A stretch of DNA of 47,325 bases. Source: an uncultured Phocaeicola sp. Its GTDB lineage: Bacteria > Bacteroidota > Bacteroidia > Bacteroidales > Bacteroidaceae. The notes below the pieces were generated by a model. It made no database searches. It was not told the DNA's origin and saw only the letters and a list, made by a program, of their open reading frames with translations. Below are positions 1 through 47,325 of this stretch, piece by piece; within the stretch, counting starts at the first letter, position 1, and every line of letters starts with the position of its first letter. The translations under genes and the position numbers were made by a program. The stretch is from assembly GCA_944320855.1 (NCBI GenBank), contig CALUJF010000022.1, positions 1 to 47,325 of the forward strand. The letters are read 5' to 3'.

Positions 1-59
1 AATCGAACCCCCCTTTCAAGAATGAAAATCTTGCGTCCTAACCGATAGACGAACGGGCC
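1..59 (-). tRNA. tRNA-Glu (TTC), partial at window edge
   Basis: The minus strand reads the 5' part of a tRNA identical over its visible length to the complete tRNA-Glu at 101-172: acceptor 5' strand, D arm, anticodon arm with TTC in the loop, and part of the T arm. The 3' acceptor strand lies left of the window. It follows the complete copy by about 40 bases and is probably cotranscribed with it. Confidence 0.93.
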
Positions 60-100
60 ATCCTTACGCTCCGGTAATCCGGCAGCTTATGTCTTTTTTG

Positions 101-172
101 TAGCCCGTGGGGGAATCGAACCCCCCTTTCAAGAATGAAAATCTTGCGTCCTAACCGATAGACGAACGGGCC
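101..172 (-). tRNA. tRNA-Glu (TTC)
   Basis: On the minus strand the gene begins GGCCCGT and ends ACGGGCT plus discriminator A, giving a 7-bp acceptor stem with one G-U pair. The anticodon stem CAAGA/TCTTG encloses the loop TTTTCAT, so the anticodon is TTC (glutamate). The T arm contains GGTTCGATTCC. No CCA is encoded. It is the first gene after the promoter at 235-265 and is followed by an identical second copy at the window edge. Confidence 0.95.
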
Positions 173-234
173 ATCCTATGTTCCGGAAAATCCGGTTTCT
201 TTGTTGCCTCGGTGATGATTTCCGATTGCGGGTG

Positions 235-265
235 CAAAGTTACGAATATTTTCTTAATTTGCAAA
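235..265 (-). promoter_or_regulatory. Bacteroidota-type promoter for the tRNA-Glu genes
   Basis: Reading the minus strand, TTTG (262-265) is followed after 19 bases by TAACTTTG (235-242). This matches the known Bacteroides consensus TTTG-N19-21-TAnnTTTG. It lies about 63 bases upstream of the first tRNA. Confidence 0.75.
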
Positions 266-286
266 TATTTCGGGATAAAACATGAT

Positions 287-349
287 AAAAAAAGGACAAA
301 ACCTGATATACTCTCATACGTAAATATTGAAGAATATACCAGGTTTTGT
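287..349 (-). terminator. Possible terminator of trpB
   Basis: A perfect 10-bp inverted repeat (ACAAAACCTG at 296-305, CAGGTTTTGT at 340-349) lies just past the end of trpB. In the direction of trpB transcription it is followed by CC and a run of T (complement of 287-293). The loop is long, about 34 bases, so termination is plausible but not certain. Confidence 0.45.
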
Positions 350-417
350 ATTCTAATTTCCTTAAAACAAGCTTATTATACTGTTAAGGCGATGTATCTG
401 ACATCTTTATGCCGATA

Positions 418-1782
418 TCATATTTTTTTTACCTCTTCCAGATTTTTTTCTATCTCTTCCTCGCTTAATTCATAGTTCGTGAGGTTTCCGGACAAATACT
501 GGTCATATGCGCTCATATCGATAAGTCCATGACCTGAGAGGTTGAACAGGATAACTTTCTCTTCTCCTGTTTCTATACATTTCTTTGCTTCGTTTATGGC
601 AGCTGCAATGGCGTGACATGATTCCGGAGCCGGAATGATACCCTCGGCTTTGGCAAAAAGTATACCGGCATCGAATGTGTCGAGCTGTTTTACGTCTACA
701 GCTTCCATCAGTCCGTCTTTAAGCAACTGCGATACGATAACTCCCGCACCGTGGTATCTCAAACCTCCGGCATGAATGTTGGCAGGAGCAAAATTATGTC
801 CTAAAGTGTACATTGGGAGCAGAGGAGTATATCCGGCTTCATCACCGAAATCGTATTCAAACTTACCTCTTGTCAGTTTAGGGCATGAAGCAGGTTCGGC
901 TGCTATGTATCTTGTTTTCTTGCCTTCAAGGATTGTGTGGCGCATGAACGGGAAGCATATACCGCCAAAGTTAGAACCGCCGCCGAAACATCCTATGATG
1001 ATGTCAGGGTATTCGCCTGCCATTTCCATCTGCTTTTCTGCTTCCAGTCCGATGACAGTCTGGTGAAGTGTTACGTGGCTGAGAACAGAACCGAGTGTGT
1101 ATTTACAGTTTGGAGTAGTTCTTGCCAGTTCTATTGCTTCTGAGATTGCTGTTCCCAATGAGCCCTGATGGTTAGGGTATTTTGTCAGAATATCTTTTCC
1201 GGCACGTGTAGACATAGAAGGCGAAGGAGTTACCTGTGCACCGAATGTCTGCATGATGCTTCTTCTGTAAGGCTTCTGTTCGTAGCTTATTTTCACCTGG
1301 TATACTGCAGCTTCAAGTCCGAACACACGTGCGGCATATGACAAAGCCGCTCCCCACTGTCCGGCACCTGTTTCGGTAGTAATGTTTGTTACTCCTTCCT
1401 GCTTGCAGTAATATGCCTGTGCAAGTGCTGAGTTCAGCTTGTGCGAGCCGATAGGGCTTACGCTTTCATTCTTGAAATATATGTGTGCCGGTGTACCCAA
1501 TGCCTTTTCCAGACCGTATGCACGTACCAAGGGAGTACTTCTGTAGTATTTGTACATTTCTCTTACTTCTTCCGGAATCTCTATCCAAGCATCAGTCTGG
1601 TTCAGTTCCTGATGACACAATTCCTTGGCAAAGATAGGGTAGAGGTCTTCTGCTTTCAGAGGTTCCTTAGTCGCAGGGTTTAGTGGCGGCATCGGTTTGT
1701 TTTTCATGTCCGCCTGTATGTTATACCAGTGTGTAGGTATTTCATTTTCCTTTAGGAAAAATCTTTTCTGTTTTTCGCTCAT
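418..1782 (-). CDS. trpB: Tryptophan synthase beta chain, TrpB2 type
   Basis: The 454-residue protein is a PLP-dependent beta chain that would join indole and serine to make tryptophan. Lys115 in the GSHKLN motif is the expected PLP lysine, and a CFGGGSNF stretch near residue 265 is the phosphate-binding loop. The long N-terminus and overall length fit the TrpB2 branch rather than the roughly 400-residue TrpB1 that pairs tightly with TrpA. No trpA or other trp gene is adjacent; it stands alone between the tRNA promoter and trkH with its own promoter. It may act as an indole salvage enzyme or serine deaminase, which the sequence cannot settle. Start ATG is at 1780-1782. Confidence 0.92.
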   Translation of the reverse strand: MSEKQKRFFLKENEIPTHWYNIQADMKNKPMPPLNPATKEPLKAEDLYPIFAKELCHQELNQTDAWIEIPEEVREMYKYYRSTPLVRAYGLEKALGTPAHIYFKNESVSPIGSHKLNSALAQAYYCKQEGVTNITTETGAGQWGAALSYAARVFGLEAAVYQVKISYEQKPYRRSIMQTFGAQVTPSPSMSTRAGKDILTKYPNHQGSLGTAISEAIELARTTPNCKYTLGSVLSHVTLHQTVIGLEAEKQMEMAGEYPDIIIGCFGGGSNFGGICFPFMRHTILEGKKTRYIAAEPASCPKLTRGKFEYDFGDEAGYTPLLPMYTLGHNFAPANIHAGGLRYHGAGVIVSQLLKDGLMEAVDVKQLDTFDAGILFAKAEGIIPAPESCHAIAAAINEAKKCIETGEEKVILFNLSGHGLIDMSAYDQYLSGNLTNYELSEEEIEKNLEEVKKI

Positions 1783-1807
1783 GGCTAATCGTTTTTAAAG
1801 TTTTGGT

Positions 1808-1838
1808 CAAAAATAGGTAAAAAAGTTCATCTATCAAA
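1808..1838 (-). promoter_or_regulatory. Promoter of trpB
   Basis: On the minus strand TTTG (1835-1838) is followed after exactly 19 bases by TATTTTTG (1808-1815), matching the Bacteroides -33/-7 consensus. The distance to the trpB start leaves a leader of about 20 bases. Confidence 0.7.
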
Positions 1839-1959
1839 GAAATTATCGAATATTTGATACTATAATCGTGAAATATGTGGAATTGTGTAATTTGAAGATG
1901 TGGTAGAAGTGTTATTTTGTATTATTATACCTTTCAGTTCAAGTTTTTCCGTACTACTG

Positions 1960-1989
1960 TTTGTTTCATAATATTTTTATGTAAATTTG
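1960..1989 (+). promoter_or_regulatory. Promoter of trkH-trkA
   Basis: TTTG (1960-1963) and TAAATTTG (1982-1989) are separated by 18 bases, close to the Bacteroides consensus. The -7 box overlaps an in-frame TTG at 1987, so that TTG cannot be the translation start and the ATG at 2017 is preferred. Confidence 0.65.
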
Positions 1990-2016
1990 CATATCTCTAT
2001 AAAACAAAGAAGTAAC

Positions 2017-3843
2017 ATGGATAATTGGGAACGTCTTTTATTATATAGAAAAAAGCTTGTATTGCCTCGCGTATATCAGTGGGTAGGCTGGTTCTCCGGG
2101 CTTGCTTGTTTATTTGCAATATTGTTTATTGCATCTATAATTTACCGTTATGGGTTTACTGTCACGGAGGAAGTTGATTTGGCGCTTCATCGTATATCAA
2201 ATGCGGTCTGGATTATTTTTCTTATAAATACCACTTTGAGCCATTTGTTTTCGAATGATGGAGCAGCCAAGTTTACGGTCTGGACATGGCTGCTGGATTT
2301 AGGCCTTTATCTGACACTTCTGCCGGTGGTATTCCATTTTCCGGAACCGGGTAATGCAGCTTACTGGATATGGATATTCTTCAATAGCAGTTATTACAAG
2401 GCTGCTGTACTCCTGCTCATGTCGCTTACGCTGCTGTCCGGTTTCTTTGTCCGGTTGTTGGGGCGCAAGACAAATCCGTCTCTCATTCTCGCATCAAGTT
2501 TTCTTATAATCATTTTGGTTGGTTCAGGACTTCTTATGCTGCCCCGAGCCACCTATAATGGAATATCATGGATAGATGCATTGTTTATTTCAACGAGTGC
2601 AACGTGTGTCACAGGCCTTGTGTCGGTAGATGTGCCTTCCACATTCACCCTTGAAGGACAGATTATAATAATGCTTCTCATTCAGATTGGAGGTTTGGGA
2701 GTGATGACCATTACGAGCTTCTTTGCCATGTTCTTTATGGGAAATACATCCCTCTACAATCAGTTGGCTGTAGGCGATATGATAAGTACCAACTCTCTCA
2801 ACTCGTTGCTGTCCACATTATTATATATATTGGGATTTACGCTTGCCATCGAGGGGATAGGCATGGCTCTGATATGGTTTGACATACACGGCACATTGGG
2901 GATGACACTGTATGAGGAACTCTATTTCTCGGCCTTCCATTCAGTATCGGCATTCTGTAATGCCGGTTTCTCTACTCTGCCCGGCGGGATGGGGAATGAT
3001 ATGGTGATGCACAACCATAATTTCTTATACATAGTACTGTCCATGCTTATCGTTTTGGGAGGAATAGGTTTCCCTATATTGGTTAATATGAAGGATACGC
3101 TTTTCTACTATCTTCGTCATTTCTATTCATGGATATTTCATCGCCGACGCAGATTTGTAAAGAAAATTCATCTGTATAATCTTAATACGAAAATTGTTCT
3201 GTTTATGACGGCGGTACTTTTATTGGCCGGTACACTGATAATTCTTCTTTTCGAGTGGAACAATGCTTTCTCCGGAATGGATACTGCCGATAAAGTGGTT
3301 CATGCATTCTTCAATTCCGTATGTCCGCGAACGGCAGGTTTTGCCAGTGTCGGACTGACAACTCTTTCCACACAGACTCTTCTACTTATGATAATTCTGA
3401 TGATGATTGGTGGCGGAACACAGTCTACGGCAGGTGGTGTGAAGATAAATGTATTTGCCGTTATTCTTATAAATCTGTTTGCCGTGCTTCGTGGGGTGGA
3501 AAGAACGTATATACTCCATCGTGAGATATCCTACGATTCAGTAAAGCGTTCAAATGCGGCTTTGATACTGTATCTGCTTATAGTCTTTGTGTCTATATTC
3601 ATCATGACAGTAGTCGAACCTCAGGTTTCGGTTATGGCATTGGTGTTCGAATGTGTGTCGGCACTGAGTACAGTAGGTTCGAGTCTGGATCTCACTCCGT
3701 CATTGGGCAATGCAGGGAAAATGATAATAATAGTTCTTATGTTTGTCGGCCGTGTGGGAGCATTTACTCTTGTCAGCGGACTAATCAGACAGGAGAAAAA
3801 GAAGAACTATAAATATCCGAGTGATAATATAATAATAAACTGA
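2017..3843 (+). CDS. trkH: TrkH/KtrB-family potassium uptake channel subunit
   Basis: This 608-residue integral membrane protein is the ion-conducting part of a Trk/Ktr potassium importer. Four selectivity-filter loops are visible: SATCVTGLVS, SAFCNAGFST, CPRTAGFASVG and SALSTVGSS. Before the first repeat there is an extra N-terminal region of about 150 residues with several hydrophobic spans, longer than in E. coli TrkH. The ATG at 2017 is chosen because the earlier in-frame TTG (1987) lies within the -7 promoter box. The trkA gene follows after 23 bases, so the two form an operon encoding channel and gating ring. Confidence 0.93.
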   Translation: MDNWERLLLYRKKLVLPRVYQWVGWFSGLACLFAILFIASIIYRYGFTVTEEVDLALHRISNAVWIIFLINTTLSHLFSNDGAAKFTVWTWLLDLGLYLTLLPVVFHFPEPGNAAYWIWIFFNSSYYKAAVLLLMSLTLLSGFFVRLLGRKTNPSLILASSFLIIILVGSGLLMLPRATYNGISWIDALFISTSATCVTGLVSVDVPSTFTLEGQIIIMLLIQIGGLGVMTITSFFAMFFMGNTSLYNQLAVGDMISTNSLNSLLSTLLYILGFTLAIEGIGMALIWFDIHGTLGMTLYEELYFSAFHSVSAFCNAGFSTLPGGMGNDMVMHNHNFLYIVLSMLIVLGGIGFPILVNMKDTLFYYLRHFYSWIFHRRRRFVKKIHLYNLNTKIVLFMTAVLLLAGTLIILLFEWNNAFSGMDTADKVVHAFFNSVCPRTAGFASVGLTTLSTQTLLLMIILMMIGGGTQSTAGGVKINVFAVILINLFAVLRGVERTYILHREISYDSVKRSNAALILYLLIVFVSIFIMTVVEPQVSVMALVFECVSALSTVGSSLDLTPSLGNAGKMIIIVLMFVGRVGAFTLVSGLIRQEKKKNYKYPSDNIIIN

Positions 3844-3866
3844 TTAATCTATAAATAATACGCGAT

Positions 3867-4556
3867 ATGAAATATCTCATTATAGGGTTAGGCAATTATG
3901 GAGGAGTGTTGGCCGAAGAACTTACAGCCCTTGGTCATGAAGTCATTGGAGTGGATTCTGAAGCGCTTCAGGCGGAACGATATAAAGAAAAGGTTGCCAC
4001 TACATACGTTCTTGACGCTACTGACGATATGGCTCTCTCGGTTCTGCCGTTTAATGGCGTGGATATAGTTATAGTGGCCATAGGGGAGAATTTCGGTGCC
4101 TCTGTAAGGATAGTGTCATTGCTTAAAAAACGAAATGTGAAACATATCTATGCCCGTGCAGTGGATGATGTGCATAAGGCTGTGTTGGATGCATTTTCGT
4201 TGGACAGGATACTTACTCCCGAAAAGGATGCTGCCAGACTTCTTGTTCAGTTGCTTGAACTTGATGCAGAGGTAGAGCATTTCTCCGTAGATGACAACAA
4301 TTATGTGTTTAAGTTTGCTGTACCGGCCAAGTTGGTAGGTTATAAAATCAGTGAGCTTAATTTAGAGCAGGAATTCAGACTTCGTATTATTTCTGTCGTT
4401 ATGGGAAAGCAGACTTCAAATTTCCTTGGAATATCAAAAAAGGAGTATGTTTCTACAATAGATTATTCTGAGGAGTATGACTTGAAGGAAGAGGACGGTT
4501 TGGTTTGCTATGGACAGTATTCCGATTTTATGAAGTTCTGGAAGTCTGTAAAATAG
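3867..4556 (+). CDS. trkA: TrkA/KtrA-family NAD-binding regulator of potassium uptake
   Basis: The 229-residue cytoplasmic protein has an N-terminal RCK_N Rossmann fold starting with IIGLGNYGG and an acidic residue about 20 residues later (VIGVD), as expected for NAD(H) or ATP binding. An RCK_C domain follows from about residue 140. It has one RCK unit, like KtrA, rather than the two units of E. coli TrkA (about 458 residues), so it likely forms an octameric ring under the TrkH channel encoded just upstream. It is the last gene of this plus-strand unit and faces mltG. Confidence 0.92.
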   Translation: MKYLIIGLGNYGGVLAEELTALGHEVIGVDSEALQAERYKEKVATTYVLDATDDMALSVLPFNGVDIVIVAIGENFGASVRIVSLLKKRNVKHIYARAVDDVHKAVLDAFSLDRILTPEKDAARLLVQLLELDAEVEHFSVDDNNYVFKFAVPAKLVGYKISELNLEQEFRLRIISVVMGKQTSNFLGISKKEYVSTIDYSEEYDLKEEDGLVCYGQYSDFMKFWKSVK

Positions 4557-4571
4557 TCCTTTGACGCTAAC

Positions 4572-4788
4572 TTAAATACTGTTTAAATGGTTTTTAAATA
4601 CTGTTTAATCACCATTTAAAACTTGGTAATGATTATAAATATAGACTCCTGTGAACACTAAATGAATGCTTAGTGAACGTTAAATGAACGCCCGGTGAAC
4701 GATAAACAGTCAACCAAAATCAGGAAAAGACAGTTTCATCGGGCGTTCATTTGCCGTTCATTTTGTGTTCATTTGCCGTTCACTGAAG
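4572..4788. repeat. Three blocks of 11-bp phased repeats between trkA and mltG
   Basis: Block one has five units beginning TTAA at 4572, 4583, 4594, 4605 and 4616. Block two has five units beginning TGAAC or TGAAT at 4652, 4663, 4674, 4685 and 4696. Block three has four units beginning GTTCA at 4745, 4756, 4767 and 4778, which is block two in opposite orientation. All units are exactly 11 bases. Arms AAATGAACGCCCG (4682-4694) and its complement (4740-4752) form a perfect inverted repeat. The region lies between convergent genes and has no plausible coding content. See the matching finding. Confidence 0.85.
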
Positions 4789-4827
4789 AGCTGTCAGAAA
4801 TATAAATCTGCATGTTTGGGTTGCAGT

Positions 4828-5853
4828 TTATCTGATATTTCTTCTGTTCAGTGCCTGCTGGTATTTTCTGGCATTTCTGTTGTGCTCGCCAAGGGTGGAA
4901 GCAAAGTTATGGGTTCCCGAGAAATCTTCCTTTGCGCACATGTATATATAATTATGTCTGGAATAATTCAGTACACTGTTTATACCTGCTACTGAAGGTA
5001 TTCTTATAGGGCCTGGAGGAAGTCCGGCATACTTGTATGTATTATAAGGGCTGTCTATTTCCAGATGCTTGAACAGAATTCTTCTGAGTCCGAAGTCCTG
5101 ATGGCTGAACTTTACTGTAGGGTCGGCCTGTAGGAGCATTCCGCGTTTAAGTCTGTTGATATATAGTCCGGCCACAAGAGGCTTTTCTGCATTATTGGCT
5201 GTCTCTTCGTCCACTATAGAAGCGAGAGTACAGACTTCCTCCTTCGTCATGTCAAGCGATTTGGCTTTCTCCGTACGTTCTGCATTCCAGAAAGCCTTGT
5301 TCTCCTTTATCATTCTTTTGATGAAACTTTCGGCAGACATATTCCAGTACACCTCGTATGTGTTTGGAATGAACAGTGCCGGAATGGTGGCCTTGCTGTA
5401 TCCGATTGAATCTATAAAGCTGCTGTCATTAAGCAATGTGATTATGCTTGTAGAGTCCGCCATAATCTGTCCGGAAATTCTTGACGCTAATTTATCCATC
5501 GTTCTTACACTTGGCACAACAAGCCTGACAGGCGTTTGCCATCCGGCTTTCAGTGTTCGGAAAGCTTCAAGTGCTGTTGTTTCAGAACTCATTCTGTATG
5601 CTCCAGTGAATATCTTGCTGTCATATCCTTTAATCTTTGCCAACATCTTAATGCCTGTCATGCTTTCAGGGTGCAGGTTTGCCTCTATCTTTGCGAACAC
5701 AGAATCGGCATTATCGTCTTCATCTATATAAATGAATGTTGGGCCGGCTGTTCTGAACGGTTTGCTGAATAATAATGAATATGTACTGACGGATATACCG
5801 GCCAGTATTATAACTATTATAGAGATGGATATAAATAAAGTTTTCTTCTTCAT
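4828..5853 (-). CDS. mltG: Endolytic murein transglycosylase MltG (YceG-like)
   Basis: The 341-residue protein has a short cytoplasmic N-terminus (MKKKTLF), one membrane span (about residues 6-27), then an extracytoplasmic YceG domain. The family's catalytic glutamate region is visible in ASIVDEETANNAEKPLVAG, followed by LYINRLKRGMLLQADPT. MltG cuts nascent peptidoglycan glycan chains and so sets their length. The start is the ATG at 5851-5853; an in-frame TTG three codons upstream is not needed. It is transcribed alone from a consensus promoter and is convergent with trkA. Confidence 0.92.
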   Translation of the reverse strand: MKKKTLFISISIIVIILAGISVSTYSLLFSKPFRTAGPTFIYIDEDDNADSVFAKIEANLHPESMTGIKMLAKIKGYDSKIFTGAYRMSSETTALEAFRTLKAGWQTPVRLVVPSVRTMDKLASRISGQIMADSTSIITLLNDSSFIDSIGYSKATIPALFIPNTYEVYWNMSAESFIKRMIKENKAFWNAERTEKAKSLDMTKEEVCTLASIVDEETANNAEKPLVAGLYINRLKRGMLLQADPTVKFSHQDFGLRRILFKHLEIDSPYNTYKYAGLPPGPIRIPSVAGINSVLNYSRHNYIYMCAKEDFSGTHNFASTLGEHNRNARKYQQALNRRNIR

Positions 5854-5872
5854 ATAAAACAATTTTGAGGTG

Positions 5873-5903
5873 CAAAGATACTGATAAAACTGTGTTATAC
5901 AAA
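5873..5903 (-). promoter_or_regulatory. Promoter of mltG
   Basis: On the minus strand TTTG (5900-5903) is followed after 19 bases by TATCTTTG (5873-5880), a perfect Bacteroides-type promoter. Its -33 element lies in the T-run of the dnaJ terminator. Confidence 0.75.
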
Positions 5904-5926
5904 AAAAGAGCGGTTTTAGCCGCTCT
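5900..5926 (-). terminator. Intrinsic terminator of grpE-dnaJ
   Basis: On the minus strand AGAGCGG (complement of 5920-5926) pairs with CCGCTCT (complement of 5907-5913) around a 6-base loop, followed by seven T. It lies 23 bases after the dnaJ stop codon. The T-run overlaps the -33 box of mltG. Confidence 0.8.
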
Positions 5927-5948
5927 CGTTTCTTTACAATATCCTGTT

Positions 5949-7130
5949 TTAATCGAATAAGCTTCTGAACTTTTTGAAGATTTTCTCTTTCAGGCTTGTG
6001 TTTGGCTTGAAGCTTTCAGATTCCTGCCATTTTTCCAGTGCCTGACGTTCTTCCTTTGTCAGAGTTTCAGGGATGTATACACTTACATTAACCAACAGGT
6101 CACCTGTTCCTGTGCTGTATCCGTAGCTGTTGATGTTAGGCAGACCTTTGCCTCTCAGGCGGAGAACCTTTCCCGGCTGTGTTCCCGGTTCAATCTTGAT
6201 TTTAGCCTTGCCGTCGATGGTAGGGATTTCCACTGTGCCTCCAAGTGCTGCCTGAGGAACGCTTAGGAGCAGGTTATAAATAAGGTCGCTTTCATCTCTT
6301 ATCAGTTCAGGATGCTTTTCTTCTTCTATCAGAACAAGCAAGTCGCCTGCCACACCGTTGTGCTTTCCGGCATTACCCTTACCGTTGATAGTAACCTGCA
6401 TACCTTCTGCCACTCCGGCAGGGATTTTCACTGTAACGACTTCTTCGCCGTAAACCACACCTTCACCGTTACATTCTTTACACTTGTTCTTGATGATTTT
6501 TCCTTCACCGTTACACTGAGGACATACAGACTGTGTCTGCATCATTCCGAAGATACTCTGCTGAGTGCGTGTAACGCTACCTGTTCCGTGGCAAGTAGGA
6601 CATGTTTCAGTACCGCTGTTGCCTTCGGCACCTGTTCCGTGACAGTGAGAACAAGGAACATATTTCTTTACCTTGAACTTCTTTTCTGTTCCTTCAGCAA
6701 TTTCCTTCAGCGTAAGTTTTGCCTTTACCCTGAGGTCTGCACCGCGGAACTTGCGCTGTCTTGGCTGGCCTCCGCCGCCTCCGAAACCGCCAAAGCCTCC
6801 GAAGCCTCCGTGTCCGCCAAAGATATCGCCGAACATAGAGAAGATATCGTCCATAGACATACCCTGTCCGCCGAAACCGCCATAACCGCCTCCGGCTGCT
6901 CCGCCTACACCGGCATGACCGAACTGGTCGTAGCGTGAACGTTTGTCAGGGTTGCTGAGCACTTCGTATGCCTCTGCTGCCTCCTTGAACTTTTCTTCAG
7001 CTTCCTTGTCGCCCGGATTCTTGTCTGGGTGATACTGGATTGCTTTCTTACGGTACGCTTTCTTTATTTCGTCTGCTGTGGCTGTCTTCTCCACGCCAAG
7101 CACTTCGTAGTAATCTCTTTTTGTAGCCAT
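5949..7130 (-). CDS. dnaJ: Chaperone DnaJ (type I Hsp40)
   Basis: The 393-residue protein has all parts of a type I J-protein: J domain with HPD at residues 34-36, a Gly/Phe-rich linker (about 75-120), and a zinc-binding domain with four CxxCxGxG repeats ([32 protein letters not shown]). C-terminal substrate-binding and dimerisation domains follow. It delivers unfolded clients to DnaK and stimulates its ATPase. It follows grpE after 24 bases and ends at a clear terminator. dnaK is not in the window. Confidence 0.97.
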
Positions 7131-7154
7131 ATTTTGCGATGTGGTTTTATTGTA

Positions 7155-7766
7155 TTATTGTGCAACTACCACTTTGGCGTGGCGTATAACTTTGTCGTTC
7201 AGTTTGTAACCTGTCTGTACACAGTCCAGAACTTTACCCTTCTGTGCTTCTTCAGGAGCCGGAACAAGGGCGATGGCTTCGTGGAAATCTGTATCGAAAG
7301 CTTCTCCTACCGGGTTCATCTTTTCAAGTCCTTCATTACCAAGGTTCTTAAGGAACTTCTGATGAATCAGGTCGATACCTTCGTACATTGCCTTTACGTC
7401 TTCAGCCTTCTGCATGTTCTGCAAAGCACGTTCCAAGTCGTCAAGGATAGGGAGGATAGCCGAGATAGCCTTTTCGCCACCGTTCTTGATAAGCTCTGCC
7501 TTTTCCTTCATTGTGCGTTTGCGGTAGTTGTCAAATTCAGCCGACAGACGCAGATATTTGTCCTTATAATCTTCAAGAGCCTGTTTTGTTTCTTCAAGCT
7601 CTTTAGCTATTTTTTCTTCTTCTGAGATTTCAGTTTCTTTTTCTTCGCCGGCATTTTCAGCAGAATTTGTTTCTTCTGTCTGAGTTTCAGCTTCCTGCTG
7701 CTGGTTTTCAGCTTCTTCGTTCTTCAATATTTCTTCTTCCGGATTTTGATTCTGATTTGTACTCAT
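7155..7766 (-). CDS. grpE: Nucleotide exchange factor GrpE
   Basis: The 203-residue protein has a very acidic, glutamine- and glutamate-rich N-terminus (about residues 1-55), a long coiled coil (about 55-110) with the DKYLRLSAEFDNYRKRT signature of GrpE, and a C-terminal beta domain ending HAKVVVAQ. GrpE dimers release ADP from DnaK. The start ATG is at 7764-7766 and dnaJ follows directly, so the two are one operon. Confidence 0.96.
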   Translation of the reverse strand: MSTNQNQNPEEEILKNEEAENQQQEAETQTEETNSAENAGEEKETEISEEEKIAKELEETKQALEDYKDKYLRLSAEFDNYRKRTMKEKAELIKNGGEKAISAILPILDDLERALQNMQKAEDVKAMYEGIDLIHQKFLKNLGNEGLEKMNPVGEAFDTDFHEAIALVPAPEEAQKGKVLDCVQTGYKLNDKVIRHAKVVVAQ

Positions 7767-7885
7767 GTCTTTATGTTATTTTTTTTATTATTAATCTGAT
7801 GGTTTGTGTGCCGGACTTTTCAGGTACGGCCGAAGGCTATACTACAAAAACCGTGCCTATGCCGTCAATCCGGGTGAAACAGGTG

Positions 7886-7919
7886 CAAAATTACTAAAAA
7901 ACTGACATACTGACACAAA
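7886..7919 (-). promoter_or_regulatory. Likely promoter of grpE-dnaJ
   Basis: On the minus strand TAATTTTG (7886-7893) fits the -7 consensus. The nearest TTTG (7916-7919) lies 22 bases upstream, slightly wider than usual, so the -33 assignment is tentative. Confidence 0.5.
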
Positions 7920-7966
7920 AAATCTGATAAAAAGGATACTATGGAGGGCTATATACTTCTGTCTGC

Positions 7967-7998
7967 ATTGTAAATTAGCGGGATATTTAGTAACTTTG
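7967..7998 (+). promoter_or_regulatory. Promoter of the ABC-F gene
   Basis: TTG (7968-7970) is followed after 20 bases by TAACTTTG (7991-7998), matching the Bacteroides consensus. Transcription would start near 8004 and give a leader of about 125 bases. Confidence 0.65.
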
Positions 7999-8086
7999 CA
8001 CGCAAATTTAGGAGTAACATAATTTAATAGGTATAACTTTTTGTTCAAAGTATTGCCGGCACAAGCGCTGGTATTTGAACTTGAAA

Positions 8087-9752
<1,666 letters not shown>

Positions 9753-9785
9753 AGAAGTTACCGTATAATACATACATAAAATAAG

Positions 9786-9832
9786 AATGCCCGATGAATG
9801 GCTCTCGTAAGCTTATTCATCGGGCATTTGTT
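9786..9832 (+). terminator. Intrinsic terminator of the ABC-F gene
   Basis: A perfect 14-bp stem (AATGCCCGATGAAT at 9786-9799 and its complement at 9815-9828) with a 15-base loop is followed by a short T-rich stretch. The A-rich left flank means it could also stop weakly from the right, where the minus-strand hydrolase gene ends. Confidence 0.75.
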
Positions 9833-9975
9833 TCATTCCTTCATTCCGTTAGCAACCTGTAAGGATAAGGTAGCAAACGGGCGTGTCAAACAATGAATTA
9901 TTTCAGCCGTTAAAATACGGATACCCTGTTGTGGAACAATGAATAAATCGAATATTGTCTGTATAGGGAGGATTG

Positions 9976-10926
9976 TCAATAGATGTATTTGTCGACAAAA
10001 GCCTTTACCCTCTTTGTATATTCTTCAGGATAGTTTTTATATGATGTGGCATGGTCTGTTTCCGGAACAAGCCATATTTCTTTCGGCTCTGATTTTGCCG
10101 CATATACTTCGTTCACCATGTATGTAGGTACGAAGTCGTCCTTATCGCCATGTATGAAGAACATCGGTTTATTGCATTTCTTCACCTGCTCTATGGCCGA
10201 AGCTTCATGGAAATTCCATCCGTTCTGAAGTTCGCAAATCCAGCTTGCCGTGTATAGCAACGGGAATGCCGGCAGGTTGAACTGTTCCTTAAGTTCCTTT
10301 TTGAACTGTTCCCACACACTGGTATATCCGCAGTCCTCTACAAAACATCTGATATATTCCGGCAGGACTTCACCCGAAGTCATCATTGTGGTTGCTGCAC
10401 CCATGGATATCCCGTGAACTACAGCCTGGATAGAATCACCGAAAATTCCCGGAGTGAGGTTTATCCATTCCTTTACGTCAAGACGGTCCAGCCAGCCCAT
10501 CTGTATGGCATCGCCACCGCTCAGTCCTGTGTATCTCAGGTCCGGAATAATGATGTTGTAGTCCAATGACTCATTGTACATATATCCGATGTGGAACATT
10601 CTTATGGCGCTGTCCGTATAGCCATGTACTATTACCGCTGTCTTTTTTGTCGGGCGTGATGCGTACGCATAATATGCATGCAGCCTGATTCCGTCCGGTG
10701 CGGTGATGAATGTATCTTTCAGCAGTTGATTTCCCTGAAGACTGTCTAACCATCCGTTTATCTGAGGGTAAGTTTCGCGCATATAGGCTTCCGAGCCTGC
10801 AAGGTCCTTGCCTCTGTTTTCCGGGCGAAGAGAGTAGTCTATCATGTAAAGACTTCCGCCCACTAATACGCCTGCTATCACAACTATGATTACAGCAAGG
10901 CTGATGATTAATTTCTTACGTTTCAT
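9976..10926 (-). CDS. Membrane-anchored alpha/beta hydrolase
   Basis: The 316-residue protein starts with a basic segment and one hydrophobic span (about residues 5-28), so the catalytic domain should lie outside the cytoplasm or be tethered to the membrane. An alpha/beta-hydrolase triad is visible: Ser174 in GISMG, Asp263 in HGDKDDFVP and His292 in ETDHATS. VHGYTDS (about 100-106) supplies the oxyanion region. Substrate is unknown; an esterase or peptidase-like activity is possible. It is the last gene of the phoH-purC-menG-aroE run, nine bases after aroE, so probably cotranscribed without a clear functional link. Confidence 0.85.
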   Translation of the reverse strand: MKRKKLIISLAVIIVVIAGVLVGGSLYMIDYSLRPENRGKDLAGSEAYMRETYPQINGWLDSLQGNQLLKDTFITAPDGIRLHAYYAYASRPTKKTAVIVHGYTDSAIRMFHIGYMYNESLDYNIIIPDLRYTGLSGGDAIQMGWLDRLDVKEWINLTPGIFGDSIQAVVHGISMGAATTMMTSGEVLPEYIRCFVEDCGYTSVWEQFKKELKEQFNLPAFPLLYTASWICELQNGWNFHEASAIEQVKKCNKPMFFIHGDKDDFVPTYMVNEVYAAKSEPKEIWLVPETDHATSYKNYPEEYTKRVKAFVDKYIY

Positions 10927-10935
10927 GCTAAAATA

Positions 10936-11679
10936 TTATTTGTTCCATATTTCCCAAGCCCCGAATGCCTGAAGCAGAAGCATTTCGAGCCCGTTTTTCA
11001 CTATTGCTCCTCTATCTGAACCGTTTTTCATAAACAGTGTTGTATCCGGGTTGTAAAGGAGATCATATAGCAGATGCTCAGGCGTAATGTATTCGTATGG
11101 AATTTTCGGGCATTCATCAGCCTGAGGATACATACCTGTCGGAGTACAGTTTACAATTACTTTGTACTCGTCCATTATTTCCGGAGTTAGGTCATCGTAA
11201 GTGATTGTATTTTCGTTTCTTTTTGCTCTGGAAACGAATTTTGTTTCCAGTCCAAGTTTGTGAAGTCCGTAGTTGACGGCCTTTGATGCCCCTCCCGTAC
11301 CTAAGATAAGCGCTTTCTTGTGGTGTGGCTCAAGCAGTGATTCTATTGACTGTGTGAAGCCCATTACATCAGAGTTGTAGCCGGTCAGTTTCAGTTTACC
11401 CTTGTTCTTTTCTATCTTGATTACGTTTACAGCCCCTATTGCCGCAGCGTCTTTGTCAAGTTCGTCCAGATATCCTATAACTTGCTCCTTGTATGGTATA
11501 GTCACATTAAGTCCGCAGAGAGTAGGGTTCGCCTTTATCACTTTGTTAAAATCCTCTATTGTAGGAATTTCAAAATTTACATACTCTGCATCAATGTTTT
11601 CCGAGTGAAATTTCTCGTTGAAAAAGTTTTTTGAGAAAGAATGTCCCAAAGGGTAACCAATTAAACCAAATTTCTTCAT
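10936..11679 (-). CDS. aroE: Shikimate dehydrogenase
   Basis: The 247-residue enzyme would reduce 3-dehydroshikimate to shikimate with NADPH in aromatic amino acid synthesis. The substrate site motif PLGHSFSKNF (residues 10-19), Lys64 in NVTIPYKEQ and Asp104 in GYNSD are in place, as is the NADP-binding GTGGASKAV (127-135). It is a little shorter than E. coli AroE (272). It lies between menG/ubiE and the hydrolase gene with short gaps. Confidence 0.95.
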   Translation of the reverse strand: MKKFGLIGYPLGHSFSKNFFNEKFHSENIDAEYVNFEIPTIEDFNKVIKANPTLCGLNVTIPYKEQVIGYLDELDKDAAAIGAVNVIKIEKNKGKLKLTGYNSDVMGFTQSIESLLEPHHKKALILGTGGASKAVNYGLHKLGLETKFVSRAKRNENTITYDDLTPEIMDEYKVIVNCTPTGMYPQADECPKIPYEYITPEHLLYDLLYNPDTTLFMKNGSDRGAIVKNGLEMLLLQAFGAWEIWNK

Positions 11680-11697
11680 CTTTGTAAAAATTTTAAG

Positions 11698-12438
11698 TTA
11701 TTTAGTTGCAAAGTAGAGTGTGCAAATACCTAATGTGAGCCTTTTGAATGTCACTTTGCTGAAACCTGCCTTGTATAGAATCTGTTGCATTACTTCTCCC
11801 TGTGGAAAAGCCTTTATGGATTGCGGCAGGTATGTGTATGCACTGTTGTCTTTCGATAGTAATTTTCCTATTGTAGGAATTACAACTTTCGAGTAGATGG
11901 CGTAAAGCTGTTTCATCGGGAATGTTTCCGGTTCGGACAGTTCGAGTATGACCAGATGGCCGCCGGACTTCAGAACGCGGTGCATTTCTGTCAGACCTTT
12001 GTCAAGATTCTCGAAGTTGCGTACCCCGAATGCCACTGTTATGGCATCGAACCTGTTGTCAGGGAAGGAGAGGGAAGTACAGTCTTCCTTGGCGAAGGAA
12101 ATCTGTTTGTCCATTCCCGACTGTTTCACCTTTTCACGTCCTACATTCATCATACCCTCCGAAATGTCTGTACCTATAAGTTCTTCAGGTTGAAGCACGC
12201 GGCATGCCTGTATGGCAAAATCGCCTGTACCGGTAGCTACATCCATCATGTGCATAGGACGGTATGGCTTGAGCATGTTGATGGCCCTGCGTCGCCAGCT
12301 CTTGTCAATACCAAGCGAAAGTACATGATTCAGATTATCGTAAGTAGGAGCGATATTGTCGAACATTTTTTCTACCTGTGCAGCTTTGCTTTCGTCCTGA
12401 TTGTAAGGCTTGATGTTTTCTTGAGGATAGTTTGACAT
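11698..12438 (-). CDS. ubiE: Demethylmenaquinone/ubiquinone methyltransferase family (MenG/UbiE)
   Basis: This SAM-dependent methyltransferase (246 residues from the chosen start) performs the last methylation of menaquinone synthesis; Bacteroidota use menaquinone, so the role is MenG. The family signatures [21 protein letters not shown]-like N-terminus and [12 protein letters not shown] (motif I) are visible, as is GTDISEGMM. An ATG at 12504 is in frame but adds 22 residues with no family character; the ATG at 12436-12438, preceded by an AC-rich leader like others here, is preferred. It follows purC in the same run. Confidence 0.93.
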
Positions 12439-12506
12439 GTTGTGAGTTAGTGTAGGATTTGTGGATAGAATATATGATGGGCGGGAAAAGTCCCGCCCTG
12501 TCATAA

Positions 12507-13451
12507 TTATTTCAAGTATTCAGTAACGTTCTTTTCGATGCGTGATGCAAGTTCTGCTGTATCAGCCTTTACGAAAGTTTCACCTGTGATGTGTTCGTAA
12601 AGTTCGATGTAACGTTCGCTGATAGAGTTTACTATTTCCGGAGTCATTTCAGGAACAGTCTGTCCTTCCTTACCCTGGAAACCGTTGGCCATCAACCATT
12701 CGCGTACGAATTCCTTAGAAAGCTGTTTCTGAGGTTCGCCTTTTTCGAAACGTTCTTCGTAACCTTCTGAATAGAAGTAGCGGCTTGAGTCAGGAGTGTG
12801 GATTTCGTCCATCAGATAAATCTGACCGTTGTGCTTACCGAATTCGTATTTAGTGTCGACGAGGATAAGACCACGTTCAGCAGCCATCTGTGTACCGCGT
12901 TCGAACAAAGCGAGAGTATATTTCTCCAATGTTGCATATTCTTCAGGAGTAGCAAGACCTTTAGCAAGGATTTCTTCTTTAGAGATATCTTCGTCGTGCA
13001 TACCCATTTCAGCCTTAGTGGTAGGAGTGATGATTGGTGTAGGGAATTTCTGGTTTTCGCGCATACCTTCAGGAAGTTTCACGCCGCAGATTTCGCGTAC
13101 ACCGCTCTTGTAAGCACGCCATGCGCTACCGCACAAATAACCGCGAACAATCATTTCTACAGGGAAACCTTCGCACATTACACCTACAGTGACCATTGGG
13201 TCAGGAGTAGCGAGTTTCCAGTTTGGACAGATGTCGGTTGTAGCATCAAGGAATTTGGCTGCAATCTGGTTCAACATCTGGCCCTTGTAAGGAATACCTT
13301 CAGGCAATACAACGTCGAATGCCGAGATACGGTCTGTTGCAACCATGACTAATTTTTCACCGTTGATGTTATAAACATCGCGAACTTTTCCGTGGTAAAC
13401 ACTCTTCTGACCAGGAAAGTTGAAGTCTGTTTTTGTTAATGCTTTACTCAT
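12507..13451 (-). CDS. purC: Phosphoribosylaminoimidazole-succinocarboxamide synthase
   Basis: The 314-residue enzyme (SAICAR synthase) ligates aspartate to CAIR in purine synthesis. [25 protein letters not shown]-type residues near the N-terminus, [15 protein letters not shown] and [13 protein letters not shown] are hallmarks. It is the longer form (about 310 residues) found in Bacteroidota and yeast rather than the 240-residue E. coli form. It lies 39 bases after phoH and directly before menG/ubiE. Confidence 0.96.
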
Positions 13452-13490
13452 CTTTTCTATATATTTTAGGAAGTAAATATGTTTGTTTTA

Positions 13491-14513
13491 TTATTGTTTT
13501 GACGCGGCTTTCTTTTCTGTTTTCTCAGCTTTTTCGTCTTTTTCTATCTTTGCTTTCTCCGCTTTCTCAGATTTTACTTTTTCTTCGAATTTCTCGTAAG
13601 CTTCCACAATTCTTGTCACCAGTTTATGTCTTACGATATCCTTCTTGTTAAGCTCTATGAAGCTGATGCCTTTCACTCCTTTCAGGATTTTCATTGCCTG
13701 CACCAGACCAGATGTCTGTGACGAAGGAAGGTCAATTTGTGTCATATCGCCTGTGATAATCATCTTAGTGTTCATACCCATACGGGTGAGGAACATTTTA
13801 ATCTGCTGTGTGGTAGTGTTCTGAGCCTCGTCAAGGATTACTACCGCATCGTTCAGTGTGCGCCCGCGCATGAAAGCAAGTGGAGCAATCTGTATGATGT
13901 TCAGTTCCATGTATTCCTTCAGTTTGGCGGCAGGAATCATGTCTTGCAGAGCATCGTACAGCGGTTGCAGATAAGGGTCGATCTTGTCCTTCATGTCTCC
14001 CGGCAGGAATCCAAGTTTCTCTCCAGCCTCTACAGCCGGACGGCTTAATATGATTTTTTTGATTTCCTTGTTCTTGAGAGCCCTCACAGCCAGAGCTATA
14101 GCCGTATAAGTCTTGCCCGAACCGGCCGGTCCTATGGCGAATATCATATCGTTTTTTTCGAAATCCTTTACTAACTTCAGCTGATTTGGACTTCTCGGAA
14201 TTATAGGTTTTCCGGTAACACTGAACACGATTGCCTCGCTGTTCTTTTCTATTTTAGTGTTTTTGCCTTTTACAATGTCCAGTATAACCTCTTCGTTGAG
14301 CGAGTTGTATATCGAACAATGTTTCTCTAATGCTGTCACAGCTTCTTCGAAGGCACACATTTCCTCTTCGTCTCCCATGATTTTTATGACATTTCCTCTT
14401 GCCACTATTCTCAGTTTGGGAAACAGAGCCTTAATCATTTGCATGTTGGTGTTGTTCACACCGTAGAAGATAACCGGATCTATATCTTCCAGTACAATAT
14501 GTTTTTCTATCAT
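13491..14513 (-). CDS. phoH: PhoH-family ATPase
   Basis: The 340-residue protein has an N-terminal nucleic-acid-binding-like region (about 1-105) and a PhoH P-loop ATPase domain with Walker A GPAGSGKT (128-135) and Walker B VVILDEAQN (about residue 228). The last 30 residues or so are a low-complexity tail rich in Lys, Glu and Ala, probably disordered. PhoH proteins are thought to act on RNA; the exact substrate here is not known. It is the first gene of the minus-strand run through purC, menG/ubiE, aroE and the hydrolase. Confidence 0.9.
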   Translation of the reverse strand: MIEKHIVLEDIDPVIFYGVNNTNMQMIKALFPKLRIVARGNVIKIMGDEEEMCAFEEAVTALEKHCSIYNSLNEEVILDIVKGKNTKIEKNSEAIVFSVTGKPIIPRSPNQLKLVKDFEKNDMIFAIGPAGSGKTYTAIALAVRALKNKEIKKIILSRPAVEAGEKLGFLPGDMKDKIDPYLQPLYDALQDMIPAAKLKEYMELNIIQIAPLAFMRGRTLNDAVVILDEAQNTTTQQIKMFLTRMGMNTKMIITGDMTQIDLPSSQTSGLVQAMKILKGVKGISFIELNKKDIVRHKLVTRIVEAYEKFEEKVKSEKAEKAKIEKDEKAEKTEKKAASKQ

Positions 14514-14555
14514 TAAGTTTAAATCAATATGCTTATGTTTGGTTTATTTTTTCTG

Positions 14556-14563
14556 CAAATTTA
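14556..14563 (-). promoter_or_regulatory. Likely -7 box upstream of phoH
   Basis: On the minus strand TAAATTTG lies about 43 bases upstream of the phoH start and fits the -7 consensus. I see no good TTTG or TTG at the expected distance, so the call is tentative. Confidence 0.4.
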
Positions 14564-14597
14564 ATGAAACCTTTTGATTGTTTTGTAGAAAAGTGTA

Positions 14598-14628
14598 TAA
14601 AAAATGCCGACTTAGGGTTAAAGCCGGC
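14598..14628 (-). terminator. Intrinsic terminator of lysO
   Basis: On the minus strand GCCGGCTT (complement of 14621-14628) pairs with AAGTCGGC (complement of 14606-14613) with one G-U pair and a 7-base loop, followed by a T-rich run. The stem includes the stop codon of the downstream LysO half. Confidence 0.7.
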
Positions 14629-15244
14629 AAAAAAATGATACGAAAAACGGTACCGTAAGGTCTATCAATATCCCGTGGAATATAGCCACAGGTATCATGT
14701 CTTTTCCTGAGTATCTTGTTATTATGGGCAGCACCACATCCATGGAATTTACTCCGGCTGCAGAAATCGGAGCCAGTTTGCCGAAATATTTCACCAGTAG
14801 CGGCGTGCCTAACAAGGCCATCATCTCACGGAAGATATTCGACAGTAACGCTATTGTTCCCAACTCTGTAGCAAGCTGAATTCCCAAAGATGCTTCTTTG
14901 AACTGTGTTATCAGGATGGACGACAGCGAGTAGTATGCAAATCCGCTTCCCACAGCCATACAGTCGAATATGCTCCATTGCGAAAGAAGCAGACTTGCTA
15001 CGGCCGAAAACAGCAATGTTCCGATAATGGTGGCAAGTGGAATCAGAAGATATTTCGGACGTATATCCTTGATTATGGATTTCAAGTCCTTGCTCGAGCC
15101 TATGCTCAGTCCCACCTGTAGCATAAGCGCATAGAGGATATACATCGACAGGTTGGTTTTCTGCAAGTCGAGAGGTATTATGTCCAATACTCCCAACAAG
15201 CATCCTGCCATAAAAAACAGAAGAACTATCAGACTACCCTTCAT
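14618..15244 (-). CDS. lysO: LysO-family lysine exporter, C-terminal part as separate protein
   Basis: The 208-residue, very hydrophobic protein corresponds to the larger C-terminal part of LysO (DUF340; E. coli LysO/YbjE is one chain of about 299 residues). It has about six membrane spans and the conserved stretch MAVGSGFAYYSLSSILITQ, with GVNSMDVVLPIITRYSG near the end. In E. coli LysO exports lysine and toxic analogues. The start ATG (15242-15244) lies inside the end of the upstream N-terminal half, overlapping by 11 bases, so the two are translationally coupled and probably assemble into one transporter. Confidence 0.85.
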   Translation of the reverse strand: MKGSLIVLLFFMAGCLLGVLDIIPLDLQKTNLSMYILYALMLQVGLSIGSSKDLKSIIKDIRPKYLLIPLATIIGTLLFSAVASLLLSQWSIFDCMAVGSGFAYYSLSSILITQFKEASLGIQLATELGTIALLSNIFREMMALLGTPLLVKYFGKLAPISAAGVNSMDVVLPIITRYSGKDMIPVAIFHGILIDLTVPFFVSFFCRL

Positions 15245-15518
15245 GGCTTTCTCCTTTCTTGAAAAACAGTGTCAGTACTAACCATGCAGCGATGATACTG
15301 CCACAAGTAGCCGAGAAGGCTATTATGGCTGCCTGCCATCCGAAACTGCCTAAATTTTCAATTATTCTGTCATTCGAACCTACGGAAAGGCCCATAATGA
15401 AAAGCAATAATACAATAGTGTATGAGATGGTTTTCTCTGTTTTTCTCAGAAAGTCCATGTTTCTGAATATATAACCTAAGATGATTCCTGTAAACATAGT
15501 TCCTATGATTGTAAACAT
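15234..15518 (-). CDS. LysO-family exporter, N-terminal part
   Basis: This 94-residue membrane protein has three hydrophobic spans and matches the N-terminal part of LysO, with MGLSVGSNDRIIENLG resembling the stretch after the second span. It ends TLFFKKGESHEG, with its stop overlapping the start of the C-terminal half. Both halves read cleanly with proper starts and stops, so this is a split gene rather than decay. A long leader and consensus promoter precede it. Confidence 0.8.
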   Translation of the reverse strand: MFTIIGTMFTGIILGYIFRNMDFLRKTEKTISYTIVLLLFIMGLSVGSNDRIIENLGSFGWQAAIIAFSATCGSIIAAWLVLTLFFKKGESHEG

Positions 15519-15632
15519 AACTGTAGCTTTTTAGAAATTAGAGAATATGATTGCCTTGAGATATATACTTGATATACCTCTGACTTATAATTAGGGAATT
15601 AAATGATTGTGTAACGGTTATGTTTATTGGAA

Positions 15633-15693
15633 TCCGCTGAACCAATGAACGGACGCACTGCGGTGTCCGAATGTCAGATATATTCGGAGCGGA
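15633..15693. ncRNA. Possible structured RNA element in the lysO leader
   Basis: TCCGCT (15633-15638) pairs with AGCGGA (15688-15693). Inside, GGACGC (15651-15656) pairs with GGTGTCC-type bases ending at 15668, with one G-U pair on the plus strand, and CGAA pairs with TTCG (about 15668-15686). Together this is a closing stem with two hairpins. By position it belongs to the minus-strand lysO leader, but the G-U pair favours plus-strand RNA, so the strand is open. Confidence 0.35.
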
Positions 15694-15754
15694 GTGTGTG
15701 GCTGTATGTATGTCAGAAGTTTGTTCATAGGTCAGTTCGTTTAGTTTTGTGCTG

Positions 15755-15786
15755 CAAAGGTATGATGAAATTGCATATTTTCCAAA
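15755..15786 (-). promoter_or_regulatory. Promoter of the split lysO genes
   Basis: On the minus strand TTTG (15783-15786) is followed after 20 bases by TACCTTTG (15755-15762), a full consensus match. Transcription would start near 15748 and leave a leader of about 230 bases. Confidence 0.65.
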
Positions 15787-15857
15787 TATTTATAAGTTTT
15801 TCCTTCTTTCGGGAAATTATTTCCCTCGTTATATGGTAGATAATTGTTTGAAAGTAA

Positions 15858-15865
15858 TAACTTTG
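15858..15865 (+). promoter_or_regulatory. Likely -7 box of the ECF-tat run
   Basis: TAACTTTG lies 25 bases before the start of the ECF S-component gene and fits the -7 consensus. The expected -33 position has only a poor match. Confidence 0.45.
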
Positions 15866-15890
15866 CAACTATTAATAATAAAGTAAGTAA

Positions 15891-16409
15891 ATGTTTGATA
15901 TGAATACAGCGTTTAATTTCGTTTCTTTATCCTACAGACAGAGCAGGACATATCTGTTTTCTGTACTTTTCGTTTTGGGAAATATACTTCTGCCTCAGTT
16001 ATGCCATTTGGTTCATCTTGGCGGCCCTACTATGTTGCCTATTTATTTTTTCACTTTGGTTGGAGCCTATAAATATGGGATGAGGCTTGGTCTGCTTGTA
16101 GCCATACTTTCCCCTCTTGTAAATTCATTTTTCTTCGGAATGCCCGTACCGGCTTTGCTTCCGGCCATAATATGCAAGTCTGTGTTGCTTGCTGTTGCAG
16201 CAGGATTCCTGGCAGAACGTACCGGAAAACTTTCCATATTGTCACTGACAGGTGTCGTACTGTTTTATCAGACCGTAGGCGGAATGGCAGAGTGGGCTAT
16301 CACAGGAAGTCTTGATGCGGCTCTTCAGGATTTCAGAATAGGAGTTCCGGGAATGCTTCTTCAGGTTTTCGGAGGATATTTGCTTTTAAAATCTATTTCA
16401 AATGTTTAA
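15891..16409 (+). CDS. ECF transporter S component (substrate unknown)
   Basis: The 172-residue protein has five or six hydrophobic spans and the small-residue-rich pattern of ECF transporter substrate-binding subunits (VGAYKYGMRLGLLVAILSP, then FFFGMPVPALLP). Such proteins bind a vitamin, queuosine precursor or similar micronutrient and use a shared EcfA/EcfT module, which must be encoded elsewhere. Two starts are possible, ATG 15891 or ATG 15900. tatA follows after 14 bases. Confidence 0.75.
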   Translation: MFDMNTAFNFVSLSYRQSRTYLFSVLFVLGNILLPQLCHLVHLGGPTMLPIYFFTLVGAYKYGMRLGLLVAILSPLVNSFFFGMPVPALLPAIICKSVLLAVAAGFLAERTGKLSILSLTGVVLFYQTVGGMAEWAITGSLDAALQDFRIGVPGMLLQVFGGYLLLKSISNV

Positions 16410-16423
16410 TCTAAAAAAAAATT

Positions 16424-16630
16424 ATGACTACATTATTGTTATTGGGATTGGGAATGCAGGAAATAATTCTTATCGCACTTATAGTCCTGCTTCTGTTCGG
16501 AGGAAGAAAAATACCTGAATTGATGAAAGGATTAGGTAAGGGAGTAAAGAGTTTCAAGGATGGAGTGAAGGGTATCGAGGAAGATACAGACTTGTCCGAT
16601 AAGGGAAATAAGGAAAAGAAAGAACAATAA
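16424..16630 (+). CDS. tatA: Sec-independent translocase subunit TatA
   Basis: The 68-residue protein has one N-terminal membrane span (about residues 3-24), the [16 protein letters not shown] hinge and amphipathic helix, and a charged C-terminal tail, as in TatA/TatE. TatA oligomers form the passage for folded proteins recruited by TatC, encoded next. The tatA stop and tatC start are separated by one base. No tatB is seen, as is common in two-component Tat systems. Confidence 0.93.
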
Positions 16631-16631
16631 A

Positions 16632-17432
16632 GTGGAGCAGAACGATAAAGTAATGACTTTCTGGGACCACTTGGACGAGTTGCGAAGTGTCCTATTCCGT
16701 ATAGTGGCTGTAGTGGCCATATTCACTATCTTGGGATTTTGTTTCAAGGACCAGCTCTTTGCCGTTGTGCTTGCCCCAAAGGAGTCCGATTTTATTTTTT
16801 ACAGATTTCTTTGCCGTTTGTCGGAGTGGGTTTCAATGCCCGGCCTGTGTCCCGGTGAATTCAATTCTACGCTTATCAATACCCAGCTGGCCGGTCAGTT
16901 TATGATGCATGCCATGGTATCAATATATGCAGGTCTGATAGTGGCTTCGCCATATGTCATTTATAAACTGTTCCGTTTTATTTCGCCTGCATTATATGAG
17001 AATGAGCGCATGTACTCCATTCGTGTCGTTACAAGCGGATATCTGCTGTTCGTCACAGGCGTATTGGTAAACTATTTCATCATATTCCCGCTTACATTCC
17101 GCTTCCTGGCGTCCTATCAGGTAAGCTTTGAGGTTCAGAATACCATTATGCTTTCGTCGTATATCGATACGCTGATGCTTCTGAGTGTGCTTATGGGAAT
17201 TGTATTCGAGATACCTGTGGTATGCTGGTTCCTTGCCAAGATAGGCGTGCTTCATTCTTCGTTCATGCAGAAATACAGAAAGCATGCATATGTTGTGGCA
17301 CTTATAGTGGCGGCTGTGATTACTCCTACATCTGATATATTTACATTGTTGCTTGTTTCAGTACCTATATTTGTATTGTACGAAGCAAGTATTCTTATAG
17401 TAAGAAAGGTTGATAAGAATGTCGATGATTGA
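16632..17432 (+). CDS. tatC: Sec-independent translocase subunit TatC
   Basis: This polytopic protein (266 residues from GTG 16632) recognises twin-arginine signal peptides. TFWDHLDELRSVLF near the N-terminus, FRFISPALYENER after the second span and FEIPVVCWFLAKIGV later are TatC hallmarks; about six spans are visible. The start could instead be the ATG at 16653. A loop of about 40 residues (about 50-90) between the first spans is longer than in E. coli TatC. Its end overlaps the start of the M23 peptidase gene. Confidence 0.93.
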   Translation: MEQNDKVMTFWDHLDELRSVLFRIVAVVAIFTILGFCFKDQLFAVVLAPKESDFIFYRFLCRLSEWVSMPGLCPGEFNSTLINTQLAGQFMMHAMVSIYAGLIVASPYVIYKLFRFISPALYENERMYSIRVVTSGYLLFVTGVLVNYFIIFPLTFRFLASYQVSFEVQNTIMLSSYIDTLMLLSVLMGIVFEIPVVCWFLAKIGVLHSSFMQKYRKHAYVVALIVAAVITPTSDIFTLLLVSVPIFVLYEASILIVRKVDKNVDD

Positions 17433-19089
17433 TTTAAGAAAAACTTTTTTTGCAATGCTTTGTTGTGTTGCCTCGGCTTCATATGCCGGTGATACTATAA
17501 AGTATTGCGCTCCATTGGATTTTCCGTTATTGCTCAGCGCCAATTTCGGCGAACTGAGGCCAAACCATTTTCATAACGGTCTTGATTTCAAGACAAAAGG
17601 AACGGTCGGACATCCCGTAAGATGTATTGCCGACGGATATGTGTCGCGTGTGGCTGTCCAGCACGGAGGATACGGCCAGGCCATATATATCACTCATCCC
17701 GACGGACATACATCCGTCTATGGTCATGTCCTTTCGTTTGCTCCCGAAGTGGAGAAGTACGTCAGGGAGTATCAGTACGCCAACGAGACTTTCGTCTGCT
17801 ATCTATATCCCGAACCGGGACGTTTCAAGTTCAAGAAAGGCGACATCATAGCGTTGAGCGGTAATGAAGGCTCATCTGCCGGTCCTCATCTTCATCTTGA
17901 GATAAGAAAAACCGGAACAGATGAGTATCTTGACCCTATGCCTTATTTCAGAACCAGAATCAAGGATACAAAGGCTCCTAAGGCAAGCTTTATCGGACTT
18001 TATCCTGTCAGAGGTAAAGGAGTGGTGGAAGGCTCGACCGATAAAAAGATTTTTCCGGTAGCATCAATCAAGTCGCCCGTCACAGCCTGGGGGCAGATAT
18101 ATGCAGCCATCAGTGCCAAGGACTATATGGACGGCACATCCAATTTCTATGGAGTACATTCCGTCACTCTGTATGTCGATTCTGTAAAAGTGTTCAGCAG
18201 TAAGACGGACAGGGTTCTTCCTGATGAAAACAGGATGATAAATACCTTTACCGATTATGACGAACTGGTTCGTTCCCGCAGATTGCTGATGCGTTCGTAC
18301 AAATCACCCGGAAACAAACTTCGTCTGCACCATGTAGGCGAGGGCAGGGGTATTGTGAACATTGACTGCGAAAAGGACTATAAGTTTGTCTATGTCCTTG
18401 AAGACAACTTTGGAAATAAGAGTACTTACCGATTTACGGTTAGAGGGCAGAAGCAGGATATACCGGAACACCGAATGACGGGAGAAGAACTTCTCCGGGC
18501 GTCGCATACGGCAATAATCCAGCGTCCCGGTATGGAATTTATCATACCTAAAGGAATGCTCTACGATGATACTGAAGTAAGCGTAGGCATTACTGCCGAA
18601 GATACAACAGCCGTTTCACTTGAATATGACATTGATGCAGGAAACGCTCCGCTTCACGGTTACTGCCCTTTGGCGATAGGAGTGAGGAAACTGAATACCG
18701 TATCTCCCGATAAATACTATATCAGGCAGATTGATGGCAGGAGAACATATTATGTAGGAGGAAAATACGACAATGGCTGGATGAAAGCCAAAGTGCGTAA
18801 CTTCGGAAAGTACTCCGTGGCTGTCGATACTGTTCCTCCTTCGGTTGTTCCGCTTGACAAGGCAAAATGGCGTTCCACCTCGAATATCCGTTTCAAGGTG
18901 TCCGACAAAGCTACCGGAATCAGTACCTACAAGGTATATATCGACGGAAAGTTCGTTCTCTTCGGTCTGAAGAAAGGTATCCTTGTCATCCAGGATAAGG
19001 AAAAAGTAAGGAGGGGAGTTCCTCACAAGCTTGAAGTCGTGGTGACCGACAATTGCGGAAACGAAACACGTAAACAATTAAATTTCTAA
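17425..19089 (+). CDS. Secreted M23-family (LytM-type) peptidase
   Basis: The protein (about 555 residues) has a signal peptide (MIDLRKTFFAMLCCVASASYA), then a LytM metallopeptidase domain (about 35-175) with zinc ligands His50 and Asp54 in HNGLD and His157 in HLHLE. It is therefore probably an active peptidoglycan endopeptidase or other envelope peptidase. The remaining 380 residues are beta-rich, with an Ig-like part near the end (DTVPPSVVPL), and have no enzyme motif I recognise. ATG 17425 and ATG 17419 both work as starts, and both overlap the tatC stop. Confidence 0.85.
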   Translation: MIDLRKTFFAMLCCVASASYAGDTIKYCAPLDFPLLLSANFGELRPNHFHNGLDFKTKGTVGHPVRCIADGYVSRVAVQHGGYGQAIYITHPDGHTSVYGHVLSFAPEVEKYVREYQYANETFVCYLYPEPGRFKFKKGDIIALSGNEGSSAGPHLHLEIRKTGTDEYLDPMPYFRTRIKDTKAPKASFIGLYPVRGKGVVEGSTDKKIFPVASIKSPVTAWGQIYAAISAKDYMDGTSNFYGVHSVTLYVDSVKVFSSKTDRVLPDENRMINTFTDYDELVRSRRLLMRSYKSPGNKLRLHHVGEGRGIVNIDCEKDYKFVYVLEDNFGNKSTYRFTVRGQKQDIPEHRMTGEELLRASHTAIIQRPGMEFIIPKGMLYDDTEVSVGITAEDTTAVSLEYDIDAGNAPLHGYCPLAIGVRKLNTVSPDKYYIRQIDGRRTYYVGGKYDNGWMKAKVRNFGKYSVAVDTVPPSVVPLDKAKWRSTSNIRFKVSDKATGISTYKVYIDGKFVLFGLKKGILVIQDKEKVRRGVPHKLEVVVTDNCGNETRKQLNF

Positions 19090-19114
19090 AATAATAATTC
19101 AATCACAAACGCTT

Positions 19115-20761
19115 ATGACAAACAGATTGTTGATGGCTGTAGTACTGCTAACAGCCTTTGTAGTAAACGGTTGGGCTTGTACCAACTTTATTGTCGGCAA
19201 GAAAGCGTCTGCCGACGGTTCTGTAATAGTGTCCTATTCTGCCGATTCTTACGGAATGTTCGGATGGTTGTATCACTATCCTGCAGCTACACATCCGGAA
19301 GGTGCCATGCGCGATATCCACGACTGGGATACAGGCAAATATCTCGGACAGATCAAGGAAGCAAATCAGACATATAATGTAGTGGGCAATATGAATGAAT
19401 ATCAGGTTACTATCGGCGAGACCACATTCGGCGGTCGTCCTGAACTGGTGGATACTACAGGTATTATGGACTACGGAAGTCTTATCTATGTAGCTCTCCA
19501 GCGTTCTCGTACAGCCAAGGAAGCCATCAAGGTTATGACAGACCTCGTAAAGGAATACGGTTATTACAGCAGCGGTGAGTCTTTCTCTATTGCCGACCCT
19601 AACGAGGCATGGATTATGGAAATGATTGGTAAAGGTCCCGGTATTAAAGGTGCAGTATGGGTGGCAGTCCGCATTCCGGACGACTGTATCGCAGCCCATG
19701 CCAACCATAGCCGTATACACAAATTCAATCTTAATGACAAGGACAACTGCCTTTATTCTCCTGATGTGATATCATTTGCACGCGAAAAAGGCTATTTCAG
19801 CGGAAAGAACTCGGAATTCAGCTTTGCCGATGCATACTGTCCTCTTGAATTCGGTGGACTCCGTTTCTGCGAGGCACGTGTATGGAGCTTCTACAATATG
19901 TTCAGCAAGACAACAGGCGAGGCATATCTCCCGTATATCCTTGGCAAGAGTAAAGAACCTATGCCACTTTACATAAAGGCTGATTCAAAACTTTCAGTTC
20001 GCGATGTCCAGAGAGCTATGCGCGACCATTACGAAGGTACACCGCTCGACATCACTAAGGATATGGGTGCAGGTCCTTTTGAAACTCCTTACCGTCTTTC
20101 TCCTCTTACATTCAAGGTTGACGGAGTGGAATACTTCAACGAACGTCCTATCTCTACACAGCAGAGTGCATTCTCTTTCGTTGCACAGATGCGTGCCAAC
20201 CTGCCTGACCCTGTAGGCGGTGTATTGTGGTTCGGACTTGATGATGCAAACATGACTGTCTTTACTCCGGTCTACTGCTGTACAGACAGAATTCCTGTTC
20301 CATACGCTGAAGGAAACGGCGACTGCATCACATTCTCATGGGATTCTGCTTTCTGGATTTACAACTGGGTGGCAGACATGATCCGTCCTCGTTACAGCCT
20401 GATGATAGATGATATGCGTGCCGTACAGAATGAGCTTGAAGATACTTTCGAATCTGCTCAGTCAGGAATAGAATCCGCTGCACTGAAGTTGTATCAGGAA
20501 GACCCTGCAAAAGCTCAGACTTTCCTTACTAACTATACAGATATGACAGCGCGTACTACTATCGACCGCTGGAAGAAACTTGCAGAATTCCTTATCGTAC
20601 GTTATAATGACGGTGCAAGAAAATTAGTCAAGAATGGCAAGATGGTTGCTCCTGAAACAGGAAATTGTGCCCCGCTTGAGCGTCCTGGATATCCAGAAGA
20701 ATTCCTTAAGGAACTTGTAAAGGCTACAGGCGACAGATATAAATCAGTTGAATTGAAATAA
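19115..20761 (+). CDS. Secreted C69-family dipeptidase
   Basis: The 548-residue protein has a signal peptide (about 1-21) and then Cys22 in ACTNFIVGKKASADGS, the expected N-terminal nucleophile of the Ntn-hydrolase fold used by peptidase family C69. Further family-like stretches include SFSIADPNEAWIMEMIGKG and WDSAFWIYNWVAD. Such enzymes cleave dipeptides in the periplasm. It follows the M23 gene by 25 bases and ends at a strong terminator, so it may be the last gene of the tat run. Confidence 0.9.
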   Translation: MTNRLLMAVVLLTAFVVNGWACTNFIVGKKASADGSVIVSYSADSYGMFGWLYHYPAATHPEGAMRDIHDWDTGKYLGQIKEANQTYNVVGNMNEYQVTIGETTFGGRPELVDTTGIMDYGSLIYVALQRSRTAKEAIKVMTDLVKEYGYYSSGESFSIADPNEAWIMEMIGKGPGIKGAVWVAVRIPDDCIAAHANHSRIHKFNLNDKDNCLYSPDVISFAREKGYFSGKNSEFSFADAYCPLEFGGLRFCEARVWSFYNMFSKTTGEAYLPYILGKSKEPMPLYIKADSKLSVRDVQRAMRDHYEGTPLDITKDMGAGPFETPYRLSPLTFKVDGVEYFNERPISTQQSAFSFVAQMRANLPDPVGGVLWFGLDDANMTVFTPVYCCTDRIPVPYAEGNGDCITFSWDSAFWIYNWVADMIRPRYSLMIDDMRAVQNELEDTFESAQSGIESAALKLYQEDPAKAQTFLTNYTDMTARTTIDRWKKLAEFLIVRYNDGARKLVKNGKMVAPETGNCAPLERPGYPEEFLKELVKATGDRYKSVELK

Positions 20762-20788
20762 AAAAAGAGGCCCGAGGGCCTCTTTTTC
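20760..20788. terminator. Bidirectional terminator between the C69 and clpB genes
   Basis: AGAGGCC (20766-20772) and GGCCTCT (20777-20783) form a 7-bp stem with loop CGAG, flanked by a run of A on the left and T on the right. It should stop transcription from both of these convergent genes. Confidence 0.85.
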
Positions 20789-20796
20789 TGTTATTG

Positions 20797-23385
20797 TCAG
20801 TTGCGGAAACTCAATCCGTCTCCACCACGTTCCACTATGATTGGTTTTGTTCTGTTCACTTCCTGTGAAAGAAGTTTCTTTGACAAGTCGTTGAGCAGAT
20901 AACGCTGTATTGCACGTTTTACAGGACGGGCACCGAACTCTGGATCGTAACCTGCTGTAGCTATGAAATCGACAGCCTCGTCAGTCATCTGGAGCTGTAC
21001 ACCGTTCTCTTCAAGCATTTTTCTTATGCTGTTTATCTGCAGACGTACAATCTGTTCTATCTCATTCTTGTTCAATGGCAAGAACATGATAGTTTCGTCT
21101 ATACGGTTCAGGAACTCAGGACGGATAGTCTTTTTCAGCATATTCATCACTTCGTTCTTGGTTTCCTCTACTATCGTATCATGATTCATCGGAGTGATTT
21201 TTTCAAACTGGCTTTGTATGTATGAGCTTCCCAAGTTTGAAGTCATGATGATGATAGTATTCTTGAAGTTCACCGTACGTCCCTTGTTGTCTGTCAGACG
21301 ACCATCGTCCAATACCTGAAGCAGGATGTTGAACACGTCAGGATGAGCTTTTTCGATTTCGTCGAACAATACTACAGAGTAAGGTTTACGTCTTACTGCC
21401 TCAGTCAGCTGTCCGCCTTCATCGTAACCGACGTATCCCGGAGGCGCTCCGATAAGTCTTGACACAGAGTGTTTCTCCTGATACTCACTCATATCTATAC
21501 GCGTCATCAGTGATTCGTCATCGAACAGATATTCTGCCAGTGCCTTGGCCAACTCAGTCTTACCTACACCGGTTGTACCGAGGAAGATGAATGAGCCTAT
21601 CGGACGTTTAGGGTCCTGCAATCCTGCACGGCTACGTCTTACGGCATCGGATACAGCTTGGATAGCTTCGTCCTGACCTATGACACGCTTGTGCAACTCG
21701 TCTTCCAGGTGAAGAAGTTTCTCGCGTTCGCTTTGCAGCATCTTGCTTACCGGTATTCCGGTCCAGCGTGATACTACATCAGCAATGTCTTCTGCAGTAA
21801 CCTCTTCCTTAATCATGGCGCTGTCGCCCTGCTTGTGTTTCAGATCTTCCTGAATATTCTTGATTTCAGCTTCCAAAGCCTGTAACTTGCCGTAACGTAT
21901 TTCAGCTACACGTCCGTAGTCACCCTCACGCTCAGCCTTGTCGGCTTCGAACTTGAGCTGTTCTATTTCCTTCTTGTTCTGCTGAATTTTATTTACAAGT
22001 TCCTTCTCACTCTGCCATTTAGCCTTGTAGGAAGTCTCCTGTTCTTTCAGTTCGGCAATCTCCTTGTTAAGCTGTGCAAGTTTGGCTTCATCCTTTTCAC
22101 GTTTGATAGCCTCACGCTCGATTTCAAGTTGTTTCAATCGGCGTTCAATCTCGTCAAGTTCCTCAGGCAAAGAGTCACGTTCCATACGCAGTTTTGCGGC
22201 AGCCTCGTCCATAAGGTCGATAGCCTTATCCGGCAAGAAACGTTCTGTGATATACCTGTTACTCAATTCAACAGCGGCTATGATAGCCTCGTCTTTGATA
22301 CGTACCTGATGATGATTCTCATATCTTTCCTTCAGACCACGTAGGATTGATATTGAGCTCTGGGTGTCAGGCTCGTCTACCATTACAGTCTGGAAACGAC
22401 GTTCAAGGGCCTTATCCTTTTCGAAATACTTCTGGTATTCGTCCAGTGTGGTAGCACCGATACTTCTCAGTTCGCCACGGGCCAATGCCGGTTTCAGAAT
22501 GTTTGCGGCATCCATCGCGCCTTCGCCTTTACCTGCACCAACCAGAGTATGTATCTCATCGATGAACAATATTATGTTACCGTCCGATTTTGTTACCTCA
22601 TTGATGACAGATTTAAGTCTTTCCTCAAACTCTCCTTTATATTTGGCACCTGCAACCAACGCACCCATATCAAGTGAGAACAGCTGTTTGTTCTTCAGGT
22701 TTTCAGGCACATCACCACGAAGGATACGCTGTGCCAGACCTTCCACGATAGCTGTCTTACCTGTACCCGGTTCACCTATCAGGATAGGGTTGTTCTTTGT
22801 ACGGCGGCTCAAAATCTGAAGTACACGTCTGATTTCCTCGTCACGGCCTATAACCGGGTCCAGCTTTCCTGTACGTGCAGCCTCAATCAGGTTTATCGCA
22901 TACTTTGAAAGTGACTGATAAGTGTCCTCGCTTGACTGTGAAGTAACCTTCTGTCCCTGTCTCAGTTCGTTGATTGCGGCACGCAATTCCTTGTCTGTCA
23001 TTCCGGCATCCTTCAGAATTGTTGCCACCGTACTCTTCACATTGAGCAAAGCCAGAAGTATAGCTTCAAGTGAAACGAACTCGTCGCCAAGTTCTTTTGA
23101 GTACTCAACTGCCTTTTGCAATACATTGTTAGTATCGCGGCTCAGATAAGCCTCGCCACCAGAAACCTTAGGCAGAGATGCAATCTGACGGTCAAGAACT
23201 GTAGCTACCTGCTGGCCGTTTATTCCAAGCTTCTGGAATATGAAGTTGGTCACGTTTTCGCCCACCTTCAATACACCTGCAAGTATGTGTTCCGGCTCTA
23301 TGGCCTGCTGTCCGCGGCTCTGTGTCAAGTTCACAGCCTCCTGAACAGCCTCTTGCGATTTGATTGTAAAGTTGTTGAAATTCAT
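20797..23385 (-). CDS. clpB: Disaggregase ATPase ClpB
   Basis: The 862-residue Hsp100 protein works with DnaK/DnaJ/GrpE to pull apart aggregates. In order: Clp_N domain (about 1-145), first AAA+ domain with Walker A GEPGTGKT (204-211), a long coiled-coil middle domain (about 400-530) that distinguishes ClpB from ClpA/C, and a second AAA+ domain with Walker A GTTGVGKT (about residue 600). The C-terminus shows the [13 protein letters not shown] stretch typical of sensor 2. It is transcribed alone and convergent with the C69 gene. Confidence 0.97.
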
Positions 23386-23423
23386 ATATATTCTCCTTTC
23401 TTATTTATTTCTTTTATTTTTAT

Positions 23424-23471
23424 GACATAAGAACAAAAGATCATATTTTTTTGTCCTTGTGTTCTTGTGTC
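23424..23471. repeat. Inverted repeat upstream of clpB
   Basis: GACATAAGAACA (23424-23435) and TGTTCTTGTGTC (23460-23471) match as an inverted repeat in 11 of 12 positions, with a 24-base spacer. It lies 39 to 86 bases upstream of the clpB start, where an operator could be expected. It is not a CIRCE element. Confidence 0.5.
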
Positions 23472-23634
23472 TTAAACCACGCCTATATCACTCCAAACTC
23501 CTTGCCAAACCCGTTTTTTGAATGATTATATGTCTAAATGTCAGATACTTAGCGTTCGGAACTGCAATTTTGTCCTTTTATAGGACAGATTGTCTGTAAA
23601 GTTTTTAGTATCTTTACACGGTAATTGAATTTTT

Positions 23635-24216
23635 ATGGAAAAGAAAATAGAATTTGCACCAAACGTGATGCTTATCGATGCATCATATCTTGATAGAGTA
23701 GGCCGTGATATGGCCGAACATTTTTCACCTATATTAAATAGAGAGTTGCCGAAAGCAGACCTTGCCTCATTGCTCGAATGTCTTGCGCTCGATGCAGGAG
23801 TAGTATTGGGTGATAATGCCGTTCAGGTGATTTTCATATACGATTCAGCAGAACCGCGCATGTCTTTCTGTTCACCTTCCGATTTGGACAAGGAACTTAA
23901 TAATGTAGCTTTCAAGAGTCAGCTTGGTGAGTTTTCGCTCTATTCGTTCCAGCCGTCGGATATGGCAACATGCGAGGAACTTTTCAATGAGGCCCTTATG
24001 TTGGCAGGGGAATCCAAGGATGTGAAAAGGGTTATAGCCGTAGCCGATGAAGACGCTTATCAGCAGAAAACCCATTCCACACTCAATAAGATAAAGGGAA
24101 AAGACAGTGTAACACTCTTCGGTATGAATCCTCCTAAGGATGAGGCCGCATATTCCTTTGAAATGTTGGGCTTTGCCGTCCTCCAGTCTTTGGGAATAAA
24201 AGCAGAAGAGTTGTAG
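23635..24216 (+). CDS. Uncharacterised conserved protein
   Basis: This 193-residue soluble protein (MEKKIEFAPNVMLIDASYL) has no signal peptide, membrane span or catalytic motif I can identify. It looks well-formed, with codon use like its neighbours and a proper ATG, and it resembles an uncharacterised family found in Bacteroidales. It precedes a LysR regulator on the same strand, with the 7-bp array between them. No function is proposed. Confidence 0.75.
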   Translation: MEKKIEFAPNVMLIDASYLDRVGRDMAEHFSPILNRELPKADLASLLECLALDAGVVLGDNAVQVIFIYDSAEPRMSFCSPSDLDKELNNVAFKSQLGEFSLYSFQPSDMATCEELFNEALMLAGESKDVKRVIAVADEDAYQQKTHSTLNKIKGKDSVTLFGMNPPKDEAAYSFEMLGFAVLQSLGIKAEEL

Positions 24217-24232
24217 ATTAGTTGTTAGTTCT

Positions 24233-24274
24233 TAATTATTAATTATTAATTTTTAATTTTTAATTTTTAATTAT
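24233..24274 (+). repeat. Six 7-bp AT-rich tandem units before the LysR gene
   Basis: The units are TAATTAT, TAATTAT, TAATTTT, TAATTTT, TAATTTT, TAATTAT, ending six bases before the ATG at 24281. They fill the position of a promoter or leader for the regulator gene. Confidence 0.9.
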
Positions 24275-24280
24275 CCTCCC

Positions 24281-25186
24281 ATGTCCGATTTCCGTCTAAA
24301 AGTATTCTACAGCGTAGCCAAGAACCTCAGTTTTACCAAGGCTTCTCAGGAACTGTTTGTCAGTCAGCCGGCAGTGACGAAACATGTGCATGAACTCGAA
24401 AGTATGTATCATGTCCGTCTGTTCGACCGTACAAACAACAAGATATCCCTGACCGAAGCCGGAAAAATGATGATGGAACATTGCGAACGCATACTTACGG
24501 AATACCGCAAGATGGAATATGACATGCACCTGCTCAATAACGAGTATGCCGGCGAGCTGCGTTTGGGAGCCAGTACCACCATAGCCCAGTACATCCTTCC
24601 TCCCATACTTGCCAAGTTTACGGAGAAATACCCCCAGATAAAGGTTTCGCTCATAGATACCAACTCTCGCAATGTGGAGAATGCCGTATCTGAACACACT
24701 ATAGATTTAGGCATGGTGGAAGGAGTATTCCGTACCCCGAATCTGAAGTACGAAGCATTCCTTTGCGATGAATTAGTCCCTGTGGTACGCTCCTCAGCCC
24801 TTCCTGCCGATGTGGAGGAAATCACTCTTGAAGAGTTCTGCAAGATTCCGCTTGTCCTGAGGGAGAGAGGTTCAGGTACGCTTGATGCCATAGAAACAGT
24901 TCTTGCCGAAGAAGGTCTGAAACTCTCGTCGCTGAACGTAAGAATGCATTTGGGCAGCACAGAGAGCATCAAATCATTCCTGGCTTGTAGCGACTGTATG
25001 GGGATAATATCCATAGCAGCCCTGGTGAAGGAGTTGGGCGAAGGTCTGTTCCGAGTGATAGACGTATCTGGACTCCAGTTCACCCGTCATTTCTGCTTCG
25101 TGTCCGCGCAGGGGCAGGAGATAGAGGCAGCACAGCTTTTCATGCGTTTCGTGCGTAGTAGTTTGGAAAGGAATAAAGATAAATGA
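24281..25186 (+). CDS. LysR-family transcriptional regulator
   Basis: The 301-residue protein has an N-terminal winged helix-turn-helix (about 1-60; FTKASQELFVSQPAVTKHVHELE is the HTH region) and a LysR substrate-binding domain from about residue 88, starting GELRLGASTTIAQYILPPIL. It resembles the CysB/CbbR/YwfK branch. LysR proteins often control a divergent neighbour, but none is divergent here; clpB is the nearest minus-strand gene beyond the uncharacterised gene. The effector is unknown. Confidence 0.92.
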   Translation: MSDFRLKVFYSVAKNLSFTKASQELFVSQPAVTKHVHELESMYHVRLFDRTNNKISLTEAGKMMMEHCERILTEYRKMEYDMHLLNNEYAGELRLGASTTIAQYILPPILAKFTEKYPQIKVSLIDTNSRNVENAVSEHTIDLGMVEGVFRTPNLKYEAFLCDELVPVVRSSALPADVEEITLEEFCKIPLVLRERGSGTLDAIETVLAEEGLKLSSLNVRMHLGSTESIKSFLACSDCMGIISIAALVKELGEGLFRVIDVSGLQFTRHFCFVSAQGQEIEAAQLFMRFVRSSLERNKDK

Positions 25187-25276
25187 GATACAAGGCTTCA
25201 GTTACAAGTTGACAAGGTTTATATCCGTATGGAGAGCCTCGTCAACTTGTTAACTCGTCATTTCGTCAACTAAGTA
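25184..25276 (+). repeat. Dispersed intergenic repeat, copy 1, with 8-bp units
   Basis: After the LysR gene, a segment of about 48 bases starting near 25184 aligns well with one after the ACT gene (near 26442). Its right part runs in octamers from 25237: CCTCGTCA, ACTTGTTA, ACTCGTCA, TTTCGTCA, ACTAAGTA. Arms at 25204-25217 and 25237-25250 form an inverted repeat matching at 13 of 14 positions. Confidence 0.75.
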
Positions 25277-25288
25277 ATATATATAATA

Positions 25289-26074
25289 ATGAGTACAAGA
25301 GAAGAACAGATGCAATCATTCGGCCGTCTGCTTGATGTGCTGGACGAATTGCGCGAAAAATGTCCGTGGGACAGAAAGCAGACAAATGAAAGTCTGCGTC
25401 CCAATACCATAGAAGAAGTTTACGAACTTTGCGATGCCCTCATTCAGAACGATAAAAAGAACATCTGCAAGGAGCTTGGCGATGTACTTCTGCACGTAGT
25501 ATTCTATGCCAAGATAGGCAGTGAGACAGGCGATTTCGATATAAAGGATGTGTGCGACAAACTGTGCGACAAACTTATATTCCGTCATCCGCACGTGTTC
25601 GGCGAAGTGAAGGCAGACACTGCAGAGAAAGTTTCTGAAAACTGGGAACAGATAAAACTGAAAGAAAAAGACGGTAACAAATCTGTCCTGAGCGGAGTTC
25701 CTGCCGCCCTTCCTTCATTGATAAAGGCATACCGCATCCAGGACAAGGCACGCAATGTCGGTTTCGACTGGGAGGACAGGGAAGATGTCTGGAAAAAGGT
25801 GAAAGAAGAAATCACAGAGTTTGAGGCCGAGGTGGGCAGTATGGACAAGGATAAAGCCGAAGCAGAGTTTGGCGATGTCATGTTCAGCCTTATCAATGCT
25901 GCAAGACTCTACAAGATAAATCCTGACAATGCGCTGGAGCATACAAACCAGAAATTTATCCGCCGTTTCAACTATCTGGAAGAGCATACCATCAAGGCCG
26001 GAAGAAATCTCAATGATATGACACTCAGCGAGATGGACGAGCTGTGGAATGAGGCAAAAAGCAAAGGACTGTAG
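25289..26074 (+). CDS. mazG: Nucleoside triphosphate pyrophosphohydrolase MazG
   Basis: The 261-residue protein has two MazG-type helical domains. The first carries CPWDRKQT and the metal-binding pattern EEVYELCDAL then KELGDVL (about residues 48-72); the second has EEITEFEAE then EAEFGDVMFS (about 172-200). It would hydrolyse NTPs or dNTPs to monophosphates and pyrophosphate. Its length fits E. coli MazG (263 residues). A repeat-rich leader precedes it. Confidence 0.95.
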   Translation: MSTREEQMQSFGRLLDVLDELREKCPWDRKQTNESLRPNTIEEVYELCDALIQNDKKNICKELGDVLLHVVFYAKIGSETGDFDIKDVCDKLCDKLIFRHPHVFGEVKADTAEKVSENWEQIKLKEKDGNKSVLSGVPAALPSLIKAYRIQDKARNVGFDWEDREDVWKKVKEEITEFEAEVGSMDKDKAEAEFGDVMFSLINAARLYKINPDNALEHTNQKFIRRFNYLEEHTIKAGRNLNDMTLSEMDELWNEAKSKGL

Positions 26075-26124
26075 ATTTTTGCGATATTTTAGTGTATAAT
26101 TCTTTCGTTTTGAAATCAATTGAC

Positions 26125-26132
26125 TATCTTTG
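26125..26132 (+). promoter_or_regulatory. Likely -7 box of the ACT-domain gene
   Basis: TATCTTTG fits the -7 consensus and lies 31 bases before the ACT gene start. A TTTC-containing stretch at the expected -33 position is only a partial match. Confidence 0.5.
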
Positions 26133-26163
26133 CCGAAAATTAGTAATTAAAATTCAATAAAAG

Positions 26164-26436
26164 ATGAATAAATCAATTATCACCGTAGTAGGAAAAGATA
26201 CTATAGGTATCATCGCCAAAGTATGTACATACCTGGCAGAAAACAATGTAAACATTCTGGATATCTCTCAGACTATCGTTCAGGAATATTTCAACATGAT
26301 GATGATTGTCGACATGTCAGCCATTAATAAACCTTTCGAGCAGATTGCTACAGAAATGTCAAGCTTAGGAGAAACAATGGGTGTACAGGTAAAATGTCAG
26401 AGAGAGGAAATCTTCGACAAGATGCATCGTATCTAA
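26164..26436 (+). CDS. ACT-domain protein (UPF0237 type)
   Basis: The 90-residue protein is essentially one ACT domain, with the start SIITVVGKDTIGIIAKV and the expected beta-alpha-beta pattern, ending in a basic tail (EIFDKMHRI). ACT domains bind amino acids or similar small ligands. It is followed after 133 bases by the DUF711/UPF0210 gene; the same pairing occurs in many Firmicutes and Bacteroidota. The ligand is unknown. Confidence 0.9.
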   Translation: MNKSIITVVGKDTIGIIAKVCTYLAENNVNILDISQTIVQEYFNMMMIVDMSAINKPFEQIATEMSSLGETMGVQVKCQREEIFDKMHRI

Positions 26437-26441
26437 GAAAA

Positions 26442-26568
26442 GGAGACAAGGTTTCAGTTACAAGGTGACAAGGATTGCCATCCGAATGGAATTAACATCT
26501 GGCGAAGCTAAAAACTCGTCAACTCGTCAACTCGTTACCTAACTTATAAATTCAAAAACTCAAAAACT
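26442..26568 (+). repeat. Dispersed intergenic repeat, copy 2, with 8-bp units
   Basis: The left part aligns with copy 1 near 25184. From 26513 to 26568 the sequence keeps an 8-base register: AACTCGTC, AACTCGTC, AACTCGTT, ACCTAACT, TATAAATT, CAAAAACT, CAAAAACT. One base then separates it from the ATG at 26570. Confidence 0.75.
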
Positions 26569-26569
26569 C

Positions 26570-27934
26570 ATGATAAATATATCCGAGGTTATTGAAACCA
26601 ATAAAATGATAGAAAAGGAAAATCTTGATGTCCGTACCATCACGATGGGTATCAACCTACTTGATTGTGCCGACGGAAATCTTGATGTCCTTTGTCAGAA
26701 TATATATAACAAAATTACCCGCCTTGCCGGAAAATTAGTAAGCACAGGCGAGGAAATATCAAAGGAATTCGGTATTCCTATCGTCAACAAGCGTATCTCC
26801 ATTACTCCTATAGCCCTTGTAGGAGGTTCGGCATGCAAGACTTCCGATGATTATGTAAAGATAGCTCAGACTCTTGACCGTGTAGCAGCCGAGTTGGGAG
26901 TGAACTTCATAGGAGGTTACTCTGCCATAGTATCAAAAGGTATGAGTCATAGCGACGAACTCTTCATCCGTTCCATTCCTAAGGCATTGGCATGCACAGA
27001 GAGAATATGCAGTTCCGTAAATGTAGGTTCTACCAAGACAGGCCTCAATATGGATGCGGTACGTCTTATGGGCGATATCATAAAGGAAACAGCAGAATTG
27101 ACAAAAGACTGCGATTCTCTCGGTTGCGCCAAACTTGTAGTGCTTTGCAATGCTCCGGACGATAATCCGTTCATGGCAGGTGCATTCCACGGAGTATCGG
27201 AAGACGATGCTGTCATAAACGTGGGAGTAAGCGGCCCTGGAGTAGTGAAATATGCACTCGAACAAATCAGAGGAGCAAGTTTCGAAGTCCTTTGCGAAAC
27301 AATCAAGCGTACAGCATTCAAGATTACCCGTGTGGGCCAGCTTGTGGCACAGGAAGCATCACACCGTCTTGGTATTCCTTTCGGTATAATCGACCTTTCG
27401 CTTGCACCGACACCTGCAGTAGGCGACAGTGTGGCTGAAATCCTTCAGGAAATAGGTCTTGAATATCCCGGTGCACCGGGTACAACAGCAGCGCTTGCAC
27501 TTCTCAACGACCAGGTGAAGAAGGGCGGTGTAATGGCGTCATCATACGTTGGCGGTCTTAGTGGAGCGTTTATCCCTGTCAGCGAAGACCAGGGAATGAT
27601 AGATGCCGTAGTGGCAGGAGCTCTTACTATAGAGAAGCTCGAAGCCATGACATGCGTATGCTCTGTAGGGCTTGATATGATAGCCATTCCGGGCGACACT
27701 CCGGCTACATCTATCGCCGGTATGATTGCCGATGAGGCAGCTATCGGAATGATAAACCAGAAGACTACGGCAGTCCGTGTCATTCCTGTGGTAGGAAAGA
27801 CAGTGGGCGAAACAGTAGAGTTCGGCGGTCTTTTGGGATATGCCCCTGTAATGCCAATGAACCGTTTCAGCTGCGATGCATTCGTAAACAGAGGCGGACG
27901 TATTCCAGCCCCTATACATAGCTTTAAGAACTGA
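26570..27934 (+). CDS. DUF711/UPF0210 family protein
   Basis: The 454-residue protein belongs to the UPF0210 (DUF711, 'PFL family') group, recognisable from its start [25 protein letters not shown], its length and Gly-rich stretches such as [15 protein letters not shown] and [21 protein letters not shown]. The fold is related to pyruvate formate-lyase but I see no glycyl-radical motif near the C-terminus, so that activity is not implied. It sits beside the ACT-domain gene, its usual partner. Function unknown. Confidence 0.88.
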
Positions 27935-27938
27935 TGAA

Positions 27939-28004
27939 AAAACGCTTCGTCGTTTGGACTAAAATGACAAGGCGTTTAGATTAAAACGACGAAACGTTTT
28001 TATA
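27939..28004. repeat. 11-bp phased array after the DUF711 gene
   Basis: Six units of exactly 11 bases begin at 27939, 27950, 27961, 27972, 27983 and 27994, alternating between AAAAYGAC-like and CGTTTRGA-like units. The outer units also pair as an inverted repeat (27940-27955 with 27984-27999, 15 of 16 positions), followed by T, so part of it may fold as a terminator. Confidence 0.8.
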
Positions 28005-28014
28005 CAACCTAATA

Positions 28015-28050
28015 AGCTCGATCATTGTATTCAGTGGTCGGGCTTTTTTT
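28015..28050 (+). terminator. Intrinsic terminator before the polysaccharide locus
   Basis: AGCTCGATCA (28015-28024) pairs with TGGTCGGGCT (28035-28044) over ten positions, two of them G-U, around a 10-base loop, followed by a run of T to 28050. Confidence 0.75.
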
Positions 28051-28152
28051 ATTCTTTGATTTACCAATATGCAACAATCTTTTTTATGCAAATATTATTG
28101 TATAAAAAGCGTTATTTAGATGTTAAAAAATAACCTCGATAATGAATAGGTG

Positions 28153-28183
28153 TTGTATTGCTTGTTGAAATTTATTACATTTG
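28153..28183 (+). promoter_or_regulatory. Promoter of the polysaccharide locus
   Basis: TTG (28153-28155) is followed after 20 bases by TACATTTG (28176-28183), matching the Bacteroides consensus. Transcription would start near 28190, about 310 bases before the UpxY-like gene. I see no invertible-segment repeats directly around this promoter. Confidence 0.65.
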
Positions 28184-28262
28184 CATATAAAATCTTCTCA
28201 CTTAATTGCATTTTGAAACATTAGTGATAAATAAATATTAACAATGTTACAAAATGTTAAGC

Positions 28263-28273
28263 GGGGGGGGGGG
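28263..28273 (+). repeat. Run of eleven G in the polysaccharide leader
   Basis: Eleven consecutive G follow GC in an otherwise very AT-rich leader, with AGG after it. Such tracts slip in length during replication. The run lies between the promoter and the first gene, within the inverted repeat formed by CAAAATGTTAA (28250-28260) and its complement (28321-28331). Confidence 0.95.
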
Positions 28274-28496
28274 AGGTAAATGTGTATTTTTTTATATAAA
28301 CCATTTATTCCAACTTGAATTTAACATTTTGAGTTAATATTGTTAACATTTAAACCATCGCAGTAAGTCTTTGTTTTAAGCAAGATGTTTCCGATATTTA
28401 TTCAAGCTTTATTGTTAATTTCATTATTTATAGATTCTTGAAGTTCATAAAACTTTAGGTCTTTCCCTTCGCTTTGATGAGAGTAAAATAATATAG

Positions 28497-29129
28497 ATGA
28501 AAGAATCGAAGTCACTGTATAGTTCAGATATTTCATCTGTGGTCGAAGGGGGCATTACGTTTACCGGGCTGAATGATACGGACAGCTCGGGAAATATTTC
28601 TGTATCCGAAGGCTCGGATGATTTATCATGGTATTATATTTTTCTTCACCATACCCGTTTGGAAAAGGTTAAAAAACTGTTGGACACAAGGTTTATAACT
28701 TTCGTGCATAAGACGGTTTCATATTCAAAAAAAGAGGGGCATGTGAAGAGTGTTGAAAAGCCTACTATCCCAGGCCTTTTGTTTGTACAAGGTGATAAGC
28801 ATGAAATCCAACTTTTTATTACGGAGAATTTGCCGGGATTATATCTCGCTACGGACCGTTCTTCGGGTAAGACAGCTGTTATAAGCAATAATGAAATGCA
28901 ATCATTTATCAGACTTTCAGCCGTGGACGAAGGTGGAATAAGAGTGCTTGAGAAGCCTCTCGAGTATTATTCTGAAGGAAACCGTAAAGTAAGGGTAGTT
29001 TCAGGTATATTAAAAGGCACTGAGGGGTATATAGTAAGAATCTCACGTGAAAAATGCCTTGTTACAGCATTGGGAAATATTACTGTGGCAATAAGTGGCA
29101 TAATAAAAGAATCAATTAAGGATTTGTGA
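28497..29129 (+). CDS. NusG/UpxY-like transcription antiterminator
   Basis: The 210-residue protein has a NusG N-terminal domain (about residues 45-140; WYYIFLHHTRLEKVKKLL and PGLLFVQ) and a KOW motif (about 163-190, RKVRVVSGILKGTEGYIVRI). It is the first gene of the locus, as UpxY proteins are in B. fragilis capsule loci, where each relieves termination in its own leader. A non-conserved N-terminal extension of about 44 residues precedes the domain. No UpxZ-like gene follows. It probably acts on the 310-base leader just upstream. Confidence 0.85.
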   Translation: MKESKSLYSSDISSVVEGGITFTGLNDTDSSGNISVSEGSDDLSWYYIFLHHTRLEKVKKLLDTRFITFVHKTVSYSKKEGHVKSVEKPTIPGLLFVQGDKHEIQLFITENLPGLYLATDRSSGKTAVISNNEMQSFIRLSAVDEGGIRVLEKPLEYYSEGNRKVRVVSGILKGTEGYIVRISREKCLVTALGNITVAISGIIKESIKDL

Positions 29130-29151
29130 TTGATTGAACTACAAATACACT

Positions 29152-31086
29152 ATGGATTTATCTAATTTTTTAAAATTGCTGTTGCATAAAACCAAGTATG
29201 TCAACCGTTGGTTGATTTTTCTTTTGGATTTACTGCTGTCACTTACATCGTCCTATCTGGCGTTGCTGTTTGTAGCATACGCATTACATAGAAGTCTGCA
29301 ACCGGTTGCACATATTGAAATCATCTTTTTCTCATTATTGGCCAGCTCTATTGGGTTATTATCCTGTGGTACATATAAAGGTGTCATACGCCATTCTACA
29401 ATAGCCGAAGCCGGTAGAATAGCCCTGTCGGCAATGATAAAGGTAGGTTTGATGATACCTGTTACAGTTTACTTTCTCACTGGGGCAAATGTCCGTTTTA
29501 TAACAATCGGTGCAATTATGGATTTGATGCTGACTTTTGCATTCTTTGTATTGTTCCGTGTTATGATTCTTGTCACATACCGTTATATTCTATATAATAC
29601 TAATATGCGCCAGCGTGAGAAGATGTTGATTTATATAGGAGGTGATACTCCTATAACTTTGAGTGGCGCCATATTCAGCAGATTAGGTCTTTATTCAGTC
29701 GAGGGTTATATCCTGATAGGCAAATTCAGTGTTCTTCGTGCAGGAAGCTATACCCAATATACCGTTCCTAATTTTGAATCTTTCAGTCGTTTGGTCAATG
29801 CAAAAAAGATAAAATACGTCTTGTTTACCAATAGAGAGGATCTTGATGATGAGTCTGAGCGTTTGGTACGCTACTGTGAACGTACAGGTGTAAAGATGCT
29901 TCTTATCCCTAAAGCAGATATTGTTGATTTTTCGCATGGAGCAAAACCAATGCATCTTATACCTGAGGTTAAAATAGAGGATTTATTAGGGCGTGACGAA
30001 ATAAATATCAACATGGATGAAATTTCATCATGTCTCGAAGGTAAAACTGTTTTGGTTACCGGGGCTGCGGGCTCAATCGGAAGCGAACTCTGTCGTCAGT
30101 TGTGCAAGTTTGAAATTAAGGAACTGGTCTTGTTTGATTCAGCCGAAACACCTATGCATAACATACGTTTGGAATTAGAGGAAAAGTGTAAATGCCTGAA
30201 GTTCTATCCCATTGTAGGAGATGTCCGCTCACCAAACCGTCTTGATTATATATTCAGAAAACACCATCCTGAGATAGTTTTTCATGCAGCAGCATATAAA
30301 CATGTACCCCTGATGGAGGAAAATCCGTGCGAGGCTGTGGTTACAAATGTTTATGGCACTAAGTTGTTGGCAGACAAAGCTGTAGAATATGGGGTAAGCC
30401 GATTTATCATGGTTTCTACTGACAAGGCTGTAAACCCGACGAATGTCATGGGAGCTACTAAACGAATAGCCGAAGTTTATGTTCAAAGTCTCAGTATGTC
30501 GATTGTTAAAGGAGAAATTAAAGGAAATACACGTTTTATAACTACCCGTTTCGGAAATGTACTTGGAAGTAACGGTTCTGTTATTCCGCGTTTCCGAGAG
30601 CAGATAATGAAAGGAGGTCCTGTCACAGTGACCCATCCTGATATAATCCGATACTTTATGACGATACCGGAGGCGTGCAGGTTGGTTCTTGAAGCTGCAG
30701 CTATGGGGGCTGGTAATGAGATATTTGTTTTCGATATGGGAACACCGGTAAGGATAGCTGATTTGGCAAAGAGGATGATAGAGCTTTCCGGTCTTGTTCC
30801 GGATAAGGATATTAATATTGTATATACAGGTTTACGACCTGGTGAGAAACTTTTTGAGGAACTGTTGGCGTCTAAAGAAAATACATTGCCTACTACAAAC
30901 GAAAAGATATTCCGTGCTCATGTGCGTGAGTATAAATATGAGGAAATAACTGAGGCCATCCAAAAACTTGTTGAACTTGCACGGCAGGTTGATAGGATGG
31001 GAACGGTTAAGCTTATGAAAGAAATAATACCAGAGTTCATAAGTCAGAACTCTAAATATTCTGTTTTGGATAAAAAAGAAAATTAA
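29152..31086 (+). CDS. Membrane-bound nucleotide-sugar 4,6-dehydratase/epimerase (CapD/WbpM/FlaA1-like)
   Basis: The 644-residue protein has four N-terminal membrane spans (about 18-135), a CoA-binding-like Rossmann region, and a C-terminal SDR domain with NAD motif GAAGSIGSE (about residue 303) and VSTDKAVNPTNVMGATKR, where Met replaces the usual catalytic Tyr as in the PglF/WbpM family. It likely makes a UDP-4-keto-6-deoxy sugar from UDP-GlcNAc for the polysaccharide. The ATG at 29152 is preferred over an in-frame TTG at 29134. It follows the antiterminator by 22 bases. Confidence 0.92.
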   Translation: MDLSNFLKLLLHKTKYVNRWLIFLLDLLLSLTSSYLALLFVAYALHRSLQPVAHIEIIFFSLLASSIGLLSCGTYKGVIRHSTIAEAGRIALSAMIKVGLMIPVTVYFLTGANVRFITIGAIMDLMLTFAFFVLFRVMILVTYRYILYNTNMRQREKMLIYIGGDTPITLSGAIFSRLGLYSVEGYILIGKFSVLRAGSYTQYTVPNFESFSRLVNAKKIKYVLFTNREDLDDESERLVRYCERTGVKMLLIPKADIVDFSHGAKPMHLIPEVKIEDLLGRDEININMDEISSCLEGKTVLVTGAAGSIGSELCRQLCKFEIKELVLFDSAETPMHNIRLELEEKCKCLKFYPIVGDVRSPNRLDYIFRKHHPEIVFHAAAYKHVPLMEENPCEAVVTNVYGTKLLADKAVEYGVSRFIMVSTDKAVNPTNVMGATKRIAEVYVQSLSMSIVKGEIKGNTRFITTRFGNVLGSNGSVIPRFREQIMKGGPVTVTHPDIIRYFMTIPEACRLVLEAAAMGAGNEIFVFDMGTPVRIADLAKRMIELSGLVPDKDINIVYTGLRPGEKLFEELLASKENTLPTTNEKIFRAHVREYKYEEITEAIQKLVELARQVDRMGTVKLMKEIIPEFISQNSKYSVLDKKEN

Positions 31087-31099
31087 TAACTCATCAAAT

Positions 31100-32398
31100 A
31101 TGACAATGAAAAAGACGATATTACTGTTTTTTATGTTTTTTGCCGTATTGAGTATATCTGGTCAAACTGTATCCAATGATACGATACGGCAGGACTTGAC
31201 TAAAGATTTCCTTACCGAAATTGGTGACACTACAGATGTCATAATTACCAATATAAGTGGTACAGGCAACTGGTTTATAAGTTTCGGAGCCGGAATAAAC
31301 AGTCTTCATGCTGAAGGTAACAGGCTTTTTGACAGTGCTTTGGAGCGTTCCCGATTCGCGGCTCAGCTGAGTGTGGGAAAATGGTTTACCCCCCAGTTCG
31401 GTTTGCGTCTACAGATGGGTACAGGTTTCCTTCAAGGTTATTATTATCCTTTTGCCTTTTATAATCTTTATGATTATATGCCTGATCATACTATTATGCC
31501 TGAAGGGGTAAAACCTTATATTACAACAGTAAACGGTGAACCTGCCTTTTTACGAAAGTTCGCTTTTTCTGACTGGAGTTTGTCTTTCATGACAGATATT
31601 GTCAGATGGTTTACTCCAGATAGTCGTAGGATAGGACTTTACCTTTTTGTTGGTCCGGGTTACACTTATACATACGCCAATCAGGGACTTGAAGCTAACA
31701 ATTCTTTTGCTTTTAAGATGTCCGGTCAGTTCAATGTTAGGGTACACGAGAATTGGGATGTCTTTGCCGAGCTTCATGGAACTATTGTCGATGAATCATT
31801 CGATGGGCAGATAGGTGGATATAGCGGAAAAGTAAATCGTACTCTCGAAGGATATGCGGGAGTGAGTCTTGGTGTGTCATACCGTTTCGGAGGAAAGAAG
31901 TTTGACCGTTATGTCAAGGTTAATCCTATTGTGCATGAGTCTGTGATGCGTACAGTTACAAATGTGGTGGAGAAAAAAGTTACATTTGATGACAGAATAA
32001 TCACCACTTTTGCAGTCCGTTTCTATATTGACCAACATGATATAAACGAAGACCAGGTTCTTAATATAGAGCGAATATCCCGTTATATGAAGCGTGACCC
32101 TGAATATAAAGTACGTCTTAGCGGATTTGCTGACAAAGAAACAGCTTATCCTGAATATAACCAGCGCCTGAGTGAGCGTCGAGTTAATTCCGTAAAGAAA
32201 TACCTTGTGGAGAAATGTGGTATAGACCCGTCAAGAATAGTCTTAAATCCGCAGGGAGACAAGGTGAGAGTGTATGAGGAAGATTTCCGCTGGAACAGGG
32301 TTGTGGTGATGACTTTATTCAAAGAAAATGATGAAGATAGTAACGCACAGAATGTTGTTAAAGATAGTCTCGAAGAGAAAGAAAAAGAATCAGAATAA
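31100..32398 (+). CDS. OmpA-family outer membrane protein
   Basis: The 432-residue protein has a signal peptide (about 1-21, ending SISG), a beta-barrel-like region of about 270 residues with alternating aromatic and polar strands, and a C-terminal OmpA-type peptidoglycan-binding domain (about 300-410) with NQRLSERRVNSVKKYLVEKCGI. It would anchor the outer membrane to peptidoglycan. Its place inside the polysaccharide locus, after the dehydratase, suggests a role in export or surface retention. A related gene follows. Confidence 0.85.
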   Translation: MTMKKTILLFFMFFAVLSISGQTVSNDTIRQDLTKDFLTEIGDTTDVIITNISGTGNWFISFGAGINSLHAEGNRLFDSALERSRFAAQLSVGKWFTPQFGLRLQMGTGFLQGYYYPFAFYNLYDYMPDHTIMPEGVKPYITTVNGEPAFLRKFAFSDWSLSFMTDIVRWFTPDSRRIGLYLFVGPGYTYTYANQGLEANNSFAFKMSGQFNVRVHENWDVFAELHGTIVDESFDGQIGGYSGKVNRTLEGYAGVSLGVSYRFGGKKFDRYVKVNPIVHESVMRTVTNVVEKKVTFDDRIITTFAVRFYIDQHDINEDQVLNIERISRYMKRDPEYKVRLSGFADKETAYPEYNQRLSERRVNSVKKYLVEKCGIDPSRIVLNPQGDKVRVYEEDFRWNRVVVMTLFKENDEDSNAQNVVKDSLEEKEKESE

Positions 32399-32412
32399 AA
32401 AAAACTCGGCTT

Positions 32413-33642
32413 ATGAAAACAAATATAAGATATATATTCGCCATATTGGCTTTGTTTATATGTATTGTTTCATATCCTCAGAAAGTGGAAGAAACAAGAC
32501 ATGTAAAAAGAGACAGTGTGAAAATAGATGTGAAATACAAAACGCGATATACCGCTCCTTTTTGGTCTAATTTATTTTTGCAGGGTAATTTTGCCGGTAG
32601 GGTAATTTATGGTGAGGAAGACAATGGCCTGCCGTTTTTCAAACGTCTGAAGCCTGGCTTTACAATAGGTATAGGTAAGCAGATACATCCTGACTTCGGT
32701 ATAAAACTTAGTTTTGGAGGTATGAGTCTTGACGGATGGAATCGAACTGACACATACGGAGTGTATAAGCAGTATGCCGGATGGGAACAGAATAATGACC
32801 CTATGAAAGAATACTACGAGTCTCAGGGTGTGGATACAAGTGATGGTTATGTCCATCAGATGAAATTTCTTGAAGGAAGTGCTGATATCCTTTTTGACCT
32901 TGGTAACATATTCACAAAGTATAATCATTACGGCGATCGCAAATGGCGTTTTGACGCTTATTTGGGACTTGGTTTTATCCATGTTATGCGCTGGAAAGGT
33001 ACCAGCCGAAATTCTAAAATTACGTTGCGTACCGGATTGATAACCACTTATAATATAACTCCTGAATTGGGACTGAATTTCACAATAGGTAATTCCATGA
33101 CCAGCAGTACTATTGACGGTGTAATAGGTAAAGGAGGCAAGTTGGACCATATAGGTGCCATGGCATTGGGATTGAAATATTCTTTCGGAAAACAGGGATT
33201 CAAGACCATGAGACTTGTATCCCAGTCAGAGATGCGGCAGTTGACAAATGCTTTGGCATCGACACGTCAGGAAGAAATAAAGAATGTTACAATCGAACGT
33301 ATGGTTATGGATACCACAATGTTGGGTGGTTTGCTTATACCGTCTGTTGTGTTTTTCCCAAACAAGGCAGAGTATAACAAGGAACTTCAGCAGGTTAATC
33401 TGTACCGTATAGCCTTGTTTATGAATCTATATAAGGATATAACCATAACTATTGTAGGAAATATTCATAAATCTCAACGCTACATAGCAGAAAAGAGGGC
33501 TGAAATAGTCCGCAGAATCCTGATTCAGGATTATGGTATAGAACCTAAAAGATTGAAGACAGATGTTTACGATTTGAATCAAAAATTCGGTGTCCAGGGA
33601 TATGAACACTCTGTAAGTTTCACTTTCTATAAAGAAGAATAA
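32413..33642 (+). CDS. OmpA-like outer membrane protein with divergent C-terminal domain
   Basis: The 409-residue protein has a signal peptide (about 1-20) and a beta-rich barrel-like region similar in layout to the preceding gene product. Its C-terminal domain keeps the OmpA order (AEKRAEIVRRILIQDYGIEPKRL) but lacks the usual NxxLSxxRA and GxxD-type residues, so peptidoglycan binding is doubtful. The two proteins are probably paralogues from a tandem duplication. It precedes the membrane protein gene by three bases. Confidence 0.75.
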   Translation: MKTNIRYIFAILALFICIVSYPQKVEETRHVKRDSVKIDVKYKTRYTAPFWSNLFLQGNFAGRVIYGEEDNGLPFFKRLKPGFTIGIGKQIHPDFGIKLSFGGMSLDGWNRTDTYGVYKQYAGWEQNNDPMKEYYESQGVDTSDGYVHQMKFLEGSADILFDLGNIFTKYNHYGDRKWRFDAYLGLGFIHVMRWKGTSRNSKITLRTGLITTYNITPELGLNFTIGNSMTSSTIDGVIGKGGKLDHIGAMALGLKYSFGKQGFKTMRLVSQSEMRQLTNALASTRQEEIKNVTIERMVMDTTMLGGLLIPSVVFFPNKAEYNKELQQVNLYRIALFMNLYKDITITIVGNIHKSQRYIAEKRAEIVRRILIQDYGIEPKRLKTDVYDLNQKFGVQGYEHSVSFTFYKEE

Positions 33643-33645
33643 TAA

Positions 33646-34917
33646 ATGATTCTGCTTTTATTCCTGTTTTTCTTTATTGATATAATTTTATTGGAGTTTT
33701 CCACACTATTCTTTCCGGTATTAAGGGAGGATGTGGAATTCTATTCACTGATATTTATATTGGTGCATGTAGCATTCATTATATATTATATCGTATTTAC
33801 TGAAGGGAAATACAAGAATATACTATTATTGGGGTTGATATTAAGGTTGGTTATATTGTTTGCAGATATATATCATTGGTTTCCGGTGCTGCATTCTGGT
33901 GGAGATTCAGAGATGTTTCATAAAGTAGCTCTCAAAAATCAGATTTGTGAAGAGCAGGTTGAGATGACATATTACTCATCGTTTTTAACGTTTTTGTATT
34001 CCATTACATACTCTTCAAGAATAATAGCTCAGTATTTTAATCTTTTGATGGGTATTTCCATATTGTTCATTGTAAGAAAGATATTTGATATTTTGGACGT
34101 TGATAATAAAGTGGCATTGATTTCCATGATTATTTTAGCATGTATGCCTAATTTTGTGATATTTTCAGGAATACTTCTTCGTGAGGCTTGGGTGGAATTT
34201 TTTGTTATACTTTCAGTGTATTTCTTTGTCAGGTGGTTTGTCGGTGGAAACAGCCTTAATATTCCATTGTGTTTGGGTTCTATATTACTTGCTGCAGTAA
34301 TGCACTCCGGTACCTTGGTTGTAATAATAGGATATGTATTGGCTTTTTTATCGTATAATCCCTCAACAGGTCATGTGCAGTTTTCCGGTAATACAGTTGT
34401 GTTTGTTGTTATTGCCACTTTTATGATTTTGCTTTTAGGAGGTAACAGTGAAATGTTTACAGGGAAATTCAATAATGTAGAGTCTTCCAAGGATTTGCTG
34501 TCAACTGTTAATCATGAATCGGAGGGAGGATCAGTATATTTAACGTGGATTAAGGCTGATAGTCTGTGGATGGGGTTTGTATTCTCTCCATTAAAAATGT
34601 TTTATTTCCTTTTTTCCCCCTTGCCTACCAATTGGCGTGGATTTGGAGATATAATAGCATTTATTATAGACAGTTCTTTTTATATATTTTTATGCTGGAA
34701 CATAGCGAGAAATTATAGTTTAAGTAATAAATTTGGAAGCATTAAGCTGTTTCTATTGATAGGCTTAAGTATCTCTGTTTTTGTCTTTTCGTTTGGCACA
34801 TACACGGCAGGAACAGCTTTACGCCACAGAGCAAAACTGTTACCGATGCTTACAGTGCTTTATGCGGTAAGTTCATCGTCGTTGAATATTAAAGAAGATT
34901 CTGAAGAAAATGAATAA
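33646..34917 (+). CDS. Multi-span membrane protein, candidate polysaccharide polymerase
   Basis: The 423-residue protein has about ten or eleven hydrophobic spans. After the second or third span there is a loop with HSGGDSEMFHK, and near the C-terminus GTALRHRAKLLPML, both of which recall Wzy polymerases or GT-C glycosyltransferases. I do not recognise a specific family. It is the only polymerase candidate in the locus, which otherwise has a flippase, Wzc and Wza. Its end overlaps the wzc start by eight bases. Confidence 0.6.
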   Translation: MILLLFLFFFIDIILLEFSTLFFPVLREDVEFYSLIFILVHVAFIIYYIVFTEGKYKNILLLGLILRLVILFADIYHWFPVLHSGGDSEMFHKVALKNQICEEQVEMTYYSSFLTFLYSITYSSRIIAQYFNLLMGISILFIVRKIFDILDVDNKVALISMIILACMPNFVIFSGILLREAWVEFFVILSVYFFVRWFVGGNSLNIPLCLGSILLAAVMHSGTLVVIIGYVLAFLSYNPSTGHVQFSGNTVVFVVIATFMILLLGGNSEMFTGKFNNVESSKDLLSTVNHESEGGSVYLTWIKADSLWMGFVFSPLKMFYFLFSPLPTNWRGFGDIIAFIIDSSFYIFLCWNIARNYSLSNKFGSIKLFLLIGLSISVFVFSFGTYTAGTALRHRAKLLPMLTVLYAVSSSSLNIKEDSEENE

Positions 34918-37279
34918 TAAAAAAATAAGAAGTTCGTCTTCAATATCCTTGAGTGATATAATTCCCATTTTACTCCATAAATGGTATTGGTTTGTAATAT
35001 CCATTGCTGTATGTGTGTCATTGGCGTTTTATTACGAACGCAGCACTCCACAGGTATATAAACGTTCGGCAACTGTATTTATAAAGGTAGCGGCAAAAGG
35101 AATGCAGATGCCCACTGCGGCAACAGCAATAGCTGAGGTGGATGTGCTTAAAACAGTAAGCAGTGTTGAAAATGAGATTCTTATTTTCAAGTCAAAACGA
35201 CTGATGAGGGAGGTTGCCAGACGATTGAAATTGGATGTCAGTTATAAGGGACACGGGAGATTCCGTGACTGGGAAATGTATAATTTATCTCCTGTTAAGG
35301 TTCAATTCTCTGATGAGGTTAATTTGAAAAATTTCTCGTTTGAATTGATGCCTATAAATGAAAAAGAAGTTGTCCTGTCCAAATTTTCCGGTAATACACT
35401 GTTTCGTGTTGATAAAGAGCATAGTATAACAGCTTTATTGAATGATACAATAGATACCCCTGTAGGTAGAATAGTAATAAATCCGACAATTAACTATTCG
35501 GATGAATTTTACAATAATGAATTGTCAGTGGTTAAGTCTAACATAGAAGCTGTTGCATTGGCGTGTAGCGCTGGACTTATTGCTGAACCGGCAGGAGGAC
35601 TTTCCAGTGTGGTGAAACTCACAATAAATGATGTCTCACCACAGAGGGCTGAAGATATACTGAATACTCTTATCGAAGTATATAACGAAGATGCCATAAA
35701 CGATAAGAACAGGGTGGCGGAAAGTACGTCAGAATTTATAAACGAAAGATTGATTCTCATTGAACAGGAACTTGGAGGGGTTGACAGCCAAATAGCCGAT
35801 TTTAAGAGCGAAAATAAACTTACAGACATATCTTCCGAGGCAGGAATGTTTATGAGTAATCTTAATGCTTATCAGCAGGAAATTTTGTCGCTTCAGACAC
35901 AGAAAGAACTTTCCGGATATATAAAACAGCATATTTTAAATCCTGATAATCTGGCAGAACTTATACCTTCTAATACAGGTATATCTGATGCCAATATCGA
36001 AAACCAGATTCAGTCATATAATTCATTGCTTTTGGAGAGAAATAAGCTGTTGGAAAGCAGTGGGAGCAGAAATCCTTTTTTGTTGGAAATTAATGCCACT
36101 TTGTCTTCCATGCAGCAGACAATATTACGTACTGTTGACGCTTTTATTACCGGTATAGATATGAAGATTGATAATCTTATGGCTGTGGAAGATAGGACAA
36201 TGAAGAGAATAGCCTCTGTGCCGTCGCAACAGAAATATGTATTGTCTGTAGAGCGCCAGCAGAAAATAAAGGAATCACTTTATCTTTTCCTTTTGAACAA
36301 ACGCGAGGAAAGTGCTTTGTCAAAGGCTGTAACTGAAGAAAACGCAAGAATAATAGATCCGGCTATGGGTAGTAATACTCCGATATCTCCTAATTCAAAT
36401 GTCATTATGCTTGCCGGTTTGTTTATGGGCATTTTCATTCCTTCATGTGTTTTGTGGTTGACCGTTGCATTCGATACCAGAATTAAAAGCAAGAAAGATT
36501 TGGAAATTCTTTCCATACCGTTATTGGCAGAGATTCCTTTGCATGAGCGTGAGAAAAATGAAAAAAACGAGCTTATAGTAATCAGGGAAGATGACAATAA
36601 TAGAATTGCAGAGTCGTTCAGGATTATGCGTGCCAATATGCAATTCATAAAGAATGGAGACAGCAACCTGAAGGTGATAATGTTTACATCACTATTTCCT
36701 GGTGCCGGAAAAACTTTCGTATCGTCCAATTTTGCCATGAGTCTTGCCATGGCAGGAAGTAAAGTTATAATTTTGGATATGGATATCCGTCGTGGTTCTT
36801 TAAGTAAACATTTGGGAAGGAAGATGACAGGATTGACTGATTTTCTTATATCAGATAATGATGATTACTCTGGATTTGTCCATAATTCACCTCAAAATGA
36901 TAATCTCTATTATATAGGCAGAGGAACAGTTCCTCCAAATCCATCTGAACTGTTGTTGAATCAGCGTTTGGATAAACTTATAGACAAACTTAAGGCTGAA
37001 TTCGATTATATAATAATAGACAGTGTACCGTCAAACGTTATAGCAGATGCAATAATAGTGAACAGGATAGCGGATATTACTATGTATGTGGTAAGGGCTT
37101 ATAAATTGGACAAACATTTTCTATCGGAAATTCAAGACTTATATGATGACAATAAATTTAAAAACCTGAATTTGATACTTAATGGGGTGAAACATACCGG
37201 AGGTAAGTATGACAGTTATTATGGCTATTACTCTTCAAAGCCGGTAAGGAAATCAAAAATAAGATTCTTTAAAGGTTAA
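34910..37279 (+). CDS. wzc: Wzc-type polysaccharide co-polymerase and tyrosine autokinase
   Basis: The 789-residue inner-membrane protein has a Wzz domain between two membrane spans (about 23-42 and 495-515) with a coiled-coil periplasmic part, then a cytoplasmic BY-kinase domain with Walker A SLFPGAGKTF (about 593-602), Walker A' ILDMDIRRG and Walker B YIIIDSVP (about 700). The C-terminus has a tyrosine cluster, YDSYYGYY (about 767-774), the autophosphorylation site. It controls chain length and export with Wza. Unusually, a peptide, lipoprotein and PqqD gene lie between it and wza. Confidence 0.93.
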   Translation: MNNKKIRSSSSISLSDIIPILLHKWYWFVISIAVCVSLAFYYERSTPQVYKRSATVFIKVAAKGMQMPTAATAIAEVDVLKTVSSVENEILIFKSKRLMREVARRLKLDVSYKGHGRFRDWEMYNLSPVKVQFSDEVNLKNFSFELMPINEKEVVLSKFSGNTLFRVDKEHSITALLNDTIDTPVGRIVINPTINYSDEFYNNELSVVKSNIEAVALACSAGLIAEPAGGLSSVVKLTINDVSPQRAEDILNTLIEVYNEDAINDKNRVAESTSEFINERLILIEQELGGVDSQIADFKSENKLTDISSEAGMFMSNLNAYQQEILSLQTQKELSGYIKQHILNPDNLAELIPSNTGISDANIENQIQSYNSLLLERNKLLESSGSRNPFLLEINATLSSMQQTILRTVDAFITGIDMKIDNLMAVEDRTMKRIASVPSQQKYVLSVERQQKIKESLYLFLLNKREESALSKAVTEENARIIDPAMGSNTPISPNSNVIMLAGLFMGIFIPSCVLWLTVAFDTRIKSKKDLEILSIPLLAEIPLHEREKNEKNELIVIREDDNNRIAESFRIMRANMQFIKNGDSNLKVIMFTSLFPGAGKTFVSSNFAMSLAMAGSKVIILDMDIRRGSLSKHLGRKMTGLTDFLISDNDDYSGFVHNSPQNDNLYYIGRGTVPPNPSELLLNQRLDKLIDKLKAEFDYIIIDSVPSNVIADAIIVNRIADITMYVVRAYKLDKHFLSEIQDLYDDNKFKNLNLILNGVKHTGGKYDSYYGYYSSKPVRKSKIRFFKG

Positions 37280-37349
37280 TAATTGATATGCCATTGGGTT
37301 GAAATACAAAATGTTATGGCAATATAGCCAATTAATTGAAAAAAAATCG

Positions 37350-37357
37350 TATCTTTG
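37350..37357 (+). promoter_or_regulatory. Possible internal -7 box before the small peptide gene
   Basis: TATCTTTG lies 38 bases before the small-peptide ATG at 37395 and fits the -7 consensus. I see no good -33 element 19-21 bases upstream, so it may be weak or need an activator. Confidence 0.45.
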
Positions 37358-37394
37358 CAGCAGGATAGTTCTAATAATTTGAAATATTGATATT

Positions 37395-37574
37395 ATGGGA
37401 AAAAAGAAATATTCAAAACCGGAATTGCGCACATTGAGAATCAATCCTTCTGAGATGTGTGCGGGGAGTGTTTGTACAACAATTGATATAAATGTAATTG
37501 AAGGATCCAGAAAAGATATCACACACGTGGTTCCTGAAAACAGTGGAGGAGGAAGCTGGGATGAGAATTTCTAA
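37395..37574 (+). CDS. Small peptide with YxxPxL leader-like motif (RiPP precursor candidate)
   Basis: The 59-residue ORF has a basic start, MGKKKYSKPEL, with YxxPxL at residues 6-11, the motif by which lasso-peptide leaders bind their stand-alone PqqD-fold partner. After it come two Cys (22 and 27) and a Gly/Ser-rich end, GGGSW. It begins 37 bases after a -7-like box, and its last codons overlap the lipoprotein start. A PqqD-fold gene lies two genes on. No signal peptide or known domain is seen. It is too short for many gene finders but has an ATG, a -7-like box and a clear context. Confidence 0.65.
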   Translation: MGKKKYSKPELRTLRINPSEMCAGSVCTTIDINVIEGSRKDITHVVPENSGGGSWDENF

Positions 37575-38832
37575 TTTTTTTATAATTATTCTTTTATCAT
37601 CTTTTTCATTTATTTCATGTAATAAATCAGATGATGAAGATTTATATTCTTTTGCAGATTATCCATTTACTGTCTGTACTGATTATAAATTATTTGTAGA
37701 TGAGGGTAGTAAATTCAATACCAACTTGCCATCAAGAGGATGGGAAGGTGAGGTCGATGATGAAGCTCAACTATTGCCGACTAAATATCCAATGGATAAG
37801 ATTTATCTGTTTTCCATAACTAATAATAGTCAAAGTAATACAAAATATGAGACATTGGAGTTTCCTGTTTATGAAGTTGATGGGAAACAGGTTTTTGATA
37901 TTTGTTTCAGAGCCGAAGGCGGTAAAGTGTGGGCAAAAAATGGTTTGGATTCAGTTTTGGTGGCAAATGGTGCCCCATTTCAATCGTTTTTCTCTTCTTC
38001 TCCTGAGTTGGAAACATCTATGGAATTGTGTGACGTAAAGACTGAAGGAGGAAATGATACATACGAACCATACGGTGACAGACTTTTTAAAAGTGATAAT
38101 TTGATGTTTATGGCAGTCGGAGACCAGGTCATGTGCCTTCCTTCATACAAACCTGTGACAGAAATGTCTTTGGAAATGGAACGATTGACAAATGTTATAA
38201 TTCCAAGGTTTATGTTGTGTGATGACTTGGATGTGTCTAAGGATGAATATGCTCTGGATTTGTCAAAGTTTACCAGTGTTCTTGGCCCGGTTGAAGATTG
38301 GGAGGTCAGAGCTTTTGTCGCAGGTGATCAAGATGCTGGTGCTCCATACTCCAATGGATTTCCTGTTGATTATAACCTTATGGATGGAACTGATGAGAAC
38401 GGAAACAGAGGTATAATAAATATATCACAAGATTATCAGAAATTAAATGGTAATTTTACGCATAGCACAGTTTCGGTAGGAGGTGCGGCAACATCATACA
38501 AGGGAATGGGTTATCATAGTGATTCAACCCCATTTATATTTCCTGCTTCAACTGCTGGTAAATCAGATTTATGCTTTACATTCCGATATGTAGGGAATGA
38601 TCCTGAGATTAAGGCAAAATTAAATAATAATGGAATAAATACATTTAGGTTTCATGCGACAGAAGATTTGACAAAAGGTGCATTAAGACTTGTAACAGTT
38701 GTCATGGACATAGATGAATTTATAGATGCTTTTTTGAATGTATCAACTCGTACAAAAGGTTCAGTATCTGTGATTCCTGATCCGGATTTTGGGCATGTTA
38801 TAGTTGCTCCTTATACGCTTTTCTTTGATTAG
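37561..38832 (+). CDS. Secreted lipoprotein of unknown function, possibly fimbrillin-like
   Basis: The 423-residue protein starts with a lipoprotein signal MRISNFFIIILLSSFSFISC and the Cys is followed by an Asp/Glu-rich stretch, as in many surface-exposed Bacteroidota lipoproteins. The rest is beta-rich with no motif I recognise; DKIYLFSITN near residue 75 slightly resembles the start of fimbrillin-type domains. The start ATG lies inside the last codons of the small peptide gene (14-base overlap), so their translation may be coupled. The PqqD gene follows one base after its stop. Confidence 0.75.
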   Translation: MRISNFFIIILLSSFSFISCNKSDDEDLYSFADYPFTVCTDYKLFVDEGSKFNTNLPSRGWEGEVDDEAQLLPTKYPMDKIYLFSITNNSQSNTKYETLEFPVYEVDGKQVFDICFRAEGGKVWAKNGLDSVLVANGAPFQSFFSSSPELETSMELCDVKTEGGNDTYEPYGDRLFKSDNLMFMAVGDQVMCLPSYKPVTEMSLEMERLTNVIIPRFMLCDDLDVSKDEYALDLSKFTSVLGPVEDWEVRAFVAGDQDAGAPYSNGFPVDYNLMDGTDENGNRGIINISQDYQKLNGNFTHSTVSVGGAATSYKGMGYHSDSTPFIFPASTAGKSDLCFTFRYVGNDPEIKAKLNNNGINTFRFHATEDLTKGALRLVTVVMDIDEFIDAFLNVSTRTKGSVSVIPDPDFGHVIVAPYTLFFD

Positions 38833-38833
38833 A

Positions 38834-39118
38834 ATGGAAGAAAAAATAATGCTTAATCCGTCATATATGTTAAGTAAGGTAGGTGATGACCATGTCCTTC
38901 TGCCTTACGATGAATCCGGCGGAGTAGATCTGACAGAAATAATCGTACTTAACGAAACTGCATACGATATAGTGTCTTTTATAGAAAATAGGTCATTAAC
39001 CCGTTATGAAATCTTTGAGCATCTATATAGAATGTACGATATATCAAAGGAAGAACTATATGCCGATATTGATGAATTTATTTCTGAACTTGATAAGCAT
39101 AAAGCACTTGTAAGATAA
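38834..39118 (+). CDS. PqqD-fold peptide-recognition protein
   Basis: The 94-residue protein matches the PqqD (RRE) family: a beta-rich start to about residue 38, then LNETAYDIVSFI (39-50) and the helical part ISKEELYADIDEFISELDKH (70-89). PqqD proteins hold peptide leaders for modifying enzymes, and similar stand-alone proteins occur in lasso-peptide and some exopolysaccharide clusters. The ATG at 38834 is preferred over an in-frame TTG at 38804 within the lipoprotein gene. Wza follows after four bases. Confidence 0.85.
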   Translation: MEEKIMLNPSYMLSKVGDDHVLLPYDESGGVDLTEIIVLNETAYDIVSFIENRSLTRYEIFEHLYRMYDISKEELYADIDEFISELDKHKALVR

Positions 39119-39122
39119 AAAT

Positions 39123-39893
39123 ATGCGACCATTACAATATACTTATATACTTTTAATCTTGTTTTTGTCCTCTTGTATGGCTCCTAAGAAAGTTGTTTAT
39201 TTTCAGGATGCCGATGTTAGAGATGAAAGTATAGTAACGGATGACTATGAGTTAAAGATAAAAAAAGATGATTTGCTTTCAATAGTAGTCGGAAGTAGTA
39301 AGCCGGAATTAGCAATTATATTTAACTTGAATAATGGTAGTTCTATAAATACCTCATCTGGTACGTCTGGTAATTCAACATCATATATTGTTGATACAAA
39401 AGGATATATCAATTTTCCAGTATTAGGTGAAGTTTTGGTGGAAGGAATGACTTGTAGTGAACTGAAGAAATATATTGAGGCAAAAATTATTGATAGTGAA
39501 TATCTGAAAGATCCGGTAGTTACAGTAAGATTACTAAACTTTAAGATTTCTGTTTTGGGTGAAGTTAATAAGCCTGGTTGTTACGATATAGGTAGTGAAA
39601 GATTGACTATTCTTGATGCAATTAGTAAGGCTGGAGATTTAACAATTCACGGTAAGCGTGATAAAGTGGCTGTTATTAGGGAAATAAATGGTAAAAGGAC
39701 TGTATTATACCATGATTTGCGTTCATCGGATGTATTTGAATCACCATGTTTCTATTTGCAACAGAACGATGTGGTATATGTAGAACCTAATAAGGCTCGT
39801 TCTGCTCAACGGGGTATATTCAGCAATGCAAGTTTGTGGATATCTATTATTTCTGTTTCTGTTTCAATAATATCAGTTTTATTATTGAGGTAA
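39123..39893 (+). CDS. wza: Wza-type polysaccharide export lipoprotein
   Basis: The 256-residue protein has a lipoprotein signal with Cys18 (LILFLSSCMAPKK), a Poly_export domain (about 40-130) and a SLBB domain (about 140-200; VLGEVNKPGCYDI). A hydrophobic segment ends the protein (about 235-255). It would form the outer-membrane channel that works with Wzc. It is shorter than E. coli Wza (379 residues) and has one SLBB unit, a common Bacteroidota form. Confidence 0.92.
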   Translation: MRPLQYTYILLILFLSSCMAPKKVVYFQDADVRDESIVTDDYELKIKKDDLLSIVVGSSKPELAIIFNLNNGSSINTSSGTSGNSTSYIVDTKGYINFPVLGEVLVEGMTCSELKKYIEAKIIDSEYLKDPVVTVRLLNFKISVLGEVNKPGCYDIGSERLTILDAISKAGDLTIHGKRDKVAVIREINGKRTVLYHDLRSSDVFESPCFYLQQNDVVYVEPNKARSAQRGIFSNASLWISIISVSVSIISVLLLR

Positions 39894-39906
39894 TTAAAAC
39901 ATAATA

Positions 39907-40956
39907 ATGTATAAGCGTCCTCTGCATCACGAATTGTTTCTTGATCTTTTACGTTCTGCATTATGGAATAAAGTTCCGGATTCTAATCTGTTTAGAAATC
40001 TTGATGAAACTATATGGCTGAAGTTGATAAGCATAGCTCAGAAACAGGCTCTATTAGGAGTTTGTTATCCGTCTTTAAGTCGTTTGCCGTCAGATTGCAG
40101 ACCTCCCCAAAATATATATCTTGTTTGGGCCGCAAAGGCTAATTATATCCGTCAGGATAATAAAAAGAAACTTCTGGTATTATCTGAATTACTGTCTCTT
40201 TTTGAGAAAAATGGTATATATCCTATAGTAATGAAAGGATTTTCATCTGCTGTTTTATATCCTGAACCAGATTTACGGATATTTGGAGATATAGATTTGT
40301 TTATTCCTGATAATTATGAGGACTCTTTGAAACTTGTTTCAGATTTAGGTTATGAGATGTCTGAAACAGAAAAACATCATAAATTTTATTATAAAGGAGT
40401 ACTTATAGAATTACATCACAATATAGTAAGCCGGCCATTTTGTATTCATTATAGTTATAATATAATAGAACAAAATTATGATGGATTATGTTTTAGAACC
40501 TTTGATAATATAACGACTGCCATTTTGTTGTTGACACATTCTGTAGCTCATCTTATTGGTCCTGGTTTAGGATTCCGTCACGTTTGCGATTGGGTTATGT
40601 TTAATTACAATAATAAGGATAGTATTGACAATGAGTTATTGGCAAACTCTGTAAATAATAATAGATTAGTACGCTTTATTAATATATTTAATGGTTTAAT
40701 AATTAATTTGAAATTAATAGACGAAAGTTGGATATCATATACAGAAAAAAAAGGAAGTCATGTATATAAAAAGGAAATAACATCTTTGGAAAAAGATATT
40801 TTTAGACAAGGTGACTGTGGTAAAGAAGAATTGTTTTATCGTAGGAATATGAAATCTTTGTGGGTTTATTATAGGGTATTTATTAGATTTATAAGATTCT
40901 TTAGATATGATGTTATTTTGGCAATATTTATACTAAAGTCTAAATTTGTTAAATAA
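39907..40956 (+). CDS. Nucleotidyltransferase-like protein (NTP_transf_5 type)
   Basis: The 349-residue protein has the catalytic-looking GDIDLF (residues 127-132, with Asp128 and Asp130 as metal ligands) after MKGF, and later RHVCDW, as in the PF14907 nucleotidyltransferase family. Members are found with PqqD-fold and HPr-kinase-like proteins in lasso-peptide and exopolysaccharide clusters, where they may transfer nucleotidyl groups to peptides. The substrate here is unknown. It lies 13 bases after wza. Confidence 0.8.
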   Translation: MYKRPLHHELFLDLLRSALWNKVPDSNLFRNLDETIWLKLISIAQKQALLGVCYPSLSRLPSDCRPPQNIYLVWAAKANYIRQDNKKKLLVLSELLSLFEKNGIYPIVMKGFSSAVLYPEPDLRIFGDIDLFIPDNYEDSLKLVSDLGYEMSETEKHHKFYYKGVLIELHHNIVSRPFCIHYSYNIIEQNYDGLCFRTFDNITTAILLLTHSVAHLIGPGLGFRHVCDWVMFNYNNKDSIDNELLANSVNNNRLVRFINIFNGLIINLKLIDESWISYTEKKGSHVYKKEITSLEKDIFRQGDCGKEELFYRRNMKSLWVYYRVFIRFIRFFRYDVILAIFILKSKFVK

Positions 40957-40971
40957 TTGGTTAATCTTGAT

Positions 40972-41889
40972 ATGAAAAAAAAACAAAATGTTACTCCTAA
41001 CAGAATCAAATTGGTATATTGGGATGTTAAAAATTTTGGGGATTTGCTTGGTCCATATATAGTTTCTAAATTAAGTTCTAAAAAGATAATTCATAAAACT
41101 TTCTATCACGGAGTAGTATGTAGTATAAAACAGTTGCTTTATGGTTTGATACATTTTAATATAAAAGGATTAAAGTCTAATTTATTCAGTTGGGAGAATA
41201 ATTTATTATCTGTAGGTTCCATATTGGGATGGGGAAATAAGAAATCTGTTGTCTGGGGAAGTGGATTTATATCAGAAAATCAATCTTTTAAGGGAGGGAC
41301 GATTTGTGCATTACGAGGAAAATATTCTGATATTAAATTGAGAGAAGAAGGCTTTCAGGGTTCATCAGTTTATGGAGATCCGGCATTATTGTTGCCTTTG
41401 ATTTTTTCTCCGATTGTTACTAAAACCCACGAAATAGCAATTATTCCACATTGGTCAGAAACTGATTTTTTTATAGAAAAATTGGGGAATAAATATAAAA
41501 TAATAGATTTGCGTACTACAAATGTTGAAAAGATTATAACAGAAATAACATCTTGTAAAAAAGTCCTTTCTACTTCGCTTCACGGATTGATAGTTTCACA
41601 TGCCTATGGAATACCAGCCTTGTGGATAAGATATAATAAATTGCATAACAGTAATTTTAAATTTTTTGACTATTTTAGTTCTGTGGGTATAGAAGAATAT
41701 GAAGGATTTTTGAATATTGATGAGATTTTATTTTCAGAAAGTAGTTATAATCTTTTATTTGATCAGAATAAAAATAAATGTCTCCCTAATGTTGAATTAA
41801 AATCAATTCAAAAATCTTTGTTGTGTGCTGCACCTTTTGAAGTGAATGATATATTCTTTTATAAATTACAGTCATACAAAAATGAATAA
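40972..41889 (+). CDS. Polysaccharide pyruvyl transferase-like protein
   Basis: The 305-residue protein resembles the PF04230 family: an early KNFGDLLGPYIV stretch and a GDPALLLPLI stretch (about residue 135) followed by SLHGLIVSHAYGIPALWI. Such enzymes add pyruvyl ketals to sugars or act as related glycosyltransferases. The ATG at 40972 is used rather than the in-frame TTG at 40957. The next gene starts inside its end with an 8-base overlap. Confidence 0.82.
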   Translation: MKKKQNVTPNRIKLVYWDVKNFGDLLGPYIVSKLSSKKIIHKTFYHGVVCSIKQLLYGLIHFNIKGLKSNLFSWENNLLSVGSILGWGNKKSVVWGSGFISENQSFKGGTICALRGKYSDIKLREEGFQGSSVYGDPALLLPLIFSPIVTKTHEIAIIPHWSETDFFIEKLGNKYKIIDLRTTNVEKIITEITSCKKVLSTSLHGLIVSHAYGIPALWIRYNKLHNSNFKFFDYFSSVGIEEYEGFLNIDEILFSESSYNLLFDQNKNKCLPNVELKSIQKSLLCAAPFEVNDIFFYKLQSYKNE

Positions 41890-42874
41890 CAAATTAATAT
41901 CTATAATAGTTCCGGTTTTTAATGTAGAGAAATACATCATTCAATGTGTGGATAGTATTCTTTCGCAAACATACAATAATTTTGAACTATTACTAATTGA
42001 TGACGGAAGTACTGATAATTCAGGAAAAATATGTGATGACTATGCATTTAAAGATGAACGAATAAAAGTTTTTCATAAGAAGAATGAAGGTGTAAGTTCC
42101 GCCAGAAATTTTGGATTGGATAATGCTTCAGGTGAATGGATAACATTTGTTGATAGTGATGATTGGTTGGACGAAACTGCGTTAACATGCTTTATTGAAG
42201 AGAACTTACAGGATGATACTTTTTATGTAGGACAGGGACTAAGGGTTGAGAATAATGAACTTAAATATTGGCCCTCAAGATATTATAAAGGTATTGTCGT
42301 TTTAGAATCTGTTGAAGACTATTCTTTGTTAGACGAAGTTCTGGTATATGGTACTCCGTGGGGAAAACTTTATAACTCACAGATTATAAAAAAATACAAT
42401 ATCCGTTTTGACAACAATTTATCTATACATGAAGATCATTGTTTCTATTTTGAATATATTTTGCATGTAAAGAGAATACAGGTAATTGATAAAGTCTGTT
42501 ATTACTACAGAGTGGAGGGGAACGGTATGTCGCTTTCTTCGAGTCTTAAATCATTAGATATGCTATTATATTCGTATAAAAGGTTAGATGTATTATTTAA
42601 TGATATAGTGACATGTTTTAGGTTAGATATAGATAAACTGACTGCGATAAAACATTTTTTAGCGTCAATAAAGATTGGTTGTATGAGAGTGGCTTTTAAT
42701 GATTGTAAGCCTCGAAAAGTTTGTTATGAAATTCTGAAAAGTATAAAAACAGAAGATATAAAAAGCTATCATCCTCTGTCAAGGAGCGGTAAGTTGCTTA
42801 AAGGTATTTTAAATATAAAATCTAAGTGGATAAAGTATAACATATTTTTCTTAGTAAGAAAGAAGCTGAATTAG
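41882..42874 (+). CDS. Family 2 glycosyltransferase
   Basis: The 330-residue protein has a GT-A fold start, ISIIVPVFNVEKYI (residues 6-19), DDGSTDNS (40-47) and the metal-binding FVDSDDW (89-95). It would add one sugar to the lipid-linked repeat unit. The chosen ATG (41882) overlaps the pyruvyltransferase-like gene by eight bases. Donor and acceptor cannot be told from sequence. Confidence 0.92.
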   Translation: MNNKLISIIVPVFNVEKYIIQCVDSILSQTYNNFELLLIDDGSTDNSGKICDDYAFKDERIKVFHKKNEGVSSARNFGLDNASGEWITFVDSDDWLDETALTCFIEENLQDDTFYVGQGLRVENNELKYWPSRYYKGIVVLESVEDYSLLDEVLVYGTPWGKLYNSQIIKKYNIRFDNNLSIHEDHCFYFEYILHVKRIQVIDKVCYYYRVEGNGMSLSSSLKSLDMLLYSYKRLDVLFNDIVTCFRLDIDKLTAIKHFLASIKIGCMRVAFNDCKPRKVCYEILKSIKTEDIKSYHPLSRSGKLLKGILNIKSKWIKYNIFFLVRKKLN

Positions 42875-42907
42875 TACTGACGTATAAAAACAATTAAGAT
42901 TTTATTA

Positions 42908-44431
42908 ATGCAAGGTAGTAATAGACGCATAGCAAAAAACACATTAATATTATATGTCCGGATGTTGTTTACTATGGTATTGGGATTATATACCTCAAGG
43001 CTTGTTCTTAATACTTTAGGCGTTACAGATTATGGTATATATAATGTCGTAGGTGGTATCATTACTTTGTTGGGATTTATCAATAACTCAATGTCTTCTG
43101 CTTCATCACGATTTCTTACATTTGAGTTAGGTACTGGAAATATAGAGAGACAGAAAAAGGTATTTGGACAGAGTTTATTTATACATTTACTTATAGCTAT
43201 ATTAGTTGCCTTTTTGGGAGAGACTATTGGACTTTGGTTTGTTTATGAAAAAATAAACATTCCGGTAGAAAGATTCTTTTCGGCAATTGTGGTGTACCAC
43301 GTATCTGTTGCAACTGCATTCTTTAATATAATATGTGTACCATATAGTGCTTTGATAATCGCTCATGAAAAGATGAGGGCATTCGCATATATAACTATAT
43401 TAGATGCCGTGTTAAAGTTGGTTATATTATTTGTTTTAATGGTGTTGCCATATGATAAATTAATTGTATATTCGATACTTTTATTTATAGTTCAGATTCT
43501 TATTCAAATAATTTATATATCATATTCTTTAAATAATTTTCAAGAAAGTAAGAATTGGTTTGTATGGGATAGATGTTTGTTTAGAGACATGTTTTCTTTT
43601 GCATGTTGGTCTATGTTTGGTAATTTGGCTGTTACTTTATTTAGCCAAGGCTTGAATGTTCTTATTAATATTTTCTTTGGTCCAACGGTAAATGCTGCAC
43701 GAGGAATAGCTGTTCAAGTACAAGGATTAGTCGGACGTTTTATTGAAAATTTCCAGATAGCTTTAAATCCGCAAATAACAAAACAATATGCATCCGGTGA
43801 AATTATTTCAATGCATAGGCTTATATTTATGAGTTCCAAATATTCTTTCTTTTTGATGATGCTTTTGTCTCTTCCTTTATTGATTAATACTGATTATGTT
43901 CTTGGATTATGGCTAAAAACTGTTCCTGAATATACGGTAATATTCGTTAGAATAATGTTGTTTATTTCAATAATGGGGACATTGTCAAATCCTTTGATAG
44001 TATCAGCTCAAGCTACAGGAAGAATCCGTGTTTACCAACAGGTAGTAGGAGGAATATTACTTGGAATTCTACCGGTAGCTTATATTTTTCTAAAATCAGG
44101 AGCACCTGTATATTCTGTGTTTATTGTACATTTGGTATTTACGCTAATAGCTCATTGCGCACGTGTTTATATGATCAGACCCATGATAAAACTATCTATA
44201 AGAGAGTATGTGCATAAAGTTGTTATAAGAGTATGCGGAGTATTGATTTTTTCTGCTACAATCTCTATCCCATTGAGTATGTTACATGAAGGTGTGTCAT
44301 TTATAACTTTCATGTTGGATACTTTAATATGTATGATTGTATCTTTAATTGTCATATTTTATATTGGTATGGATAAAGTGGAAAAAGAATTCCTTATTTT
44401 AAAGTTTAAAGAGGTTATAAGGAAGTTTTAA
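42908..44431 (+). CDS. Polysaccharide flippase (Wzx-like, MATE/MOP superfamily)
   Basis: The 507-residue protein has about twelve to fourteen hydrophobic spans and begins RRIAKNTLILYVRMLFTMVLG, a start typical of Wzx flippases. It carries conserved stretches such as NTLGVTDYGIYNVVGG. It would move the undecaprenyl-linked repeat unit across the inner membrane. Together with Wzc and a polymerase candidate this indicates Wzy-dependent assembly. Confidence 0.9.
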   Translation: MQGSNRRIAKNTLILYVRMLFTMVLGLYTSRLVLNTLGVTDYGIYNVVGGIITLLGFINNSMSSASSRFLTFELGTGNIERQKKVFGQSLFIHLLIAILVAFLGETIGLWFVYEKINIPVERFFSAIVVYHVSVATAFFNIICVPYSALIIAHEKMRAFAYITILDAVLKLVILFVLMVLPYDKLIVYSILLFIVQILIQIIYISYSLNNFQESKNWFVWDRCLFRDMFSFACWSMFGNLAVTLFSQGLNVLINIFFGPTVNAARGIAVQVQGLVGRFIENFQIALNPQITKQYASGEIISMHRLIFMSSKYSFFLMMLLSLPLLINTDYVLGLWLKTVPEYTVIFVRIMLFISIMGTLSNPLIVSAQATGRIRVYQQVVGGILLGILPVAYIFLKSGAPVYSVFIVHLVFTLIAHCARVYMIRPMIKLSIREYVHKVVIRVCGVLIFSATISIPLSMLHEGVSFITFMLDTLICMIVSLIVIFYIGMDKVEKEFLILKFKEVIRKF

Positions 44432-44462
44432 TAAGAATCTTTCATTATAATTATAACTATAT

Positions 44463-45194
44463 ATGATACCTAAAATTATTCATCTTTGCTGGTTGTCAGG
44501 AGATGAGTTTCCTGAAAAAATAAAGTATTGCATAGAGTCGTGGAAGAAAGTTCTGCCAGACTATGAAATAATGCTTTGGGATTTAAAGCGTTTCGATATT
44601 AATGACTCTTTATGGGTAAGACAGGCTTATGAATCGAAAAAATATGCTTTTGCTGCCGACTACATTCGTTTTTATGCTCTTTATTATTATGGTGGTATAT
44701 ATTTGGATTCTGATGTTGAGGTGATAAAAAGTTTGGATTGTTTTTTGGATTTACCTTATTTTGTCGGTTTTGAGGATGCCGGTAATCAACATTTAGAACC
44801 TGCCGTAATGGGTGCCGAAAAAGGTTTGAGCTGGATTAGGGATTGTCTGGATTACTATAAAGGTAGAGAATTTATTGTCGATGGTAAATATGACATGAAG
44901 CCTTTGCCTGTTATATTGGGGGGACGTATAAAGAGTACTTTAATGATTCCTGATAAAAAGTCTTTTGATTATAATATTGATGATATAATACAGGCTTTTC
45001 CTAAAACTTATTTTAGTCCAAAGGAAGGAGTAACCGGAGATTTAAAATTTTTGTCTGATAAAACATATACTATACATCACTATGCGGCATCGTGGCTTCC
45101 TTTTACAAATCAAGTATATATATTACTTCATAAAGTCTTTTCTAAAAGGGTGGCTCAATGTATGTCTAAAATATGGTACTTCTTTAAGCGTTAA
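44463..45194 (+). CDS. Glycosyltransferase with DxD (GT32/capsular polysaccharide synthesis type)
   Basis: The 243-residue protein starts IPKIIHLCWLSG and has YYYGGIYLDSDVEV (residues 74-87) with the DxD motif at 82-84, the pattern of GT32-like (Gly_transf_sug) transferases. The KYAFAADYIRFYALY stretch before it is also typical. Substrate unknown. Confidence 0.9.
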   Translation: MIPKIIHLCWLSGDEFPEKIKYCIESWKKVLPDYEIMLWDLKRFDINDSLWVRQAYESKKYAFAADYIRFYALYYYGGIYLDSDVEVIKSLDCFLDLPYFVGFEDAGNQHLEPAVMGAEKGLSWIRDCLDYYKGREFIVDGKYDMKPLPVILGGRIKSTLMIPDKKSFDYNIDDIIQAFPKTYFSPKEGVTGDLKFLSDKTYTIHHYAASWLPFTNQVYILLHKVFSKRVAQCMSKIWYFFKR

Positions 45195-45241
45195 AACTTT
45201 CTTTTTATCATATATGTTTTTGTAAATTTAGATTTTCTGAT

Positions 45242-46237
45242 ATGACAGTAAATAATAATAAGTTTGAATATAGTGTAGCGATACGTACGCTTGGAACCGG
45301 AGGTGAAAAATATCGCAAAGAGATAGAATCATTACACAGTCAAACCATAAAGCCAAAGAATATATTTGTTTTTATAGCCGAAGGCTATAAACGTCCGGAT
45401 TTTCAGATTGGTATTGAAAATTATATATATGTTCAAAAAGGATTGGTACACCAACGTGCGGCATCATTACAGGGTGTTGACACTGAGTTTTTGCTGATTC
45501 TTGATGATGATATATTCCTTCCAGACAATGCCGTAGAAAGATTATATGAGATAATGGTGGCTTATGATGCTGATTGTATAGCTCCTGAAACTTTTAATAA
45601 TCAGAATTTGAGCTTATTTCAAAAAATAGGTTATTATGTGGCTAATGGTGTAAAAACAAGAGGTAATGATGAATGGGCTATTAAAATATTGCGTAACGGG
45701 ACTTTTTCTTTTAACTCGGCTCCTGATAAAGGTGGTGTTTATTTAACTCAGAGCTTTCCTGGAACTGCTTGCTTCTGTAAAACTGAGGTTTTTCGTGATA
45801 TACATTATGAGGATGAAATTTGGATAGATCAGTTTCCTGCAGGTACGTTTGGGGAGGATCAGATAATGTCATATAAACTTTATAAGAATGATTATAAAGT
45901 TTTGATGGCTTATGATACGGGTATATTGCATTTGGATGCAGGAACTAACAATGTACATGAAAAGCCTTATAAAAAAATCAAATACCGGGCTTTGTCTTAT
46001 TATTTGACGTGGTATCGTACTTGTTATGACTTAAAGGGAAATGGAATCTTTGAAAAGTTTCTTTGTATTTTAGCATATTTGTGGCGTTTCATACTAGGAC
46101 TTTGTACAAGAATAGTGTATTCAATTGTAAAGTTACAACCAAAACATTTGATAGCTTTTATGCATGGAAATATAGAAGGATTATGTTTTGCGTGGAGTAA
46201 AAAATATAAGCAACTGAATAACTTTATTTTAAAGTAG
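45242..46237 (+). CDS. Family 2 glycosyltransferase
   Basis: The 331-residue protein has a GT-A core with VAIRTLGTGG (12-21) and the acidic motif LLILDDDIFLPD (84-95). A hydrophobic stretch near residues 275-300 may associate it with the membrane. It follows the GT32-type gene after 47 bases. Sugar specificity is unknown. Confidence 0.85.
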   Translation: MTVNNNKFEYSVAIRTLGTGGEKYRKEIESLHSQTIKPKNIFVFIAEGYKRPDFQIGIENYIYVQKGLVHQRAASLQGVDTEFLLILDDDIFLPDNAVERLYEIMVAYDADCIAPETFNNQNLSLFQKIGYYVANGVKTRGNDEWAIKILRNGTFSFNSAPDKGGVYLTQSFPGTACFCKTEVFRDIHYEDEIWIDQFPAGTFGEDQIMSYKLYKNDYKVLMAYDTGILHLDAGTNNVHEKPYKKIKYRALSYYLTWYRTCYDLKGNGIFEKFLCILAYLWRFILGLCTRIVYSIVKLQPKHLIAFMHGNIEGLCFAWSKKYKQLNNFILK

Positions 46238-46240
46238 AAT

Positions 46241-46312
46241 ATGTTATTATTAAGTTTAATTGTACCAGTACTCAATATGGAGGATTTATTTTTTATAATG
46301 ATAGTTTCATGA
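46241..46312 (+). pseudogene. Relic start of a family 2 glycosyltransferase gene
   Basis: After the preceding glycosyltransferase gene, 24 codons read MLLLSLIVPVLNMED then a short unrelated run and a stop. SLIVPVLNMED closely matches the first strand of family 2 glycosyltransferases. The rest of the gene is absent, which suggests deletion or recombination at this spot. Confidence 0.5.
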
Positions 46313-46348
46313 TATAAACAATAGAAATAACAATAAAGGCTGTATGGA

Positions 46349-47281
46349 ATGAAAAGATGTTATGATTATTTGATAGTGGGTTCCGGATTGTATGGGGCAA
46401 CATTTGCTTACAGGGCTAAAAAAGCCGGTAAAAAGTGTCTTGTAATAGACAAAAGGATACATACAGGTGGTAATATTTATTGCGAAAACATTGAAGGAAT
46501 AAATGTTCATAAGTATGGAGCACATATTTTTCATACTTCCAATAAGGAAGTATGGAATTTTGTCAACTCGATAGTTGAGTTTAATCGTTATACCAACAGT
46601 CCTGTTGCGAATTATAAGGGAAAACTATATAATTTGCCATTCAATATGAATACCTTCTATCAGATGTGGGGAGTTCGTACGCCTGAGGAAGCTGAATCAG
46701 TATTGGACAGTCAGAGGAGAGAAGCATTAATAAATTTGAATGGTAGAGAGCCTTCCAATCTTGAAGAACAGGCCAAGATGCTCATAGGTAGGGATATATA
46801 CGAAACTCTTATTAAAGGTTACACTGAAAAACAGTGGGGGCGTCCATGTAAAGAGTTACCTGCTTTTATTATTCGCCGTTTACCTGTACGTATGATATTT
46901 GATAATAATTATTTTAATGATAAGTATCAGGGAATACCGATAGGAGGGTATAATAAACTTATTGATGGCTTACTTGAAGGTATTGAAGTTCGATTAAATT
47001 GTGATTTTTTTGGTAATCGGGAAGAATTGTCATTATTAGCTGATAAGATTGTCTATACCGGACCTATAGATGAATTTTATGATTATAAGTTCGGAAAATT
47101 ACAGTATCGTACTGTATCGTTTGAAACAACGGTTGAAGAAACCGCTAACTATCAAGGTAATGCTGTTGTGAACTATACAGACAGTGATATACCTTTTACA
47201 AGGATAATTGAACACAAGCACTTTGAAATGTTTGGGCAGGAAATCTATAACTCAAGTTTCGGATTTAGAATATTTCGCTGA
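46349..47281 (+). CDS. glf: UDP-galactopyranose mutase, probably broken near its 3' end
   Basis: The 310-residue ORF matches UDP-galactopyranose mutase, which makes UDP-galactofuranose. FAD-binding GSGLYGATFA (11-20), THGGN-like HTGGNIYCENIEGINVH and the TRIIEHKHFEMF stretch near residue 294 are present. Family members have about 365-385 residues and continue with PKTVxxREYP and a C-terminal FAD- and substrate-binding part; here the sequence becomes YNSSFGFRIFR and stops. Other frames to the window edge do not restore it. The enzyme is probably inactive unless another copy exists. Confidence 0.85.
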   Translation: MKRCYDYLIVGSGLYGATFAYRAKKAGKKCLVIDKRIHTGGNIYCENIEGINVHKYGAHIFHTSNKEVWNFVNSIVEFNRYTNSPVANYKGKLYNLPFNMNTFYQMWGVRTPEEAESVLDSQRREALINLNGREPSNLEEQAKMLIGRDIYETLIKGYTEKQWGRPCKELPAFIIRRLPVRMIFDNNYFNDKYQGIPIGGYNKLIDGLLEGIEVRLNCDFFGNREELSLLADKIVYTGPIDEFYDYKFGKLQYRTVSFETTVEETANYQGNAVVNYTDSDIPFTRIIEHKHFEMFGQEIYNSSFGFRIFR

Positions 47282-47325
47282 GAAGTAAATAAAAAAGGCT
47301 TTGAGAATTTCTGTATATAACAGAA

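Follow-up and report, generated by a model that had tools for sequence, protein, structure and literature searches.

A precursor-like peptide encoded with a lipoprotein and a PqqD-fold protein in a Phocaeicola polysaccharide export locus

The window, i.e., the entire 47,325-nucleotide stretch of Phocaeicola DNA analysed here, encodes a short peptide, a lipoprotein-like protein, a stand-alone PqqD-fold protein and a nucleotidyltransferase in a single run of genes with wzc and wza (Table 1). The peptide gene begins 115 nt after wzc and overlaps the lipoprotein gene by 14 nt; thereafter gaps of 1, 4 and 13 nt separate the lipoprotein, PqqD, Wza and nucleotidyltransferase genes. Both this gene set and its tight spacing, as claimed in an earlier note on this DNA, are borne out by the ORF lists and by Pfam and NCBIfam matches. 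That note had also reported the window to be devoid of a maturase, protease or cyclase: our own profiles find no kinase, S24-like, radical-SAM or exporter types in it, and no cyclase is recognisable in its ORF lists. An ABC-profile match at 8130 proved, upon reading, to be an unrelated ATPase. The wzc–peptide gap holds TATCTTTG, which is presumably a Bacteroides −7-type box; no good −33 box is seen. Among the downstream genes, we take those at 42908 and 46349 to code for a flippase-like and a UDP-galactopyranose-mutase-like protein and others to code for glycosyltransferases, as read from the ORF list. Homologues of the two outer-membrane-protein-like genes at the head of the table adjoin a peptide–lipoprotein pair in related loci.

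Table 1. Features of the window in and around the polysaccharide export genes.
Feature	Position	Strand	Basis
Outer-membrane-protein-like gene, C-terminal OmpA-like part	31100–32398	+	Profile searches
Outer-membrane-protein-like gene	32413–33642	+	OmpA match under cut-off
Wzy-like membrane protein	33646–34917	+	By eye, from position and sequence; no Pfam/NCBIfam family over cut-off
Wzc-type chain-length tyrosine kinase	34910–37279	+	TIGR01007, 143.8 bits (cut-off 108)
Putative −7-type promoter box, TATCTTTG, in wzc–peptide gap	37350–37357	+	Intergenic block identical in sister species
Precursor-like peptide, 59 aa	37395–37574	+	ORF list; dN/dS; leave-out profile; family alignment
Lipoprotein-like protein, 423 aa from the ATG at 37561	37561–38832	+	Lipobox-like FISC, by eye
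Stand-alone PqqD-fold protein (RiPP recognition element type), 94 aa	38834–39118	+	PF05402, 45.3 bits (cut-off 23.4)
Wza-type polysaccharide export lipoprotein	39123–39893	+	PF02563, 64.7 bits
NTP_transf_5 nucleotidyltransferase, intact	39907–40956	+	PF14907, 141.1 bits (cut-off 31.2)
Polysaccharide assembly genes, including glycosyltransferases	40972–47281	+	ORF list reading
Pyruvyl transferase	40972	+	PS_pyruv_trans, 48.4 bits

The peptide displays the sequence YSKPEL at residues 6–11 (Y6, P9, L11), the YxxPxL motif that had been read in this 59-residue product before; it lies in a putative leader of about residues 1–25, near whose end is A23-G24-S25, followed by a C-terminal part of about residues 26–59 that includes W55. 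No family in Pfam or NCBIfam matches it, and no plasmid-borne near copy was recovered. Relative to the version from a sister Phocaeicola species, it shows 15 synonymous changes over 36.2 sites and 4 non-synonymous changes over 140.8 sites. The resulting dN/dS of 0.048 points to purifying selection; hence, the peptide is a real gene and a spurious ORF is ruled out. A chance motif is likewise ruled out by two observations: (i) YxxPxL near the N-terminus is found in only 9 of 4209 ORFs of 40–120 aa from 80 related loci (true family members included) and in one of the 102 such ORFs of the window, the peptide itself; (ii) with the window and sister peptides withheld from its construction, a profile ranks the peptide first among the 181 window ORFs of 30–150 aa (E 6e-5, the next at 0.72). 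The overlap of the peptide stop with the lipoprotein start could be taken to mean that the ORF merely couples translation to the lipoprotein gene and has no peptide function; given the low dN/dS and an amino-acid motif that extends across the family, we find this scarcely credible. Instead, the peptide is, with high probability, a genuine precursor with a leader.

The peptide belongs to a many-copy family of Bacteroidaceae that is general, rather than restricted to polysaccharide operons. Its members share an N-terminal half with YxxP that ends near an Ala/Gly-Ser, whereas the C-terminal half is variable in the two subfamilies tested. To elaborate, in these subfamilies, which we picked ourselves and in which the split point falls early in L089 and L058, identity in the Y..[AG]S segment is 0.82 against 0.30 in the remainder for 9 peptides (shuffle 0.28), and 0.58 against 0.32 for 13 peptides (shuffle 0.25); the window–sister pair is alike along its whole length. 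A conserved N-terminal half joined to a variable C-terminal half is a feature shared with RiPP precursors. The family alignment shows no conservation of the motif's Leu, and the Tyr/Pro invariance in our profile A3 is partly circular because its rows were partly selected by the expression [YF]xx[PA]; the independent tests are the leave-out profile and a test using position only, read by eye.

The best relatives in the PDB of the window PqqD family profile are the lasso B1 proteins TfuB1 (7e-8) and TbiB1 (1e-5), although the window PqqD remains far under the cut-offs of the curated lasso PqqD models NF033536 (15.4 bits, cut-off 80) and NF033530 (14.0 bits, cut-off 70). These relatives, taken with the two-part pattern of the peptides in the two subfamilies, strengthen the previously proposed reading of the N-terminus as a leader. 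Across 301 family genomes, 204 have both peptide and PqqD, 11 the peptide only, 41 PqqD only and 45 neither, i.e., PqqD is present in 204 of 215 peptide-positive genomes, several of the 11 exceptions being incomplete; these counts are uncorrected for phylogeny and presume that the same genomes entered both searches. By analogy to lasso leaders, we consider binding of the window peptide by PqqD to be probable. Loci with PqqD number 67 by our own summation over groups. When the same gene order was sought elsewhere, as the earlier note had suggested, peptide and PqqD proved to recur in related loci, and the sister locus alone showed the order exactly as in the window. Searching with the window PqqD gave a close match (90%) in only one of the 60 other genomes of the genus.

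The most constant neighbour of the peptide gene is a lipoprotein gene, be the polysaccharide locus present or absent. PqqD, Wza and Wzc occur together in 35 loci, and in 31 of these the sequence continues past wzc, making them testable; a peptide of the same family lies downstream of wzc in 21 of the 31, 15 of which were rows of the search profile, and 10 are without it. Judged by these loci, the proposal of the earlier note is not refuted on the ground it had itself named, namely absence or non-conservation of the peptide beside PqqD and wza. Where a downstream lipoprotein is present, the peptide is found in 21 of 24 loci; where it is absent, in 0 of 7 (Fisher 4.6e-5). Pairing scored by position, with no use of the motif, holds in 18 of 21, the lipoprotein of L099 being retained in this and the 31-locus count despite its resemblance to an outer-membrane protein. 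More loosely, 29 of 34 family hits have a lipoprotein-like gene within 150 nt after them, against a background of 269 of 843, and in these 29 cases the two genes overlap or lie at most about 100 nt apart. The genome of the window codes for four more such peptides, each 11–22 nt before a lipoprotein-like gene (one, on C7, once an inner start is chosen). A closer look at 11 loci for the peptide yielded a possible relative in L060 only: a family-like ORF of 57 aa lacking the Pro, between the nucleotidyltransferase gene and wza, in a locus scored as a miss. In L094, a weak upstream match to a long radical-SAM-type peptide was left out of the counts. In some family genomes, the peptides come after secreted proteins instead of lipoproteins; these are presumably T9SS-tailed, with NCBIfam giving no confirmation for the three tested.

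Since the lipoprotein is the steadiest partner whether or not polysaccharide genes are present, the peptide need not have a role specific to the polysaccharide, a change from the reading in the earlier note. The constancy and closeness of the pairing would also suit an unmodified peptide that serves the lipoprotein as a small subunit or in a chaperone-like capacity, held by PqqD before export, with the kinase and nucleotidyltransferase directed at other targets. In line with this, two of nine partner lipoproteins searched from relatives match fimbrillin-type families, one over the cut-off (P_gingi_FimA) and one below it (Mfa_like_1). Yet, the partner lipoproteins do not form one recognisable family, and a variable C-terminal part beside a conserved N-terminal half is unusual in a structural subunit; we therefore hold this alternative to be rather unlikely. 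The window lipoprotein itself matches no Pfam or NCBIfam family over cut-off, a phmmer search with E up to 1 retrieves only its sister copies, and AlphaFold2 returned no usable model (2-row alignment, pLDDT 29).

The window nucleotidyltransferase is modelled with a nucleotidyltransferase fold (pLDDT 91.4), and K110, G127, D128 and D130 are among the residues invariant in 52 sequences. A sequence search of the PDB gave no relative, returning one meaningless row (E 0.87), and identity to the NTase-fold transferases ANT(2'')-Ia and FKRP is about 9–12%. Two other nucleotidyltransferases of the same genome sit in a glycan locus on contig C12 without PqqD, so the window enzyme may act on a glycan. 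One could accordingly envisage PqqD, kinase and nucleotidyltransferase all serving polysaccharide assembly (Wzc, Wza or the glycan) with the peptide as a passenger, and a set of PqqD, nucleotidyltransferase, HprK, Wza and Wzc does recur, in some loci even in the absence of peptide or lipoprotein, as in Sphingobacterium (L080) and Alistipes (L066, L071). Against this, the peptides co-occur with PqqD across the family genomes, and PqqD sets are found away from Wza/Wzc too, making such a passenger role improbable. HprK-related kinase A/PqqD systems of exopolysaccharide loci, typified by TIGR04352, resemble the present one in that kinase-like and PqqD-type proteins occur near exopolysaccharide genes in relatives; the present system differs in including a lipoprotein and a precursor-like peptide, and the kinase-like protein of this genome scores under the model's cut-off.

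This kinase-like protein is encoded on another contig (C46) than the window (C22), in the order PqqD–ABC–S24-like–HprK-like–PqqD, thus bringing together kinase-like, peptidase-like and ABC-exporter genes with two further PqqDs. In the C46 set, S33 and H71 are kept in 25 of 25 aligned sequences and the P-loop residues in at least 53 of 55. The kinase and peptidase names are weak: the proteins fall short of TIGR04352 (21.7 bits, cut-off 200) and TIGR02228 (17.3 bits, cut-off 51.85), and our own profiles for them include the C46 sequences themselves. Whether this putative set acts in trans on the window peptide we regard as evenly poised. Radical-SAM maturation in cis is rejected: neither the window contig nor C46 holds any of the 16 genome matches, and on the peptide-bearing C10 and C48 the single match is separated from the peptide by at least 12 kb. 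An apparent radical-SAM version exists in other genomes of the genus, as judged from the motif by eye and our own profile.

Among described systems, the closest are the lasso clusters with a kinase and a nucleotidyltransferase, namely paeninodin, pseudomycoidin and bsf. The bsf cluster of Bradymonas combines a YxxPxL precursor with PqqD-type B1, kinase and nucleotidyltransferase (PMC10368454), and in the case of pseudomycoidin, the nucleotidyltransferase transfers hexoses in vivo to the peptide in its phosphorylated form (PMC8498205). The shared parts, i.e., YxxPxL leader, stand-alone PqqD-type B1, HPr-kinase homologue, nucleotidyltransferase and ABC exporter, could suggest that we are dealing with a lasso or another already described RiPP cluster, and two of 23 family members weakly match the paeninodin family (best E 0.018, also their best in NCBIfam; best in Pfam 0.049). 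However, the B2 transglutaminase-like leader protease PF13471 has no match in the genome (about 90% complete; control matches in 2 of 14 genomes), and the one Asn_synthase gene of the genome lies on contig C5 rather than on C22 or C46, leaving no lactam synthetase nearby. The present system further differs in having its parts spread over two loci, an S24/S26-like protein, and several precursors per genome, mostly beside a lipoprotein gene. From the protease and Asn_synthase results, we reject a lasso cluster and deem any described RiPP cluster very improbable. Rather, we read the system as lasso-like recognition and tailoring without lasso chemistry, for many lipoprotein-linked peptides.

On balance, we lean modestly towards the following: the 59-aa ORF would encode a precursor that is modified in a PqqD-dependent manner, exported and partnered with a lipoprotein. 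PqqD would hold the leader (the first ~25 residues) via Tyr6-x-x-Pro9-x-Leu11, as inferred from lasso leaders. The boundary might lie near Met21–Ser25, a stretch in which a small-residue/Ser motif is common to most of the family, leaving a core of ~35 residues. The S24/S26-type peptidase-like protein from C46 would probably remove the leader, the HprK-like kinase might phosphorylate the peptide, and the window nucleotidyltransferase might add a nucleotide- or sugar-phosphate-derived group; that one or both of the latter putative enzymes modify the peptide seems to us somewhat favoured. The product could then be exported to the surface, perhaps by the ABC exporter encoded on C46, to meet the co-encoded lipoprotein. 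The same machinery might serve at least four other peptide–lipoprotein pairs of the genome; here, peptide, PqqD and nucleotidyltransferase would have been placed into a polysaccharide export operon. As a more speculative and unlikely extension, one machinery might phosphorylate a Ser (the conserved boundary one, or one in the core) of many peptides, with PF14907 proteins forging a phosphodiester to a sugar or exported polysaccharide, thereby generating peptide-capped or peptide-anchored glycans or lipoproteins.

If the main reading is correct, leader-guided peptides would be numerous in Bacteroidaceae and would usually be paired genetically with a lipoprotein or, here, also with a polysaccharide exporter; we know of no such purpose for RiPPs. 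It would also provide a testable substrate for two orphan groups of Bacteroidaceae, the stand-alone PqqD proteins and the PF14907 nucleotidyltransferases. Described Bacteroidales RiPP families come from the same order and likewise involve precursor peptides (PMC10352776); none of the terms HPr kinase, exopolysaccharide, capsul or lipoprotein occurs there, and PqqD does so once, in the reference list. In the open-access literature, a scope that leaves preprints and subscription papers aside, neither a peptide–lipoprotein pair of this kind nor a Wza/Wzc operon that includes a precursor peptide was recognised among the matches listed. The locus types are carried by the named strains Phocaeicola plebeius DSM 17135 (L046) and P. 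coprophilus DSM 18228 (L051), which makes a direct test possible.

The 59-residue peptide encoded between wzc and wza is, judged from its sequence, a genuine gene. Against the copy in a nearly identical sister locus (Phocaeicola MAG CALUIE010000019.1, which makes the window presumably Phocaeicola as well), it shows 15 synonymous changes over 36.2 sites and 4 non-synonymous changes over 140.8 sites (dN/dS 0.048); a family profile built without either copy recovers it at E 6e-5, with the runner-up of 181 window ORFs at 0.72. A YxxPxL motif close to the N-terminus is uncommon, occurring in 1 of 102 small ORFs in the window and in 9 of 4209 in the best 80 of 127 related loci, true members counted. 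Our best reading is that the peptide is a precursor in a widespread Bacteroidaceae system in which most peptides go with lipoproteins, its placement in a polysaccharide export operon being one arrangement among several.

Genes around the peptide
Gene	Coordinates	Strand	Setting
wzc	34910-37279	+	within polysaccharide locus
peptide	37395-37574	+	within polysaccharide locus
lipoprotein	37561-38832	+	within polysaccharide locus
PqqD	38834-39118	+	within polysaccharide locus
wza	39123-39893	+	within polysaccharide locus
PF14907 nucleotidyltransferase	39907-40956	+	within polysaccharide locus

The window is one of 123 contigs of a 3.3-Mb, ~90% complete genome. Its Wzx/Wzy-type polysaccharide locus, on the plus strand, opens with an UpxY-like gene (28497) and closes with a UDP-galactopyranose-mutase-like gene (46349), some of the gene names being provisional; tight spacing begins at the peptide gene, upstream of which lies a candidate -7-type box. 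The earlier note had placed a peptide in a polysaccharide export operon, and this proves to be something real, with the parts at the tabulated coordinates and the peptide under selection. The components recur in related polysaccharide loci. The exact order was met beyond the window only in the sister when 61 genus genomes were queried with the window PqqD, which matched 15 of them (its own included) and, of the others, only the sister closely (90%).

A search with the nucleotidyltransferase alignment confirmed 127 of 186 candidate stretches. Among the best 80, PqqD is present anywhere in the stretch covered in 67 (own profiles, summed over groups) and PqqD, Wza and Wzc occur together in 35. 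In one frequent arrangement PqqD comes first, then nucleotidyltransferase, HprK-like kinase, Wza, Wzc, peptide and lipoprotein, followed in several cases by an outer-membrane protein; the window has equal parts but rearranged, and lacks the HprK-like kinase. As four of the 35 stop at or right after wzc, 31 are testable: 21 carry a family peptide downstream of wzc (15 of these peptides had been profile rows), and 10 have none. Seven related loci (L025, L026, L027, L029, L032, L094, L108) encode one or several ~130-aa peptides starting near Y[VT]KP, along with PqqD, nucleotidyltransferase, Wza/Wzc and, in most, an HprK-like kinase; several add a radical-SAM-like protein (motif and own profile). 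These are a variant on the same theme. Bacteroidales-like loci also appear in Roseburia (L106), Rickettsiales (L087) and Fibrobacter (L109) MAG records, where binning contamination is possible.

The most constant partner of the peptide is the lipoprotein rather than the polysaccharide. With a lipoprotein-like gene of at least 340 aa downstream, 21 of 24 loci have the peptide, versus 0 of 7 without (Fisher 4.6e-5). With no motif required, 18 of 21 loci with the lipoprotein within 1.7 kb of wzc hold a YxxP peptide between the two genes; the exceptions are L060, L088 and L099. The L088 gap retains in frame only an ORF like the C-terminal half; the gene there (15328-15574) seems frameshift-broken, and a second, intact-looking peptide precedes the next lipoprotein. 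Of 34 family matches (E up to 0.01) among 4815 small ORFs in the best 80 of 127 loci, 29 have a lipoprotein-like gene no more than 150 nt downstream, by a loose test that 269 of 843 ORFs of at least 250 aa pass. Five peptide matches occur in the genome to which the window belongs; the four besides the window peptide (contigs C7, C10, C13 and C48) are all found 11-22 nt upstream of a lipoprotein-like gene, the C7 spacing depending on the choice of inner start, and apart from polysaccharide genes within the 12-18 kb examined. The lipoprotein pairing is not universal, since in some family genomes, perhaps Prevotella-like, peptides come after secreted proteins instead. At L039, L040, L138 and L141, YxxP peptides lie immediately 3' of large secreted proteins, in several copies in the first two; some tails of these proteins resemble what we take to be T9SS signals, and NCBIfam gave no T9SS confirmation in the three tested.

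The peptides appear to be divided into a conserved leader and a variable remainder. In nine short peptides, chiefly from Bacteroides and Mediterranea records, mean identity is 82% from the Tyr to a small-Ser motif and 30% beyond it (shuffle 28%). The corresponding figures for 13 wzc-linked peptides are 58% and 32% (shuffle 25%). Among 34 non-profile peptides, whose selection favours the N-terminal values, YxxP occurs in 33, [AG]S 10-30 residues on in 28 and Trp in the last 16 residues in 20, against backgrounds of 5%, 22% and 23% in 3196 small ORFs. PMC10368454 places YxxPxL of lasso leaders at -17 to -12; this spacing would put the boundary after Cys22, adjoining Ala23-Gly24-Ser25. As the family motif and the lasso spacing converge, a leader/core boundary near these residues is suggested.

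The PqqD family profile finds the lasso B1 proteins TfuB1 (7e-8) and TbiB1 (1e-5) as best relatives among solved structures; B1 proteins bind the leader, according to PMC7533575. The window PqqD is mostly 20-30% identical to profile members (from 17% for the most divergent up to 90% for the sister) and scores far under curated lasso PqqD cut-offs. Across 301 family genomes, PqqD occurs in 245 and the peptide in 215: both in 204, peptide alone in 11, PqqD alone in 41 and neither in 45 (Fisher p 1e-19, kinship ignored; a lone match at E up to 0.01 is weak evidence). Up to 16 peptides were counted in a genome, and positive ones one to three PqqD matches.

We reject a lasso cluster, since the ~90% complete genome has no match to PF13471, the lasso B2 protease, and its lone Asn_synthase gene lies away from these loci. 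On our best reading, the Bacteroidaceae system recognises and tailors its peptides much as phosphorylated lasso peptides are handled, but lacks lasso chemistry. Another contig, C46 (L033 9661-13505), encodes PqqD, an ABC transporter, an S24/S26-like protein, an HprK-like kinase and a second PqqD, with no peptide match or recognisable precursor beside them. The transporter assignment is strong, the S24/S26-like and kinase names weak; two relatives of the S24-like protein exceed the Peptidase_S24 cut-off, Ser33 and His71 are kept in 25/25 peptidase-like proteins, presumably as in SEC11-type signal peptidases, and the kinases keep the P-loop. We infer that this set might serve the window peptide, given the complementarity of the window's peptide, PqqD and nucleotidyltransferase with the kinase-like, peptidase-like and exporter genes of C46. 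In two family genomes (L135, L142), PqqD, S24-like and HprK-like kinase genes adjoin one and the same kind of sigma-factor-like gene, which may mark a fixed site. Contig C12 (L153 9002-10036 and 12874-13890) has two further PF14907-type nucleotidyltransferases in a second glycan locus without PqqD.
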